Shown here piece by piece: positions 1 to 64,000 of a stretch of DNA of 64,000 bases. Positions within the stretch are counted from its first letter, which is position 1, and every line of letters starts with the position of its first letter. The DNA lies in the NCBI GenBank assembly GCA_963575745.1, contig CAUYUJ010021666.1:1-64000 (forward strand), written 5' to 3'. The DNA is from Prorocentrum cordatum (Eukaryota; Sar; Dinophyceae; Prorocentrales; Prorocentraceae). The notes below the pieces were generated by a model, which was not told the origin of the DNA, ran no database searches, and saw only the letters and a program-made list of their open reading frames with translations. A program made the translations under genes and the position numbers.

Positions 1-228
1 CCCCCGGCGCTCCGCGAGGGCGGAGTGGTTGGAGCGGAGGGAGGGCCGGCCCCAAAATGGGGCGGTGCCTCCCCCCTCCGGAGCGCCGGCGGGGAGGGCG
101 GGGGCGCGTGGGGGCGGCAGGGGAGCGCGGGGGGGGGGGCGCTGAGGTGGCTGCGGTGCGTGCGTCATCGTGTGGTCGTTAGTGCGTGGGTTTCCCTGGA
201 TGCTTGCGTGTGCGTCTGTGTGCGTGGG
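1..228 (+). repeat. GC-rich unit, partial copy 1
   Basis: Very G-rich, low-complexity DNA that recurs at 12231-12757 and 27571-28000. All copies share the run from the GGCGGCAGGG block through GCGCTGAGGTGGCTGC to TTTCCCTGGATGCTTGCGTG. Long open frames here come from composition and I do not call a gene. The unit runs directly into the GT-rich tract. Confidence 0.75.
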
Positions 229-234
229 TTGTAC

Positions 235-282
<48 letters not shown>

Positions 283-440
283 GTGCGTGTGAGTGTTTGT
301 GTGTGCCCCCGTGTGTGTATGTGCATGTGTGATTCGTGTGCGTGTGCGCGTCCCTCTGTGTGTGTGTGTGAGGTGTGCTGTGTGTTTGTGTGTGCGCGTT
401 TGCGCGTGTGTGTCGACCTTTGCGTGTGGATGTGTTGCGT

Positions 441-481
<41 letters not shown>

Positions 482-698
482 CGTGTGTTTGGAGCATGCT
501 GGCGTATGTGTGCGTTCTTGTGTATGTATGTGTGTGTGTGTGTGTGTATGTGTGCGTGTGTTTGGAGCATGCTGGCGTATGTGTGCGTTCTTGTGTATGT
601 ATATGTGCTTGTATGTGTGTTCGTGTGTGCGTGCTTATGTGAGTGTGCTCGTTTGTGTGAGTGCCTCTTTGCTATCCGGGTTTTGGACGCTTACAAGT
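229..698 (+). repeat. GT-rich microsatellite ending in an X-type tail
   Basis: (GT)n interrupted by GC, TAT and CTT variants. An internal segment beginning TTTGGAGCATGCTGGCG occurs twice, about 68 bp apart. It ends at 671-698 with the X-unit tail (GCTATCCGGG, then TTTTGGACGC and TTACAAGT). The same tract plus tail is found at 28001-28379 and 28380-28746, so tract and tail behave as one repeat. Both strands show long spurious ORFs. Confidence 0.85.
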
Positions 699-1144
699 TG
701 ACTCGAATAATACGAATAGGTTTGCGGACCTAGCTCGGCTAACAGACCGAGTTCAGACCTCTGACTGGAACAGGCGAACGCGCCTGATGATTCTGAGTGC
801 AATAGCTGTGCTTATCAGCTCTGTAGTTCTCCTACAGCTCGATTTGAATACAAAATACCGACAACGCGTATCAAGATGACTCGAAACGGCCGATCCCGCC
901 AGTGTGCTTTTTGGCAGTAAAAAGTACCCGATCGAGCTGAGATCAAGACGGCGAGCGGGAATGAGATCGGATATCACGGGAAAAAATACTAGAGCTCTAA
1001 CGAATGGTCAAATTTCGAGAACACAATTTTCAACCGACCAAAAGTTGTGAAAAGTTCAGTTCTTTTTTTTCGAGCCAACTAGCTCTCCAGCGCGCCGGCA
1101 TTACTCTTAAGCTTCCAGCAACTAGCTTCAGGAAGCTCTACGAG
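699..1144 (-). repeat. CE-I element, reverse, truncated
   Basis: Reverse-oriented CE-I: about one 177-bp monomer, then the AT-rich leader (reverse of the GATCTCAGCTCGATCGGG and GGTCGGTTGAAAATTTT blocks), ending at 1131-1144 in GGAAGCTCTACGAG. No gene seen. Confidence 0.75.
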
Positions 1145-1635
1145 TCACTCGAGTTAAGTACAGAGAATCGAGGGCGTCTATGAAGGTGACACAAATAATA
1201 CCAATAGGTTTGCAGACCTGGCTCGGCTAGCAGGCCGAGTTCAGACCTCTAGATTCAACAGGCAAACGCGGTTAATGATTCTGAGTGCGATAGGTGTGCT
1301 TACCAGCTCTGTTGCTGCTCTACAGCTCGAGTTAACTTCAAAATAGCGATAACGCGTATCAAGATGACTCGAAACGGCCGATCCCGCCACCGTGCTTTTT
1401 GGCAGTAAAAGCTACCCGATCTAGCTGAGATCAAGATGGCGAGCGGTAATAAGATCGAATATCACGGGAAAAAATACTAGAGCTCAAACGAATGGTTGAA
1501 TTTCGAGCACAAAATTTTCAACCGACCAAAACTCACCAAAAGTTCCGTCGAGATTTGTCTTGCCAACTAGCTCTCCAGCGCTCCGGACTTACTCTTAGCT
1601 TCCAGCAATAACTTGCTAAGGGAAGGTCTACAAGT
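1145..1635 (-). repeat. CE-I element, reverse, truncated
   Basis: A second reverse CE-I copy with the same monomer-then-leader order. The closing end is mutated (GGAAGGTCTACAAG at 1621-1634). Confidence 0.7.
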
Positions 1636-1697
1636 TACTAGCTCCACCCTGCGCCGGAATTCCTCTAGCTCAGCGATGCCGAAGAGCTCTACGAGGT
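1636..1697 (-). repeat. CE-II head fragment, reverse
   Basis: Reverse complement of the CE-II opening block (CCTCGTAGAGCTCTTCGGCA, GAGCTAGAGGAATTCC, GCGGGGTGGAGCTAG). It directly abuts the ACTTGTAAGCG end of the next X unit. Confidence 0.7.
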
Positions 1698-2936
1698 ACT
1701 TGTAAGCGTCCAAAACCCGGATAGCGAGGCAAGGCGCGCAGCGCAGAGCGCTCCAAAGCGCCGCACGGCGACCTCTGCCAGGCTGCCTGGAACGATGCGT
1801 GGGACGCTGGAAACCTCGCAGGAGACGCCTGCGAGGGCGTCTTTTACGACGCGCGGCGCTCTGTGAAACCTACCGCGACGCCTCTCCCTAGGAGTCTGCG
1901 AGCACTGGCGAAGCTCTGCCGAAGCGCTTCGTGCACCCTTAAGCCACGCGTATTGGGAAACGCTAGGAAGCCACGCTCCCGGACCCGCTGCAACCTCCGG
2001 CAACTCGCTGCGAGGATCGTGGACCGGCAGAAGTGGGCGTGTCCCCCTCACCACCCACTTGTTAGCGTCCAAAACCCGGATAGCGAGGCAAGGCGCGGAG
2101 CGCAGAGCGCTCCAAAGTGCCGCACGGCGACCTCTGCCAGGCCGCCTGGAACGATGCGTGGGGCGCTGGAAACCTCGCAGGAGACGCCTGCGAGGGCGTC
2201 TTTTACGACGCGCGGGGCTCTGTGAAACCTACCACGACACCTCTGCCTAGGAGCCTGCGAGCACTGGCGAAGCTCTGCCGAAGCTCTGCCGAAGCGCTTC
2301 GCGCACCCTTGAGCCACGCTATTGGGAAACGCTAGGAAGCCACGCTCCCGGACCCGCTGCAACCTCCGGCAACTCGCTGCGAGGATCGTGGACCGGCAGG
2401 AGTGGGCGCGTCCCCCTCACCACCCACCTCCGGCTTCTTCTCTGAAGCCCTTAGCTCTCCAAGGAGCTATCCGGGAACCTCCGGCTTCTTCTCTGAAGCC
2501 CTTAGCTCTCCAAGGAGCTACCCGGGAAAAACCCGGATAGCGAGGCAAGGCGCGCAGCGCAGAGCGCTCCAAAGCGCCGCACGGCGACCTCTGCCAGGCC
2601 GCCTGGAACGATGCGTGGGGCGCTGGAAACCTCGCAGGAGACGCCTGCGAGTGCGTCTTTTACGACGCGCGGCGCTCTGTGAAACCTACCACGACACCTC
2701 TGCCTAGGAGCCTGCGAGCACTGGCGAAGCTCTGCCGGAAGCTCTGCCGAAGCGCTTCGCGCACCCTTGAGCCACGCGTATTGGGAAACGCTAGGAAGCC
2801 ACGCCCCCGGACCCGCTGCAACCTCCGGCAACTCGCTGCGAGGATCGTGGACCGGCAGAGCTGGGCGTGTCCCCCTCGCCACCCACCTCCGGCTTCTTCT
2901 CTGAAGCCCTTAGCTCTCCAAGGAGCTATCCGGGAA
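1698..2936 (-). repeat. Cluster of three X units, reverse
   Basis: Three near-identical X copies (about 1698-2058, 2059-2528, 2529-2936). On this strand each begins with the tail and CCCGGATAGCGAGG. The two later copies end with GAGCTATCCGGG, so the unit is bounded by an inverted repeat. The second copy has an internal duplication of about 48 bp near its end (2428-2526). The many small ORFs here are in-phase artefacts of the repeat. Confidence 0.8.
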
Positions 2937-3004
2937 CTTGCTAAGGGAAGCTCTACGAGTCACTCTTCAGCTTCCAGCAACTAGCTTAGGGAAGCTCTAC
3001 GAGT
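2937..3004 (-). repeat. CE-I head fragments, reverse
   Basis: Two short reverse copies of the CE-I opening block, each ending GGGAAGCTCTACGAGTCACT. The body is missing. Confidence 0.65.
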
Positions 3005-3333
3005 CACTTGGTAGCGTCGAAACCCCGGACAGCAAAGAGAGCACCCCCTGGAAAACCTTCCTGGCAAGCCCACGGAAGCACGCGTGAAGCTCTTCTGGGG
3101 CTCCGGGGAGCTGCCCGGCCGCACTTCCGAAGCGCTGCCAGGTTCGCTTCCACGCGTGCCTGCGCGCGTGCAGGCACGCGTGGAAGCTTGCCGGAAGCTC
3201 TCCCGGACACGCTGCCGGCTCAGGCGAGCCGCTGCGGGGATCGTGGACCGGCGGAGATGGGCTGTTGGCGGGCACCACCACCGTCCGGCCTCTAATCTTA
3301 AACCCTTCAGCTCTCAGCGAGCTCTCCGGGAAT
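3005..3333 (-). repeat. Y unit, reverse
   Basis: Starts with the reversed Y tail (ACTTGGTAGCGTC ... CCCCGGACAGC) and ends GAGCTCTCCGGGAA. It contains the central palindrome near 3150-3184 (CCACGCGTGCCTGCGCG and its approximate complement). Confidence 0.75.
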
Positions 3334-3515
3334 AACTTGCTCAGGAAAGCTCTACGAGTTATTACTCTTAAGCTTCCAGCAACTAGCTTGGGGAAGCTCT
3401 ACGAGTCATTCCTCTAGCTCATCGATGACGAAAAGCTCTACGAGGTACTTCTAAGGTTCCAGCAACAACTTGCTAGGGGAAGCTCTACGAGTGACTTGCT
3501 CTCTAGCGCGCCGGA
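3334..3515 (-). repeat. Mosaic of CE-I and CE-II head fragments, reverse
   Basis: Several short pieces ending AGCTCTACGAG, interleaved with CTTAAGCTTCCAGCAA and CTCTAGCTCATCGATG blocks. No gene or unique sequence seen. Confidence 0.6.
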
Positions 3516-3560
3516 ACTGGGCGCCGGCGGTAAACCGTCAACCTTTGTTACCGCCGGGGG
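3516..3560 (-). repeat. H module, type I, reverse
   Basis: Reverse-oriented hairpin module: ACTGGGCGCCGGCGGTAA, then a loop, then TTACCGCCGGGGG. The 10-bp stem is perfect. It is followed at once by CTCGTAGAGCTT, the reversed CE-I closing end. Confidence 0.8.
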
Positions 3561-3574
3561 ACTCGTAGAGCTTG

Positions 3575-5418
3575 ACTCGTGGAGCTTCCCTAAGCTAGTT
3601 GCTGGAAGCTTAAGAGTAATTCCTGCGCGCTGGAGAGCTAGTTGGCTCGAAAAAAAAGAACTGAACTTTTCACAATTTTTGGTCGGTTGAAAATTTTGTT
3701 CTCGAAATTCAACAATTCGTTTGTGCTCTAGTATTTTTTCCCGTCATATTCGATCTTATTCCCGCTCGTCATCTTGATCTCAGCTCGATCGGGTATCTTT
3801 TACTGCCAAAAAGCACACTGGCGGGATCGGCCGTTTCGAGTCATCTTGATACGCGTTGTCGGTATTTTGTACTTAACTCGAGCTGTAGGACAGCTACAGA
3901 GCTGGTAAGCACAGCTAATCGATGTAGAATGATTAGGTGCGTTCGCCTGTTGAATCCAGAGCTCTGAACTCGGTTTGCTAGCCGAGCTAGGTCCGCAAAC
4001 CTATTCGTATTATTCAAGTCATCTTGATTCGCACTGTCGGTATTCTGAACTTAACTCGAGATATAGGACAGCTACAGAGCTGGTAAGCACGCCTCATCGA
4101 CTCAGAATCATCAGGCGCGTTCGGCTGTTCCAACCAGAGGTCTGAACTCGGTCTGCTAGCCGAGCCAGGTCCGCAAACCTATTCGTATTATTCGAATCAT
4201 CTTGATAGGCGCTCTCGGTTTCCTGTACTTAACTCGAGCTATAGGACAGCTACAGGGCTGATAGTTACAGAAACCGATTCAGAATCATCAGTCGCGTTTG
4301 TCTGTCGAATCCAGAGCTCTGAACTCGGTCTGCTGCGCGATCCAGAATCACGAAACTGTTCGTATTCTTCCAGTCATCTTGAGAGCTACTGTCGGCGTTC
4401 TGCACTTAACTCGGGCTGTAGGGAGGCTGCAGGGCGGGTAATCACAGGAATCGATTCGGAGACATCAGACGCGTCCGTCTGTCGCATTCAGAGGTCTGAA
4501 CTCGGTCTGATACTCGTGTTCGGCTGAAAAATTATTCGTTCTCTGCAATTTTTTAAGTAGTAGTAGTAGTAGTGCAGCCCGAGTTAAGTGCAGAACGCCG
4601 ACAGTAGCTCTCAAGATGACTGGAAGAATACGAACAGTTTCGTGATTCTGGATCGCGCAGCAGACCGAGTTCAGAGCTCTGGATTCGACAGACAAACGCG
4701 ACTGATGATTCTGAATCGGTTTCTGTAACTATCAGCCCTGTAGCTGTCCTATAGCTCGAGTTAAGTACAGGAAACCGAGAGCGCCTATCAAGATGATTCG
4801 AATAATACGAATAGGTTTGCGGACCTGGCTCGGCTAGCAGACCGAGTTCAGACCTCTGGTTGGAACAGCCGAACGCGCCTGATGATTCTGAGTCGATGAG
4901 GCGTGCTTACCAGCTCTGTAGCTGTCCTATATCTCGAGTTAAGTTCAGAATACCGACAGTGCGAATCAAGATGACTTGAATAATACGAATAGGTTTGCGG
5001 ACCTAGCTCGGCTAGCAAACCGAGTTCAGAGCTCTGGATTCAACAGGCGAACGCACCTAATCATTCTACATCGATTAGCTGTGCTTACCAGCTCTGTAGC
5101 TGTCCTACAGCTCGAGTTAAGTACAAAATACCGACAACGCGTATCAAGATGACTCGAAACGGCCGATCCCGCCAGTGTGCTTTTTGGCAGTAAAAGATAC
5201 CCGATTCAGCTGAGATCAAGATGACGAGCGGGAATAAGATCGAATATCACGGGAAAAAAAACTAGAGCACAAACGAATTGTTGAATTTCGAGAACAAAAT
5301 TTTCAACCGACCAAAAGTTGTGAAAAGTTCAGTTCTTTTTTTTCGAGCCAACTAGCTCTCCAGCGCGCCGGAATTACTCTTAAGCTTCCAGCAACTAGCT
5401 TAGGGAAGCTCTACGAGT
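3575..5418. repeat. Large inverted repeat of CE-I (844-bp arms)
   Basis: Left arm 3575-4418 is CE-I leader plus monomers on the plus strand. Right arm 4575-5418 is its reverse complement. Position i pairs with 8993 minus i at every place I checked along both arms (for example 3601 with 5392, 4020 with 4973, 4418 with 4575), so the arms align without net indels. I found only about ten mismatches by eye. The 156-bp spacer (4419-4574) holds the start of a further monomer and an interrupted TAG/AGT run (about 4555-4573). Confidence 0.9.
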
Positions 5419-5470
5419 CATTACTCTTAGCTTCCAGCAATGACTTGCTAAGGGAAGCTCTACAAGTTAC
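5419..5470 (-). repeat. CE-I head fragment, reverse
   Basis: Short CTTAGCTTCCAGCAATGACT block ending AAGCTCTACAAGTT, directly joined to the Y tail ACTTGGTAGCG. Confidence 0.6.
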
Positions 5471-5764
5471 TTGGTAGCGTCCAAAACCCGGAGAGCGAAG
5501 AGATCCTTTGGTGACGGGACATCCTTCCTGGAGAGCTCTGGGAAGCCCCCCCGCAGCGCTTCCGAAGCTCTGGCAGCGACTCTTCCATGCGTGCCTGCGC
5601 GCGTGCAAGCATGGGTGGAAGCTTGCCGGAAGCTCTCCCGGACCAGTTGCCGGCTCGACGAACCGCTGCGAGGATTCTGGAGCGACGGAAAGGAGCTCCT
5701 GGCGGGCACCACCACCGTCCGGCTTCTAATCTAAAACCCTTTAGCTCTCAGCGAGCTCTCCGGG
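5471..5764 (-). repeat. Y unit, reverse
   Basis: Begins with the reversed Y tail and CCCGGAGAGCGAAG and ends GAGCTCTCCGGGAAA, so both ends are complementary. The central palindrome near 5585-5616 is degraded (CATGCGTGCC...AAGCATGGG). Confidence 0.75.
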
Positions 5765-6641
5765 AAACTAGCTACACCCCGCGCCGGAATTCCTCTAGCT
5801 CATCGATGTCGAAGAGCCCTACGAGGTATCATTCTTAAGCCTCCAGCAGAAGCTTGCTGGGGGAAGCTCTACGATTTACTGTGTCCTTTCTGGCCGGGTC
5901 GGCCAACTAGCTCCACCCCGCGCCGGAGTTCCTCTAGCTCATCGCTGCCGAAGAGCTCTGCGAGGTATTACTCTTAAGCTTCCAGCAATAACTTGCTGAG
6001 GGAAGCTCTACGAGTTATTCTTCTTGCCAACTAGCTCTCGGGCGCCCCGGAATTTCTCTTAAGCTTCCAGCAACGCCATGCTAAGGGAAGCTCTACGAGT
6101 TACTAGCTCTCCAGGGACCCGGAAATACTCTTAAGCTTCCAGCAACAACGTGCTGAGGGAAGCTTTACGATCTACTACCTCTCCAGCGCCCCGGAATTAC
6201 TCCTAATATGCTCCCAGCAATAACTTGCTAAGGGAACCTCTACGAGTTACTCGTAAGCTTCCAACAACTAGCTAGGGGATGCTCCACGAGTTACTATCTC
6301 CACCCCGCGCCGGAGTTCCTCTAGCTCATCGATGTCGAAAAGCTCCACGAGGTATTACTCTTAAGCTTCCAGCAACAACTTGCTAAGGGAATATCTACGA
6401 GTTACTAGCTCTCCAGCGCCCCAGAATTACTCTTAAGCTTCCAGCAATAACATGCTAAGGGAAGCTCTACGAGTTACTAGCTCCACCCCGCGCCGGAATT
6501 CCTTTAGCTCATCGATGCCGAAGAGCTCTACAAGGTATTCCTCTAGATCATCGATGCCGACGAGCTCTGCGAGGTGCTAACTCTCCAGCAACCTGGGATT
6601 TCTTTAAGCTTCCAGCAACTACTTAAGGGAAGCTTCACAAG
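5765..6641 (-). repeat. Degenerate array of CE-I/CE-II head fragments, reverse
   Basis: About a dozen fragments of about 50-100 bp alternate between the CE-I head (CTTAAGCTTCCAGCAA ... GGGAAGCTCTACGAGTTACT) and the CE-II head (CTAGCTCCACCCCGCGCCGG ... CGAAGAGCTC). None carries a body. This resembles repeated end additions or collapsed insertions. No gene seen. Confidence 0.7.
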
Positions 6642-6730
6642 ATATGACGCGATTCTGTCCGAAATCGATATCCGATAGGAACCTCCAGGAAATCAGTCAC
6701 GAGATCGCCATAGCCGAATCGAATGTAATG
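6642..6730. other. Short unclassified sequence
   Basis: About 90 bp containing ATCGATATCCGATAGG and CACGAGATCGCCATAGCC that matches no other repeat in the window. No convincing coding signal. Confidence 0.4.
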
Positions 6731-7106
6731 TTTCCGGAGAGCTCGCTGAGAGCTCGAGGGTTCGAAAATTCCTGGATAGCTCCTTGGAGAGCTGAGGGTT
6801 TCAGAGAAGAAGCGGGGGGTGGGTGGTGCCGGGAACACGCCCACCTCTGCCGGTCCACGATCCTCGCAGCAACTCGCCGGGCCCGGCAGCAGGTCCCGGA
6901 GCGTTTCCGGCAGCCGTTCAGGCGTGCCCGCACGCGTGCAGGCACGCGCGGCGGCGTCGCTGGCAGCGCTTCAGAAGAGCTCCAGAAGGGCACAAAGAGA
7001 ACCCCCAAGGGCCGCCCAGAAAACCTTTCAAGAGTATTCAGAGCTCGCCAGGGAAGCTGTCCAGCGTCTCTGGGGGGCCGCCACGCCAGATGTCTAGCGC
7101 CTCCTG
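6731..7106 (+). repeat. X/Y hybrid unit
   Basis: Opens with a Y start (CCGGAGAGCTCGCTGAGAG), then an X start (TGGATAGCTCCTTGGAGAGC), then GC-rich body and the palindrome near 6924-6956. It shows one unit inserted into, or joined to, the start of another. Confidence 0.65.
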
Positions 7107-7283
7107 GCATCTTACCTCGTAGAGCTCTTCGGCATCGATGAGCTCAGGAAATCCGGCGCGGGGTGGAGCTAGAAACTCGTAGAGCTTTCCTTAGCAAGTT
7201 ATTGCTGGAAGCTTAAGAATAATTCCGGGGCGCTGGAGAGCTAGTTGGCAAGAAAAATATCGACGGACCCTTTGGTGACTTTT
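7107..7283 (+). repeat. CE-II head joined to CE-I head/leader
   Basis: CE-II opening (ACCTCGTAGAGCTCTTCGGC) of about 60 bp is followed without a body by the CE-I opening (AACTCGTAGAGCTTTCC) and the first part of the CE-I leader. Confidence 0.7.
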
Positions 7284-7936
7284 TCCCGGAGAGCTCTCTG
7301 AGAGCTAGAGGGTTTTAGATTAGAAGCCGGCCGGTGGTGGTGACCGCCAGCAGCACATCTCCGCCGCTCCACGATCCCCGCAGCGCCTCGCCTGACCCGG
7401 CAGCGTGTCGGGGCGAGCTTCCGGCAAGCGTCTACGCGTGCCTGCACGCGTGCAGGCACGCATGGGAGCGTTCCTGGCAGGGCTTGAGAAGCGCTCCAGG
7501 GGAGCCCCCCAGAGCCCCGGAAGCGCTTCAGGGGAACTGCCGAGGGCTCGCCAGGAAGGCTTTCGGGTGTGTGCCCTCCTTGCTCTCCGGGTTTTTCCCG
7601 GGGAGCTCTCTGAGAGCTAGAGGGTTTTAGATTAGAAGCTGGACGGTGGTGGTGCCCGCCAGCAGCACATCTCCGCCGCTTCACGATCCCCGCAGCGCCT
7701 CGCCTGACCCGGCAGCGTGTCCGGGAGAGCTTCCGGCAAGCGTCTACGCGTGCCTGTACGCGTGCAGGCACGCATGGCAGCGTTCCTGGCAGGGCTTGAG
7801 AAGCGCTCCAGGGGGGGCCCCCCAGAGCCCCGGAAGCGCTTCAGGGGAACTTCTGAGGGCTCGCCAGGAAGGCTCTCGGGTGTGTGCCCTCCTTGCTTTT
7901 CGGGTTTTGAACACAGCCATGGACGCAGCCAGGTAC
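7284..7936 (+). repeat. Two tandem Y units
   Basis: Copies at about 7284-7592 and 7593-7936. Both open CCCGG(A/G)GAGCTCTCTGAGA and carry the ACGCGTGCCTG(C/T)ACGCG palindrome. The first ends CTCTCCGGGTTTTT directly into the second. The second has a diverged tail (CGGGTTTTGAACACAGCC) ending in CCAGGT before a CE-II head. Spacing of about 310 bp. Confidence 0.8.
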
Positions 7937-9241
7937 CTCGTAGAGCTCTTCGAAGCTGAGCTAAGAGGAATTCGGGCGGAGAGTGGAGCTCGTTGGCCGA
8001 CCGCGCATTAAGAGAGAATGACTCGTAGAGCTTCCCTGAGAGCGCAGCGGCGAAGCTTAAGAGTAATTCGAAAACGCTGGCAGGCTAGTTGGCTCGAAAA
8101 ATCTCGACTGAACTTTTCACAACTTTGGCTCGGTTGAAAATTATGTTCTCAAAATTCAACAATTCGTTTGAGCTCTAGTATTTTTCCCGTGATATTCGAT
8201 CTTATTCCCGCTCGCCATTTTGATCTCAGCTCGATCGGATGAATATTATTATCGAAAAGCACTGTGGCGGGATCGGCCGTTTTGAGTCATTTTGATACGC
8301 GCTGACGGTTTTCTGAACATAACTCGAGCTTTATGACAGCTACAGAGCTGGTAAGCACAGCTAATCGATGTAGAATGATTAGGCGCGTTCGCCTGTTGCA
8401 GCCAGAGGTCTGAGCTCGGTCTGTTAGCCGAGCTAGATTCGCAAACCTATTTGTATTATTCGAGGCATCTTGACAGAAACTCTTCGTTTTATGTACTTAA
8501 CTCGAGCTGTAGGACAGCTACAGAGCTGATATTTACAGAATACGATTTCGAATCATCAGTTGCGTTTGTCTGTCGAATCCAGAGCTCTGCACTCAGTCTG
8601 CTGCCCGATCTGGAATCGCAAAACTATTCGTATTTGTGAAGTCATCTTGAGAAGTGCTCTCGGTTTTCTTCACTCAACTCGCGCTGAGCGGGGCTACAGT
8701 GCTGGTAGTCAGAGGAATCGATTTCAAGACATCAGGCGCATCCGTCTGTCGAATTCAGAGCTCTGAACTCGGTCCGCAGCCCGATCTGGAATCGCAAAAC
8801 TATTCGTATTGGTCGAGACAACTTGAGAAGTGCTCTCGGTTTTCTTCACTCAACTCGCGCTGAGGGGGGCTACAGTGCTGGTCGTCACAGGAATCGGTTT
8901 CAAGACATCAGGTGCGTTCGCCTGTCGAATCCAGAGCTCGGAACTCGGTCTGCTGCCCGAATTAGGTCTGCGAAACTATTGTATTGTTCGAGTCATTCTG
9001 AGAGGTGCTGTCGGTTTTCTGCACTTAACTCGGGCTGTAGAGGGCTGCAGGGCTGGTAATGACAGGAGTCGATTCGCAGACACCAGACGCGTTCGTCTGT
9101 CGCATTCAGAAGTCAAAACATATTCACTATGAGTCGGAATGTTGGTAGGTGCTGTCGGTTTTCTCAACTTAAGTCGAGCTAGGAAGCTCTACGAGTTTCC
9201 CGGCGGTAACCAAGGTTGACGGTTTACCGCCGGCGCCCAGT
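7937..9241 (+). repeat. CE-II head, CE-I element and terminal H hairpin
   Basis: A CE-II head (7937-8015) leads into a complete-looking CE-I: leader, then about five monomers that each begin near TTCGAGTCATCTTGA. It closes with GGAAGCTCTACGAG (9182-9195) and a perfect type I hairpin (9196-9241, CCGGCGGTAA/TTACCGCCGG, ending CCCAGT). Confidence 0.8.
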
Positions 9242-9541
9242 GTTCCCGGAGAGCTCGCTAAGAGCTAAAGGGTTTGAGATTAAAAGCCGGACGGTGGTTG
9301 TGCCCGCCAGAAGCTTCTCCGCGGCGCTCCAGAATCCCCGCAGGGGCTTTTTTGAGCCGGCAACGTGTCCGGGAGAGCTTCCGGCAAGCTTCCACGCGTG
9401 CCTGCACGCGTGCAGCCACGCCTGGAAGCGATTCTGGTAGCGCTTCGGCAGCGCTGCAGGGGAGCTTCCCAGAGCTCTCCAGGAACGATTTCCCGTCCCC
9501 AAAGGGTTTCTTCGCTCTCCGGGTTTTGAACGCTACCAAGT
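9242..9541 (+). repeat. Y unit, complete
   Basis: From TTCCCGGAGAGCTCGCTAAG to GCTCTCCGGG plus the tail ending CGCTACCAAGT. Terminal inverted repeat CCCGGAGAGC/GCTCTCCGGG. Central palindrome near 9390-9424. Length about 300 bp. Confidence 0.85.
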
Positions 9542-10553
9542 AACTCGTAGAGCTTCCCTTAGCAAGTTATTGCTGGAAGCTTAAGAGTAATTCCGGGGCG
9601 CTGGAGAGCTAGTTGGCAAGAAAAATCTCGACGGACCTTTTGCTGACTTTTGGTCGGTTGAAAATTTCGGTCTCAAAATTTGAACATTCGTTAGAGCTCT
9701 AGTATTTCTTCCCGTGATATTAGATCTTATTCCCGCTCGCCGTCTTGATCTCAGCTCGATCGGGTACCTTTTACTGCCAAAAAGCAGGCAGTCGGGATTG
9801 CCCGTTTCAGGTCATCTTGTCACGCGGTGACGGTTTGCTCAAGATAACTCGAGCTTTAGAACAGCTACAGAGCTGTTAAGGACAGCTAATCGATTCAGAA
9901 TTATCAGGCGCGTTCGCCTGTTGAACCCAGAGGTCTGAACTCGGTCGGCTAGCCGAGCTAGGTCCGCAAACCTATTCGTATTATTCGAGTCATCTTGACA
10001 GACGCTCTTGGCTTTCTGTACTTAACTCGAGCTACAGGACAGCTACAGAGCTGATGCGTACAGAATCTGATTCAGAATCATCAGTGGCCGCTGTCTGTTG
10101 AATCCAAAGCTCTGAACTCGGTCTGCTGCCCGATCTGGAATCGCGAAACTATTCGTATTGTTCGAGTCATCTTGAGAGATGCTGTCGGTTCTCTGGACTT
10201 AACTCGGGCTGTAGGGGGCTGCGTGGCTGGTAATCACTGGAATTGATTCGGAGACATCAGGCGATGTCGGGAATTTAGACAGCTGCAGAGCTGATGCTTA
10301 CAGAAACCAATTGGGAATCATGAGGCGCGTTTATCTGTTCGATCAACAGCTCTGAACTCGGTCTGCTGCTCGAGCTGGGTCCGCAAAATTATTTGTAATC
10401 TTCGAGTCATTTCGACGAGTGTTGTCCGTTTTCTGTACTGAACTCGCGATATCTTGAAAACAAATCTCAATGTAGAGTTCGCAGCCGCGCGCAAGAAAGC
10501 TGAACGAGGCTCCCGGTGATAACTCGTTTGACGGTTTACCGCCGGCTCCCAGT
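9542..10553 (+). repeat. CE-I element with degraded terminal hairpin
   Basis: Opens AACTCGTAGAGCTTCCC directly after the Y tail AAGT. Leader and four to five monomers follow. The end is diverged: a stretch near 10440-10500 is unlike other copies, and the hairpin keeps only the right arm (GACGGTTTACCGCCGG, ending CCCAGT at 10553). Confidence 0.75.
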
Positions 10554-10639
10554 GCCTTGTAGAGCTACTCGGCATCGATGAGCGAAAGGAATTCCGGCGC
10601 GGGGTGGAGCTAGTTGGCCCACCCGGCCGAGGCGGAGAA
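10554..10639 (+). repeat. CE-II head fragment
   Basis: CTTGTAGAGCTACTCGGC, ATCGATGAGC, GGCGCGGGGTGGAGCTAG and a short CACCCGGCCGAGGCGGA piece. The body is missing. Confidence 0.65.
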
Positions 10640-11330
10640 TGTTCCCGGAGAGCTCTCTGAGAGCTATAGGGTTTTTGATTAGAAGCCGGACGGCGGTGGC
10701 GCCCGCCAGCAGCCCATCTCCGCCGCCCCACGATCCCCGCAGCGCCTCGCCTGACCCGGCAGCGGGTCCGGGCGAGCTTCCGGCTACGTCCGCGCGTGCC
10801 TGCAGGCGTGCAGGCACGCGTGGAAAGGTTCCTGGCAGCGCCTCAGAGGCGCTGCTCGGGAGCACCCCAAAGCCCCAGAAGCGTTGCTGGCAGCGGTCCC
10901 GCCGCGCTCCACGGGGGCTCCCAAGGCTCTCCAGGAAAGATTTCCCGTCCCCGAGATTCTCTTCGCTCTCCGGGTTTTTCCCGGAGAGCTCGCTGAGAGC
11001 TAAAAGGTTTAAGATTGAAAGCCGGACGGTGGTGGTGCCCGCCAGGAGCTCCTCCACGGCGGTCCACAGGCCTCGCAGAAGCTCCGGCGAGCCGGCAGCG
11101 GGTTCGGTGGCGCTGTCCACGTGTGCCTGCACGCGTGCAGGCACGCGTGGAAGCGTTCCTGGCAGCACTTCGACGCAGGAAAGCACCCCAGCGCTCCCGG
11201 GCAAAGATTCCCGGAGAGCTCGCTGACAGCTAAAGGGTTTACGATCAGAAGCCGGACGGTGGTGGTGGCCGCCAGGAGCTCTTCCACGGCGGTCCACGTT
11301 CCTCGCAGCAGCTCCGGTGAACCGGCAACT
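10640..11330 (+). repeat. Cluster of three Y units (last two shortened)
   Basis: Y starts at about 10640, 10978 and 11211 (each CCCGGAGAGCTC(T/G)CTGA). Palindromes near 10793-10823 and 11118-11151. Only the first copy ends with a clear CTCTCCGGG. Confidence 0.75.
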
Positions 11331-11751
11331 TTCCCGGATAGCTCCTTGGAGAGCTAAGGGTTTCAGAGAAGAAGCCGGAGGTGGGTGGTGAGGGGGACAC
11401 GCCCACTTCTGCCGGTCCACGATCCTCGCAGCGAGATGCCGGAGGTTGCAGCGGGTCCGGGGGCGTGGCTTCCTAGCGTTTCCCAATACGCGTGGCTCAA
11501 GGGTGCGCGAAGCGCTTCGGCAGAGCTTCGGCAGAGCTTCGCCAGTGCTCGCAGGCTCCTAGGCAGAGGTGTCGTGGTAGGTTTCACAGAGCCCCGCGCG
11601 TCGTAAAAGACGCCCTCGCAGGCGTCCCCTGCGAGGTTTCCAGCGCCCCACGCATCGTTCCAGGCGGCCTGGCAGAGGTCCCGTGCGGCGCTTTGGAGCG
11701 CTCTGCGCTCCGCGCCTTGCCTCGCTATCCGGGTTTTGGACGCTTACAAGT
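11331..11751 (+). repeat. X unit, complete
   Basis: Opens TTCCCGGATAGCTCCTTGG and ends GCTATCCGGG plus the tail GGACGCTTACAAGT. This is the forward counterpart of the reverse copies at 1698-2936. Terminal inverted repeat CCCGGATAGC/GCTATCCGGG. Confidence 0.85.
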
Positions 11752-11909
11752 GGTCCGGGAGAGCTTCTGGCGGGCTTCCACGCGTGCCTGCATGCGTGCA
11801 GGCACGCATGGAAGCGTTCCTGGCAGTGCTTCAACAGCGCTGCGGGTGGCCCCCAGGGCTCTCAAGGAAATATTTCCCGACCCTGAGGATGTCTTCGCTC
11901 TCTGGTTTT
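11752..11909 (+). repeat. Y fragment, 5' truncated
   Basis: Starts mid-unit (GGTCCGGGAGAGCTTCTGG) directly after the X tail AAGT. It includes the palindrome (11777-11811) and runs to CTTCGCTCTCTGGTTTTT. Confidence 0.7.
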
Positions 11910-12230
11910 TCCCGGATAGCTCCTTGGAGAGCTAAGGGTTTCAAAGAAGAAGCCGGAGGTGGGTGGTGAGAGGGACACGCCCACTTCTGCCGGTCCACGA
12001 TCCTCGCAGCGAGTTGCCGGAGGTTGCAGCGGGTCCGGGAGCGCTCCAGGCACGCGTCCACGCGAGCCTGCACGCGTGCAGGCACGCGTGCAGGCGTCGC
12101 TGGCAGCGGTTCAGGAGCGCTTCAGGAGAGCGCTCCCGAGCTTTCCAGGGAAGCTGTCCAGCTTCCCCAGAGCTCCGCCACGCGAGCTTTCCAGCGTCTC
12201 CACGCACGGTAAACCGCGTGCGTGAGGCGG
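11910..12230 (+). repeat. X/Y hybrid unit, copy 1
   Basis: X-type start (CCCGGATAGCTCCTTGGAGA) fused to a Y-like body with the palindrome (12055-12090). It ends CCACGCACGGTAAACCGC and GTGCGTGAGGCGG, itself a small hairpin (CACGCAC/GTGCGTG). The same hybrid is repeated at 12758-13085. Confidence 0.75.
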
Positions 12231-12757
12231 CCCCCGCATGCGTAAACTGCGCGCGTAAGCGGCCCGGAAGGCAAGATCCTGAGCGCCCGCGGCCCCGGGG
12301 CGAGGACCCGGGGTTGGCGCTCGCGCGGCCCGGGAGCCGAGCCCGCGGGCGCGCGCGTTCGCGGCCCTGAGCAGGGCGTTAAAAGGCTCCGAGAGAGGGG
12401 AAGGAAGGAAGGGAGGAGAACACGGATGGAGGGGCAGGAGAAGAGAAAAGCGGGGGAGAGAGAGGAAGAGAGCACGGGCAGGGGGGCGGAGAGGGAAGAC
12501 GGCGGCGGCGACGACGACGACGACGAACCGCCCGCGCCGCCGGCTCGCCAGCCCTGCGCCCCGCTCCGCGCGGCCGCTCCCGGGACCCCCGCGCGCGCGC
12601 GCGGGGGCGGGGGCGCGCCGGGCGGGCGGGGGCCCGTGGGGGCGGCAGGCGGAGCGCGGGGAGGGGGGGCGCTGAGGTGGCTGCGGTGCGTCATCGTGTG
12701 GTCGTCAGTGCGTGGGTTTCCCTGGATGCTTGCGTGTGCGTCTGTGTGCGTGGATTG
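12231..12757 (+). repeat. GC-rich unit, copy 2
   Basis: Purine-rich GGGAAGGAAGGAAGG and AGAGAGAGGAAGAG tracts, a GAC-repeat block, and very GC-rich DNA ending TTTCCCTGGATGCTTGCGTG. It contains a 130-codon frame rich in Glu, Asp, Gly, Ala and Pro, reproduced in copy 3. I treat that frame as low complexity, since it runs out into repeat. The GT tract is absent here and an X/Y hybrid follows instead. Confidence 0.75.
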
Positions 12758-13152
12758 TTCCCGGATAGCTCCTTGGAGAGCTAAGGGCTTGAGAGAAGAA
12801 GCCGGAGGTGGGTGGTGAGAGGGACACGCTCACTTCTGCCGGTCCACGATCCTCGCAGCGAGTTGCCGGAGGTTGCAGCGGGTCCGGGAGCGCTCCAGGC
12901 ACGCGCCCACGCGTGCCTGCACGCGTGCAGGCACGCGTGCAGGCGTCGCTGGCAGCGGTTCAGGAGCGCTTCAGGAGAGCGCTCCAGAGCTCTCCAGGGA
13001 AGGTTTCCAGCTTCCCCAGAGCTCCGCCACGCGAGCTGTCCCGCGTCTCCACGCACGGTAAACCGCGTGCGTGAGGCGGCCCCTGCTGCGCGCGTAAGCG
13101 GCGCGAAAGGGAAGATCGTGAGCGCCCGCGGCTCCGGGGCGAGGACCTGGGG
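12758..13152 (+). repeat. X/Y hybrid unit, copy 2, with GC-rich remnant
   Basis: Near-identical to 11910-12230, including the palindrome at about 12905-12939. About 70 bp of the GC-rich unit start follow (13086-13152). Together 11910-13152 is a direct duplication with a period of about 848 bp. Confidence 0.75.
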
Positions 13153-13220
13153 TGCCTCGTAGAGCTCTGAGGGAAGAAGAGGTGAATTAACTCATAGAGC
13201 TTCCCTTAGCAAGTTCCCGA
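13153..13220 (+). repeat. CE-II and CE-I head fragments
   Basis: GCCTCGTAGAGCTCTGAGG followed by AACTCATAGAGCTTCCCTTA, both truncated. Confidence 0.6.
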
Positions 13221-14013
13221 ATTTCCCGTATAGCTCCTTGGAGAGCTAAGATTTCAGATAAGAAGCCCGCTGTGGGTGGTGGGGAGCACACGCCCCCCTT
13301 CGCCGGTCCACGATTCTCGCAGCAACTTGCCGGAGCTTGCAGCGGGTCCGGGAGCGTGGCTTCCTAGCGTTTCCGAATACGCGTGGCTCCAGGGTGCGCG
13401 AAGCGCTTCGGCAGAGCTTCGGAAGAGCATCGGCAGTTCTTCCAGGCTCCTAGGCAAATCTTTCTTGCGCGCTTTGCAGGGCCCCACGCATCGGCGCCCC
13501 TGCAAGCGTCTCCTACGAGGTTTCCAGTGTCCCGCGCATCGTTTCAGGCGGCCTGGCAGAGGCCCCTGTACGACGTTCCGCGCTTGGCTTCGCTATCCGG
13601 GTTTTTGACGCTTACAAGTGTGGGTGGCGAGCAGGACACGCCCATGCTCGCCGGTCCACGATCCCCGGAGCAACTCGCCGTAGTTCGTAGCGTGTCCGGG
13701 AGAGTGGCTCTCTAGCGTTTCCCAATACGCGTGGTTCCAGGGTTCGCGAATCGCTTCGGCAGAGCTTCGGAAGAGCTTCGGCAGTTCTTTCAATCTTCTT
13801 TTCCCGGATAGCTCCTTGGAGAGCTAAGGGTTTCAGAGAAGAAGCCGGATGTGGGTGGTGAGGGGAACGCGCCCACGCTCGCCGGTCCACGCTCGTCGGA
13901 GAAACTCGCCGGAGTTCGCAGCGGGTCCGGGAGCGTGGCTTCCTAGCGTTTCCCACTACGCGTGGCTCCAGGGTGCGCGAAGCGCTTCGGCAGAGCTTCG
14001 GAAGAGCTTCGGC
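13221..14013 (+). repeat. Three X units (one long, two shortened)
   Basis: 13221-13619 opens TTCCCGTATAGCTCC and ends CTATCCGGG plus the tail CGCTTACAAGT. 13620-13799 starts mid-unit (GTGGGTGGCGAGCAGG). 13800-14013 opens TTCCCGGATAGCTCC and stops at CTTCGGCAGT. All carry the AATACGCGTGG or CTACGCGTGG block. Confidence 0.75.
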
Positions 14014-15377
14014 AGTGACTCGTAGAGCTTCCCTTAGCTAGTTATAGCTGGAAGCTAAGAGTAATTCCGGCGCGCCCCACAGCTAGTTGGCTCGAAAAAA
14101 AAGAACTGAACTAACTCGTAGAGCTTCCCTTAGCAAGTTATTGCTGGAAGCTTAAGAGTAATTCCGGGGCGCTGGAGAGCTAGTTGGCAAGAAAAATCTC
14201 GACGGACCTTTTGCTGACTTTTGGTCGGTTGAAAATTTTGTTCTCGAAATTTGACAATTCGTTTGGGCTCTAGTATTTTTTCTCATGATATTCGATTTTA
14301 TTCCCGCTCGCCATCTTGATCTCAGCTCGATCGGGTAACTTTGAAGGCCAAAAGCAGGCAGGCGGGAACGGCCGTTTCGAGTCATCTTGATACCCACTGT
14401 TGGTATCTTCAACTTAAGTCGAGCTGTAGGGCAGCTACAGTGCTGGTAAGCACACCTATCGCACTGAGAATCATCAGGCGCGTTCGCCTGTTCAATCCAG
14501 AGGTCTGAACTCGGTCTGCTACCCGAGCTAGGTCCGCAAACCTATTCGTATTATTCGAGTCAACTTGATACGCGTTGTCGGTATTTTCTGCTTGGCTCGA
14601 GATCAATGGCAGCTAGAGTGCTGGTAAGCACACATATCACACTCAGAATCATCAGGCGCGTTCGTCTGTTGAATCCATAGGTCTGAACTCGGTCTGCTAG
14701 CTGGGCTAGGTCCGCAAAACTATTCGTATTATTCGAGTCATCTTGAGAAACGCTATCGGTTTTCTGTACTTAACTCGAGCTGTAGGGCAGCGAAAGAGCC
14801 TATAGTCACATGAATCGATTGGTAATCATCGGGCGCGTTTGTCTGTTGTATCGAGAGCTCTGAACTCGGCCTGCTGCCCGAGCTAGGTTCGCGAAACTAT
14901 TCGTATTGTCCGAATCATCGTGCAAAGTGCTCTCAATTTTCTGCACTCAACTCGTGCTGGGGGAGGGCTACAGTGCTGCGGTCATAGAAATCGATTTGCA
15001 CACATCAGACGCGTTCGTTGGTCGATTCGAAAGCTCAGAACTTGATTTGCTGCTCGAAACAGATTCGCGAAACTATTGTATTTTTCGAGTCATCCTGAGA
15101 GATGCTCTCGGTTTTCTGCACTAAACTGGGCTGTCGGGGGGCTGCAGGGCTGGTAATCACATGAGTCGATTCGCAGACATCAGACCCACCTGTCTGTCGC
15201 ATTGCGACGTCTGAACTCGGTCTGATACTCGAACTGGATTGCGAAACTGTTTGTGTTTTGGTTAGAGTCATGAAAACTAGTCGTTCTCTGGATTTTTCCC
15301 CACACTATATACTGTCAGGAAGCTCTACGAGTCCCCCGGCGGTAAGAAAGGTTGACGGTTTACCGCCGGCGCCCAGT
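14014..15377 (+). repeat. CE-I element with truncated CE-I head before it
   Basis: A 100-bp CE-I head (14014-14113) ends abruptly at AACTGAACT, where a full CE-I begins (AACTCGTAGAGCTTCCC). Leader and five monomers follow. The right end is GGAAGCTCTACGAG (15318-15331) and a type I hairpin with AAGAAAGG loop start (15332-15377). Confidence 0.8.
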
Positions 15378-16572
15378 TTTCACGACTTTTGGTCAGTTGA
15401 AAATTTCGTTCTCGAAATTTGACCATTCGTTAGAGGTCTAGTATTTTTTCCCGTGATATTCGATCTTATTCCCGCTCGCCATCTTGATCTCAGCTCGATC
15501 GGGTAACTTTGAAGGTCAAAAAGCACACTGGCGGGAGCGGCCGTTTCGGGTCATCTTGAAACGCGCTGTCGGTATTTTGTACTTAACTCGAGCTGTAGGA
15601 CAGCTACAGAGCTTGTAAGCACAGCTATCGCACTCAGAATGATCAGGCGCGTTCGCCTGTTGAATCCATAGGTCTGAACTCGGTCTGCTAGCCGAGCTAG
15701 GTCCGCAAACCTATTCGTATTATTCGAGTTAACTGAATACGCGTTGTCGGTATTTTCTACTTAACTCGAACTGTAGGGCAGCTACAGTGCTGGTAAGCAC
15801 ACCTATCGCACTCAGAATCATCAGGCGCGTCCGCCTGTTCAATCCATAGGTCTGAACTCGGTCTGCTTGCCGAGCTAGGCCCGCAAACCTATTCGTATTA
15901 TTCGAGTCAACTTGATACGCGTTGTCGGTATTTTCTACTTAACTCACGCTGTAGGGCAGCTATAGTGCTGATAAGCACGCCTATCGCACTCAGAATCATC
16001 AGGCGTGTTCGCCTATTCAATCCATAGGTCTGAACTCGGTCTGCTAGCCGAGCTAGGTCCGCAAAGCTATTCGTATTATTCGAGTCAACTTGATACGCGT
16101 GGGGGGTATTTTGTACTTAATTCGAGCTGCAGGGCAGCTACAGTGCTGGTGAGCACACCTGTTGTACTCAGAATCATCAGGCGCGTTCGTCTCTTGACGC
16201 CAGAGGTCTGAACTCGGTCTGCTAGCCGAGCTAGATTCGCAAATCTATTCGTATTATTCGAGTCATCTTGACAAATGCTCTTGGTATTATGAGTACTTAA
16301 CTCGAGCTGTACTCAGCTACAGAGCCTACAGACAGAGAAATCGATTGAGAATTATCGGGCGCGTTTGTCTGTTGTATCGAGAGCTCTGAACTCGGCCTGC
16401 TGCCCGAGCTAGGTTCGCGAAACAATTCGTATTGTCCGAATCATCGTAAAAAGTGCTCTGAATTTCTGCATGTTGGTAGATGCTCTCGTTTTTCTCAACT
16501 TAAGTAGAGCTTGGAAGCTCTACGAGTTCCCCGGCGGTAACCAAGGTTGACGGTTTACCGCCGGCGCCCAGT
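15378..16572 (+). repeat. CE-I element, 5' truncated, with hairpin
   Basis: Starts inside the leader (TTCACGACTTTTGGTCAG), has about six monomers, and ends with GGAAGCTCTACGAG and the type I hairpin at 16527-16572. Monomers near 15720-16080 are more alike than usual, suggesting local tandem expansion. Confidence 0.8.
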
Positions 16573-16919
16573 TCTTCCAGGCTTCTAGGCAGATCTTCCT
16601 TTCGCGCTTTGCAGGGCCCAACGCAACGTCAACGGCGCCCCTGCAAGCGTCTCCTGCGAGGTTTCCAGCGTCCCGCGCATCGTTTCAGGCGGCCTGGCAG
16701 AGGTCCCCGTGCGGCATTCCGCGCTTGGCTTCGCTATCCGGGTTTTGGACGCTTACAAGTCTTCTTTGCGCGCTTTGCAGGATCCCACGCATCGTAAACG
16801 GCGCCCCTGCAAGCGTCTACTGCGAGGTTTCCAGCGTCCGGCGCATCGTTTCAGGCGGCAGAGATCCCCGTGCGACGTTCCGCTTGGCTTCGCTATCCAG
16901 GTTTTCGACGCTTAGAAGT
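16573..16919 (+). repeat. Two 5'-truncated X units
   Basis: 16573-16760 and 16761-16919 both start mid-unit (TTCCAGGCTTCTAGGC; CTTCTTTGCGCGCTTTG). They end with GCTATCC(G/A)GGTTTT and a tail ending ACAAGT or AGAAGT. Confidence 0.75.
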
Positions 16920-17905
16920 GACTCGTGGAGCTTCCCTCAGCTAATTGCTGGAAGCTTGAGAGTAATTCCGGCGCACTGGAGAGCTAGTTGGCAAGAAACA
17001 TCTCTGCGGAACTTTTGTTGAATTTTGGTCGGTTGAAAATTTGGTTCTCGAAATTGAACAATTCGTTTGAGCTCTAGTATTTTTTTTCCCGTGAATTGCC
17101 GCTCGCCATCTTGATCTCAGCTCGATCGGGTGATTACTACTATCGAAAAGCACTCTGGCGGGATTAGCCGTTTTGAGTCATCTTGATACGCGTTGACGGT
17201 TTTCTGAACATAACTCGATCTGTAGAGCAGCTACAGAGCTGGTGAACAGCTAATCGATGTAGAATGGTTAGACGCGTTCGCCTGATGAATCCAGAGGTCT
17301 GAACTCGGTCTGTGAGCCGAGCTAGGTTCGCAACCTATCCATAGTATTTGAGTCATTTTGACAGAAACTCTCGATTTTCTGTACTTAACTCGAGCTCAAT
17401 GAAATCTAGAAAGTTCACATTTACAGGAACTGATTCAGAATCGTCACTGCGTTTGTCTGTCGAATCCAGAGCCCTCAACTCGGTCAGCTGCCCGATCTAG
17501 ACTCGCGAAATTATTCGCATTGGTCGGGTCATCTTGAGAGATGCTCTCGGTTTGCTTTACTCAACTCGCGCTGAGAGCACGCTACAGTGCTGGTTCTCAC
17601 ACGAATAAATTCGAAGAGATCATGCGCGTTCGTCTGTCGAATCCAGAGCTCGGAACTCGTTCTACTGCCCGAGTTAGGTCTGCGAAACTATTATATTGTT
17701 CGAGTGATCCTGAGAGATGCTGTCGGTTTTCTGTACTTAACTCGGGCTGTAGGGGCTCCAGCGCTGGAAATGACATGAGTCGATTCGCAGACATCAGACG
17801 TGTCCGGCCGTCGCATTCAGCGGTCAAATAATATTCATTATAAGTTAGAATGTCGGTAGGTGCTGGTTTCTCAACTTATTAAGTCGAGCTAGGAAGCTCT
17901 ACGAG
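16920..17905 (+). repeat. CE-I element interrupted at its hairpin by LINE A
   Basis: CE-I leader and about five monomers, closing GGAAGCTCTACGAG at 17892-17905. The hairpin that should follow is split: TTCCCCGG remains here and the other half lies at 23650-23681, beyond LINE A. Confidence 0.8.
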
Positions 17906-17918
17906 TTCCCCGGAGGTC

Positions 17919-17953
17919 AAGAACCCTGCGGCTCAAGAACCGCAAGGGTTCTA
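17919..17953 (+). promoter_or_regulatory. 5'-terminal hairpin of LINE A
   Basis: AGAACCCTGCGG can pair with CCGCAAGGGTTCT (one bulged A), with GGCTCAAGAA as the loop region. It is the first structure in the element. Its role is unknown. It overlaps the GGCTCAAG 8-mer at 17930-17937. Confidence 0.6.
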
Positions 17954-18181
17954 GCGTGCTCCCCCCTCCCCCTCCACCTCCGCGCGGCCTCCTTCCTCTG
18001 GGCGCTGGTCTCTGCTCCCTCTGGGCGCGTTCTCTCCTCCCTCGAGGCGCGCACTCCCCGCGGGCGCCGCCATAGTATTCTGATTCTGGGAATTTCCAGC
18101 CACGTCTTGGGACGAGCCTGAGGACCAGGCTCGGCTTCTGGAGCAGTGGGGTCTTGGCAATTGGCTTGAGACAAGGGAACA

Positions 18182-19441
18182 GTGGCTTCAGAGGCAGACT
18201 TCAAGGACAGGCTCATCAGCCCGACGGTCCCCCTTACTCGTACAGAAGGATACCGCTTCGATTCAGTTCTCAGGGTTGCTTCAGCTCAACTCCTTAAACG
18301 ATGCAGAGAGGAACAGGACTTTCGAAATCGTTGGAATATCCCCGAAGATCTCCTTAGAGGCGACGTAGGCATTATGTCGAGCTCCGTGGAAGCAGCTGCT
18401 GCTACTGCGGGTACTAAGAGACAGCGAGGTCCTGATGTCCAGGCACGCAGGACCCAGACGCTGGCACAATTCACTGATCCCTTCCAGCGTATGATGATTG
18501 AGGGAATGTTCAAACAGGAAGACGTAGGTGACGATATCCGTGAGACTGTTGAGGCCACAAAGACAGACATCAAGAGGATGGACGGAGTTTTAGCAGAACA
18601 CACTAAACGTATGGATGAGACGGATAAACGTATGGACGAACTCGAGAAATCACTGAAAACGGTTCAGAATGGGAGTGCGGTATCTACCTTCAGTGCTGGG
18701 AGTGGCCCTGCAGACGGGGGCGGTGGAGGAGGCGGGGGTAGGAGCCAATTCTCTCCAACATATATCGAGGTCAAGGGGTGGGTTACGGATTGGGCCAATC
18801 ATCAGAATCGTTGTGCTCAAATGTTGACTTCCGACGACACCATGATACTCCTGGACAATATATCCAAAGTGATTGCCTCAGATGACCAGGCCTTTCTCAG
18901 CAAAGAGGGGACAGAGCGTATCAATGCGGGTCGCTACATGTTCGGCAGTTGTCGCATCAAGTTTCTTCCATTCATAGATCGAGAAGTGCTATATCGTTTC
19001 CAGAAGCTTCCCAGGATCATTGTGACTCCCACTGCGCAGCGAGCCCCCTCGCCAGAAGGGACGACTATTCCAGACCCCAGCGTGCTCATCGCAGGTATGA
19101 CGCAGGTCATCGACCCGACTCAATTACGTTTCAATATCGAATCAGCTCCCTGGAAGCGCGACCATGTTCGTGCAGTTGGTCGCTTCTGCGGGGCCTGGCG
19201 TAACGTGTGCCAGCGCCACAACTTGGTCCTGGAGGTGAGGGGAGAGGTTGGCCCCCCGAAATCGAACATGTGGGTCAAGGCTCAGGGAGACCGACTCCTC
19301 CGCCCGATCTGTATCGCAGAGTTCGGAGCAGCCCAGACGTGGACGATCCATGAGACGCAGTGGGGCCAACTTCAGGCGAAGTTCCCAAATCTGACGATCA
19401 CAGCGCCGGACTTCGAGATCGAGGTCAACCGCAAGGTGTGA
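18182..19441 (+). CDS. LINE A ORF1 protein (RNA-binding/nucleocapsid-like)
   Basis: Up to 419 codons, read to the TGA at 19439-19441. The listed start is a GTG. The frame is open back to a stop at 18167, and the first ATG is codon 65. Visible parts: a basic TKRQRG stretch near 79-82; heptad-like DIRETVEATKTDIKRMDG...KRMDELEKSL (118-163), probably a coiled coil; a Gly run (179-186); and a C-terminal domain of about 230 residues with SPTYIEVKGWVTDW, ERINAGRYMFGSCRIKF and WKRDHVRAVGRFCG. The same C-terminal motifs occur in LINE D ORF1, so the domain is conserved between families. By analogy with LINE ORF1 proteins it probably trimerises and packages element RNA; that is inference. The residues before codon 65 include TEGYRFDSVL, weakly matched by TDGYDFSVL in LINE D, hinting that translation begins upstream of the first ATG. 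Confidence 0.8.
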   Translation: MASEADFKDRLISPTVPLTRTEGYRFDSVLRVASAQLLKRCREEQDFRNRWNIPEDLLRGDVGIMSSSVEAAAATAGTKRQRGPDVQARRTQTLAQFTDPFQRMMIEGMFKQEDVGDDIRETVEATKTDIKRMDGVLAEHTKRMDETDKRMDELEKSLKTVQNGSAVSTFSAGSGPADGGGGGGGGRSQFSPTYIEVKGWVTDWANHQNRCAQMLTSDDTMILLDNISKVIASDDQAFLSKEGTERINAGRYMFGSCRIKFLPFIDREVLYRFQKLPRIIVTPTAQRAPSPEGTTIPDPSVLIAGMTQVIDPTQLRFNIESAPWKRDHVRAVGRFCGAWRNVCQRHNLVLEVRGEVGPPKSNMWVKAQGDRLLRPICIAEFGAAQTWTIHETQWGQLQAKFPNLTITAPDFEIEVNRKV

Positions 19442-19442
19442 C
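19439..19442 (+). promoter_or_regulatory. Candidate TGA-C readthrough site, LINE A
   Basis: ORF1 ends TGA C. ORF2 continues in the same frame 11 codons later, with no ATG before the endonuclease domain. TGA followed by C is the classic leaky stop context. The terminal stop of ORF2 is TGA T. Confidence 0.55.
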
Positions 19443-22400
19443 CGAATCGGCACCGGCTGTCGGGGATCAAGTTGGGATGCTGGAGCCTCGACAAGGCTGG
19501 CGAGAACAACTTCAGAGGCGTGGAGGTGCTCAACCATATGCGTGCATGTGGCGGTCTGTTCGCGCTTCAGGAGGCCCAGAATATAATTCATGCAGATGCC
19601 GCCCGTCTCGGATGGCAGATCAAGCATAGTGCCTGCAGGAAGGCGGGGCTCCTCTTCGATCGGAGTTGGGCCTCGACGTCCAGGGAATTCGTTACTACCT
19701 TCTCTAGATTCGCCATTGGTGTGTTCGGTACTTCCATCTCGCCCTTGGCTGTCTGTTCTCTCTACCTGCCCGATTCTCATCGAGAAGATTGCGAAGCGGA
19801 GTATGAACTTACGCTTGAGCGTGTGTCTGCCACTTTCAGAAGCCTCAGACAGAGGTATAGCCAGGCCAGCTTTGTTTGTTTGCTTGACGGGAATGTTGAG
19901 CTACCGCCACTATGTGAGTTAGAATGTGATGGGGAACTGTACCTCGCCACGGGAGAGGGCTTGAGGAAGGAGGTCAGGACCTTGGCATGTGGAACGGAGG
20001 AGAGGGAGCGTATCAACAGGAGGAGGAGGATGATGGAGATGCTACTGGGGTTCATGCAGACCCACATGTTTAAGGCGGCCAATACCTTTTCTGCAGATAG
20101 GCGTCCTACTTGGGAAGCGTGGGGCGAGCAACGTAGTTTCGGACGAATTCAGAAGGTGCTTGATTACATCTTGGTGCCCAGCCGTTGGGAGTGCTCAGAG
20201 TGTGAAGTTTCTTGGTGTTATGCAAGAGGAGGAAGGAGGAATAGGAGTCGATTAAGTGATCATGCACTTCTAACTGGGCAGTTTGCATCGCCTGGCCGTG
20301 TGATTGTGCGACGTGACGACAGGGGGCGGGCGGAGCCACCAGCGCCCTCTTTGGTAGGATATCGATGCGTGACATGGGGCGATGAGTTCAATGCCAGGAG
20401 GAGGGTGGATCGGAGCTTGGGAGATGTTGTGTTTCGTGGGATCCCCGCACGTTCTCTCGAGATGGAGCCAGCCAGCTTGCCTAGCACGCTCATTCAGTCT
20501 TTTGTTGCTGCTCCTGACGTGGACTTTACCACGGCGCAGAGTGGCAAGCAGAGGCCACCTGTGAGGCCGACCGAGTTGACTCGGCTTTTGGAGAGATGGC
20601 GGGAACTACCGTCAGACACGACTCCAGAGGAAAAGAAACGTTTCAGGAGTGATATTAATCTACATCGCCGTCGATATCGCAGAGATGTTGCAGCTTGGAA
20701 GTGTCCCCTCAATCGTCGAAAGACTCGTCATCATATTAAACACTTGGTGGTGGAGGGCCAGGAGACGGAGGACAGGGAGGTTTGGAGGAAGGAGCTCGAC
20801 AGTTTCTGCAGAAATAAGCTTTCATCGGATCAGATGCGGGAGGAGAACACTAGTATGATGGAGGAGATCAAGGAGAAGGCGAGGGAGGAGCTTTGTAGCA
20901 GCACGTATTCGACCATCACTATGGCGTTACTCGGACGTGGGCGGGCGCGCCTTCGTACACAACGAGCCACAGGGCCAGATCGAGTACCGTGTGAGGTGTT
21001 AAAGTGTCTTCCTTGGACGGTATTGCGCAACATCCGACGCCTGTTCGACGATATGCTTCACATGTGCACACCGTACCCCTCCTCATGGCGTGATATCCTC
21101 ATCTCCTTTATGCCCAAGCTTCCTGGCATCGCGGATCTTAGGGACGGTAGGCTTCTATGTATGCAGAACGCTATTGCACGATGGTGTAGCACATGCATTG
21201 TTATCTTGGTGGAACAACATGTCGAGCGAAACGGTCTCTTTCGCCCTCTCGGACTTTACGGCTTCCAATCTAATCGCACCACGAACGAGATCACGGCGAG
21301 CTTGAAACACATCGGCCAGCATGCTTCTACATGGGGCAAGGGGGAAACAGCACATCTGGCCAACGCAGATATCCTACAGGCCTTCGACCATTGCACGGTA
21401 GCCAATGTTAGACGGGGTTTACAGCACGCACATGTACCTTATCACCTTCAATATGCATTTCTTGATCCACTATGCGATAGTGTGGGTACGGTTTGCCATG
21501 AAAGTATCGAGGTGGAGGGTGTGAGATGGGATAGATGTATTAGAACGGGCGGAGCCGAGGGACCCCTAGGTTTCAATTTAATTATTGCTGCGATGTGGCA
21601 GGAAACCTTCCGACAATGGGATAGACAGAACATCGGCTATCAAGTGTGTTTTAAAACTGGGGACCCCATGGATTCTGGCAAGTCGTCCTACACGTCGGTC
21701 GTCAATCACTTCGTATGGGCAGATAATTGCTACATCTTGGCACGAAGCAGGGACGAATTGGCACTCATGATTCACGACCTTACTGTTAGACTCCAAGATT
21801 TCGGCATGCGCTGGAAACCCTCAAGCTTGCTATACATGGTCTTCGGAGCCGACGCTGCGAGAGATGCTGAGGGGCAGATCCTATCTTCAGCCGACTTGCT
21901 TGTACCCTTCCTGAATGACGTAATGCGGTTCAGGCGTGTTACGGAGATGACGGTTCTAGGCATCCAGCTGTTCTCTGACTATAAGTATTCCTCACACCTT
22001 GACGTGGACTCTAGAATCGAGGCGGCTCGTCGGACATTTTATTCCCAGGCAGGATATTTTCGGAACAACAGCACGCCTCTTAAGGACAAGTTCTTACGGT
22101 ACCAGCAAAAGGTTCAGAGTATTGCCCTTTTCGGTGCGGACGGTTGCACAGCCGACAAGGACAGCCTCCATGCCTTGCACGCGTTTGAGGGCAAGTGTTT
22201 ATGCTTCATGCTTCGATGCCGTCGAGAACCAGATGAATCCTATGCTACATGGAATGAGAGAAGATACAACGCTGCCAGATCGAAGTTCGCAGAGGCTGGG
22301 TATCACAGCTTGGTCCAGAGATTTCTCCGAGCTCAGTGGCTGCTGGCGAAGGATGTCTCGGCATATGCGCAGAGGTTGTATCAGGGAGAGGACATGACGG

Positions 22401-23434
22401 ACGAGCACAGAGCATGGAGTGATGCACGCATGTGTTTGATTGCCGTTGGAATAAGTTATGACACGCTGCGCACTCTTGAGGGAGAAGCCCTTCGTGCTTT
22501 CGGCAAGTGGAGGGAATGCGGAGTTATGAAACGCTGGAGGTCAGGAGGGCAAGCCATTGGACAACGTTGTTGGCAGACACCCTTTCATGAGTTCTTTGGC
22601 CCACGGTGGTGGGAAGTATTCCAAGGTGGCCTTCATGCCTTCATGCAGTTTGCAGCTCATCATTGTACACCCTCTATGCTCAAGCTTTTCCAGAAGAAAT
22701 GCAAAGGTATCCCTGATGGTAACTCCCCCGTCTTTCTAGCTGAACGAAATGAGGAGTATGTTGTTACAGATGACGATTCTCCTGCTGCACGCCTGCGATT
22801 CAGTAAGAGATTAGCTATCCACAATATGAAGAGCACTTGTTGGGACGTGACTTCTGGAGGCGTGCCGTTGGAGATCACAGGAGATTCTCTTCTTATCATT
22901 TGCTGGCTTTGCGGCCTCTGGAAGGCTGATAATCACTTGTACCAGACACGTGTTGATAATATGATAAATTCTTTAGAAGGAATGTGTTGTATGTATGGTG
23001 TCAGACCTGCTGAAGCAGGACGCGATCTTCTCAAGCATGAGTTTCGGGAATGGAACGAGAAAGCCGACCTCCTTACCCACCAGGCCCGCGAGGGCCACCA
23101 ATACACGAACGAACAGTACCAGTTGCAGCCATACGAACAGTCATGCTACGAACCTTGCCTCATCAAAGCGGGCTTTGATGGTGGTGTGTGCAGCCTGGGA
23201 GCTGGAAGTGGAGCTTGGATTCAGATTGGACTGCGATCTCGATTCTCCCATCTATCGCCCACCTCTTCTTTCTGTGAATCCCCACAGATTATCTTCAAGG
23301 ACGTTTACGTTTGCTCCTTCGCTCTCCAAGACGGGTCCACGGTGACGGATGCGGAACTCTCCGCTGCAGAGTGCGTTATTGCAGCACTCCCACGGGTTTT
23401 GCAGGCCTATTTTAGCGATAAGTTGTGTGATTGA
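19442..23434 (+). CDS. LINE A ORF2: endonuclease, reverse transcriptase, permuted RNase H
   Basis: Uninterrupted from the codon after the ORF1 stop to TGA at 23432-23434. There is no ATG before the first domain. A TTG at 19472 is used here as residue 1, giving 1320 aa. Domains: exonuclease-endonuclease-phosphatase (EEP) endonuclease with ALQEAQ (E34), LLDGN (D139, N141), VLDYILV (D231) and LSDH (S262, D263, H264). RT motif A is ADILQAFDH (D633, D639). Motif B is RTGGAEGPLGFN (691-702), with E where LINEs usually have Q. Motif C is VWADNCY (D751, N752), so the second catalytic Asp is Asn. At the C-terminus RNase H motifs occur in swapped order: ITGDSLL (D1138) and REWNEKAD (D1199), then AGFDGG (D1236) and DAELSAAE (E1295). 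The protein should nick target DNA and prime reverse transcription on it (target-primed reverse transcription). Confidence 0.88.
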   Translation, partial: PNRHRLSGIKLGCWSLDKAGENNFRGVEVLNHMRACGGLFALQEAQNIIHADAARLGWQIKHSACRKAGLLFDRSWASTSREFVTTFSRFAIGVFGTSISPLAVCSLYLPDSHREDCEAEYELTLERVSATFRSLRQRYSQASFVCLLDGNVELPPLCELECDGELYLATGEGLRKEVRTLACGTEERERINRRRRMMEMLLGFMQTHMFKAANTFSADRRPTWEAWGEQRSFGRIQKVLDYILVPSRWECSECEVSWCYARGGRRNRSRLSDHALLTGQFASPGRVIVRRDDRGRAEPPAPSLVGYRCVTWGDEFNARRRVDRSLGDVVFRGIPARSLEMEPASLPSTLIQSFVAAPDVDFTTAQSGKQRPPVRPTELTRLLERWRELPSDTTPEEKKRFRSDINLHRRRYRRDVAAWKCPLNRRKTRHHIKHLVVEGQETEDREVWRKELDSFCRNKLSSDQMREENTSMMEEIKEKAREELCSSTYSTITMALLGRGRARLRTQRATGPDRVPCEVLKCLPWTVLRNIRRLFDDMLHMCTPYPSSWRDILISFMPKLPGIADLRDGRLLCMQNAIARWCSTCIVILVEQHVERNGLFRPLGLYGFQSNRTTNEITASLKHIGQHASTWGKGETAHLANADILQAFDHCTVANVRRGLQHAHVPYHLQYAFLDPLCDSVGTVCHESIEVEGVRWDRCIRTGGAEGPLGFNLIIAAMWQETFRQWDRQNIGYQVCFKTGDPMDSGKSSYTSVVNHFVWADNCYILARSRDELALMIHDLTVRLQDFGMRWKPSSLLYMVFGADAARDAEGQILSSADLLVPFLNDVMRFRRVTEMTVLGIQLFSDYKYSSHLDVDSRIEAARRTFYSQAGYFRNNSTPLKDKFLRYQQKVQSIALFGADGCTADKDSLHALHAFEGKCLCFMLRCRREPDESYATWNERRYNAARSKFAEAGYHSLVQRFLRAQWLLAKDVSAYAQRLYQGEDMTDEHRAWSDARMCLIAVGISYDTLRTLEGEALRAFGKWRECGVMKRWRSGGQAIGQRCWQTPFHEFFGPRWWEVFQGGLHAFMQFAAHHCTPSMLKLFQKKCKGIPDGNSPVFLAERNEEYVVTDDDSPAARLRFSKRLAIHNMKSTCWDVTSGGVPLEITGDSLLIICWLCGLWKADNHLYQTRVDNMINSLEGMCCMYGVRPAEAGRDLLKHEFREWNEKADLLTHQAREGHQYTNEQYQLQPYEQSCYEPCLIKAGFDGGVCSLGAGSGAWIQIGLRSRFSHLSPTSSFCESPQIIFKDVYVCSFALQDGSTVTDAELSAAECVIAALPRVLQAYFSDKLCD

Positions 23435-23649
23435 TGATTCTCATTTGTGTTGTTGCCTTCATGCGTGCACACATTGTGTTGATGTACACACTCCTTATAA
23501 GAGCTGCCAGAGGCTACCGCCTAAGCCGCCCCCCACGTGCTTGGCGTGGTGAGGCTTTCGCCTTAGCCGCTCGGTGGCCCGCGTTTGGCGTGCCCGCCCG
23601 CTTCGGACTGGACTGGGCCTTAGGGCCCGTGTGTCCGCGAAACGAAAAA
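23435..23649 (+). other. LINE A 3' UTR
   Basis: Untranslated tail with CAGAGGCTACCGCCTAAGCC and GAGGCTTTCGCCTTAGCC, which fold into short GC stems (GAGGC/GCCT). It ends in an A-rich stretch at the hairpin junction. The LINE D tail has a similar GAGGCTTCCGCCTA element at the same distance from its end, suggesting a conserved 3' structure recognised by the RT. Confidence 0.55.
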
Positions 23650-23681
23650 CCAAGGTTGACGGTTTACCGCCGGCGCCCAGT
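23650..23681 (+). repeat. Right half of H module (type I) after LINE A
   Basis: CCAAGGTTGACGG, then TTTACCGCCGGCGCCCAGT. It is the loop and right arm of the type I hairpin whose left arm lies at 17906-17913. Confidence 0.85.
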
Positions 23682-24020
23682 TGGGCCAACCGGCCGAGGC
23701 GGACAATGTGGTAACTTTTGGGTGGTTTTGCGAAAATTTGAAAGATATTTGACCATTTATTTTGAGAAAGCAAATTTTTACGCCGAGCATTGGCACATAA
23801 ACTCTTCTCTGACAGCAGCTCAGCTCTCTCGATGCATTTTTGCATGAGTTGACTTCCAGGAACTAAGCGAATATGAACATTGAAAAAATCGAATTTCAAG
23901 ATTTTCGAAAAAAAACTGTTTTTTTTGATGCTGTGTCGATTCTCTGCATCCTCACCAGTGAGAGGAGCTCTACGAGGTACCCGGCGGTGACCAGGTTGAC
24001 GGTTCACCGCCGGCGCCAGT
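23682..24020 (+). repeat. CE-II body with type II hairpin
   Basis: 5'-truncated CE-II: GGTAACTTTTGGGTGG, GAAAGATATTTGACCATT, AAAGCAAATTTTTACGCC, then AT-rich sequence. It closes with GAGCTCTACGAGG (23966-23978) and hairpin CCGGCGGTGA/TCACCGCCGG ending GCGCCAGT. The stem pair that is A-T in type I hairpins is G-C here. Confidence 0.8.
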
Positions 24021-25017
24021 TCCGGAGCGCTGGAGAGCTAGTTGGCAAGAAAAATCTCGACGGAACTTGTGGTGACTTTTGCTCGGTTGAAAATTTTGTT
24101 CTCGAAATTTGACCATTCGTTAGAGCTCTAGTATTTTTTCCCGTGATATTCGATCTTATTCCCGCTCGCCATCTTCATCTCAGCTCGATCGGGTGAATAT
24201 TACTGTCAAAAAGCACTGTGGCGGGATCGCCCGTTTGAAGTCATCTTGATACGCGCTGACGGTTTTCTGAACATAGCTCGAGCTTCAGGGCAGCTACAGA
24301 GCTGGTAAGCACACCTATCGCATTCAGAATCATCAGGCGCGTTCGTCTGTTGAATCCATAGGTCTGAACTCGGTCTGCTAGCCGAGCTAGGTCTGCAAAC
24401 CTATTCGTACTATGCGAATCATCTTGACAGAAACGCTCGGCTTTTTGTACTGAACTCGAGCTGTAGGACAGCTACAGAGCTGATATTTACAGACATCGAT
24501 TCAGAATCATCAGTTGCGTTTGTCTGTCGAATTCAGAGCTCTGAACTCGGTCTGCTGCCCGATCCAGAATCGCGAAACTATTCGTATTGATCGAACCATC
24601 TTGAGAAGTGCTCTCGGTTTCCTCCATTCAACTCGCGCTGAGGGGAGCTACAGTGCTGGTGGTCACAGAAACCGATTTGAAGACATCAGACGCGTCCGCC
24701 TGTCGAATCCAGAGCTCGCAACTCGGTCTGCTGCCCGACTTTGGTCTGCGAAACTATTGTATTGTTGGAGTCATCCTGTGAGGTGCTGTCAGTTTTCTGC
24801 ACTCAACTCGGGCTGTAGGGGGGCTGCAGGGCTGGTAATAACAGGAGTCGACTCGCAGACATCAGACGCGTCCGCCTGTCGCATTGAGAGGTCACAAAAT
24901 ATTCACTATGAGTAGGAATGTTGGTAGGTGCTCGGTGTTCTCAACTTCAGTCGAGCTGGAAGCTCTACGAGTCTCCCGGCGGTAACCAAGGTTGACGGTT
25001 TACCGCCGGCGTCCAGT
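24021..25017 (+). repeat. CE-I element, 5' truncated, with hairpin
   Basis: Starts TCCGGAGCGCTGGAGAGC inside the leader. Five monomers follow. It closes GGAAGCTCTACGAG (24958-24971) with a type I hairpin (24972-25017; end GTCCAGT). Confidence 0.8.
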
Positions 25018-26045
25018 TATTGCTGGAAGCTAAGAGTAATTCCGGCGCGCCCCACAGCTAGTTGGCTCGAAAAATCTCGACTGAACTTTTCACAACTTTT
25101 GGTCGGTTGGATTTTTTTTTCTCGAAATTCAACAATTCGTTTGTGCTCTAGTATTTTTTCCCGTGAGCTTCGATCTTATTCCTGCTCGCCATCTTGATCT
25201 CAGCTCGATCGGGTGAATATGACTATCGAAAAGCACTGTGGCGGAATCGTCCGTTTCGAGTCATCTTGATACACGCTGTCGGTTTTCTGAACATAACTCG
25301 AGCTTCAGGACAGCTACAGAGCCAGTAAGCACAGCTAATCGATATAGAATGATTAGGCGCGTTCGCCTGTTGAACCCAGAGGTCTGAATTCGGTTTTCTA
25401 GCCGAGCTAGGTCCGCACACCTATTCGTATTATTCGAGTCATCTTGATTCGCACTGTCGGTATTCTGAACTTAACTCGAGATATAGGACAGCTACAGAGC
25501 TGGTATGCACACATTATTGACTCAGAATGATCAGGCGCGTTCGGTTGTTCCAACCAGAGGTCTGAACACGGTCTGCTAGCCGAGCCAGGTCCGCAAACCT
25601 ATTCGTACTATGCGAATCATCTTGACATGCGCTCTCGGTTTTGTGTACTCAACTCGAGCTATAGGACAGCTACAGGGCTGATTCTTACAGAAACTGATTG
25701 AGAATCATCAGTCGCGTTTGTCTGTCGAATTCAGAGCTCTGAACTCGGTCTGCTGCCCGATCCAGAATCGCGAAACTGTTCGTATTCTTCCAGTCATCTT
25801 GAGAGCTGCTGTCGGCTTTCTGCACTTAACCCAGGGAGGCTGCAGGGCGGGTGCTCACAGGAAACGATTCGGAGACATCAGACGCGTTCGCCTGTCTCAT
25901 TCAGAGGTTTGAACTCGGTCTGATACTCGAGTTGGGCTCAAAAACTATTCGCTCTCTGCATTTTTTTCGACATTATATGTTGTCAGGAAGCTCTACGAGT
26001 CCCCCGGCGGTAACCAAGGTTGACGGTTTACCGCCGGCGCCCAGT
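25018..26045 (+). repeat. CE-I element, 5' truncated, with hairpin
   Basis: Starts TATTGCTGGAAGCTAAGAG in the head. About four monomers, then the diverged last monomer ending ATTATATGTTGTCAGGAAGC. Type I hairpin at 26000-26045. Confidence 0.8.
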
Positions 26046-26270
26046 CGGCGACAGGGTGGAGCTAGTTGGCGAAATGTCGAAAAGGGACGCGATCATACCT
26101 TCCGCGGCCTGGCTCAGCCGATTTTGGAGTTCTAACAATTCGTTTGGGCTGCTATTCGCGCAGAGCAAAGCTTGGCATTACAGAAGTTACCTCACAAATT
26201 CTTAGTTCATTCCGTCGAAAAATTCTCCCGAGCGAAGCCAGGGACCGACTTCACGTTAGCAGTCCAAAAA
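26046..26270 (+). repeat. CE-II-like segment, partly unclassified
   Basis: Begins with a CE-II head remnant (GGTGGAGCTAGTTGG). It continues into about 190 bp (CGATCATACCTTCCGCGG, GGCATTACAGAAGTTACC) seen nowhere else in the window. No gene seen. Confidence 0.45.
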
Positions 26271-26763
26271 TACCTCGTAGAGCTCTTCGGCATCGATGAG
26301 CTAGAGGAATTCCGGCGCGGGGTGGAGCTAGTTGGCCGACCCGACGAAAAGAGACAATACCTCGTAGAGCTCTTCGTCATCGATGAGCTAGAGGAATTCC
26401 GGCGCGGGGTGGAGCTAGTTGGTCGACCCGGCCAGAAAGGACAAAGTGATAACTTTTGGGTGGGTTTGCAAAAAATTGAAAGATATTTGACAATTCATTT
26501 TAAGAAAGCTGATTTTTCGCACCTGTAAACGATTACGAGGGCCTCTCTGTCTTAATATGAACTCTGTAGGCGCACTTTTACTATCAAAACACTTGGCGGA
26601 ACCATCCTCATGTCGACACGAAAAAACATGAATTCTTCTCTTCTTCGAGAAATGCTTCCAGAAGTTCTCTCTTCCGACTCTGAGCACTCTTACGCGTGGA
26701 AGGAGCTCTACGATACGAGGTTCCCGGCGGTGACCAGGTTAACGGTTCACCGCCGGCGCCAGT
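26271..26763 (+). repeat. CE-II element with duplicated head and type II hairpin
   Basis: Two successive heads (26271 and 26358, each opening ACCTCGTAGAGCTCTTCG), then a full CE-II body (GCACCTGTAAACGATTACG, CACTTGGCGGAACCATCC). It closes at GGAGCTCTACGA plus a short TACGAGG repeat, and type II hairpin 26720-26763. This is the best complete CE-II in the window (about 400 bp). Confidence 0.8.
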
Positions 26764-27570
26764 ATGATAACCTTGGGTCTTTGCTTTGATTTGAAATATA
26801 TTTGACAATTCATTTTGAGAATCGGTATTATTCTCACGTGTAGTGGGTTATGCCGCGTCTGCCAGTTAAATTCTCAGGCCCGTAGCTGCAATATTACTAT
26901 CAAAAGACTTGCTGGAACCAACTGCGTTCCGAGTCATCCTGACACGCGTTCACGGTTTTCTGTACTTAACTCGAGATTTTGAGAGCTACAGAGCTGATGC
27001 TTACAGAAACCGAGTCAGAATGATCAGGCGCGTTCGCCTGTTGCATCCAGAGGCCTGAACTCGCTCTGCTACTCGAGCTAGGTCCGTAAAAGTCATCTTC
27101 ACCAGTGATGCTGGTTTTCTGTACTCAACTCAAGATTCAGAGAAGCTACAGAGCTGGTGCGCACATAAACTGATTCAGTATCACCAGGCGCTTGCGTCTG
27201 TTGCATCGAGAGGCCTGAACTCGTTCTGCTAGTCGAGCTAGGTCCACAACGCTATTCGTATTTCTCAAATTCTCTTTAGAGGCGCTGTCGGTATTCTGCA
27301 CTTAACTCTAGCTGTAGCACAGCTACAGAGGTGGTACGCACAGAAACCGATACAGAATCATCAAGGGCGTTTGGCTGAAGCATCTAGAGCTCTGAACAGA
27401 GTCTGCTTCTCGAGCTAAGTCCGCAAAACTATTTGTATGCGATCGATTTTTTTAGAGTTTTTTGGCTCTCGCTTAAGCTTGCTTCACGTGTTCCGAGGAG
27501 CTGGGCAAGAAAAGAGCTCTACGAGGTCCCCGGCGGTAGCCAGGTTGACGGTTTACCGCCGGCGCCCAGT
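26764..27570 (+). repeat. CE-II fragment and strongly diverged monomers, with hairpin
   Basis: CE-II body (26764-26920) followed by three or four old monomers (TCCTGACACGCGTTCACGG and similar). An end GAGCTCTACGAGG and a type I-like hairpin (27525-27570) follow, with one G-T wobble in the stem. Confidence 0.7.
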
Positions 27571-28196
27571 TGGCGCTCGCGCGGCCCGGGAGCCGAGGCC
27601 CCGGGCGCGCGCGTTCGCGGCCCTGAGCAGGGCGTTAAAAGGCTCCGAGAGAGGGGAAGGAAGGAAGGAAGGAGCACACGGATGGAGGGGCAGGAGAAGA
27701 GAAAAGCGGGAGAGAGAGAGGAAGAGAGCACGGGCAGGGGGGCGGGCGAGAAGACGGCGGCGGCGACGACGACGACGACGAACCGCCCGCGCCGCCGGCT
27801 CGCCAGCCCTGCGCCCCGCCCCGCGCGGCCGCCCCCGGGACCCCCGCGCGCGCGCGCGGGGGCGGGGGCGCGCCGGGCGGGCGGGGGCCCGTGGGGGCGG
27901 CAGGGGGAGCGCGGGGGGGGGGAGGGGCGCTGAGGTGGCTGCATCGTGTGGTCGTCAGTGCGTGGGTTTCCCTGGATGCTTGCGTGTGCGTCTGTGTGCG
28001 TGGATTGTACGTGCGTGTGTGTGTGTGTGTGCGTGTGTGCGTGTGAGTGTTTGTGTGTGCCCCCGTGTGTGTATGTGCATGTGGGATTCGTGTGCGTGTG
28101 CGCGTCCCTCTGTGTGTGTGTGTGTGAGATGTGCTGTGTGTTTGTGTGTGCGCGTTTGCGCGTGTGTGTCGACCTTTGCGTGTGGATGTGTTGCGT

Positions 28197-28228
<32 letters not shown>

Positions 28229-28379
28229 ATGTGTGCGTGTGTGCGGAGCATGCTGGCGTATGTGTGCGTTCTTGTGTATGTATATGTGTTTGTATGTGTG
28301 TTCGTGTGTGCGTGCTTATGTGAGTTTGCTCGTTTGTGTGAGTGCCTCTTTGCTATCCGGGTTTTGGACGCTTACAAGT
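27571..28379 (+). repeat. GC-rich plus GT-rich unit, copy 3, with X tail
   Basis: Starts TGGCGCTCGCGCGGCCCGGG directly after CCCAGT. It is nearly identical to 12315-12757 in its GC part, continues into the GT tract as in copy 1, and ends GCTATCCGGG plus a tail ending ACAAGT. The open frames through it are low complexity. Confidence 0.8.
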
Positions 28380-28557
28380 ACGTGCGTGTGTGTGCGTGTG
28401 TGCGTGTGAGTGTTTGTGTGTGCCCCCGTGTGTGTATGTGCATGTGTGATTCGTGTGCGTTTGCGCGTCCCTCTGTGTGTGTGTGTGAGATGTGCTGTGT
28501 GTTTGTGTGTGCGCGTTTGCGCGTGTGTGTCGACCTTTGCGTGTGGATGTGTTGCGT

Positions 28558-28602
<45 letters not shown>

Positions 28603-28761
28603 CGTGTGTGTGGAGCATGCTGGCGTATGTGTGCGTTCTTGTGTATGTATATGTGTTTGTATGTGTGTTCGTGTGTGCGTGCTTATGTGAGTGTGCTCGT
28701 TTGTGTGAGTGCCTCTTTGCTATCCGGGTTTTGGACGCTTACAAGTTGGACGCTAACAAGT
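28380..28761 (+). repeat. GT-rich unit, truncated repeat, with doubled tail
   Basis: A direct copy of the GT tract that starts within it (ACGTGCGTGTG) right after AAGT and ends with the same tail. A second tail piece, TGGACGCTAACAAGT, is appended at 28747-28761. Confidence 0.8.
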
Positions 28762-29073
28762 TCTCAACTTCAATAGTCTCTTCGCTCTCCGGGTTTTGGA
28801 TGCTATTTTGTTCTCGGAGAGCTCGCTGAGAGCTAAAGGGTTTAAGATTAGAAGCCGGGCGGTGGTGGTGCCCGCCAGGAGCTCTTTTCCGGCGGTCCAA
28901 GTTCCCCGCAGCAGGTAGTTTGAGCCGGCAACGTGTCCGGGAGAGCTTCCGGCAAGCTTTTACGCGTGCCTGCACGCGTACAGGCACGCTTGGAAGCGTT
29001 CTTGGCAGCGCTTGAGCAGCGCTGTGTCTTCGCTCTCCGGGTTTTGAACGCTACCAAGTGGACGCTACCTAGT
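28762..29073 (+). repeat. Y unit plus extra tail piece
   Basis: A short Y end (CTTCGCTCTCCGGG, 28777-28810) precedes a Y start and palindrome (28961-28994). It ends GAACGCTACCAAGT plus an appended GGACGCTACCTAGT (29060-29073). Confidence 0.75.
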
Positions 29074-29781
29074 ACCTCGTAGAGCTCTTCGGCAGGATGA
29101 GCTAAGAGGAATTCGCGCAGGGTGGAGCTAGTTGGCAAGAGACAATGTGTTAACTTTGGGTCGGTTTACCAATCTAATTCTCAGGTCCATAGCTGCAATA
29201 TTTCTGTAAAAAGACTTGGTGGAACGCGTTCGTCTCTCCCATCGAGAGCTCTGAACTCGGTCTGCTGCTCGAGCTAGGTCCGCAAATCTATTCGTATCTT
29301 CGAGGCATTTTGACAAGTGCTGTTGGTTTGCTGCACTTAACTCTCGATCTAGAATAGCTACAGAGCTGGGCGCGTCTGTCTGTTGCATCGAGCGGTCTGA
29401 ACTCGGTCTGCTACCCGAGCTAGGCTCGCACAATTATTCGTATTCTGCAAGTTCTCTTAGCAGGCGCTGTCGGTCTTCTGTACTTAACTGAAGCTATAGC
29501 AGAGTTGCAGAGCTGGGACGCACGGAAACCGATCCAGAATCATCAAGGGCGTTCGGCTGGAGCATCAAGAGCTCTGAACACAGGCTGCTACCCGAGCTAG
29601 GTCCGCAACAGTATTCGTATGCGACTGATTTTTGTTGGAACTCAAGGTTATTTTTCTACTTAACTCGAGCTCCAGATGAGCTTGAGAGCTCTTTCGCCCG
29701 CACGAGAAAAGAGCTCTACGAGGCTCCCGGTGGTAATCTGGTTGACGGTTTACTGCCGGCCTCCAGTGGACGCTACCCAGT
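29074..29781 (+). repeat. CE-II head, diverged monomers and degraded hairpin
   Basis: Head ACCTCGTAGAGCTCTTCGGC, three or four old monomers, closing GAGCTCTACGAGG (29711-29723). The hairpin arms are CCGGTGGTAA and TTACTGCCGG and pair only through two G-T wobbles. An extra tail piece GGACGCTACCCAGT follows (29768-29781). Confidence 0.7.
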
Positions 29782-30456
29782 GGCAACTTTTGGGTGGGTT
29801 TGCGAATATTTCAAAGAGATTTGACCATTTATTTTCAGAAACCAGATTTTTCGCACCTGCCAAAAAGCGTCCCGGCGGGATCGGCCGTTTCGAGTCATCT
29901 TGATACGCGGTATCGGTTTTCTCAAGATAACTCGAGCTTCAGGACAGCTACAGAGCTGGTAAGCACAGCTAATCGGTTCAGAATGATCAGGCGCGTTCGC
30001 CTGTTGAAACCAGAGGTCTGAACTCGGTCTGCTAGCCAAGCTAGGTTAGCAAACCTATTTGTATTATTCGAGTCATCTTGACAGACGCTCTGGTTTTCGC
30101 TATAGACAGCTACAGAGCTGATGCGTGCAGAATCTGATTCAGATTCATCAGTGACCGTTGTCTGTTGAATCCAGAGCTCTGAACTCGGCCTGCTGCCCGA
30201 TCTAGAATCGCGAAACTATTCGTATTGTTGGAGTCTTCCTGAGCGATGCTGTCGGTTCTCTGCGCTTAACTCGGGCTGTAGGGGGGCTGCATGGCTGGAG
30301 TTCGGCATCGATGAGCTAGATGAATTACGGCGCTGGTTGGACCGCCCAGGCAGAAAAAAGGAAAAATTGGTGACTTTTGGTCGGTTTTGCGAAAATTTAA
30401 AAGATATTTTACAAGGTTCTCGGTGACCAGGTTGACGGTTCACCGCCGGCGCCAGT
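29782..30456 (+). repeat. CE-II start joined to monomers, then partial type II hairpin
   Basis: GGCAACTTTTGGGTGGGTTT (CE-II) leads into CE-I-like monomers. CE-II body pieces follow (30301-30412), then a hairpin missing part of its left arm (30413-30456; right arm TCACCGCCGG intact). Confidence 0.65.
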
Positions 30457-31571
30457 TTGCTGACTTTTGGTTGGTTGAACATTTTATTCTCGAAATTCAA
30501 CCATTCGTTAGAGCTCTTGTATTTTTTCCCGTAATATTCGATCTTATTATCCTCGCTATCTTGATCTCAGCTCTATCGGTCGGGTACCTTTTACTGCCAA
30601 GAAGCACACGGGCGGGATCGACAGTTTCGAGTCATCTTGATACGCGCTGTTGGTTTTCTGAGATAACTCGAGCTTCAGGAAAGCTACAGAGCTAATGAGC
30701 ACAACTAATCGATTCAGAATGATCAGGCGCGTTCGTCTGTAACCGAGAGGTCTGAACTCGGTCTGTTAGCCAAGCTAGGTCCCCAAACCTATTCGTATTA
30801 TTCGAGTCATCTTGGCAAATGATCTCGGTTTTCTGTACTCAACTCGAGCTACAGGACAGCTACAGAGCTGATGCTTAGAGAATATGATTCAGAATCATCA
30901 GTGGCCGTTTTCTGTTCAATCCAGAACTCTGAACTCGGTCTGCTGCCCGATCTAGAATCGCAAAACTATTTGTATTGTTTGAGTCATCTTGAGAGATACT
31001 GTCGGTTTCCGGCACTTAACTCGGGCTGTAGGGGTGCTGCATGGCTGGGAATCACTGGAATCGATTCGGAGACGTCAGGCGCGTCTGCTTTTCGAATCCA
31101 GAGCTGCGAACTCTGTCTGTTGCCCGAACTAGGTCCGCGAACTATTCGTATTGTTCGAGTCATTCTGAGGTGCTTCGGTTTCCTTCACTTAACTCGGGCT
31201 GTAGGGGGGACTGCAGGGCTGGTAATCACAGGAATCGATTCAGAGACATCAGACGCGTCCGCCTGTCGCATGGAAAGATCTGAGCTCGGTCTGATACTCG
31301 AGCTAGGTTTTCCTTCGTATTGTTCGAGTCATCTTGAGAGGTGCTGTCGATTTACGCACGTAACTCGGGCTGTAGGAGAGCTACAGAGCTCGTACAGAAG
31401 ACAATCCAGGAGCATCGGCGGCGTTTGGCTGTTGCATCCGAGAGGTCTGAAATTGCTTGGGCTCAACACTTATTTTTTATGTGTAATTTTTTTCGACATT
31501 ATATGTTGTCAGGAAGCTCTACGAGTCCCCCGGCGGTAACAAAGGTTGACGGTTTACCGCCGGCGCCCAGT
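30457..31571 (+). repeat. CE-I element, 5' truncated, with hairpin
   Basis: Starts TTGCTGACTTTTGGTTGG in the leader. Five monomers in the usual order. GGAAGCTCTACGAG at 31512-31525 and type I hairpin 31526-31571. Confidence 0.8.
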
Positions 31572-31862
31572 TGGTCGACCCGACCTGAAAGGACAAAGTG
31601 ACAACTTTTGGATAGCTTTGCGAAGATATTTGACCATCTATTTTAAGCAGCAGATGTTTACGCCGAGCATTGGCATGTAAACTTTGTTTCCTCAGCAGCT
31701 CAGCTCTCTAGAGCCAGTTTTAGTATTAGTTGACTTCCGGGAACCGACTTCATGTTGACTCCGAAAAATCTCAATGTTACGTTTTCCTCGAAAAGCTCCT
31801 AGAAGCTCTCCGCTTCGGTCCTGAGCTTTCTTACGGCTGCAAGGAGCTCTACGAGGTTCCCG
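31572..31862 (+). repeat. CE-II body interrupted by LINE B'
   Basis: Truncated CE-II (GACAACTTTTGGATAGC, TTTACGCCGAGCATTGGC) closing GGAGCTCTACGAGG and TTCCCG. The hairpin left arm is lost at the LINE B' junction. Confidence 0.7.
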
Positions 31863-31873
31863 CTCTCCGAGAG

Positions 31874-32582
31874 CTCTGGGAGGTGCGTCTACTCGTGATT
31901 CTCGTACTGCTGACTTCCAGAGGCCCTTTGTACCACATTTTCGACTTGGATCCAGGTGAGCGGCTTCGCGCAAGAGGACCCCCGAAAGGTTGAAACTCGA
32001 GATAAGGCCAAGATCCAGGTCACCACGGTTAGGAACATGATAGGTAAGTTGTACACACTATCGCAAGCACGGGAGAGTGACGTTACTAAGATCTTCGACA
32101 GGGGTAGGACGGACGGGGATATCGCTTCCAATCGATTTGGTGTGACCAAGTTTCGCATATACTTCATGCCAGGGACTTCGAAAGAGACGGTCTGGGAAGT
32201 ACGCAACGAGTGGGCCTCAGCCTGGTCCAATTCGTGCCCTGATCTGGTCGGTTGTCAGAACAGTTTTGGACCATACAAAGATCGACACCTCGGTTGGTTT
32301 GTCCAACCTGCACCACAGGACCGACGTCGAGTGGGGGAGACTCGCAAGGCGACTGCGATCTTTCATAAGCTCAAGACTGTTGCCACCGCTCTCATCACTT
32401 TTGAGCCTGAAGGGCCTGCAAAGGCTTGGGCATACCTGCAGAAGGATAGTCAGAGTGATAAAGTGTGTGTAGGTACGTGGACGGATACCGTGGGATGGAA
32501 GTTCGTGTCCGAGCGGGTCCAGCACATCGATTCAGATCTGGACTGCAAGACTTGGGAGAGGCAGGTGAATAGCAGCTCGTGA
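31874..32582 (+). pseudogene. LINE B' ORF1, truncated and frameshifted
   Basis: Only the C-terminal half of ORF1 remains. Relative to LINE B one base is lost near 31937-31945 (B reads CATGTTCCGACTTGG, B' reads CATTTTCGACTTGG), which breaks the frame. Downstream the frame is open to TGA at 32580-32582 and encodes SGFAQEDPRKVET, SNRFGVTKFRIYFMPG and PYKDRHLGWFVQP. Probably non-functional. Confidence 0.85.
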
Positions 32583-32583
32583 C
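32580..32583 (+). promoter_or_regulatory. Candidate TGA-C readthrough site, LINE B'
   Basis: Same TGA C junction and same frame relation as in LINE B. ORF2 resumes immediately with VGGWNVRRLG, the first EEP motif. Confidence 0.45.
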
Positions 32584-35500
32584 GGTGCCCAGCTTCTGTT
32601 GGAGGTTGGAACGTTCGGAGGTTGGGAAGATACACCTCCGAGTGCATGAATCACATTGCCGAATTAAAGATTTCCATCGTCGGGGTCCAAGAGAGCCAGT
32701 TCTTACACGACTTGGATCTTGCAGATGCGGGTTGGGATATACATCGCTCGGCAGATGAAGGGGAGAACGTGGGGAGACGGGCTGCCATCTTGTGCCGAGG
32801 TGTATGGAGACATCTGCTTATCGATGTTGTGTGTGGTCGTCGCTGGGTCATTGCGATCTTTCGCAAGCTCATCTTCGTTTCTGTCTATCTCCCTCATAAG
32901 GAGTCTGAGCGGGGTGCACAGGGTGAAGCACGCCGTTCTCCTGAAGGGTTTCTCGCTAGTTTCAAGCTCTATACGGACGTGTTATCGGATCTTATTGCAC
33001 ATGTCTCTGCAGCCAAAAAGCGATTTCACATTGAGGAGGTTGTTATCTCGGCTGACGCCAACGTGGAGGTTTTCCCGCACCACAGGATCAATGGGGTGGA
33101 GGTTACGGGGGAGGCGGTGAATGGGCCTATACGTAAGAGGGGGAGGTCTAGTGGAGGTGACGAAAGTAGAGCCAACAGGATGAGGGAGATGTACTCGGGG
33201 GCCTTTCTGAAGACCATGGGGGCCCTCAAGTTGCAGCTAGCCAACACTTTTGGGAATCGTCAGCCTACTTGGAGACACAATTCGAGCACATACGAGCACG
33301 TCTATGATTATCTTGCGGTCCCAGCTTCTTGGATGACTCCAGGGGTGACTTGTTCTTGGGTTGTGCCGTCCCAGGTCCCACGGTCGGAGGCGACGGAAAG
33401 GACGTTTAGCGATCACAAGCTCTTGTGTGCCGAGATGCCCGCCCAGCATGCTCAGTTGAGGTATCGACGTCGGCCTCAGCTCAAGACCTGGAAGCTTCAG
33501 CCAGCGTTCGAGCTCCAGCAGACAGCCGGCTTGGAGAGAGCGATCTGCCAGCCCGAGCTCGTGAATCAGATCCACACGGATGTAGGTTTTGAGGTCATGA
33601 CACAGAGTATACTTGAGGGTGCCAGTGAGACTTTGGATATCTCCCGTTCCCGTGGTCAGCCTGTTTCAGACTATCCCAGATATTCGGAGGAGGATTTACT
33701 GATAAAGGAGGAGTTCTTTAAGGTCAGGAAGAGGTGGAGGGTGGCACGATATGGCGGGGCTAACGTGGGACAGGAGGAGTACGAGAGAGTCCAGGAGGAG
33801 TACAAGGGGACAGCCAGGAGGTGGCGTCGAGTACGTAAGCGTCATGATCGTGCATGTGAGCTTTACCGTATTCGTGACGGTGTCCGTCGTAGGCCTGTTA
33901 TTACGCACATGTATGTGGACGGGGTCCTCACGCGTGACCAGGAGAAGTGGATTGAGGGCCTTCGGCGTCATGGGCTCCTGAGGTACTCTAGCGATCCCCA
34001 CCGACAGGACACCAACGCGTGCTTGGATGAGCTTAAGAACCAGTGTAAGGCCCTGCGAGACTCTGGAGAGCCCCACCGCAACCCGATCAACATGGGTCTC
34101 TTGCTGGAGGCACGGTCTAGACTCAGGGAAGGACGGGCAACAGGTGCAGACGGGGTGACGTCATCGGTGCTCAAAGCATTGCCATGGGAAGCCCTCCGAC
34201 ACATACTTACCTTATTCCGTTTGCTGTATGATCAGAAACATGTTTCACCGAAGTCCTGGAGAGAGATCTTGGTATGCTTGATGCCTAAGAATCCCAAGGC
34301 TCGTGATTTTGAAGAAACGCGGGCCCTCTCACTTCTTTCTCATTTTGGTAAGTGGTATAGCAGTTGTCTATGTGTACTTCTAGAGCACCGCGTTCGGCAG
34401 GCTGCACCGCCAGGTTGCAACTTATATGGCTTTATCGCGGGGCACAAATGTTATGAGGTCACGGCCCCCCTCAAACGTCTTGCTCAACACGGCGTTGTGT
34501 GGGGGAAGGAGGAGAGTCTTTATCTTGCAAGTGCTGATATTGAAAAGGCGTTTGATAATTTCACGGTGAGATGTGCAACAGAGGCGCTTTTATTCCATCA
34601 TGTCCATCCTGCCCTTGTGTATGCTGTCTTTGAGAGTTATGCTTGTAATACGGCAGAGATCAGCTTCCAACAGTGTTCTACGACCATCTCGTGGGATACT
34701 TGCATACGTACAGGTTCCTTGGAGGCGCCTTTGCTATTTGTTGCCCAGACACTTCGTATGCTTGCACCAGTGACGGCAGGTTGGAGGCAGTCTGGATACG
34801 GCGTCAGGCTCACTGATGAGGCATCCAATCTCTTGGTCAACCACTGGTTGTGGGCAGACAATATTTTGCTGGCAGCAGCTTCCAGGCGATAATTGACTCA
34901 TATGCTCGAGGACTTGACTGGGGTCCTCCACCGCTTCGGTTTCAACTGGAAAGCATCTTCGATGGAGTTCTTGGCTTGTGGCGTCCAAGGTCCATTGCAG
35001 GATATCCGCCTGCCTGTGTCGGGGCTCCTGCCTGCTGAGATGGGTAGGAAGCGTTCTCGTGGGGCTTCCCAGAGCGCCGCAGGCCCTTCGGAGGAGATGA
35101 TAGTGAGGCAGGCGGAGAGGATGGAGGTTCTTGGCACGCTATTGGACGTACGATTTCAGGATCATGACGACATTAAGCACCGACTGGAGAAGGCACGGCG
35201 GGTCTTCATGAGTGAGATTTCTTTTTGCTCGTCGCCCGTGGTTCCGCTTCGTTGTAAGTTTCAGCGTTATGATAGCAGGGTCAGAAGTTGCTTTCTGTAC
35301 GGTTTGGAGGGTACGACTCTGGATTCGAGTAGTCTCCAACAGATACATGCAGCTGAAGGCAACTTCTTGTCCACCATGAGACGTCTCAAAAAGAAGATCA
35401 CGGAGTCCTGGGGAGAGTACTGGGGCAGGAGGATTAAAGGTGGTCGTCGCTTATTGAAGTGGGCCCGTAAGCCTTCGATGGTCCAGCTCGCCCTTCATCG

Positions 35501-36851
35501 CCAGTGGCTCTTCGCCAAACATGTTGTGAGCACGATCCATGAGGAGCATAGTCGGGTTGATGAGGACGCACTCAGTCAGGGCATTCTTTATCATGAGCCA
35601 CGAGATCCTGATATTTTTGGTGGTTCGCAGCGTTCCTTGGAGTTATCGGTTCCCTCGCCTACCCCGAATGCCAGACAGCTCAACAGTTCGTGTAGGAGAA
35701 AGGCACAGAGCGCATCTTCCTTGGAAAATAGGTCAGTTCGCAGACGTATATCGGAGAACACGGCACATGAGCATCATGATTCACAACATGTACATGAGCC
35801 TGTTCGTAAGCGGGTACGCCATACCTATGCACGGGAGGAGGAAGGAGGATTGCCCACTGCCAGTATGCAGAGCGCCTTGACGATGATGCACGCGTCGGGG
35901 GAGTGGACTGAGCAGCGTGACGTACATGTTAGAGCTCTCCCTGGGGGCCGAAGGTTTACTAGAGCCTGTCGTCATCGAGTCTTGACGGGACTCAGGCCTT
36001 GGTTCGAGGTCTTCGAGCACACGCACGGGGTTCATTGGGATCGCACGATGGTCTGGAATGAAACTGGCTGGCGTTCTTTCCTGGTGGGTACCCTGGCCGC
36101 CCTGGACTTGGATGATCTTCTCGAGTTCTGCCTTCTTCGGGATCCCTTCACGGGTGAGTTCAAGCAGGAGGAGGAGGGGGAGGAGAAGTCTGAGGAGCAG
36201 CAACGACGGGAAATTGAACGGGTGGCGAAACGACTGGCCGCGATAAATGATGGTGAAACCACTTGGCGTGGGGAAGGGGTTGGATATGGCTTGGAGCTCC
36301 GTGGGGATAGCCAGTGTGTTGTGCGCTGGCTTAATGGAAGATATCGCTGTCACAATGAAGTATACCGCCGCACGATCAAGGGTATGCAGAACCGCCTTCA
36401 CAGAATGAGTGAGGACCATCATCTTGTCACGGCTGAAGTGGGAAGGGATATGTGGAAATGTGTGTATAGGGAGGGCAACGATGAGGCGGACCATGAGACA
36501 CATCTTGCACGTGAGGGTAAAGTAACTTCTGATGTTCGTTGGAATCATAACACTCTTTATCATATTAGATCGGGTCATTATATGGTTCGTGCACTTAGAG
36601 GAGCTTTTGACGGTGGGCGGTGTGAACGTGGCACTTCGTGTGGCTGGGTTATGGATGCTTATCTTGTTCCCTCTCTTCCTCCTCACCAGCTTCCCCCTGG
36701 ACTTGTGCAGGGCGGATGGCACCCTGGAGTTGGCCGCAGAGGTTTCATGATCCCTAGCCACTGCACGATCACACAGGCTGAGTTGGCAGCTGCACATTCG
36801 CTTCTCAATGGCATTGCCGAGATGTGTATACACGTACAGCTTGGCCGGTGA
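32583..36851 (+). pseudogene. LINE B' ORF2 with one nonsense codon
   Basis: In frame from the ORF1 stop to TGA at 36849-36851 except for TAA at 34890-34892, where LINE B has GAA (a single G to T change). The break falls about 10 codons after RT motif C. Preserved: EEP motifs (WNVR, GVQESQ, SADANVE, TFSDHKL), RT motif A (SADIEKAFDNF), motif B (RTGSLEAPLLF), motif C (LWADNILL, Asp codon at 34857), and the permuted RNase H: RGDSQCVVRWLNG (Asp at 36306), REGNDEAD (Asp at 36489), GAFDGGRC (Asp at 36609), TQAELAAA (Glu at 36780). This copy has the intact C-terminus that LINE B lacks. Confidence 0.88.
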
Positions 36852-36877
36852 TTGTTTGTGTACTATATCTGCACAGC

Positions 36878-37020
36878 TCCGCTGTTGTAAGATACATGCT
36901 TAGCCCCACTGTTTCTTTGATGTGTGTATATTCCTGTGCAGCTACGCTGTTGTATCATATCTGCACAGCTACGCTGACTTGTATATCGCACAGCTCCGCT
37001 GTTAGTGCTTAGGTTGCCTG
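36878..37020 (+). repeat. CAGCTCCGCTG mini-hairpin repeats in LINE B' 3' UTR
   Basis: Four good copies of CAGCT(C/A)CGCTG and one decayed copy (TAGCCCCACTG). Each can form a 4-bp CAGC/GCTG stem with a 3-base loop. Then comes TAGGTTGCCTGTAGGTAATCC. The equivalent block in LINE B is at 43541-43685. Confidence 0.7.
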
Positions 37021-37082
37021 TAGGTAATCCTACCGCTGGCCCTGCCCCCTAAGGGGGCTCGAATCGGGCCCCGCAGACCGCA

Positions 37083-37114
37083 GACCAGGTTGACGGTTCA
37101 CCGCCGGCGTCAGT
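37083..37114 (+). repeat. Right half of H module (type II) after LINE B'
   Basis: GACCAGGTTG followed by ACGGTTCACCGCCGGCGTCAGT, the loop and right arm of a type II hairpin. Confidence 0.85.
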
Positions 37115-37270
37115 TCCTTAGGCTCCCTTCGCTCTCCGGATTTTGGACGCTACCAAGATTCCGGGGCGCTGGAGAGCTAGTTGGCAAGAAAAATTTCGAC
37201 AGACTTTTTGGTGACTTTTGGTCGGTTGAAAATTCCCGGAGAGTTCTCTGAGAGCTAGAGGGTTTAAAAT
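37115..37270 (+). repeat. Mosaic of Y end, CE-I leader and Y start
   Basis: TCGCTCTCCGGATTTTGGAC with CGCTACCAAG (Y end), then TTCCGGGGCGCTGGAGAGC (CE-I leader), then TCCCGGAGAGTTCTCTGAGA (Y start). All are fragments. Confidence 0.6.
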
Positions 37271-37649
37271 ACCTCGTAGAGCTCGTCGGCATCGATGAGC
37301 TAGAGGAATTCCGGCGCGGGGTGGAGCTAGTTGGTCAACCCGGCCAGAAAGGACAAAGTGGTAAATTTTAGGTGGTTTTGCATTTTTTTTTGAAAGATTT
37401 TTGACAATTCATTTTGAGAGAGCAGATTTTTCGCACCTGTAAACGACTATGAGGGCCTCTCTGTCTTAGTATGAGCTCTGTAGGCGCACTTTTATTATCA
37501 AAACACTTGGCGGAACCATCTTCATGTCGACACGGAAAAAATCATTTTTCCTCTTTTTCGAGAAATGCTTCCAGAGGCTCTCTCTTTCGACTCAGAGCAC
37601 TCTTACGCGTGAAATGAGCTCTACGAGGTTCCCGGCGGTGACCAGGTTG
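37271..37649 (+). repeat. CE-II element and left half of type II hairpin before LINE B
   Basis: Complete CE-II: head ACCTCGTAGAGCTCGTCGGC, AT-rich body, closing GAGCTCTACGAGG. Then TTCCCGGCGGTGACCAGGTTG, the left arm and loop, up to the LINE B insertion point. Confidence 0.8.
37640..37649 (+). repeat. Target-site duplication, left copy
   Basis: GACCAGGTTG immediately 5' of LINE B, repeated at 43755-43764 immediately 3' of it. Together they would restore one uninterrupted type II hairpin. Confidence 0.75.
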
Positions 37650-37841
37650 CTGCTGTCCCTCCTCGGGGATCTCAGCGGTGGCCTGGTCCGTCGGGGGCTT
37701 CCTCAAGCCTGTCTCCTCAGGCTGCCCCCTGGGCGGCCGTGGGCGCGCGAGGGCGCGCGTTGGCCCATAAGTTCGTGTACTTCGTCGGCTGCAACTTCCT
37801 GGACGTGCTGCGCATAGGCCGCTGCATGTGTTCTCTGCTTT

Positions 37842-39275
37842 GTGTTAGTGGGTGAGCCCACACGTGCCGCTGGAGGCGCAAGGCCGCTACTTGTTGCACT
37901 TGTATCTTTGCTGCTTGCTTGTGATACTCTTGGGAGCCCAGCACTTACCAGTTTTGCTCTGGCAGTTGAGAAGGACACTTTTACCGTTTTTGTTGCAGCA
38001 GATCTCATCACGTTCCGACCTTCACCTTCGCGTGGTTGGGACAAGTTTCTTGAAGAACTCGAGGACGAACACTATCGAGATCAGGAGGCTCGTAGGTGCC
38101 TTACTTGTCGAGCTTATCGGTATTCTACTTCCAGTTGTTGGCAGTGTGATCTTAAGAGAAAGATGGTTCTGACTTCTGATGATGATATGGAAACCGAGGG
38201 CAACGGAGAGAAGCGACAGAGAAAGCTCTTGGAAGATAGACGTCTTCTTGGTGATGCCGACGGTGGTGGAGGAGGGGCAGGTAGTGGGAATGGAAGTGGT
38301 AGTAGTGGAGGAGGAGGAGCTGAAGCAGGAGATCTTGCCACTATGCTTCGTACACAGTTCGATGCCATGCGTGAAGATATGCAGAGGATGCTTAAGCAGA
38401 GCTCTGTTGACATCAAAGAGCAGATCCAAACGAAGGTATCAGAGCAGGTTGCCCCTATTGCTTCGTCGGTGCAGGAGATTCGTTCTGCTCAGGAGGCTCA
38501 GGCGAAAGAGATCAAAGCACTTCAGGCTCAGATGAACTCTAGGGATCCCTGGGCAGATTCATCATCTCTGGGAGGTGCGTCTACTCGTGACTCTCGTACT
38601 GCTGACTTTCAGAGGCCCTTTTTACCACATGTTCCGACTTGGATCCAGGTGAGCGGCTTCGCGCAAGAGGACCCCCGAAAGGTAGAAACTCGAGATAAGG
38701 CCAAGATCCAGGTCGCCACGGTTAGGGACATGATAGGTAAGTTGTACACACTATCACAGGCACGGGAGAGTGACGATACTAAGATCTTCGACAGGGGTAG
38801 GACGGACGGGGATATCGCTTCCAATCGATTTGGCGTGACCAAGTTTCGCATATACTTCATGCCTGGGGCCTCGAAAGAGACGGTCTGGGAAGTGCGCAAC
38901 GAGTGGGCCTCAGCCTGGTCCAGTGCTTGCCCTGATCTTGTCGGTTGCCAGAACAGTTTTGGCCCATACAAAGATCGACACCTCGGTTGGTTTGTCCAAC
39001 CTGCACCACAGGACCGACGTCGAGTTGGGGAGACTCGCAAGGCGACTGCGATCTTTCATAAGCTCAAGACTGTTGCCACCGCGCTCATCACTTTTGAGCC
39101 TGGAGGGCCTGCGAAGGCTTGGGCTTACTTGCAGAAGGATAGTCAGAGTGAGAAAGTGTGTGTAGGTACGTGGACGGATACCGTGGGATGGAAGTTCGTG
39201 GCCGAGCGGGTCCAGCACATCGATGCAGGTTTGGACTGCAAGACTTGGGAGGGGCAGGTGAACAGCAGCTCGTGA
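37842..39275 (+). CDS. LINE B ORF1 protein (zinc-finger plus coiled coil)
   Basis: Up to 477 codons from a GTG, ending at TGA 39273-39275. The first ATG is codon 108. Features: hydrophobic stretch LLVALVSLLLAC (16-27); a possible C4 zinc finger CLTC-x9-CWQC written as C86, C89, C99, C102; a basic KRQRKLL stretch (124-130); a Gly/Ser linker (141-159); a coiled-coil-like region (about 165-232, DAMREDMQRMLKQ...EIKALQAQM); and a C-terminal domain with WIQVSGFAQED, RFGVTKFRIYFMPG and LITFEPGGPAKAW. The zinc finger lies before any ATG, so a non-AUG start or an upstream spliced exon is likely if it is used. Probably the element's RNA-binding protein; function is inferred from position. Confidence 0.8.
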   Translation: MLVGEPTRAAGGARPLLVALVSLLLACDTLGSPALTSFALAVEKDTFTVFVAADLITFRPSPSRGWDKFLEELEDEHYRDQEARRCLTCRAYRYSTSSCWQCDLKRKMVLTSDDDMETEGNGEKRQRKLLEDRRLLGDADGGGGGAGSGNGSGSSGGGGAEAGDLATMLRTQFDAMREDMQRMLKQSSVDIKEQIQTKVSEQVAPIASSVQEIRSAQEAQAKEIKALQAQMNSRDPWADSSSLGGASTRDSRTADFQRPFLPHVPTWIQVSGFAQEDPRKVETRDKAKIQVATVRDMIGKLYTLSQARESDDTKIFDRGRTDGDIASNRFGVTKFRIYFMPGASKETVWEVRNEWASAWSSACPDLVGCQNSFGPYKDRHLGWFVQPAPQDRRRVGETRKATAIFHKLKTVATALITFEPGGPAKAWAYLQKDSQSEKVCVGTWTDTVGWKFVAERVQHIDAGLDCKTWEGQVNSSS

Positions 39276-39276
39276 C
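39273..39276 (+). promoter_or_regulatory. Candidate TGA-C readthrough site, LINE B
   Basis: ORF1 ends TGA C. The same frame goes on RCPASVGGWNVRRLGRYTSE, so the EEP motif WNVR starts 9 codons past the stop, while the first in-frame ATG lies beyond it, after RYTSEC. Confidence 0.55.
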
Positions 39277-42200
39277 GGTGCCCAGCTTCTGTTGGAGGTT
39301 GGAACGTTCGGAGGTTGGGAAGATACACCTCCGAGTGCATGAATCACATTGCCGAATTAAAGATGTCCATCGTCGGGGTTCAAGAGAGCCAGTTCTTACA
39401 CGACTTGGATCTTGCAGATGCGGGTTGGGACATACATCGCTCGGCGGATGAGGGGGAGAACGTGGGGAGACGGGCTGCCATCTTGTGCCGAGGGGTGTGG
39501 AGACATCTGCTTATCGATGTTATGTGTGGTCGTCGCTGGGTCATAGCGATCTTTCGTAAGCTCATCTTCGTTTCTGTCTATCTTCCTCATAAGGAGTCTG
39601 AGCGGGGTGCACAGGGTGAAGCACGCCGCTCTCCTGAAGGGTTTCTCGCTAGTTTCAAGCTCTATACGGACGTGTTATCGGATCTTGTTGCACATGTCTC
39701 TGCGGCCAAAAAACGATTTCACATTGAGGAGGTTGTTATTTCGGCTGACGCCAACGTGGAGGTTTTCCCGCACCACATGATCAATGGGGTGGAGGTTACG
39801 GGGGAGGCGGTGAATGGGCCTATACGTAAGAGGGGGAGGTCTAGTGGAGGCGACGAGAGTAGAGCCAACAGGATGCGGGAGATGTACTCGGGGGCCTTTC
39901 TGAAGACCATGGGGGCCCTCAAGTTGCAGCTAGCTAACACTTTTGGGAATCGTCAGCCTACTTGGAGGCACAATTCGGGCACATACGAGCACGTTTATGA
40001 TTATCTTGCGGTCCCAGCTTCTTGGATCACTCCAGAGGTGACTTGTTCTTGGGTTGTGCCGTCCCAGGTCCCACGGTCCGCGGCGGCTGAACGGACGTTT
40101 AGCCACCGCAAGCTCTTGTGTGCCGAGATGCCTGCCCAGCATGCTCAGTTGAGGTATCGACGTCGGCCTCAGCTCAAGACTTGGAAGCTTCAGCCAGGGT
40201 TCGAGCTCCAGCAGACAGCCGGCTTGGAGAGAGCGATCTGCCAGCCCGAGCTCGTGAATCAGCTCCACACGGACGTAGGTTTTGAGGTCATGACACAGAG
40301 TATGCTTGAAGGTGCCAGCGAGACTTTGGATATCTCCCGTTCTCATGGTCAGCCTGTTTCAGATTATCCCAGATATTCGGAGGAGGATTTGCAGATTAAG
40401 GAGGAGTTCTTTAAGGTCAGGAAGAGGTGGCGGGTGGCACGATCTGGCGGGGCTAACGTGGGAGAGGAGGAGTACGAGAGAGTCCAGGAGGAGTATAAGG
40501 GGATAGCTAAGCAGTGGCGTCGAGCTCGTAAGCGTCATGATCGTGCATCTGAGCTTTATCGTATTCGTGACGGTGTCCGTCGTAGGCCTGTTATTACGCA
40601 CATGTATGTGGACGGGGTCCTTACGCGTGATCAGGAGAAGTGGACTGAGGGTCTTCGTCGTCATGGGCCCCTGAGGTACTCTAGCGATCCCCACCGACAG
40701 GACACCAATGCGTGCTTGGACGAGCTTAAGAACCAGTGTAAGGCCCTGCGAGACTCTGGAGAGCCCCACCGCAACCCGATCAACATGGGCCTTTTGCTGG
40801 AGGCACGGTCTAGACCCAGGGAAGGACGGGCAACAGGTGCAGACGGGGTGTCGTCGTCGGTGCTCAAAGCATTGCCATGGGAAGCCCTCCGACACATACT
40901 TACCCTATTCCGTTTGCTGTATGATCAGAAACATGTTTCACCGAAGTCTTGGAGAGAGATCTTGGTATGCTTGATGCCTAAGAATCCCAAAGCTCGTGAT
41001 TTTGAAGAAACGCGGGCCCTTTCACTTCTTTCTCATTTTGGTAAATTGTACAGCAGTTGTCTATGTATACTTCTAGAACACCGCGTTCGGCAGGCTGCAC
41101 CGCCAGGTTGCAACTTATATGGCTTTATCGCGGGTCACAAATGTTATGAGGTCACGGCCCCCCTCAAACGTCTTGCTCAACACGGCGTTGTGTGGGGGAA
41201 GGAGGAGAGTCTTTACCTTGCAAGTGCTGATATCGAAAAGGCGTTCGATAACTTCACGGTCAGATGTGCAGCAGAGGCGCTTTTGTTCCATCAGGTCCAT
41301 CCTGCCCTTGTGTATGCTGTCTTTGAGAGCTATGCTTGTAACACGACAGAGATCAGCTTCCAACAGTGCTCGACGACCATTTCGTGGGATACTTGCATTC
41401 GTACAGGTTCCTTGGAGGCGCCTTTGCTATTTGTTGCGCAGACCCTTCGTATGCTTGCACCAGTGACGGCAGGTTGGAGACAGTCTGGATACGGCGTCCA
41501 GCTCACTGATGAGGCCTCCAATCTCTTGGTCAACCACTGGTTGTGGGCAGACAATATTTTGCTGGCAGCGGCTTCCAGGCGAGAATTGGCCCACATGCTC
41601 GAGGACTTGACTGGGGTCCTCCACCGCTTCGGGGTCAACTGGAAAGCATCCTCGATGGAGTTCTTGGCTTGTGGCGTCCAAGGTCCATTGCAGGATATCC
41701 GCCTGCCTGTGCCGGGGCTCCTGTCTGCTGAGGTTGGTAGGAAGCGTCCTCGTGGGGCTTCCCAGAGCGCCGCAGGTCCTTCGGAGGCGATGATAGTGAG
41801 GCAGGTTGAGAGAATGGAAGTTCTTGGCACACTATTGGACGTGCGATTTCAGGATCATGAAGACATTAAGCATCGGCTGGAGAAGGCACGACGGGTCTTT
41901 ATGAGTGAGACTTCTTTTTATTCGTCGCCCGTGGTTCCGCTTCGTTGTAAGTTTCAGCGTTATGATAGCAGGGTCAGAAGTTGCTTCCTGTACGGCTTGG
42001 AGGGTACGACTTTGGATTCTGGTAGTCTCCAACAGATACATGCAGCTGAAGGCAATTTCTTGTCTACCATGAGGCGTCTCAAAAAGAAGATCACGGAGTC
42101 CTGGGGAGAGTACTGGGGCAGGAGGATTAAAGGTGGCCGTCGCTTATTGAAGTGGGCCCGTAAGCCTTCCATGGTCCAGCTCGCCCTTCATCGCCAGTGG

Positions 42201-43522
42201 CTCTTCGCCAAACATGTTGTGAGCACGATCCATGATGAGCATAGTCGGGTGGATGAGGACGCACTCAGTCAGGGCATTCTTTATCATGAGCCACGAGATC
42301 CTGATATTTTTGGTGGTTCGCAGCGTTCCCTGGAGTTATCGGTTCCCTCGCCTATCCTGAATGCCAGACAGCGTAACAGTTCGTGTAGGAGAAAGGCACA
42401 GAGCGCATCTTCCTTGGAGAGTAGGTCGGTTCGCAGACGTATATCGGAGAGCGCGGCACATTAACATCATGAATCACAACATGTACATGAGCCAGTTCGT
42501 AAGCGGGTACGCCGTACCTATGCACGGGAGGAGGGAGGAGGATTGCCCACTGCTAGCATGCAGAGCGCCTTGACGATGATGCACGCGTCGGGGGAGTGGA
42601 CTGAGCAGCGCGACGTACATGTTAGAGTTCTCCCTGGGGGTCGACGGGCTACTAGAGCTTGTCGTCATCGGGTCTTGACGGGACTTAGGCCTTGGTTCGA
42701 GATTTTCGAGCACACGCACGGGGGGGTTCATTGGGATCGCACGATGGTCTGGAATGAAACTGGCTGGCGTTCCTTCCTGGTGGGTACCTTCTCGATTTCT
42801 GCCTTCTTCGGGATCCTTTCACGGGTGAGTTCAAGCAGAAGGAGGAGGGGGAGGAGAAGTCAGCGGAGCAGCAACGACGGGAAAATGAACGGGTGGCGAA
42901 ACGACTGGCCGCGATAAATGTTGATGAAACCACTTGGCGTGGGGAAGGGGGTGGATATGGCTTGGAGCTCCGTGGGGATAGCCAGTGTGTTGTGCGCTGG
43001 CTTAATGGACGATATCGCTGTCACAATGAAGTATATCGCCGCACGATCAAGGGTATGCAGAACCGCCTTCACAGAATGAGTGAGGACCATCATCTCGTCA
43101 CGGCCGAAGTGGGAAGGGATATGTGGAAATGGGTGTATAGGGAGGGCAACGATGAGGCGGACCATGAGACACATCTTGCACGTGAAGGTAAAGTAACTTC
43201 TGATGTTCGTTGGAATCTTAACATTCTTTATCATATTAGATCGGGTCATTATACTGCTCGTGCACTTAGAGGAGCTTTCGATGGTGGGCGGTGTGAACGT
43301 GGCACTTCGTGTGGTTGGGTAATTGATGCTTATCTTGTTCCCTCTCTTCCTCCTCACCAGCTTCCCCCTGGACTTGTTCAGGGCGGATGGCACCTTGGAG
43401 TTGGCCGCAGAGGTTTCATGATCCCTAGCCACTGCACGATCACACAGGCTGAGTTGGCAGCTGCACAATCACTTCTCAATGGCATTGCTGAGCTGTGTAT
43501 ACACGTACAGCTTGGTCAGTGA
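39276..43522 (+). pseudogene. LINE B ORF2, nonsense plus 25-bp deletion
   Basis: Open through the EEP (Asn of WNVR codon at 39303; Glu of VQES at 39384) and the RT with LWADNILL. It is broken by TAA at 42462-42464, where LINE B' has GAG. Near 42789 a 25-bp deletion relative to LINE B' (the segment encoding LAALDLDD) shifts the frame, so the RNase H part is read in another frame (42893-43522: RGDSQCVVRW, REGNDEAD, GAFDGGRC, TQAELAAA). A 3-bp G-run expansion near 42719 is in frame. The two lesions differ from the one in LINE B', so the copies died independently. Confidence 0.88.
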
Positions 43523-43540
43523 TTGTTTGTGTACTATATC

Positions 43541-43685
43541 TGCACAGCTCCGCTGTTGTAAGATACCTGCTCAGCTCCGCTGTTTCTTCGATGTGTGTAT
43601 ATATCTGTACAGCTACGCTGTTGTAATATATCTGCACAGCTACGCTGACCTGTATATCCGCACAGCTCCGCTGTTAGTGCTTAGG
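43541..43685 (+). repeat. CAGCTCCGCTG mini-hairpin repeats in LINE B 3' UTR
   Basis: Five copies of CAGCT(C/A)CGCTG spaced about 25-38 bp apart. Then come TTAGGTTGCCTGTAGGTAAT and a GCCCCCTAAGGGGGC stem close to the element end. The loop base varies (C or A) while the CAGC/GCTG arms stay constant, as expected if the arms matter. Confidence 0.75.
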
Positions 43686-43754
43686 TTGCCTGTAGGTAAT
43701 CCTACCGCTGGCCCTGCCCCCTAAGGGGGCTCGAATCGGGCCCCGCAGACCGCA

Positions 43755-43786
43755 GACCAGGTTGACGGTTCACCGCCGGCGCCAGT
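43755..43786 (+). repeat. Right half of H module (type II) after LINE B
   Basis: GACCAGGTTG (second copy of the target duplication), then ACGGTTCACCGCCGGCGCCAGT. Confidence 0.85.
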
Positions 43787-44609
43787 TAGAAGCCGGGCAG
43801 TGGTGGTGCCCGCCAGACGCCCAGCTCCACCGGTCCACGATACCCGCAGCGGCTTGTAAAACGTCGCAGCGGGTCCGGGAGAGCTTCCGGCAAGCGTGAG
43901 ACAGGTGCAGAGCTGATACGTACAGAATCTGATTCAGATTCATCAGTGGCCGTTGTCTGTTGAATCCAGAGCTCTGAACTCGGTCTGCTGCCCGATCTAG
44001 AATCCCGAAACTGTTCGTATTGTTCGAGTCATCTTGAGAGATGCTTTCGGTTCTCTGCACACTCGGGCTGTAGGGGGGCTGCATGGCTGGTAATCACTGG
44101 AATCGACTCGGAGACATCAGACGCGTCCGCTTGTCAAATCCAGAGCTCCGAACTCTGTCTGCTGCCCGAATTAGGTCTGCGAAACTATTCGTATTGTTCG
44201 AGTCATCCCAAGAGGTGCTGTGGGTTTCCTGCACTTAGCTCGGGCTGTAGGGGGGGCTGCAGGGCTGGTAATCACAGGAATCGATTCAGAGACATCAGAC
44301 GCGTATGCAGAGATCTGAACTCGGTCTGATACAGCTAGGTTTGCCAAACTATTCGTATTGTTCGAGCAATCTTGAGAGATGCTCTCGATTTTCGCACGTA
44401 ACTCGGGCTGTAGGAGAGCTACAGAGCTTGTACAGAAGACAATCCAGAAGCATCGGGGGCGTTCGGCTGTTGCATCCGAGAGGTCTGAAATTGCTTGGGC
44501 TGAAAAACTATTCTTTCTTTGTAATTTCCTTCGTCATTACATGTTGTCAGGAAGCTCTACGAGTCCCCCGGCGGTAACAAAGGTTGACGATTTACCGCCG
44601 GCGCCCAGT
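43787..44609 (+). repeat. Y fragment, then 5'-truncated CE-I with hairpin
   Basis: 43787-43900 is mid-Y sequence (GAAGCCGGGCAGTGGTGG). The rest is four monomers and the usual last monomer. GGAAGCTCTACGAG at 44550-44563 and type I hairpin at 44564-44609 (GACGATTTACC variant beside the right arm). Confidence 0.75.
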
Positions 44610-44905
44610 TCCCGGAGAGCTTTCTGAGAGTTAGAGGGTTTAAGATTAGAAGCCGGGCGGTGGTGGTGCCCGCCAGAGCAGCCTATCTCCGCCGCTGCAG
44701 ACTTCCGGAGGGGTTCGTTCGAGCCGGCAGCTGGTCGGGGAGAGCTTCCCGCAAGCTTCCACGCGTGCCTGCTCGCGTGCAGGGACGCGTGGAAGCGTTC
44801 CTGGCAGTTTTTCAGAAGGGCTGCAGGGAGGTCCCCAAGAACCCCCCAGGAGGGGTTTCCTGTTCCTAAGGCTCTCCTCGCTCTCCGGGTTTTGGAAGCC
44901 ACCAA
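44610..44905 (+). repeat. Y unit, complete
   Basis: Opens TCCCGGAGAGCTTTCTGAG and ends GCTCTCCGGGTTTTGGAAGC with CACCAA. The palindrome at 44758-44792 has a disturbed centre (CTGCTCGCG). Confidence 0.8.
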
Positions 44906-45435
44906 TGGTGACTTTTGGGTGGTTTTGCGAAAAAATGAAGGATATTTGACAAGTCATTTTGAGAAAACAGATTTTTCGCACCTGTAGTAGGTTGGCGCGT
45001 CCGCCAGTAAATCATGCCTATAGGTGCAGTATTACTATACCTCTAGAGCTCTTCGCCATCGATGAGCTAGAGGAATTCCGGCGCGGGGTGGAGCTAGTTG
45101 GTCGACCCGACTAGGAATGACAAATTCGTGACTTTTGGTAGGTTTTGCGAAATTTTGAAAGATATTTAACAACTCATTTTGAGAAAGCAGATTTTTGCGC
45201 GTCGCATTGGCATATAAACTCCTCTGCGACAGCAGCTCAGCTCTCCCGATGTATTTTCTTGTGAGTTGAGTTCCAGGAACTGAGCAAATATGAACATCGA
45301 AAAAATCGAAAATAAAGATTTTCGAAAAATCTTTATTTTTTGACTCTACTCCGATTCTCCGAACTCTTACCTGTGTAAGGAGCCCTTCGAGGTTCCCGGC
45401 GGTGACTAGGTTGACGGTTCACCGCCGGCGCCAGT
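44906..45435 (+). repeat. Two CE-II pieces with type II hairpin
   Basis: A CE-II body fragment (44906-45040), then a nearly full CE-II (45041-45391; head CTCTAGAGCTCTTCGCC, closing GGAGCCCTTCGAGG). Hairpin 45392-45435 with loop GACTAGGTTGACGG. Confidence 0.75.
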
Positions 45436-46462
45436 TGAAACACTTGGCGGAACCAACGTAATTCGTAGAACTTCCCTTAGCAAGTTATTGCTGGAAGCTT
45501 AAGAGTAATTCCGGGGCGCTGGACAGCTAGTTGGCAAGGAACATCTCGACGGACCTTTTGGTGACTTTTGGTCGGTTCAAAATTTGGTTCTCGAAATTCA
45601 ACAATTCGTTTGAGCTCTCGTATGTTTTCCCATGATATTCGATCTTATTCCCGCTCGCCATCTTGATCTGAGCTCGATCGGGTAGCTTTTACTGCCAAAA
45701 AGCAGGCAGGCGGGATCGGCCGTTTGAAGTCATCTTGACACGCGATGACGGTTTTCTCAAGATAACTCGAGTCTTTAGGACAGCTACAGAGCTGGTAAGC
45801 ACAGCTAATCGATTCAGAATGATCAGGCGCGTTCGCTTGTTGAATCTAGAGATCTGAACTCGGTCTGCTAGCCGATCTAGAATCGCGAAACTATTCGTAT
45901 TGTTCGAGTCATCTCTAGAAGTGCTCTCGATTTTCTGCATTGAACTCAGGCTGGGGGGGGGCTACAGTGCTGGTGGTCACAGAAATCGATTTGAAGACAT
46001 CAGGCGCGTCTGCCTGTCGAATCCAGAGCCCGGAACTCGGTCTGCTGCCCGAACTAGGTCCGCGAAACTATTGTATTGTTCGAGTCATCCTGAGAGGTGC
46101 TGTCGGTTTTCTGCACTTAACTCGGGCTGTAGGGGGGCTGCAGGGCTGGTAATCACAGGAATCGATTCGGAGACACCAGACGCGTCTGCCTGTCGCATTC
46201 AGAGGTCTGAACTCGGTTTGATACTCGAGCTGGGTTCCCAAACTATTCGTTTTGTTAGAGTCATCTTGAGAGGTGCTGTTGATTTACGCACGTAACCCGG
46301 GCTGTAGGAGAGCTACAGAGCTCGCAGAGAAGACAATCCAGAAGCATCGGGTGCGTTCGGCTGTTGCATCGAGAGGTCTGAAATCGCTTGGGCTGAAAAA
46401 CTATTCGTTCTCTGCATTTTTCAACATTATATATTATCAGGAAGCTCTACGAAGCCCCCCGG
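45436..46462 (+). repeat. CE-I element interrupted at its hairpin by LINE D
   Basis: Head AATTCGTAGAACTTCCC, leader, four to five monomers, closing GGAAGCTCTACGA near 46440. CCCCCCGG (46455-46462) is the remaining left part of a type I hairpin. Confidence 0.75.
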
Positions 46463-46528
46463 CTCAAGACATCTCGGCTCCAGGGCTCCTGGATCCCACA
46501 GGAGCTCAGGGGGTGTCGGCGTCGCGGG

Positions 46529-48052
46529 GTGACGGCGCGGCAGCCATCGCTGCCATTGGCGAGTGCGGCATCTTCGAGGCCAGCTAGGCTGCTTCCTTTG
46601 TTTGCTGTGCTTGTTGTCTTTTATTGTTCGTGTGTGAAGACGGACGGATACGACTTTTCGGTTCTTGCGAGAAGGTTTCAGCTGGAGGATATATCACCGA
46701 CAGTGCCATATTTGCAGTACTCACAGGATTACGGTCAGAATCCAGATACTGCTATCGAGAGAGCTTCTCGTAAAAGACAGCTTCAGGATCTTGAGAAGAC
46801 CCCAGGTGACTATCCATTGGACGGAAGATTGAATACCGCCGACTCCACTCCAGATAGTGAATCTGTTGTACCTCTCTGTGAACGGACGGTGACACGACAG
46901 TGGTTGCACTCGTGGGGATACGGACCTCAGTGTATTGACACAATGCCAGAGCATGCAGATAACATGACGGTGGATGGCGGCGCCCCTCCTGTGAAGTTTA
47001 ATCGTGAGGAGGTTCTTGCTGAAAGGAAGGCCGCCTTGGAGGGGAAGGATGGTATGCAGAGTTTACTATTGCAGATGATGCACAAGATGGATGATAACAC
47101 TGAAAGGATCCAGGATGCCATAGGAGTTCAGGGGACCAAAATCGACAACGTTCAGGCCCAGGTCCAGAAGCAGGGTGTTGCGATTTCTAGCCGGGAGACG
47201 AGCGTCCGGGGGCTGGAGACTAAACATAATCGACTCGAGACGATCGTCCAGGGACTCCAGGGACAGGTTCGAGCGGGTTCTGTTGCCAGTGACGCTTCGA
47301 CGAGGCCTGATAATACCAGAACGGGAAGATACCAGGCTCCTGGGACCACCTACTTCTCTCCAACGTATGTCGAACTCAAGGGATGGGTCACCAGCTGGAA
47401 TGACAGGGATAGGAGGTCTCAGGAGATGCTCGCGTGGGAGGATGTGAAGGTGCTCATTATTTATATTACAAATCATTGTCTTTCGGAGGATGATCGTGTG
47501 CACGTGTGTGCTGACGGTGCGGAGCGCATCAATGCTGGCCGTTACATGTTCGGATCGGCCAAAATCAAATTCAAGCCAGGGACCGACAGGGGCATTATTT
47601 GGAGGGTTAAACGGTGCATCGACCTTGTGACGGTACCCCCTGCTAGACGTCCCGCGCCTCCTCCAGGAATCCAGATTGCAGCACCACAGTGCCTCATTGA
47701 GAATATGAAGCAGAGAATCAACCCTGAGTCGATCAAAGTCAGTGTCGAGTGCCCCGAGTGGAAGAGGGACCACGTTAAGGCGGTGGGGAGATTCTGCGGC
47801 ACTATTCGGAGCATGTGTACACAGATTGGTATAGAGGTCATTGCTGTGCGAGGGGAAATGGGACCGCCCAAATCTACTATATGGACAGTGCCCACGACGG
47901 CCGCTCCGAGGCCAATGCTTCTGGCCGAGTTTACCACGACACGGGCGACATGGGAGGTATCGAGTGAGACTGTCGACAGGTTGCACCAACTCATACCTGC
48001 GTTTACTAAGACGAAGGCTGATATCGAGACGGAAGTCAACAGGAGGGTGTGA
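46529..48052 (+). CDS. LINE D ORF1 protein (RNA-binding/nucleocapsid-like)
   Basis: Up to 507 codons from a GTG, ending TGA at 48050-48052. The first ATG is codon 139. Hydrophobic LLPLFAVLVVFYC near the start (21-33). Coiled-coil-like region 175-247 (LLLQMMHKMDDNTERI ... NRLETIVQGLQGQV). C-terminal domain shared with LINE A ORF1: FSPTYVELKGWVTSW, AERINAGRYMFGSAKIKF, WKRDHVKAVGRFCG, RGEMGPPKS, and an identical-style end DIETEVNRRV. It likely binds element RNA with ORF2 protein; inferred from family and position. Confidence 0.8.
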   Translation: MTARQPSLPLASAASSRPARLLPLFAVLVVFYCSCVKTDGYDFSVLARRFQLEDISPTVPYLQYSQDYGQNPDTAIERASRKRQLQDLEKTPGDYPLDGRLNTADSTPDSESVVPLCERTVTRQWLHSWGYGPQCIDTMPEHADNMTVDGGAPPVKFNREEVLAERKAALEGKDGMQSLLLQMMHKMDDNTERIQDAIGVQGTKIDNVQAQVQKQGVAISSRETSVRGLETKHNRLETIVQGLQGQVRAGSVASDASTRPDNTRTGRYQAPGTTYFSPTYVELKGWVTSWNDRDRRSQEMLAWEDVKVLIIYITNHCLSEDDRVHVCADGAERINAGRYMFGSAKIKFKPGTDRGIIWRVKRCIDLVTVPPARRPAPPPGIQIAAPQCLIENMKQRINPESIKVSVECPEWKRDHVKAVGRFCGTIRSMCTQIGIEVIAVRGEMGPPKSTIWTVPTTAAPRPMLLAEFTTTRATWEVSSETVDRLHQLIPAFTKTKADIETEVNRRV

Positions 48053-48053
48053 C
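48050..48053 (+). promoter_or_regulatory. Candidate TGA-C readthrough site, LINE D
   Basis: TGA C, then the same frame encodes RRRRRTPFKGIRLGSWNLNR. The EEP motif SWNLNRAG comes well before the first in-frame ATG (at SLSMRDC). Confidence 0.55.
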
Positions 48054-51000
48054 GACGACGACGCCGTACACCGTTCAAGGGGATCCGACTGGGCAGCTGG
48101 AACCTCAATCGGGCGGGGTCGGCCAATTTCAAGGGGAATGAGATCCTGAGGAGCCTTTCAATGCGAGATTGCATTTGGGGTGTTCAGGAATGCCAGAATC
48201 TTTTCGGAGGCAAATTCGATGCATATATCAGACGGCGTGGTCTATCATATCGTGTGAGTTGCGACGGTAAGTGTGGGTTATTATTTAACAAAGAGTGGAG
48301 TACATGTGTGCGTGAATCAATATGTCAATATGAACGGTTCTGTGTGGTGGTCTTTGGTAGTGGAAGTGCCCCTGTGATAGTTGCCTCTGCGTATCTTCCC
48401 GACCCCGGCGTCGAGAACGCCGCAGATGTGCAGTGCGGGGCGTTGGACACGCTCGAGTCAGTCATTCTCACTCTGCGCAGTCGTTGGAAGGGGGCGACTG
48501 TCTCTGTGCTGCTCGATGCCAACGTCGAGCTACCCCCATCAACTCAGCTGCAGTGCTCACGCACTGGGACTGTATATGAGGCGGTGGGAAGTGCTACCAA
48601 GGCGGAGAGGAGGACCTGCGAGGAGGGAGGTGCACAACGGGAGAGGAGGGACGTACGACAACAGTTGCGCGAGCGTTTTCTCTGCTTTCTAGGGCGCCTG
48701 GGGATGAAGGCTGCCAATTCGTTCTTGCCACGACGACTACATACATGGGAGAGTTACGGAATATCTCGGTGGGGGACGTGTAAGAAGGCTCTTGATTACA
48801 TTTTTGTTCCCAGGACGTGGGTGATCGATGAGATGACGGTTGAAACGATCATGAGTAATGGGGGGAAGACAAATCGCAGTCGTCTCAGCGACCATGGCCT
48901 GCTTCAGGGGACTTTTAGTGATGCAGGCGCTGAGCTGGTCAAACGTAGAATCCCGACGGCAGCTCGTGAAAAGAGTTTGGTGGGTTATAAGACGGTGAAT
49001 TGGGGGGACCTCAATATGGCACGAAAGGAAATCGATCGGGTCTTAGGAGATGCCAATACTACTTGTTCTCCAGGGGACCTTGTGTCGACCACTATTCGGG
49101 CTTGTACTGAGCAGGAGGAAATCAAATCACGACTGCCACCACGGGACGGGGACTACCGCCAATTAGGCCTGCAGGGCTCACGGCCTGCCGGGAGATTTTG
49201 CGACGGAAGCCTCTGCCTGCGTCAGTGGACGTACCCAGCTTGCGCAGACGTGCCAACGGACTTCGGAGGGAGTATCGTGCGGCGTTGGCCGCGTGGACCT
49301 CTCCTGCCTCCAGGCGCAAAGAGCGTCACGGTATCAAGCACCTCATTGTGCAGGGGCGGATATCTGAGGACAGGGAGGAGTGGGTGGAGGAGATCAGAGC
49401 ACATACCAGACAGAGATATACTTCGGAGGAGGTCAGAGGACGGGACGTGGAGATGTTGGAGGAGTTGAGGAGGGATGCACAACAGAACCTATGTGACGGG
49501 TACTGAACTGAGGGACTGACAATGGCGGTGGTATGCCAGGCACGGTCACGTCTCAAGTCCAGGCGCGCCACGGGTCCCGACAGGCTGCCTTGTGAATTAC
49601 TCAAGGCGTTGCCGTGGGCGACTTTGCGTGGCGTAGCTCGGATGTTTGATGAGATATTTCGCATGACACGGCAGTCTCCGCAGGACTGGAGGCAGATTCT
49701 GATCGCCTTCATGCCCAAGCTGCCGAGCTTGACATCACTGACCGATGCACGGTACCTCTGTCTGCAAAACAGTCTCAGCCGTTGGTATTCTGCTTGTGTG
49801 GTGATCCTGGTCGAACAATTTGTGTCTCGGGCTGGCCTCATGGGACCCCTGGGCATCTACGGCTTCCAGGAGGGACGTAAGACGGTGGAAATTGTGGGGG
49901 CCCTCAAGGCTCTGGCTCAACATGGGGACATCTGGGGAAAGGATCAGACGGTCCATATCGCGAACGCCGATATCAAACAAGCGTTCGACCATTGCAGCCT
50001 TCAAAACGCCAAGCGAGCTAAGTGCCATGCCAATATTCCTGCCTATCTCCAGTATGCCTTGCTTGCACCGCTGGTTTGCATTACGGGGTCGTTAGTTGTC
50101 GAGGGTGTGGCCATTCACGACATCAACTGGGACGTCTGTATACGGACGGGCGGCCCTGAGGGGCCCCTTCTCTTTAACCTTATCATATGTGCCATGTGGG
50201 GACCTATATTTCGGGATTGGGACAGTAGAGGAGTGGGGTATGTGCTGGAGGGCGTCTGTGGAGAGTATGAGCGACGGACAGTCGTGAACCACTTTGTGTG
50301 GGCGGACAACTGCTACCTTGTCTCTGCCTCCTCAACTGCGCTGGCTCAGATGATGCACGATTTAACCCTACCACTACATGACTGGGGGATGAGATGGAAG
50401 GATAGCAGCCTGTTGTATATGACATGTGGGGAAAATGCGAGAGTGGACGGTGACGGACATATACTTGCCAGTGAGGATTTGTGTATACCTGCGTGCTCGA
50501 GATATCAGGACTTTAGACTTCGACGTGTGTGCATAATGAAAGTATTGGGTCATGAGATTTTCTCCACCTATCTAGTGCCCGCTCATCCTGATGTGGAATA
50601 TCGCATCAAGGAGGCTCGTGCTTGTTTCATTGGACAGTCGGATTTCTTGTGTAACAGAGCGGTAGCTGTTCGTGATAAGTTTTGTCGTTGTCAAGACAAG
50701 GTGCAGAGTATGGCGTTGTATTGTCTAGAGACATGTACTGCTGATACTTCCTCGCTACACATGCTCAATGCCTTCGAGGGATGGTGTTTGTGCCGTATGT
50801 TTCGACGGCCGAGGAGGGAGGAGGAGACTATGGCGGAGAACCGACGACGGTACCACGAGGCCAGAGAGCAATTCCGATCTTATGGATTTGCGAGTTTGGT
50901 GCAGCGATTTCTCCGTATGGTGTGGAACTCCGCTAAGGATGCGGCAGATGTCATTTCTATATTGTGTACTGCTTCTCATGAGGAAATATCTTCGACGCAA

Positions 51001-52020
51001 CGTACGTGGAGAGATCACCACATGACTACGGTTGCATACGGTCCACTGTGGGACAGGCTCAGGACGGATGCGTCGGAGTGCCTGCGGGGTATGTTTCACT
51101 TCCAGGAGGCTTCGCAGCTAAAAAGGAGACATGTTAGCTCAGGTAGAGCTATTGGCCAGAGATGCTGGCTATTTTCTTTCTGTGAATTCTACGGACTCAA
51201 ATGGTGGGGGTCCTTTGTGCCGATAGATGCTGCGTATGTTCAGTTCTGCGAACACATGTGTACACGGACGATGCTGAGTTATTTTCAGAAAAGAAAAGGG
51301 TACTGTACTACAGGTGGGGCCCTGCAGGAGGTACATACTATCACACAAAACGACCTGCACACTTATGGGGCTGAAGAGGGCACTGCGGCTTTCAACGACA
51401 ACCTGGCCAAACGTATTGCGTTACAAATTATGAAGGAGGTTGAGTACGACCTCGACTCATTTGGGATCCCTGTGTACATTTCTGGGGACAGTCTTCTGGT
51501 GGTGTCGTGGCTTCAGGGTGTCTGGAGGGTGCTTAATCGTACATATCAGGATAGGATCAACAGAATGATTAACCAACTTGACAACATGTGTCAGAGGTTT
51601 GGAATTAGGCCTGCCTGTCATGGGAGGGAAATTGTCGCCCACACATATAGGGAATGGAACACGCGTGCAGATGTACTCACTCATACGGCCCGTGTCGGGC
51701 CACCAGTGATTCGAGATAGGATAGGGCTTTACGCCCCTCAGTTACAACAGGTGTTTCGCGTTTGTGCCATCAGAGCTGGATTCGATGGTGGCGTCTCTTG
51801 CGACGGCGTGGGAGTTGGGTGCTGGATAGATGTTGGACGGATATCGAGGCTCTCAAGGCAGCCACTCAGCCATGATATTATGTGGACGGAGGTGTATAGT
51901 GCGGCATTCTCGATTGATCCAACTTCAACAGTGGCTGATGCCGAGATCTCTGCCGTTGAGCATACGATTATTATCTTGCCGCGGGTTGTACAAGCGTGTT
52001 TCGGAAAGGATATGATGTGA
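48053..52020 (+). pseudogene. LINE D ORF2, frameshift plus nonsense
   Basis: EEP region in one frame (SWNLNRAG, GVQECQN, VLLDANVELPP, ALDYIFVPR, LSDHGLL). A frameshift around 49140-49170 moves the alignment with LINE A into the frame of LTACREILRRKP. TGA at 49504-49506 interrupts that frame just before TMAVVCQARSRLKSRRATGP. The RT follows intact: ANADIKQAFDHC, RTGGPEGPLLFN, VWADNCYL (Asp codon 50305, Asn 50308). The C-terminus carries the permuted RNase H: ISGDSLLVVSW (Asp 51487), REWNTRAD (Asp 51670), AGFDGGVS (Asp 51784), ADAEISAVE (Glu 51943). Ends TGA at 52018. Confidence 0.87.
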
Positions 52021-52218
52021 TTTTGATTGTGCTCACTCACGCCTTGCCTTTGTTTGTCGTGTGTGTGTGTGCTTGACCTCTCCTCCTCCTAGTAAGAGTT
52101 GGCTTTCGCCTCTGATCGTTTGGATCGGTGAGGCTTCCGCCTACTCCCGATGCGCCCGCTCCTTGCTCCGACTAGGCTGGAAAGCCTGCACAGTCGACCG
52201 CGAAGTCCGCAAAAAAGG
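52021..52218 (+). other. LINE D 3' UTR
   Basis: Contains GGCTTTCGCCTCTGATCG and GGTGAGGCTTCCGCCTACTC, similar in order and spacing to the LINE A tail. It ends GTCCGCAAAAAAGG at the hairpin junction. Confidence 0.55.
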
Positions 52219-52248
52219 AAGGTTGAGGGTTTACCGCCGGCGCCCAGT
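52219..52248 (+). repeat. Right half of H module (type I) after LINE D
   Basis: AAGGTTGAGGGTTTACCG, then CCGGCGCCCAGT (one change from the consensus GACGG). Confidence 0.8.
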
Positions 52249-52338
52249 TGCATCAAAACAGAAAAACGTGATTTTTTGATTTTTTCCCCACATCCAAAGT
52301 GGGGTTCTTGTTTTCTCTGGACACCCCGCGCAGGAACA
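52249..52338. other. Short unique AT-rich sequence with hairpin
   Basis: GATTTTTTGATTTTTT followed by CCCCACATCCAAAGTGGGG, a 6-bp perfect stem, then TTCTTGTTTTCTC. It matches no repeat family here. It marks the start of a non-repeat island. Confidence 0.45.
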
Positions 52339-52620
52339 TGAACACACACACCCACTCACACTCACTCACACTCTCTCATCATCAACCTCATCAGCATCAT
52401 CGATGATGCTCTCTCACATGCTTAGTCACTCACATACTCATCATCATCACTCGCACTCTCTCACACGCTCACGAACATCATCATCATCATCATCGGCATC
52501 GGCATCATCCTCATTCAAACATCATCATCGCCACCACCACTCACAATCAATCATCATCCTCTTCACCACTCATCTTCACCACCACTCATCATCCTCATCC
52601 TCATCATCGTTGAGTAAATT
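52339..52620 (+). repeat. CA/CTCACA and ATC simple repeats
   Basis: (CACA)n and (CTCACA)n pass into (CATCAT)n. The open frames encode only His, Ser and Thr runs. Simple sequence, not a gene. Confidence 0.8.
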
Positions 52621-53325
52621 GTGAGGAAGTCTCAGGCGGGAGCCCCCTCCCTATGGGGCCCGCAGATCATGTTGGTAATCCGAGCGGGTCATCGGAATCC
52701 TGTAACTGTCGTCACTTTTGAGCTCCCCAGGCCTGAAAATGGAGGAAGTCTCAGGCGGGAGCCTCGTCTGTGAGTGAATTGGGAGGAAGTCTCAGGCGGG
52801 AGCTCCCTCCCTATGGGGCCCGCAGATCATGTTGGTAATCCGAGCGGGTCATCGGAATCTTGTAACTGTCGTCACTTTTGGGCTCCTCAAGCTTGAATTT
52901 GGAGGAAGTCTCAGGCGGGAGCCTCGTCGTGAGTGAATTCTGAGGAAGGCTCAGGCGGGAGCCCCCTCCCTATGGGGCCCGCAGATCATGTTGGTAATCC
53001 GAGCGGGTCATCGGAATGTAACTGTCGTCACTTTTGAGCTCCCCAGGCCTGAAAATGGAGGAAGTCTCAGGCGGGAGCCTCGTCTGTGAGTGAATTGGGA
53101 GGAAGTCTCAGGCGGGAGCTCCCTCCCTATGGGGCCCGCAGATCATGTTGGTAATCCGAGCGGGTCATCGGAATCCTGTAAATGTCGTCACTTTTGGGCT
53201 CCTCAAGCCTGAATTTGGAGGAAGTCTCAGGCGGGAGCCTCGTCCGTGAGTGAATTCTGAGGAAGGCTCAGGCGGGGGCCCCCTCCCTATGGGGCCCGCA
53301 GATCATGTTGGTAATCGCCGCTTTT
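52621..53325 (+). repeat. Tandem array of about 159-bp units, dimeric
   Basis: Unit starts at about 52621, 52781, 52940, 53097 and 53256 (GAGGAAG(T/G)CTCAGGCGGGAG). Successive units alternate between two forms (after CTCAGGCGGGAG, CCCCCTCC or CTCCCTCC; before the next unit, GAATTGGG or GAATTCTG), so the higher-order period is about 316-319 bp. Each unit repeats GAGGAAGTCTCAGGCGGGAG internally. The last unit stops at GTTGGTAATC, where different sequence (CGCCGCTTTTTTTTCGCAGG) begins. Confidence 0.85.
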
Positions 53326-53489
53326 TTTTCGCAGGCAGCAGAACGGACGGCGACGCCGAGGCAGCAAAGTGTTCAGTGCGCGCCCAACCCGTCGGAACAA
53401 CTCCTCGGGGCGAGCGCGCGGCGATCGGCGTCGCCCAGCGCGTCGCCCGTCAGAACAACTCTTCAGGGCGATCGCGCCGGCGCAGCGCC
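53326..53489. other. Flank between tandem array and minus-strand ORF
   Basis: GC-rich sequence with two related blocks (CCGTCGGAACAACTCCTCGG near 53388 and CCGTCAGAACAACTCTTCAG near 53448). They resemble, in inverted orientation, three blocks inside the neighbouring ORF near 54776-54868. This would be 3' flank of the minus-strand gene. Confidence 0.4.
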
Positions 53490-55088
53490 TCACCGCGCCG
53501 GCCGGGCCGCCGCGCCCAGCGCCTCAATGTCCGCAGTGTAGACGGCTGCGACTGCGTCGAGGAGTTCGCCCGCCTCCTCCTCCGTGATGTGGAAACGCAC
53601 CGCCTGCTCCCCGGAGAACCAGTCACAGCGACGAGCGAGCTCCCCGGCAACCGGCATCACGCGCTGCCCGGCCAGCTTCTCAGGAGCCGTGGACATGCCC
53701 CGGCGGGCGTACGTGTTGAAAAACGCGAGCCGCTCCTGCGCCCCCATCTCGAACCATCTCCCGCCGGCGAGAAGGTTCAAGCGCTTCCCGTGGAGGCCAA
53801 TGAACTTCCTTTCGCCCGCCGCGGTCAGCAACTTGGGCTTGGGGTCTCCAATGCGCTCACGGCAAGCCGCCGTCTGCTTGAACTCGGCCAGGAAAACGCG
53901 CAGCAGGTGCGCAGCTGCAGAGAAGTCTTGCCTCTGGATGGCGTGGGGGGCCACGCCGGGCTCCCATGCGTCGGTGCTCTGTCGGTCCGGCAAGGGCATC
54001 CACCTGTCGGTGACCTCGAGGCCGTGCAAGTAGACCTTTGACACGTGGGCAATGTGCTGGCGCGACGCCTCAGACAGCATCGGGGCAGGCGTTGGAGATG
54101 CCGGAGGCGTGTCGAAATCGAGGTTCGGCGGCGGCTCAGCGAGCCTCGCCCTCTTCGGTACATCCTCTCCGGCCACGGCGGGCGCAGCGGCGAGCCCTGG
54201 CGGCGCGAGCGGCGGGGCGGGCTTGGGGGCAGCCACCGGCGACCGAGGTGCAGCCGACGCGGCGAAGGGCGGCGCCTCGCGGGTGGCCCTCTGCGGCGGC
54301 TCCGCGGCAGGCGCAGCGGCGAGCCCCGGCGACGCGGGCGGCGGGGCGGCCTTGGGAGCAGCCACTGGCGGCCCAGGCGCAGCCGACTCGGCGAAGGGCG
54401 ACGCCGCGCAGGCGACCCGCTGCGGCAGCTCGGCGGCAGGGGCGCGCTTGGCGGCGATGTGCGTCGGGCCCGCCTCGGCCGCTGCGGCCGCGGCGGCGAG
54501 TCTCTGCGGCGGGGGCGGCGAGGCGAATTGGGAGGCAGCCGCTGGCGCACCGAGCGCAGTCGGCAGTGACCCGGGGCCCCGGTGCGACGCCGCGGTAGGC
54601 GGCAAGACCCGCTCACGCTGCTGCTGCGGATGGGGCTGCCCATGCTGCGCCGCCGCCGCCGCCGCCGGGCGCGCGGCGGCGCCCCGTTCCTCGCCTGGCA
54701 GCTCGCGGCAGCCAGAGCGGCAGAGCTGGGCTTCGTGCTGCCTTCCGCCTGAGCGCGGCTGCGCCTCGCTCGAAGCCCGCGGGGTTGTCCCAACGGCTTG
54801 GTCTTGCGCGCCAGCGGCTCGCGGGGTTGTCCCGACAGCCTGGCCCGCGGGGTTGTCCCAACGGCTGCGCGACGTGACCAGTAGAGAACGCGCCTGTGCT
54901 GGCCGTGGCGGCGACGGCGCCGAGGAACATCGACATGCGCGCTCATGCAACAGGAAGGGGAGGAGGTGGCGGGGCGCGGAACAAACAGGGGGGCGAGGAT
55001 GGGGACAACGTAAGGAGTGGAAGGGGGCCCGCGCCAAGGCGGGAGGAAATATACGCAGAAGAGACAGCCAGGACGCCTCGCCAACCAC
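53490..55088 (-). CDS. Hypothetical Pro/Ala-rich protein with distinct C-terminal domain
   Basis: Frame of 532 codons read right to left, ending TGA at 53492-53490. The listed start is GTG; the true start or upstream exons are unknown. The N-terminal half is low complexity: two QAVGTTPRA copies, then Pro/Ala/Gly repeats of about 45 residues (EPPQRATREAPPFAASAAPR; AAPKPAPPLAPPGLAAAPA). From MLSEASRQHIAHVSKVYLHG onward about 200 residues look like a folded domain: LEVTDRWMPLPDRQSTDAW, AAAHLLRVFLAEFKQ, GERKFIGLHGKRLNLLAGG, RLAFFNTYARRGMSTAPEK and EEEAGELLDAVAAVYTADIE. I do not recognise the family. It is the only candidate host gene in the window and contains no element motifs. The overlapping plus-strand frames are explained by the GC-rich repeats. 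Whether it is expressed is unknown. Confidence 0.55.
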   Translation of the reverse strand: MVGEASWLSLLRIFPPALARAPFHSLRCPHPRPPVCSAPRHLLPFLLHERACRCSSAPSPPRPAQARSLLVTSRSRWDNPAGQAVGTTPRAAGAQDQAVGTTPRASSEAQPRSGGRQHEAQLCRSGCRELPGEERGAAARPAAAAAAQHGQPHPQQQRERVLPPTAASHRGPGSLPTALGAPAAASQFASPPPPQRLAAAAAAAEAGPTHIAAKRAPAAELPQRVACAASPFAESAAPGPPVAAPKAAPPPASPGLAAAPAAEPPQRATREAPPFAASAAPRSPVAAPKPAPPLAPPGLAAAPAVAGEDVPKRARLAEPPPNLDFDTPPASPTPAPMLSEASRQHIAHVSKVYLHGLEVTDRWMPLPDRQSTDAWEPGVAPHAIQRQDFSAAAHLLRVFLAEFKQTAACRERIGDPKPKLLTAAGERKFIGLHGKRLNLLAGGRWFEMGAQERLAFFNTYARRGMSTAPEKLAGQRVMPVAGELARRCDWFSGEQAVRFHITEEEAGELLDAVAAVYTADIEALGAAARPAR

Positions 55089-55274
55089 GAGGACGACGGT
55101 GATGGTTTTTTTCCAGATTCGCCCAGAGGATTCTTATGTGGGGTTCTTCCGTCGGAGTAATTTGTTTCTCGCTGCAGAAGCTTTCTCCATGTGTTCCTAA
55201 GATCGCCGCGCAAGGAAAGAGCTCTACGAGGGTCCCGGCGGTTACCAGGTTGACGGTTTACCGCTGGTTCCAGT
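55089..55274 (+). repeat. CE-II end with degraded hairpin
   Basis: Ends GAGCTCTACGAGGGTCCCGG. The hairpin is CCGGCGGTTA/TTACCGCTGG with mismatches and ends TTCCAGT (55274). Upstream bases include a CE-II-like CAGAAGCTTTCTCCATG stretch. Confidence 0.6.
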
Positions 55275-56319
55275 TCCGGGGCGCTGGAGAGCTAGTTGGC
55301 AAGAAAAATCTCGACGGACATTTTGAGGAATTTTGGTCGGTTGAAAATTTTGTTTTCAAAATTTGAACATTCGTTAGAGCTCTAGTATTCTTTCCCGTGA
55401 TATTCGATCTTATTCCCGCTCGCCGTCTTGATCTCAGCTCGATCGGGTACCTTTTACTGCCAAAAAGCGTCCAGGCGGGATCGCCCGTTTCGGGTCATCT
55501 TGTCACGCGGTGACGGTTTTCTCAGGATAATTCGAGCTTCAGGACAGCTACAGAGCTGGTAAGCACAGCTAATCGATCCAGAATGATCAGGCGCGCTCGC
55601 CTGTTGAACCCAGAGGTCTGAACTCGGTCTGCTAGCCAAGCTAGGTCCGCAAACCTATTTGTATTATTCGAGTCATCTTGACAGACGCTCTCGGTTTTCT
55701 GTACTTAACTCGAGCTACAGGACAGGTACAGAGCTGATACGTGCAGAATCTGATTTAGAATCATCAGTGGCCGTTGTCTGTTGAATCCAGAGCTCTGAAC
55801 TCGGTCTGCTGCCCGATCTAGAACCGCGAAACTTTTCGTATTGTTCGAGTCATCTTGAGAGATGCTGTCGGTTCTCTGCACTTAACTCGGGCTGTAGGGG
55901 GGCTGCATGGCTGGTAATCACTGGAATCGATTCGGAGACATCAGGCGCGTCCGAACTCTGTCTGCTGCCCGAACTAGGTCTGCGAAACTATTCGTATTGT
56001 TCGAGTCATCCTGAGAGGTGCTGTCGGTTTCCTGCACTTAACTCGGGCTGTAGGGGGGGCTGCAGGGCTGGTAATCACAGGAATCGATTCAGAGACATCA
56101 GACGCGTCCGCCTGTCGCATGCAGAGGTCTGAACTCGGTCTGATTCTCGAGCTAGGTTTGCCAAACTATTCGTATTGTTCGAGTCATCTTGAGAGGTGCT
56201 GTCGATTTACGCACGTAACTCGGGCTGTGTAATTTTTATTTCGACATTATATGTTGTCAGGAAGCTCTACGAGTCCCCCGGCGGTAACAAAGGTTGACGG
56301 TTTACCGCCGGCGCCCAGT
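55275..56319 (+). repeat. CE-I element, 5' truncated, with hairpin
   Basis: Starts TCCGGGGCGCTGGAGAGC in the head. About four monomers plus a shortened last monomer. GGAAGCTCTACGAG at 56260-56273 and type I hairpin at 56274-56319. Confidence 0.85.
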
Positions 56320-57445
56320 CTCGACGGACCTTTTGGTGACTTTTGCTCGGTTGAAAATTTTGTTCTCAAAATTTGAACATTCGTTAGAGCTCTAGTATTT
56401 TTTCCCGTGATATTCGATTTTATTCCCGCTCGCCATCTTGATCTCAGCTCGATCGGGTAGCTTTTACTGCCAAAAAGCACACGGGCGGGATCGGCAGTTT
56501 CGGGTCATCTTGACACGCGGTGGCGGTTTTCTGAACATAACTCGATCTATAGAAGAGCCACAGAGCTGGTGAGCACACCTTATCGATGCAGAATGATCAG
56601 GCGCGTTCGCCTGTTCCATCTAGAGGTCTGAACTCGGTCTGCTAGCCGAGCTAGGTGCGCAAACCTATTCGTATTATTCGAGTCATCTTGACACACACTC
56701 TCGGTTTTCTGTACTTAACTCGAGCTATAGGACAGCTACAGAGCTGATACTTACAGAAGCCGATTCAGAATCATCAGTCGCGGTGTTTGTTGAATCCAGA
56801 GCTCTGAACTCGGTCTGCTGCCAGAGCTAGGTCCGCGAAACTATTCGTATTGTTCGAGTCATCTTGAGAGTCGCTGTCGGTTTTCTGTACTGAACTCAGG
56901 CTGTAGGGGAACTACAGGGCTGGTAATCTCAGGGATCGATTCGGAGACATCAGGCGCGTCCTTCTGTCGAAACCAGAGCTCGGAACTCGGTCTGCTGCCC
57001 GAGCTAGGTCCGCGAAGCTATTCGTATTGTTCGAGTCATCTTGAGAGTCGCTGTCGGTTTTCTGCACTTAACTCGGCTGTAGGGTGGCTGCAGGGCTGGT
57101 AATCACAGGAATCGATTCGGGGACATCAGACGCGTCCCACTATTGCATTGGTCTGAACTCGGTCTGATACTCGAGCTAGGTTTGCCGAACTATTCGTATT
57201 GTTCGAGTCATCTTGAAAGGTGCTGTCGATTTACGCACGTAACTCGGGCTGTAGGAGAGCTACAGAGCTCGTATAGAAGACAATCCAACATCGGGGGCGT
57301 TCGGCTGTTGCATCGAAAGGTCTGAAATCGCTTGGGCTGAAAAACTATTCGTTCTCGACATTTTTTTCGATATCCTATATTGTCAGGAAGCTCTACGAGT
57401 CCCCCGGCAGTAAGAAAGGTTGACGGTTTACCGCCGGCGCCCAGT
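56320..57445 (+). repeat. CE-I element, 5' truncated, with hairpin
   Basis: Starts CTCGACGGACCTTTTGGTG in the leader. Five monomers in order, with consecutive monomer starts 177 bp apart (56853 and 57030). Hairpin 57400-57445; the left arm has one change (CCGGCAGTAA). Confidence 0.85.
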
Positions 57446-58010
57446 AACTCGTAGAGCTTCCCTTAGCAAGTAATTGCTGGAAGCTTGAGAGTATTTCCGG
57501 GGCGCTGGAGAGCCAGTTGGCAAGAAAAATCTCGACGGACCTTTTGGTGATTTTTGTTCGGTTGAAAATTTTGTTCTCAAAATTTGAACATTCGTTTGAG
57601 CTCTAGTATTTTTTCCCGTGATATTCGATCTTATTCCCGCTCGCCATCTTGATCTCAGCTCGATCGGGTACCTTTTACTGCCAAAAAGCGTCCAGGCAGG
57701 ATCGGCCGTTTCGAGTCATCTTGATACGCGCTGTCGGTATATTGGACTTAACTCGAGATACAGGACAGCTACAGAGCTGGCAGGCACACCTTTTCGATTC
57801 AGAATGATCAGACGCGTTCGTCTGTTGCATCCAGAGGTATGAACTCGGTCTGCTTGCCCAGCTCGGTCCGCAAACCTATTCGTATTTCAAGTCATCTTGA
57901 CAGGCGCTCTCGGTTTTCTGTACTTAACTCGAGCTATATGACAGCTACAGAGCTGATACTTACAGAAAACGATTCAGAGTCATTGGTCGCGTTTGTCTCT
58001 TGAACCCAGC
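57446..58010 (+). repeat. CE-I element, 3' truncated
   Basis: Complete opening AACTCGTAGAGCTTCCC, leader and two monomers. It is then cut at CCAGCG, where the next CE-I head begins. No hairpin. Confidence 0.8.
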
Positions 58011-59231
58011 GCTCGTAGAGCTTCCCTTAGCAAGTCATTGCTGGAAGCTTAAGAGTAATTCCGGCGCGCTGGAGAGCTAGTTGGCAAGAAAAATCCCGAC
58101 GGAACTTTTGCTGACTTTTGGTCGGTTGAAAATGTTGTTCTCACAATTTGAACATTCGTTAGAGCTCTAGAATGTTTTCCCGTGATATTCGATCTTATTC
58201 CCGCTCGCCATCTTGATCTCAGCTCGATCGGGTACCTTTTACTGCCAAGAAGCACACGGGCGGGAACGGCCGTTTCGGGTGATCTTGACACGCGGTGACG
58301 GTTTTCTCAAGATAACTCGAGCTTTAGGACAGCTACAGAGCTGGTAAGCACAGCTAATCGATTCAGAATGATCAGGCGCGTTCGCCTGTTGAATCCAGAG
58401 GTCTGAACTCGGTCTGCTAGCCGAGCTAGGTCCGCAAACCTATTCGTATTATTCGAGTCATCTTGACAGACGCTCTCGGTTTTCTGTACTTAACTTGACC
58501 TACAGGACAGCTGCAGAGCTGATGCGTACAGAATCTGATTCAGAATCATCAGTGGCAGTTGTCTGTTGAATCCAGAGCTCTGAACTCGGTCTGCTGCCCG
58601 ATCTAGAATCGCGAAACTATTCGTAGTGTTCGAGTCATCTTGAGAGGTTCTGTCGGTTCTCTGCACTTAACTCGGGCTCTAGGGGGGCTGCATGGCTGGT
58701 AATCACAGGAATCGATTCGGAGACATCAGGCGCGTCCGCCTGTCGAATCCAGAGCTCCGAACTCTGTCTGCTGCCCGAACTAGGTTCGCGAAACTATTCG
58801 TATTCTTCGAGTCATCCTGAGAGGTGCTGTCGGTTTTTTGCACTTAACTTGGGCTGTAGGGGGGGCTGCAGGGCTGGTAATCACAGGAATCGATTCGGAG
58901 ACATCAGACGCGTCCGCCTGTCGCATGCAGAGGTCTGAACTCGGTCTGATACTCGAGCTAGGTTTGCCAAACTATTCGTATTGTTCGAGTCATCTTGAGA
59001 GGTGCTCTCGATTTACGCACGTAACTCGGGCTGTAGGAGAGCTACAGAGCTCGTGCAGAAGACAATCCAGAAGCATCGGGGGCGTTCGGCTGTTGCATCC
59101 GAGAGGTCTGAAATTGCTTGGGCTGAAAAACTATTTGTCTCTGTAATGTTTTTCGACATTATATGTTGTCAGGAAGCTCTACGAGTCCCCCGGCGGTAAG
59201 AAAGGTTGACGGTTTACCGCCGGCGCCCAGT
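58011..59231 (+). repeat. CE-I element, complete
   Basis: CTCGTAGAGCTTCCC to GGAAGCTCTACGAG (59172-59185) and type I hairpin 59186-59231. Leader of about 300 bp and five monomers. About 1.22 kb. Confidence 0.88.
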
Positions 59232-59832
59232 GTTCGAGTCATCTTGAGAGTTGCTGTGGGTTTTCTGTACTTGACTCGGGTTGTAGGGAGGCTGCATTGC
59301 TGTTAGTCACAGGAATCGATTTGGAGACATCAGGCGCGTCCGCCTGTCGAATCCAGAGCTCGGAACTCGGTCTGCTGTCTGAACTAGGTCCGCAAAACTA
59401 TTCGTATTGTTCGAGTCATCCTGAGATGCTGTCGGTTTTCTGCACTTAACTCGGGCTGTAGCGCGGCTGCAGGGCTGGTAATCACAGGACTCGTTTCGGA
59501 GAGATCAACCGCGTTCGTCTGTCGCATTCAAAGGCCTGAACTCGGTCTGATACTCGAGCTAGGTTTGCCAAACTATTCGTATTCTTCGAGTCATCTTCAG
59601 AGATGCTGTCGATTTACGCACGTGACTCGCGCTGTAGGAGAGCTATAGAGCTCGTACAGAAGACAATCCAGAAGCATCGGGGGCGTTTGGCTGTTGCATC
59701 GAGAGGTCTGAAATCGTTTTGCTGAAAAACTATTCGTTCTCCGCAATTCTTTTTCGACATTATATATTGTCAGGAAGCTCTACGAGTCCCCCGGCGGTAA
59801 GAAAGGTTGACGGTTTACCGCCGGCGCCCAGT
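59232..59832 (+). repeat. CE-I element, strongly 5' truncated
   Basis: Starts GTTCGAGTCATCTTGAGAG inside the third monomer, directly after CCCAGT. It has the last three monomers and the hairpin 59787-59832. Confidence 0.85.
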
Positions 59833-61049
59833 AACTCGTAGAGCTTCTCTTAGCAAGTTATTGCTGGAAGCTTAAGAGTAATTCCGGGGCGCTGGAGAGC
59901 TAGTTGGCAAGAAGAATCTCGACGGACCTTTTGGTGACTGTTGCTCGGTTGAAAATTTTGTTCTCAAAATTTGATCATTCGTTAGAGCTCTAGTATTTTT
60001 TCCTGTGGTATTCGATCTTATTCCCGCTCGCCATCTTGATCTCAGCTCGATCGGGTACAATTTACTGCCAAAAAGCAGGCAGGCGGGATCGGCCGTTTCA
60101 AGTCATCTTGATACGCGCTGTCGGTATATTGAACTTAACTCGAGATATAGGACAGCTACAGAGCTGGTAAGCACACCTTATCGATTCAGAGTGATCAGGC
60201 GCGTTCGTCTGTTGCATCCAGAGGTCTGAACTCGGTCTGCTAGCCGAGCTAGGTCCGCAAACCTATTCGTATTATTCGAGTCATCTTTACAGGCGCTCTC
60301 GGTTTTCTGTACTTAACTCGAGCTATAGGACAGCTACAGAGCTGATACTTAGATAAATCGATTCAGAATTATCAGTTGCGCTTGTCTGTTGAATCCAGAG
60401 CTCTGAACTCGGTCTGCTGCCCGATCCAGAATCGCGAAACTGTTCGTATTGTTCGAGTCATCTTGAGAGATGCTGTCGGTTTTCTGCACTTAACTCGGGC
60501 TCTAGGGGGGCTACAGTGCTGGTGCTGACAGCAGTTCATTTGGCGACATCAGGCGCGTCCGCCTGTGGAGTCCATCGCTCGGAACTCGGTCTGCTGCCCG
60601 AACTCGGTCCGCCAAACTGTTCGTATTATTCGAGTCATCTTGAAAGATGCTGTCGTTTTTGCACTTAACTCGGGCTGTAGGGGGGCTGCAGGGCTGGTTA
60701 TCACAGGAATCGATTCAGAGGCATCAGACGCGTCCGCCTGTCGCATTCAGAGGTCTGAACTCGGTCTGATACTCGAGGTGGGTTTGCCAAACTATTTGTT
60801 CGAGTCATCTTGAGAGGTGCTGTCGATGAACGCACGTAATTCGGGCTGTAGGAGAGCTACAGAGCTCGTACAGAAGAGAATGCAGAAGTATCGGGGGGCG
60901 TTCGGCTGTTGCATCCGAGAGGTCTGAAATCGCTTGGGCTGAAAAACTATTCGTTCTCTGCAATTTTTTTTCGGCATTATATTTTGTCAGGAAGCTCTAC
61001 GAGTCCCCCGGCGGTAACAAAGGTTGACGGTTTACCGCCGGCGCCCAGT
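59833..61049 (+). repeat. CE-I element, complete
   Basis: Opening AACTCGTAGAGCTTCTC, leader, five monomers, closing end, hairpin 61004-61049. About 1,217 bp. A good reference copy. Confidence 0.9.
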
Positions 61050-62273
61050 AACTCGTAGAGCTTCCCTTAGCAAGTTATTGCTGGAAGCTTAAGAGTAATT
61101 CCGGGGCGCTGGAGAGCTAGTTGGCAAGAACAATCTCGACGGAGCTTTTGCTGACTTTTGGTCGGTTGAAAATTTTGCTCTCGAAATTTGAACATTCGTT
61201 AGAGCTCTAGTATTTTTTCCCGTGATATTCGATCTTATTCCCGCTCGCCGTCTTGATCTCAGCTCGATCGGGTACCTTTTACTGCCAAAAAGCACACGGG
61301 CGGGATCGGCAATTTCGAGTCATCTTGTCACGCGGTGACGGTTTTCTCAAGATAACTCGAGCTTTAGGACAGCTACAGAGCTGGTAAGCACAGCTAATCG
61401 ATTCAGAATGATCAGGCGCGTTCGCCTGTTGAACCCAGAGGTCTGAACTCGGTCTGCTAGCCGAGCTAGGTCCGCAAACTTATTCGTATTATTCGAGTCA
61501 TCTTGACAGACGCTCTCGGTTTTCTGTACTTAACTCGAGCTACAGGACAGCTACAGAGCTGATACGTACAGAATCTGATTCAGAATCGTCAGTGGCCGTT
61601 GTCTGTTGAATCCAGAGCTCTGAACTCGGTCTGCTGCCCGATCTAGAATCGCGAAACTATTCGTATTGTTCGAGTCATCTTGAGAGATGCTGTCGGTTCT
61701 CTGCACTTAACTCGGGCTGTAGGGGGGCTGCATGGCTGGTAATCACTGGAATCGATTCGGAGACATCAGGCGCGTCCGCCTTTCGAATCCAGAGCTCCGA
61801 ACTCTGTCTGCTGCCCGAACTAGGTCCGCGAAACTATTCGTATTGTTCGAGTCATCCTGAGAGGTGCTGTCGGTTTCCTGCACTTAACTCGGGCTGTAGG
61901 GGGGGCTGCAGGGCTGGTAATCACAGGAATCGATTCAGAGACATCAGACGCGTCCGCCTGTCGCATGGAGAGGTCTGAACTCGGTCTGATACTCGAGCTA
62001 GGTTTGCCAAACTATTCGTATTGTTCGAGTCATCTTGAGAGGTGCTGTCGATTAACGCACGTAACTCGGGCTGTAGGAGGGCTACAGAGCTCGTGCAGAA
62101 GACAATCCAGAAGCATCGGGGGCGTTCGGCTGTTGCATCCGAGAGGTCTGAAATCGCTTGGGCTGAAAAACTATTTTTTTCTGTGTAATTTTTTTCGACA
62201 TTATATGTTGTCAGGAAGCTCTACGAGTCCCCCGGCGGTAAGAAAGGTTGACGGTTTACCGCCGGCGCCCAGT
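61050..62273 (+). repeat. CE-I element, complete
   Basis: Opening AACTCGTAGAGCTTCCC to hairpin 62228-62273, about 1,224 bp, same five-monomer order as the preceding copy. Confidence 0.9.
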
Positions 62274-63424
62274 TGGCAAGAAAAATCTCGACGGACCTTT
62301 TGATGACTTTTGGTCGGTTGAAAATTTTGTTTTCAAAATTTGAACATTCGTTAGAGCTCTAGTATTTTTTCCCGTGATATTCCATCTTATTCCCGCTCGC
62401 CATCTTGATCTCAGCTCGATCGGGTACCTTTTACTGCCAAAAAGCACTGCGGCGGGATCGGCCGCTTCGAGTCATCTTGATACGCGCTGTCGGTATATTG
62501 AACTTAACTCGAGATATAGGACAGCCACAGAGCTGGTAAGCACACCTTATCGATTCAGAATGATCAGGCGCGTTCGCCTGTTGCATCTAGAGGTCTGAAC
62601 TCGGTCTGCTAGCCGAGCTAGGTCCGCAAACCTATTCGTATTATTCGAGTCATCTTGACAGGCGCTCTCGGTTTTCTGTACTTAACTCGAGCTGGTAGGA
62701 CAGCTACAGAGCTGATGCTTACAGAAACCGATTCAGAATCTTCAGTCGCGTTTGTCCGTTGAATCGAGAGCTCTGAACTCGGTCTGCTGCCCGCTCTAGA
62801 ATCGCGAAACTATTCGTATTGTTCGAGTCATCTTGAGAGGTGCTGTCGGTTTTCTGCACTTAACTCGGGCTGTAGGGGGGCTACAGTGCTGGTGGTGACA
62901 GCAATCGATTTGGAGACATCAGGCGCGTCCGCCTGTGGAATCCAGAGCTCGGAACTCGGTCTGCTGCCCGAACTCGGTCCGCGAAACTATTCGTATTGTT
63001 CGAGTCATCCTGAAAGATGCTGTCGGCTTTCTGCACTTAACTCGGGCTGTAGGGGGGCTGCAGGGCTTGTAATCACAGGAATCGATTCGGAGACATCAGA
63101 CGCGTCCGCCTGTCGCATTCAGAGGTCTGAACTCGGTCCGATACTCGAGCTGGGTTTGCCAAACTGTTCATTTTGTTCGAGTCATCTTGAGAGGTGCTCT
63201 CCATTGACGCACGTAACTCGGACTGTAGGAGAGCTACAGAGCTCGTACAGAAGACAATCCAGAAGCATCGGGGGGCGTTCGGCTGTTGCATCGAGAGGTC
63301 TGAAATCGCTTGGGCTGAAAAACTATTCGTTCTCTGCAATTTTGTTCGACATTATATATTGTCAGGAAGCTCTACGAGTCCCCCGGCGGTAAGAAAGGTT
63401 GACGGTTTACCGCCGGCGCCCAGT
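62274..63424 (+). repeat. CE-I element, 5' truncated, with hairpin
   Basis: Starts TGGCAAGAAAAATCTCGACG, about 75 bp into the unit. Five monomers; hairpin 63379-63424. Confidence 0.88.
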
Positions 63425-64000
63425 TGGGAAGAAAAATCTCGACGGACCTTTTGGTGACTTTTGGTCGCTTGAAAATTTTGTTTTCGAAATTCAACCATTC
63501 GTTAGAGCTCTAGTATTTTTCCCGTGATATTCCATCTTATTCCCGCTCGCCATCTTGATCTCAGCTCGATCTGGTACCTTTTACTGCCAAAAAGCATTGC
63601 GGCGGGATCGGCCGTTTCGAGTCATCTTGATACGCGCTGTCGGTATATTCAATTTAACTCGAGATATAGGACAGCTACAGAGCTGGTAAGCACACCTTAT
63701 CGATTCAGAATGATCAGGCGCGTTCGTCTGTCGCATCCAGAGGTCTGAACTGGGTCTGCTAGCCGAGCTAGGTCCGCAAACATATTCGTATTATTCGAGT
63801 CATCTTGGCAGGCGCTCTCAGTTTTCTGTACTTAACTCGAGCTATAGGACAGCTACAGAGCTGATACTTACAGGAATCGATTCAGAATCCTCAGTCGCGT
63901 TTGTCTGTTGAATCTAGAGCTCTGAGCTGGGTCTGCTGCCCGATCCAGAATCGCGAAACTGTTCGTAGTGTTCGAGTCATCTTGAGAGGTGCTGTCGGTT
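63425..64000 (+). repeat. CE-I element, cut by window end
   Basis: Starts TGGGAAGAAAAATCTCGACG, the same truncation point as the previous copy, suggesting these two were duplicated together. Leader and two monomers visible. Confidence 0.85.

Follow-up and report, generated by a model that had tools for sequence, protein, structure and literature searches.

LINE copies in the window

The window, that is, the whole 64,000-nt stretch of DNA analysed here, belongs to a genome of 4.13 Gb. Open frames and tblastn revealed four LINE copies in it (A, B, B' and D), all on the + strand (Table 1). The ORF2 of LINE A terminates at a stop codon in 23432-23434. Positions and motifs given for this element in an earlier note on the same DNA were recovered, and its residue numbers, kept here, are to be read as relative only, because 19472 is the tool's TTG start and not an established start codon. 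LINEs B and B' belong to a single family, the two copies matching at 94.6% over 5,247 aligned columns. Identity between A and D amounts to 46% from the reverse transcriptase (RT) to the end of the protein and to 43% within the RNase H domain at its C-terminus, where A and B share about 30%; on the latter two figures the domains can be called divergent, as the earlier note had it.

Matches to the Pfam RT model RVT_1 (PF00078) passed its gathering score for D (1.4e-7) and for B' (5.1e-8); those of A (E 2.9e-5) and B stayed below it. A profile of the LINE RTs retrieved RT 8c8j and R2 proteins from the PDB. RT motif C reads WADN vs YxDD, with the second Asp changed to Asn (LINE A residues 749-752; 7/7 sequences in alignment A7), and motif B reads I[RK]TGxxExP, which we take to be unusual for an RT. 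The ORF2 N-terminus gave no match to Pfam endonucleases; the motifs D[GA]NVELP, PTWE, LDYxxVP and SDHxLL found there presumably fit an apurinic-type endonuclease.

Table 1. Positions in the window of the four ORF2s and of the parts of their predicted permuted RNase H domains (AF2, AlphaFold2; A6, 18-row alignment; fractions are A6 rows keeping the residue).
Feature	Position	Strand	Details
LINE A ORF2	19472..23434	+	open frame; endonuclease-like N-terminus, RT, predicted C-terminal permuted RNase H
LINE A conserved extra helix [AS][KR]R[LI]A before domain	22781..22828	+	AF2 helix 25-40; R, A invariant in A6
LINE A first half: beta4, alphaB, alphaC/D, beta5, alphaE	22862..23089	+	AF2 elements 52-127
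D1138, putative equivalent of E. coli D70	22883..22885	+	18/18; after beta4 (AF2)
R1192, putative Arg of archaeal-type signature D-E-D-R-D	23045..23047	+	18/18; signature as in the accessible part of PMC5348765
D1199, putative equivalent of E. coli D134	23066..23068	+	17/18; within alphaE (AF2)
LINE A linker, old C-terminus (alphaE) to old N-terminus (beta1)	23090..23146	+	between AF2 elements 127 and 147
LINE A second half: beta1, beta2, beta3, alphaA; D1236, E1295	23147..23425	+	AF2 elements 147-239
D1236, putative equivalent of E. coli D10	23177..23179	+	18/18; within beta1 (AF2)
E1295, putative equivalent of E. coli E48	23354..23356	+	18/18; alphaA start; paired with E48 by the swapped profile
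LINE B ORF2	32622..36851	+	one in-frame stop 34890-34892; RNase H in piece 34893-36851
LINE B predicted permuted RNase H	36171..36848	+	beta4-alphaE 36285-36512; beta1-alphaA 36579-36845
LINE B putative catalytic codons	D 36306, R 36468, D 36489, D 36609, E 36780	+	
LINE B' ORF2 main part	39315-42464	+	RNase H part 42893-43522 in another frame
LINE B' predicted permuted RNase H	42893..43522	+	Asp, Asp, Asp, Glu codons 42977, 43160, 43280, 43451
LINE D ORF2	48161-49468; 49522-52020	+	separate N-terminal piece; main piece
LINE D predicted permuted RNase H	51331..52017	+	Asp, Asp, Asp, Glu codons 51487, 51670, 51784, 51943

RNase H motifs follow a swapped order

The C-terminal ~190 residues of all four window ORF2s carry, in this order, the motifs GDS (Asp), RExNxxAD (Arg, Asp), FDGG (Asp) and TxxxE (Glu). 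In LINE A they had been reported as ITGDSLLIICW, REWNEKADLL, AGFDGGVCS and TDAELSAAECV, which we read back at codons 22883-23356, and the asserted common order of A, B, B' and D holds for 4/4 ORF2s that tblastn finds in the window. Protein searches, one of them scoring the 8000 best candidates, added 16 database relatives (P0002 to P0017), three of which (P0010, P0012 and P0017) are Prorocentrum cordatum proteins. Motif patterns parsed the same order in 17 of the resulting 20 sequences (4 from the window, 16 from databases), and the distance of 61 residues between D1138 and D1199, pointed out before in LINE A, was exactly 61 in 17/17 of them. As for the other three, P0011 departs from the motif patterns by a single letter, P0013 is disrupted at the end of the protein, and P0017 lacks the GDS half. 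P0017, a P. cordatum predicted protein listed with a contig as long as that of P0010, is nearly equal to P0010 and differs from it by the absence of the GDS half and its surroundings; half of the RNase H may have been spliced out in this gene model.

With P0013 and P0017 excluded, the remaining sequences make up alignment A6 (18 rows), in which the strand 4 Asp, the Arg, the strand 1 Asp and the Glu are each conserved in 18/18 and the helix E Asp in 17/18, the single exception being an Asn in P0015. The accessible part of PMC5348765 gives the catalytic residues conserved among RNases H as D-E-D-R/H-D, with Arg marking the archaeal type. On this signature, the domain is assigned to the archaeal type (aRNH), since the predicted active-site Arg is found in 18/18 rows and D-E-D-R-D is present.

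Predicted structures show rotated RNase H elements

The fold prediction proposed in the earlier note yielded two confident AlphaFold2 models, for the domains of LINE A (pLDDT 84, pTM 0.81) and LINE B (pLDDT 89.3, pTM 0.85), which rest on 11 and 18 sequences, respectively. Both models contain the full element set in the order beta4-...-beta5-alphaE-beta1-beta2-beta3-alphaA, with the catalytic residues on their expected RNase H elements. Canonical type 1 RNase H runs beta1-beta2-beta3-alphaA-beta4-...-beta5-alphaE, an order from which the LINE domains depart, and this swap of elements would make the LINE domain a circular permutant of the aRNH family rather than an ordinary member. In sequential structure alignments, RNase H was matched along the first half only and ranked level with or lower than the unrelated folds PelC, CinA and TolB. 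The linker between the halves is about 20 residues long and variable in sequence among relatives. Ahead of the domain, between it and the RT part, the helix at 22781-22828 and its relatives show an aromatic residue after the invariant Arg/Ala.

Profile comparisons favor the swapped order

The first half of the LINE A domain (D1138, R1192, D1199) matches by profile the second half of canonical RNase H. For comparisons of order we used a canonical reference alignment of 51 rows (47 distinct), E. coli RnhA included, and a joint between swapped halves that we chose and trimmed ourselves, a point counted against the best explanation given below. In hhalign runs against this set, the first half alone scored 64.0 (60 columns), the natural order 68.6, with only the first half aligned (59 columns), and the second half appended behind 65.1, whereas the swapped order scored 72.9 over 85 columns and paired TDAEL with RMEL of E. 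coli (E48). Column shuffles of the moved half equalled or exceeded the real score in 1/300 cases (mean 65.5, sd 0.85), and none of 60 reversed controls reached 72.9, the largest scoring 72.2. A doubled native-order profile did not cross the joint unaided in hhalign, and the second half alone gave no significant match to the RNase H profile (probability 1%). The first half is thus firmly identified, and the second half is recognised through the joint tests, its conservation and the predicted structure.

Solved structures provided a further comparison, for which the earlier note had suggested a halves-swapped profile. Such a profile (A4) found RNases H in the PDB with E 1.2e-4 (ST0753) and 2.2e-4 (3u3g), and its best alignments span the artificial joint. 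Known RNases H account for 6/8 listed chains; the other two are 9f7k, under the uninformative name GH14654p, and 3eno, another enzyme. The natural-order profile (A5) hit RNases H in 6/6 listed chains with a best E of 0.0039, its alignment covering the strand 4-helix E half only.

We scored 17 single sequences, with halves trimmed and linker removed, against an HMM of the canonical set. The swapped order outscored the same halves left unswapped in 17/17 and the first half alone in 13/17, falling below the latter in P0002, P0009, P0010 and P0012. Among the 7 B-type rows, 0/300 shuffles matched the real score, and the gain over the first half alone was about 5-9 bits. Single-sequence support was weaker for the 10 A-type rows, in which 1 to 14 of 300 shuffles reached the real score; the swapped LINE A sequence obtained 9.3 bits, with 1/300 shuffles as good, and P0012 stood at 14/300. 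Replacement of the moved half by unrelated segments of the same protein was as good in 0/146 cases for B, P0003, P0007 and A, and in 3/146 for D.

A Pfam scan of five swapped single sequences returned RVT_3 at E 0.025 for P0007 and 0.12 for P0003, both below cut-off, and no RVT_3 match for A, D and B; because of this weak outcome, the profile tests were adopted. In natural order, LINE B' matched PF13456 with E 0.019, over profile positions 63-117 only. NCBIfam models RNAseHI_Thmprot (E 4e-4 in LINE B, 1.6e-4 in P0004) and RnaseHI_Halo (6.8e-5 in P0016) were likewise matched over the second half of the profile only, P0004 and P0016 lying below the curated cut-offs. Among the five proteins scanned, the LINE A ORF2 had no NCBIfam match, and the LINE A domain, used by itself to query PDB sequences, retrieved only an unrelated receptor (E 0.24). 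Such LINEs could thus be recorded as lacking RNase H, since the natural-order sequences scanned miss the Pfam and NCBIfam cut-offs.

The domain is widespread in the host genome

When the LINE A domain served as query against the host genome, at least 152 matches were obtained, with 150 of 5,437 candidates scored. They include the window copy and numerous rows with 95-100% identity, of which some 30, by an eye count, fall within a 1,330-residue open frame. Those listed matches that cover most of the domain align unbroken in the permuted order. They include a further 39 rows, 58-59% identical, that align as a single block over about residues 9-223; by sequence, these are another family of the same kind. 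Every one of the 30 A-family loci fetched (L056-L085, of which L056 is the window copy) retains the five residues, and a stricter pattern reads all five in 24/30.

A tree of the RNase H domain (17 rows) separates B-type from A-type sequences, and an RT tree (9 rows) does likewise, with support for the split of 100/99 and 100/100, respectively, under midpoint roots; in the former, the program warned of long branches meeting at P0003. Since both trees agree, the permuted domain has probably been inherited with the RT since before the A/B split. Between B and B', dN/dS is 0.29 in the RNase H domain (dS 0.10; only 13.5 changes of each kind), and two further regions of ORF2 give 0.13 and 0.18. This sequence measure points to selection for the protein, though both copies are now broken.

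A circularly permuted RNase H as the best explanation

Conservation, the swapped profile match and the predicted element order together support the earlier proposal of a circularly permuted RNase H. We regard it as very likely that the last ~200 residues of these ORF2s form a natural circular permutant of an archaeal-type RNase H, which is probably active. Its strand 4 to helix E half would come first, followed by the linker and, last, the strand 1 to helix A half, and folding of the chain would bring all four acids, together with the arginine, into a single two-metal site like that of canonical RNase H. The enzyme would then cut the RNA of the RNA-DNA hybrid produced by target-primed reverse transcription, which would let the second DNA strand be made; by analogy with what has been proposed for other LINE RNases H, removal of template RNA after first-strand synthesis is its likely role. 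The tether would change as well, the RT being joined to strand 4 via a helix and helix A becoming the free end. We assign a probability of roughly 70% to the full explanation, namely that a natural, active permuted RNase H, high in copy number, with helix A as free end and the sole RNase H detected, was fixed in the ancestor of an old and diverse lineage of dinoflagellate LINEs.

The alternative that survives best accepts the permuted fold and holds it to be catalytically dead, with a structural or nucleic-acid-binding function like that of the connection (tether) domain of retroviral RTs. RNase H-derived domains devoid of catalytic residues do exist in other retroelements, according to the accessible part of PMC5348765, the activity of the LINE domain is a predicted one, and the helix E Asp is an Asn in one of 18 rows. 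A structural relic would nevertheless be expected to lose its catalytic residues, yet despite drift to ~30% identity just one position of the signature varies (17/18), the other four being invariant, and all five residues are kept in every one of the 30 genome copies. Given this conservation, a dead structural domain is unlikely.

Far less probable is an ordinary order, with a diverged first half upstream, in which the [AS][KR]R[LI]A helix would be helix A and the tail bearing FDGG and TxxxE would be unrelated. A helix is indeed predicted just before strand 4, and by eye its A-[KR]-R-x-A comes near the register of A-E-Y-x-A. However, the catalytic Glu would then be Lys, Arg or Ile, the conservation of FDGG and TxxxE would be without reason, and the tail does score as a first half once placed first. 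When this helix was tried as a worn helix A, 48 to 297 of 300 shuffles were as good or better in each sequence, so that it gave no gain over shuffles in 17/17. The earlier statement that no normal strand 1 precedes the GDS motif also stood, none being detected in the 250 upstream residues of 13 sequences (probability 0.07). The earlier note had named a complete canonical RNase H elsewhere in the protein as contrary evidence; no canonical first half was detected on either side of the domain or elsewhere in the window's open stretches. The 3' regions of all four LINEs gave no RNase H signal, and among 943 open stretches of at least 40 residues only the B', B and D domains appeared at E up to 1, a threshold below which the natural-order LINE A domain itself falls.

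A swapped dimer, with the two halves of each site contributed by different ORF2 chains, would be permitted by the linker; this reading is just as improbable, as the single chain is predicted to form one compact domain (pTM 0.81-0.85). Chance resemblance or a local rearrangement of one element can be practically dismissed: short motifs such as FDGG do arise by chance, as we judged for the one locus from viral contigs (L055, where a phage-like contig gives a short match at the FDGG region), but the 61-residue spacing and the order are constant in 17/17 parsed sequences and recur across two clades and many genome copies, in agreement with the earlier view that this is no local rearrangement.

As to how the permuted RNase H came about, it would have a single origin, older than the divergence of the A and B clades. 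Circular permutation usually proceeds by tandem duplication and loss of the outer halves. No visible trace of a tandem duplication was found in these LINEs, and an origin by duplication and trimming, which is perhaps what happened, is a guess, because the helix before strand 4 shows no gain over shuffles.

Relation to known RNases H

The best profile matches are aRNHs, namely ST0753 (2ehg/3aly), Halobacterium salinarum RNase H1 (4e19) and LC11-RNase H1 (3u3g). The LINE domains share with them D-E-D-R-D, the GDSxxVxxxxxGxW and RExNxxAD motifs and the predicted strand/helix set, and differ in the swapped halves and in having one more helix ahead of strand 4. From the strand 1 Asp to the Glu of helix A, the spacing is 47-61 residues in the LINE domains vs 38 in E. 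coli. Circular permutants of E. coli RNase HI have been engineered, which would show that the fold accommodates new termini; these are man-made and not retroelement domains. To our knowledge, no natural RNase H permutant is known.

An aRNH at the ORF2 C-terminus is described for plant Ta11 L1 and oomycete L1 LINEs in the accessible part of PMC5348765, and the domains studied here resemble these in RNase H type and in their place at the C-terminal end of ORF2. A CCHC knuckle lies upstream of the aRNH in those elements (PMC5348765, accessible part); a pattern search found none in A, B and the main D piece. As here, Utopia and other RNase H-bearing non-LTR retrotransposons combine RNase H and RT in one polyprotein, and no permuted order is mentioned for Utopia-type elements in the accessible parts of PMC5348765 and PMC7943196. 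The text of the former contains 'permut' 0 times and makes no mention of a permuted order, and the string is also absent from the accessible main text of a survey of the RNase H-like superfamily (PMC3985635). Elsewhere, in the accessible parts of PMC5408684, PMC4432964, PMC10449503, PMC11453091, PMC2628886, PMC7824862, PMC3150331, PMC10830420, PMC3710099, PMC11878206 and PMC7943196, 'permutation' refers to a scaffold, domain counts, methylases, an HD domain or HEPN/KEN, and further to hydrolase strands, RT thumb helices, statistics or general protein evolution. Among the open-access papers listed by our searches, none described a natural permuted RNase H by title or abstract, in keeping with the earlier note, and none dealt with these LINEs by title or the start of the abstract. 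An aRNH at the end of ORF2 being already known, the new part would be the swapped order of its halves, as read from the sequences.

RNase H is among the oldest and most studied nuclease folds. A permuted domain would make it possible to examine, in a protein from nature, how catalysis can be separated from chain order, and would bear on why LINEs repeatedly gain RNase H, a recurrence called enigmatic in the accessible part of PMC5348765.

Shared tails and repeats in the window

The four LINEs have a common tail, approximately AGGTTGACGGTTYACCGCCGGCGCCCAGT(T), at 23663, 37097, 43769 and 52230, and it recurs at 20 other places; sequences diverge after the shared tail, and no poly-A was seen there. 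The sequence TTNACCGCCGGCG has 24 exact copies in the window vs 0.01 expected. Fourteen of the 24 tail copies, none of them a LINE, are preceded within 60 bases by CCGGCGGTAA, which is complementary to the tail. Such short tail-bearing elements may be mobilised by these LINEs. The stretch 55274-64000 consists of head-to-tail repeats of ~1.2 kb, most pairs among the matches listed being ~80-96% alike, and bears the LINE-like shared tail at 7 places. An 846-bp inverted repeat at 3573-5420, with arms 99% alike, resembles this repeat family.
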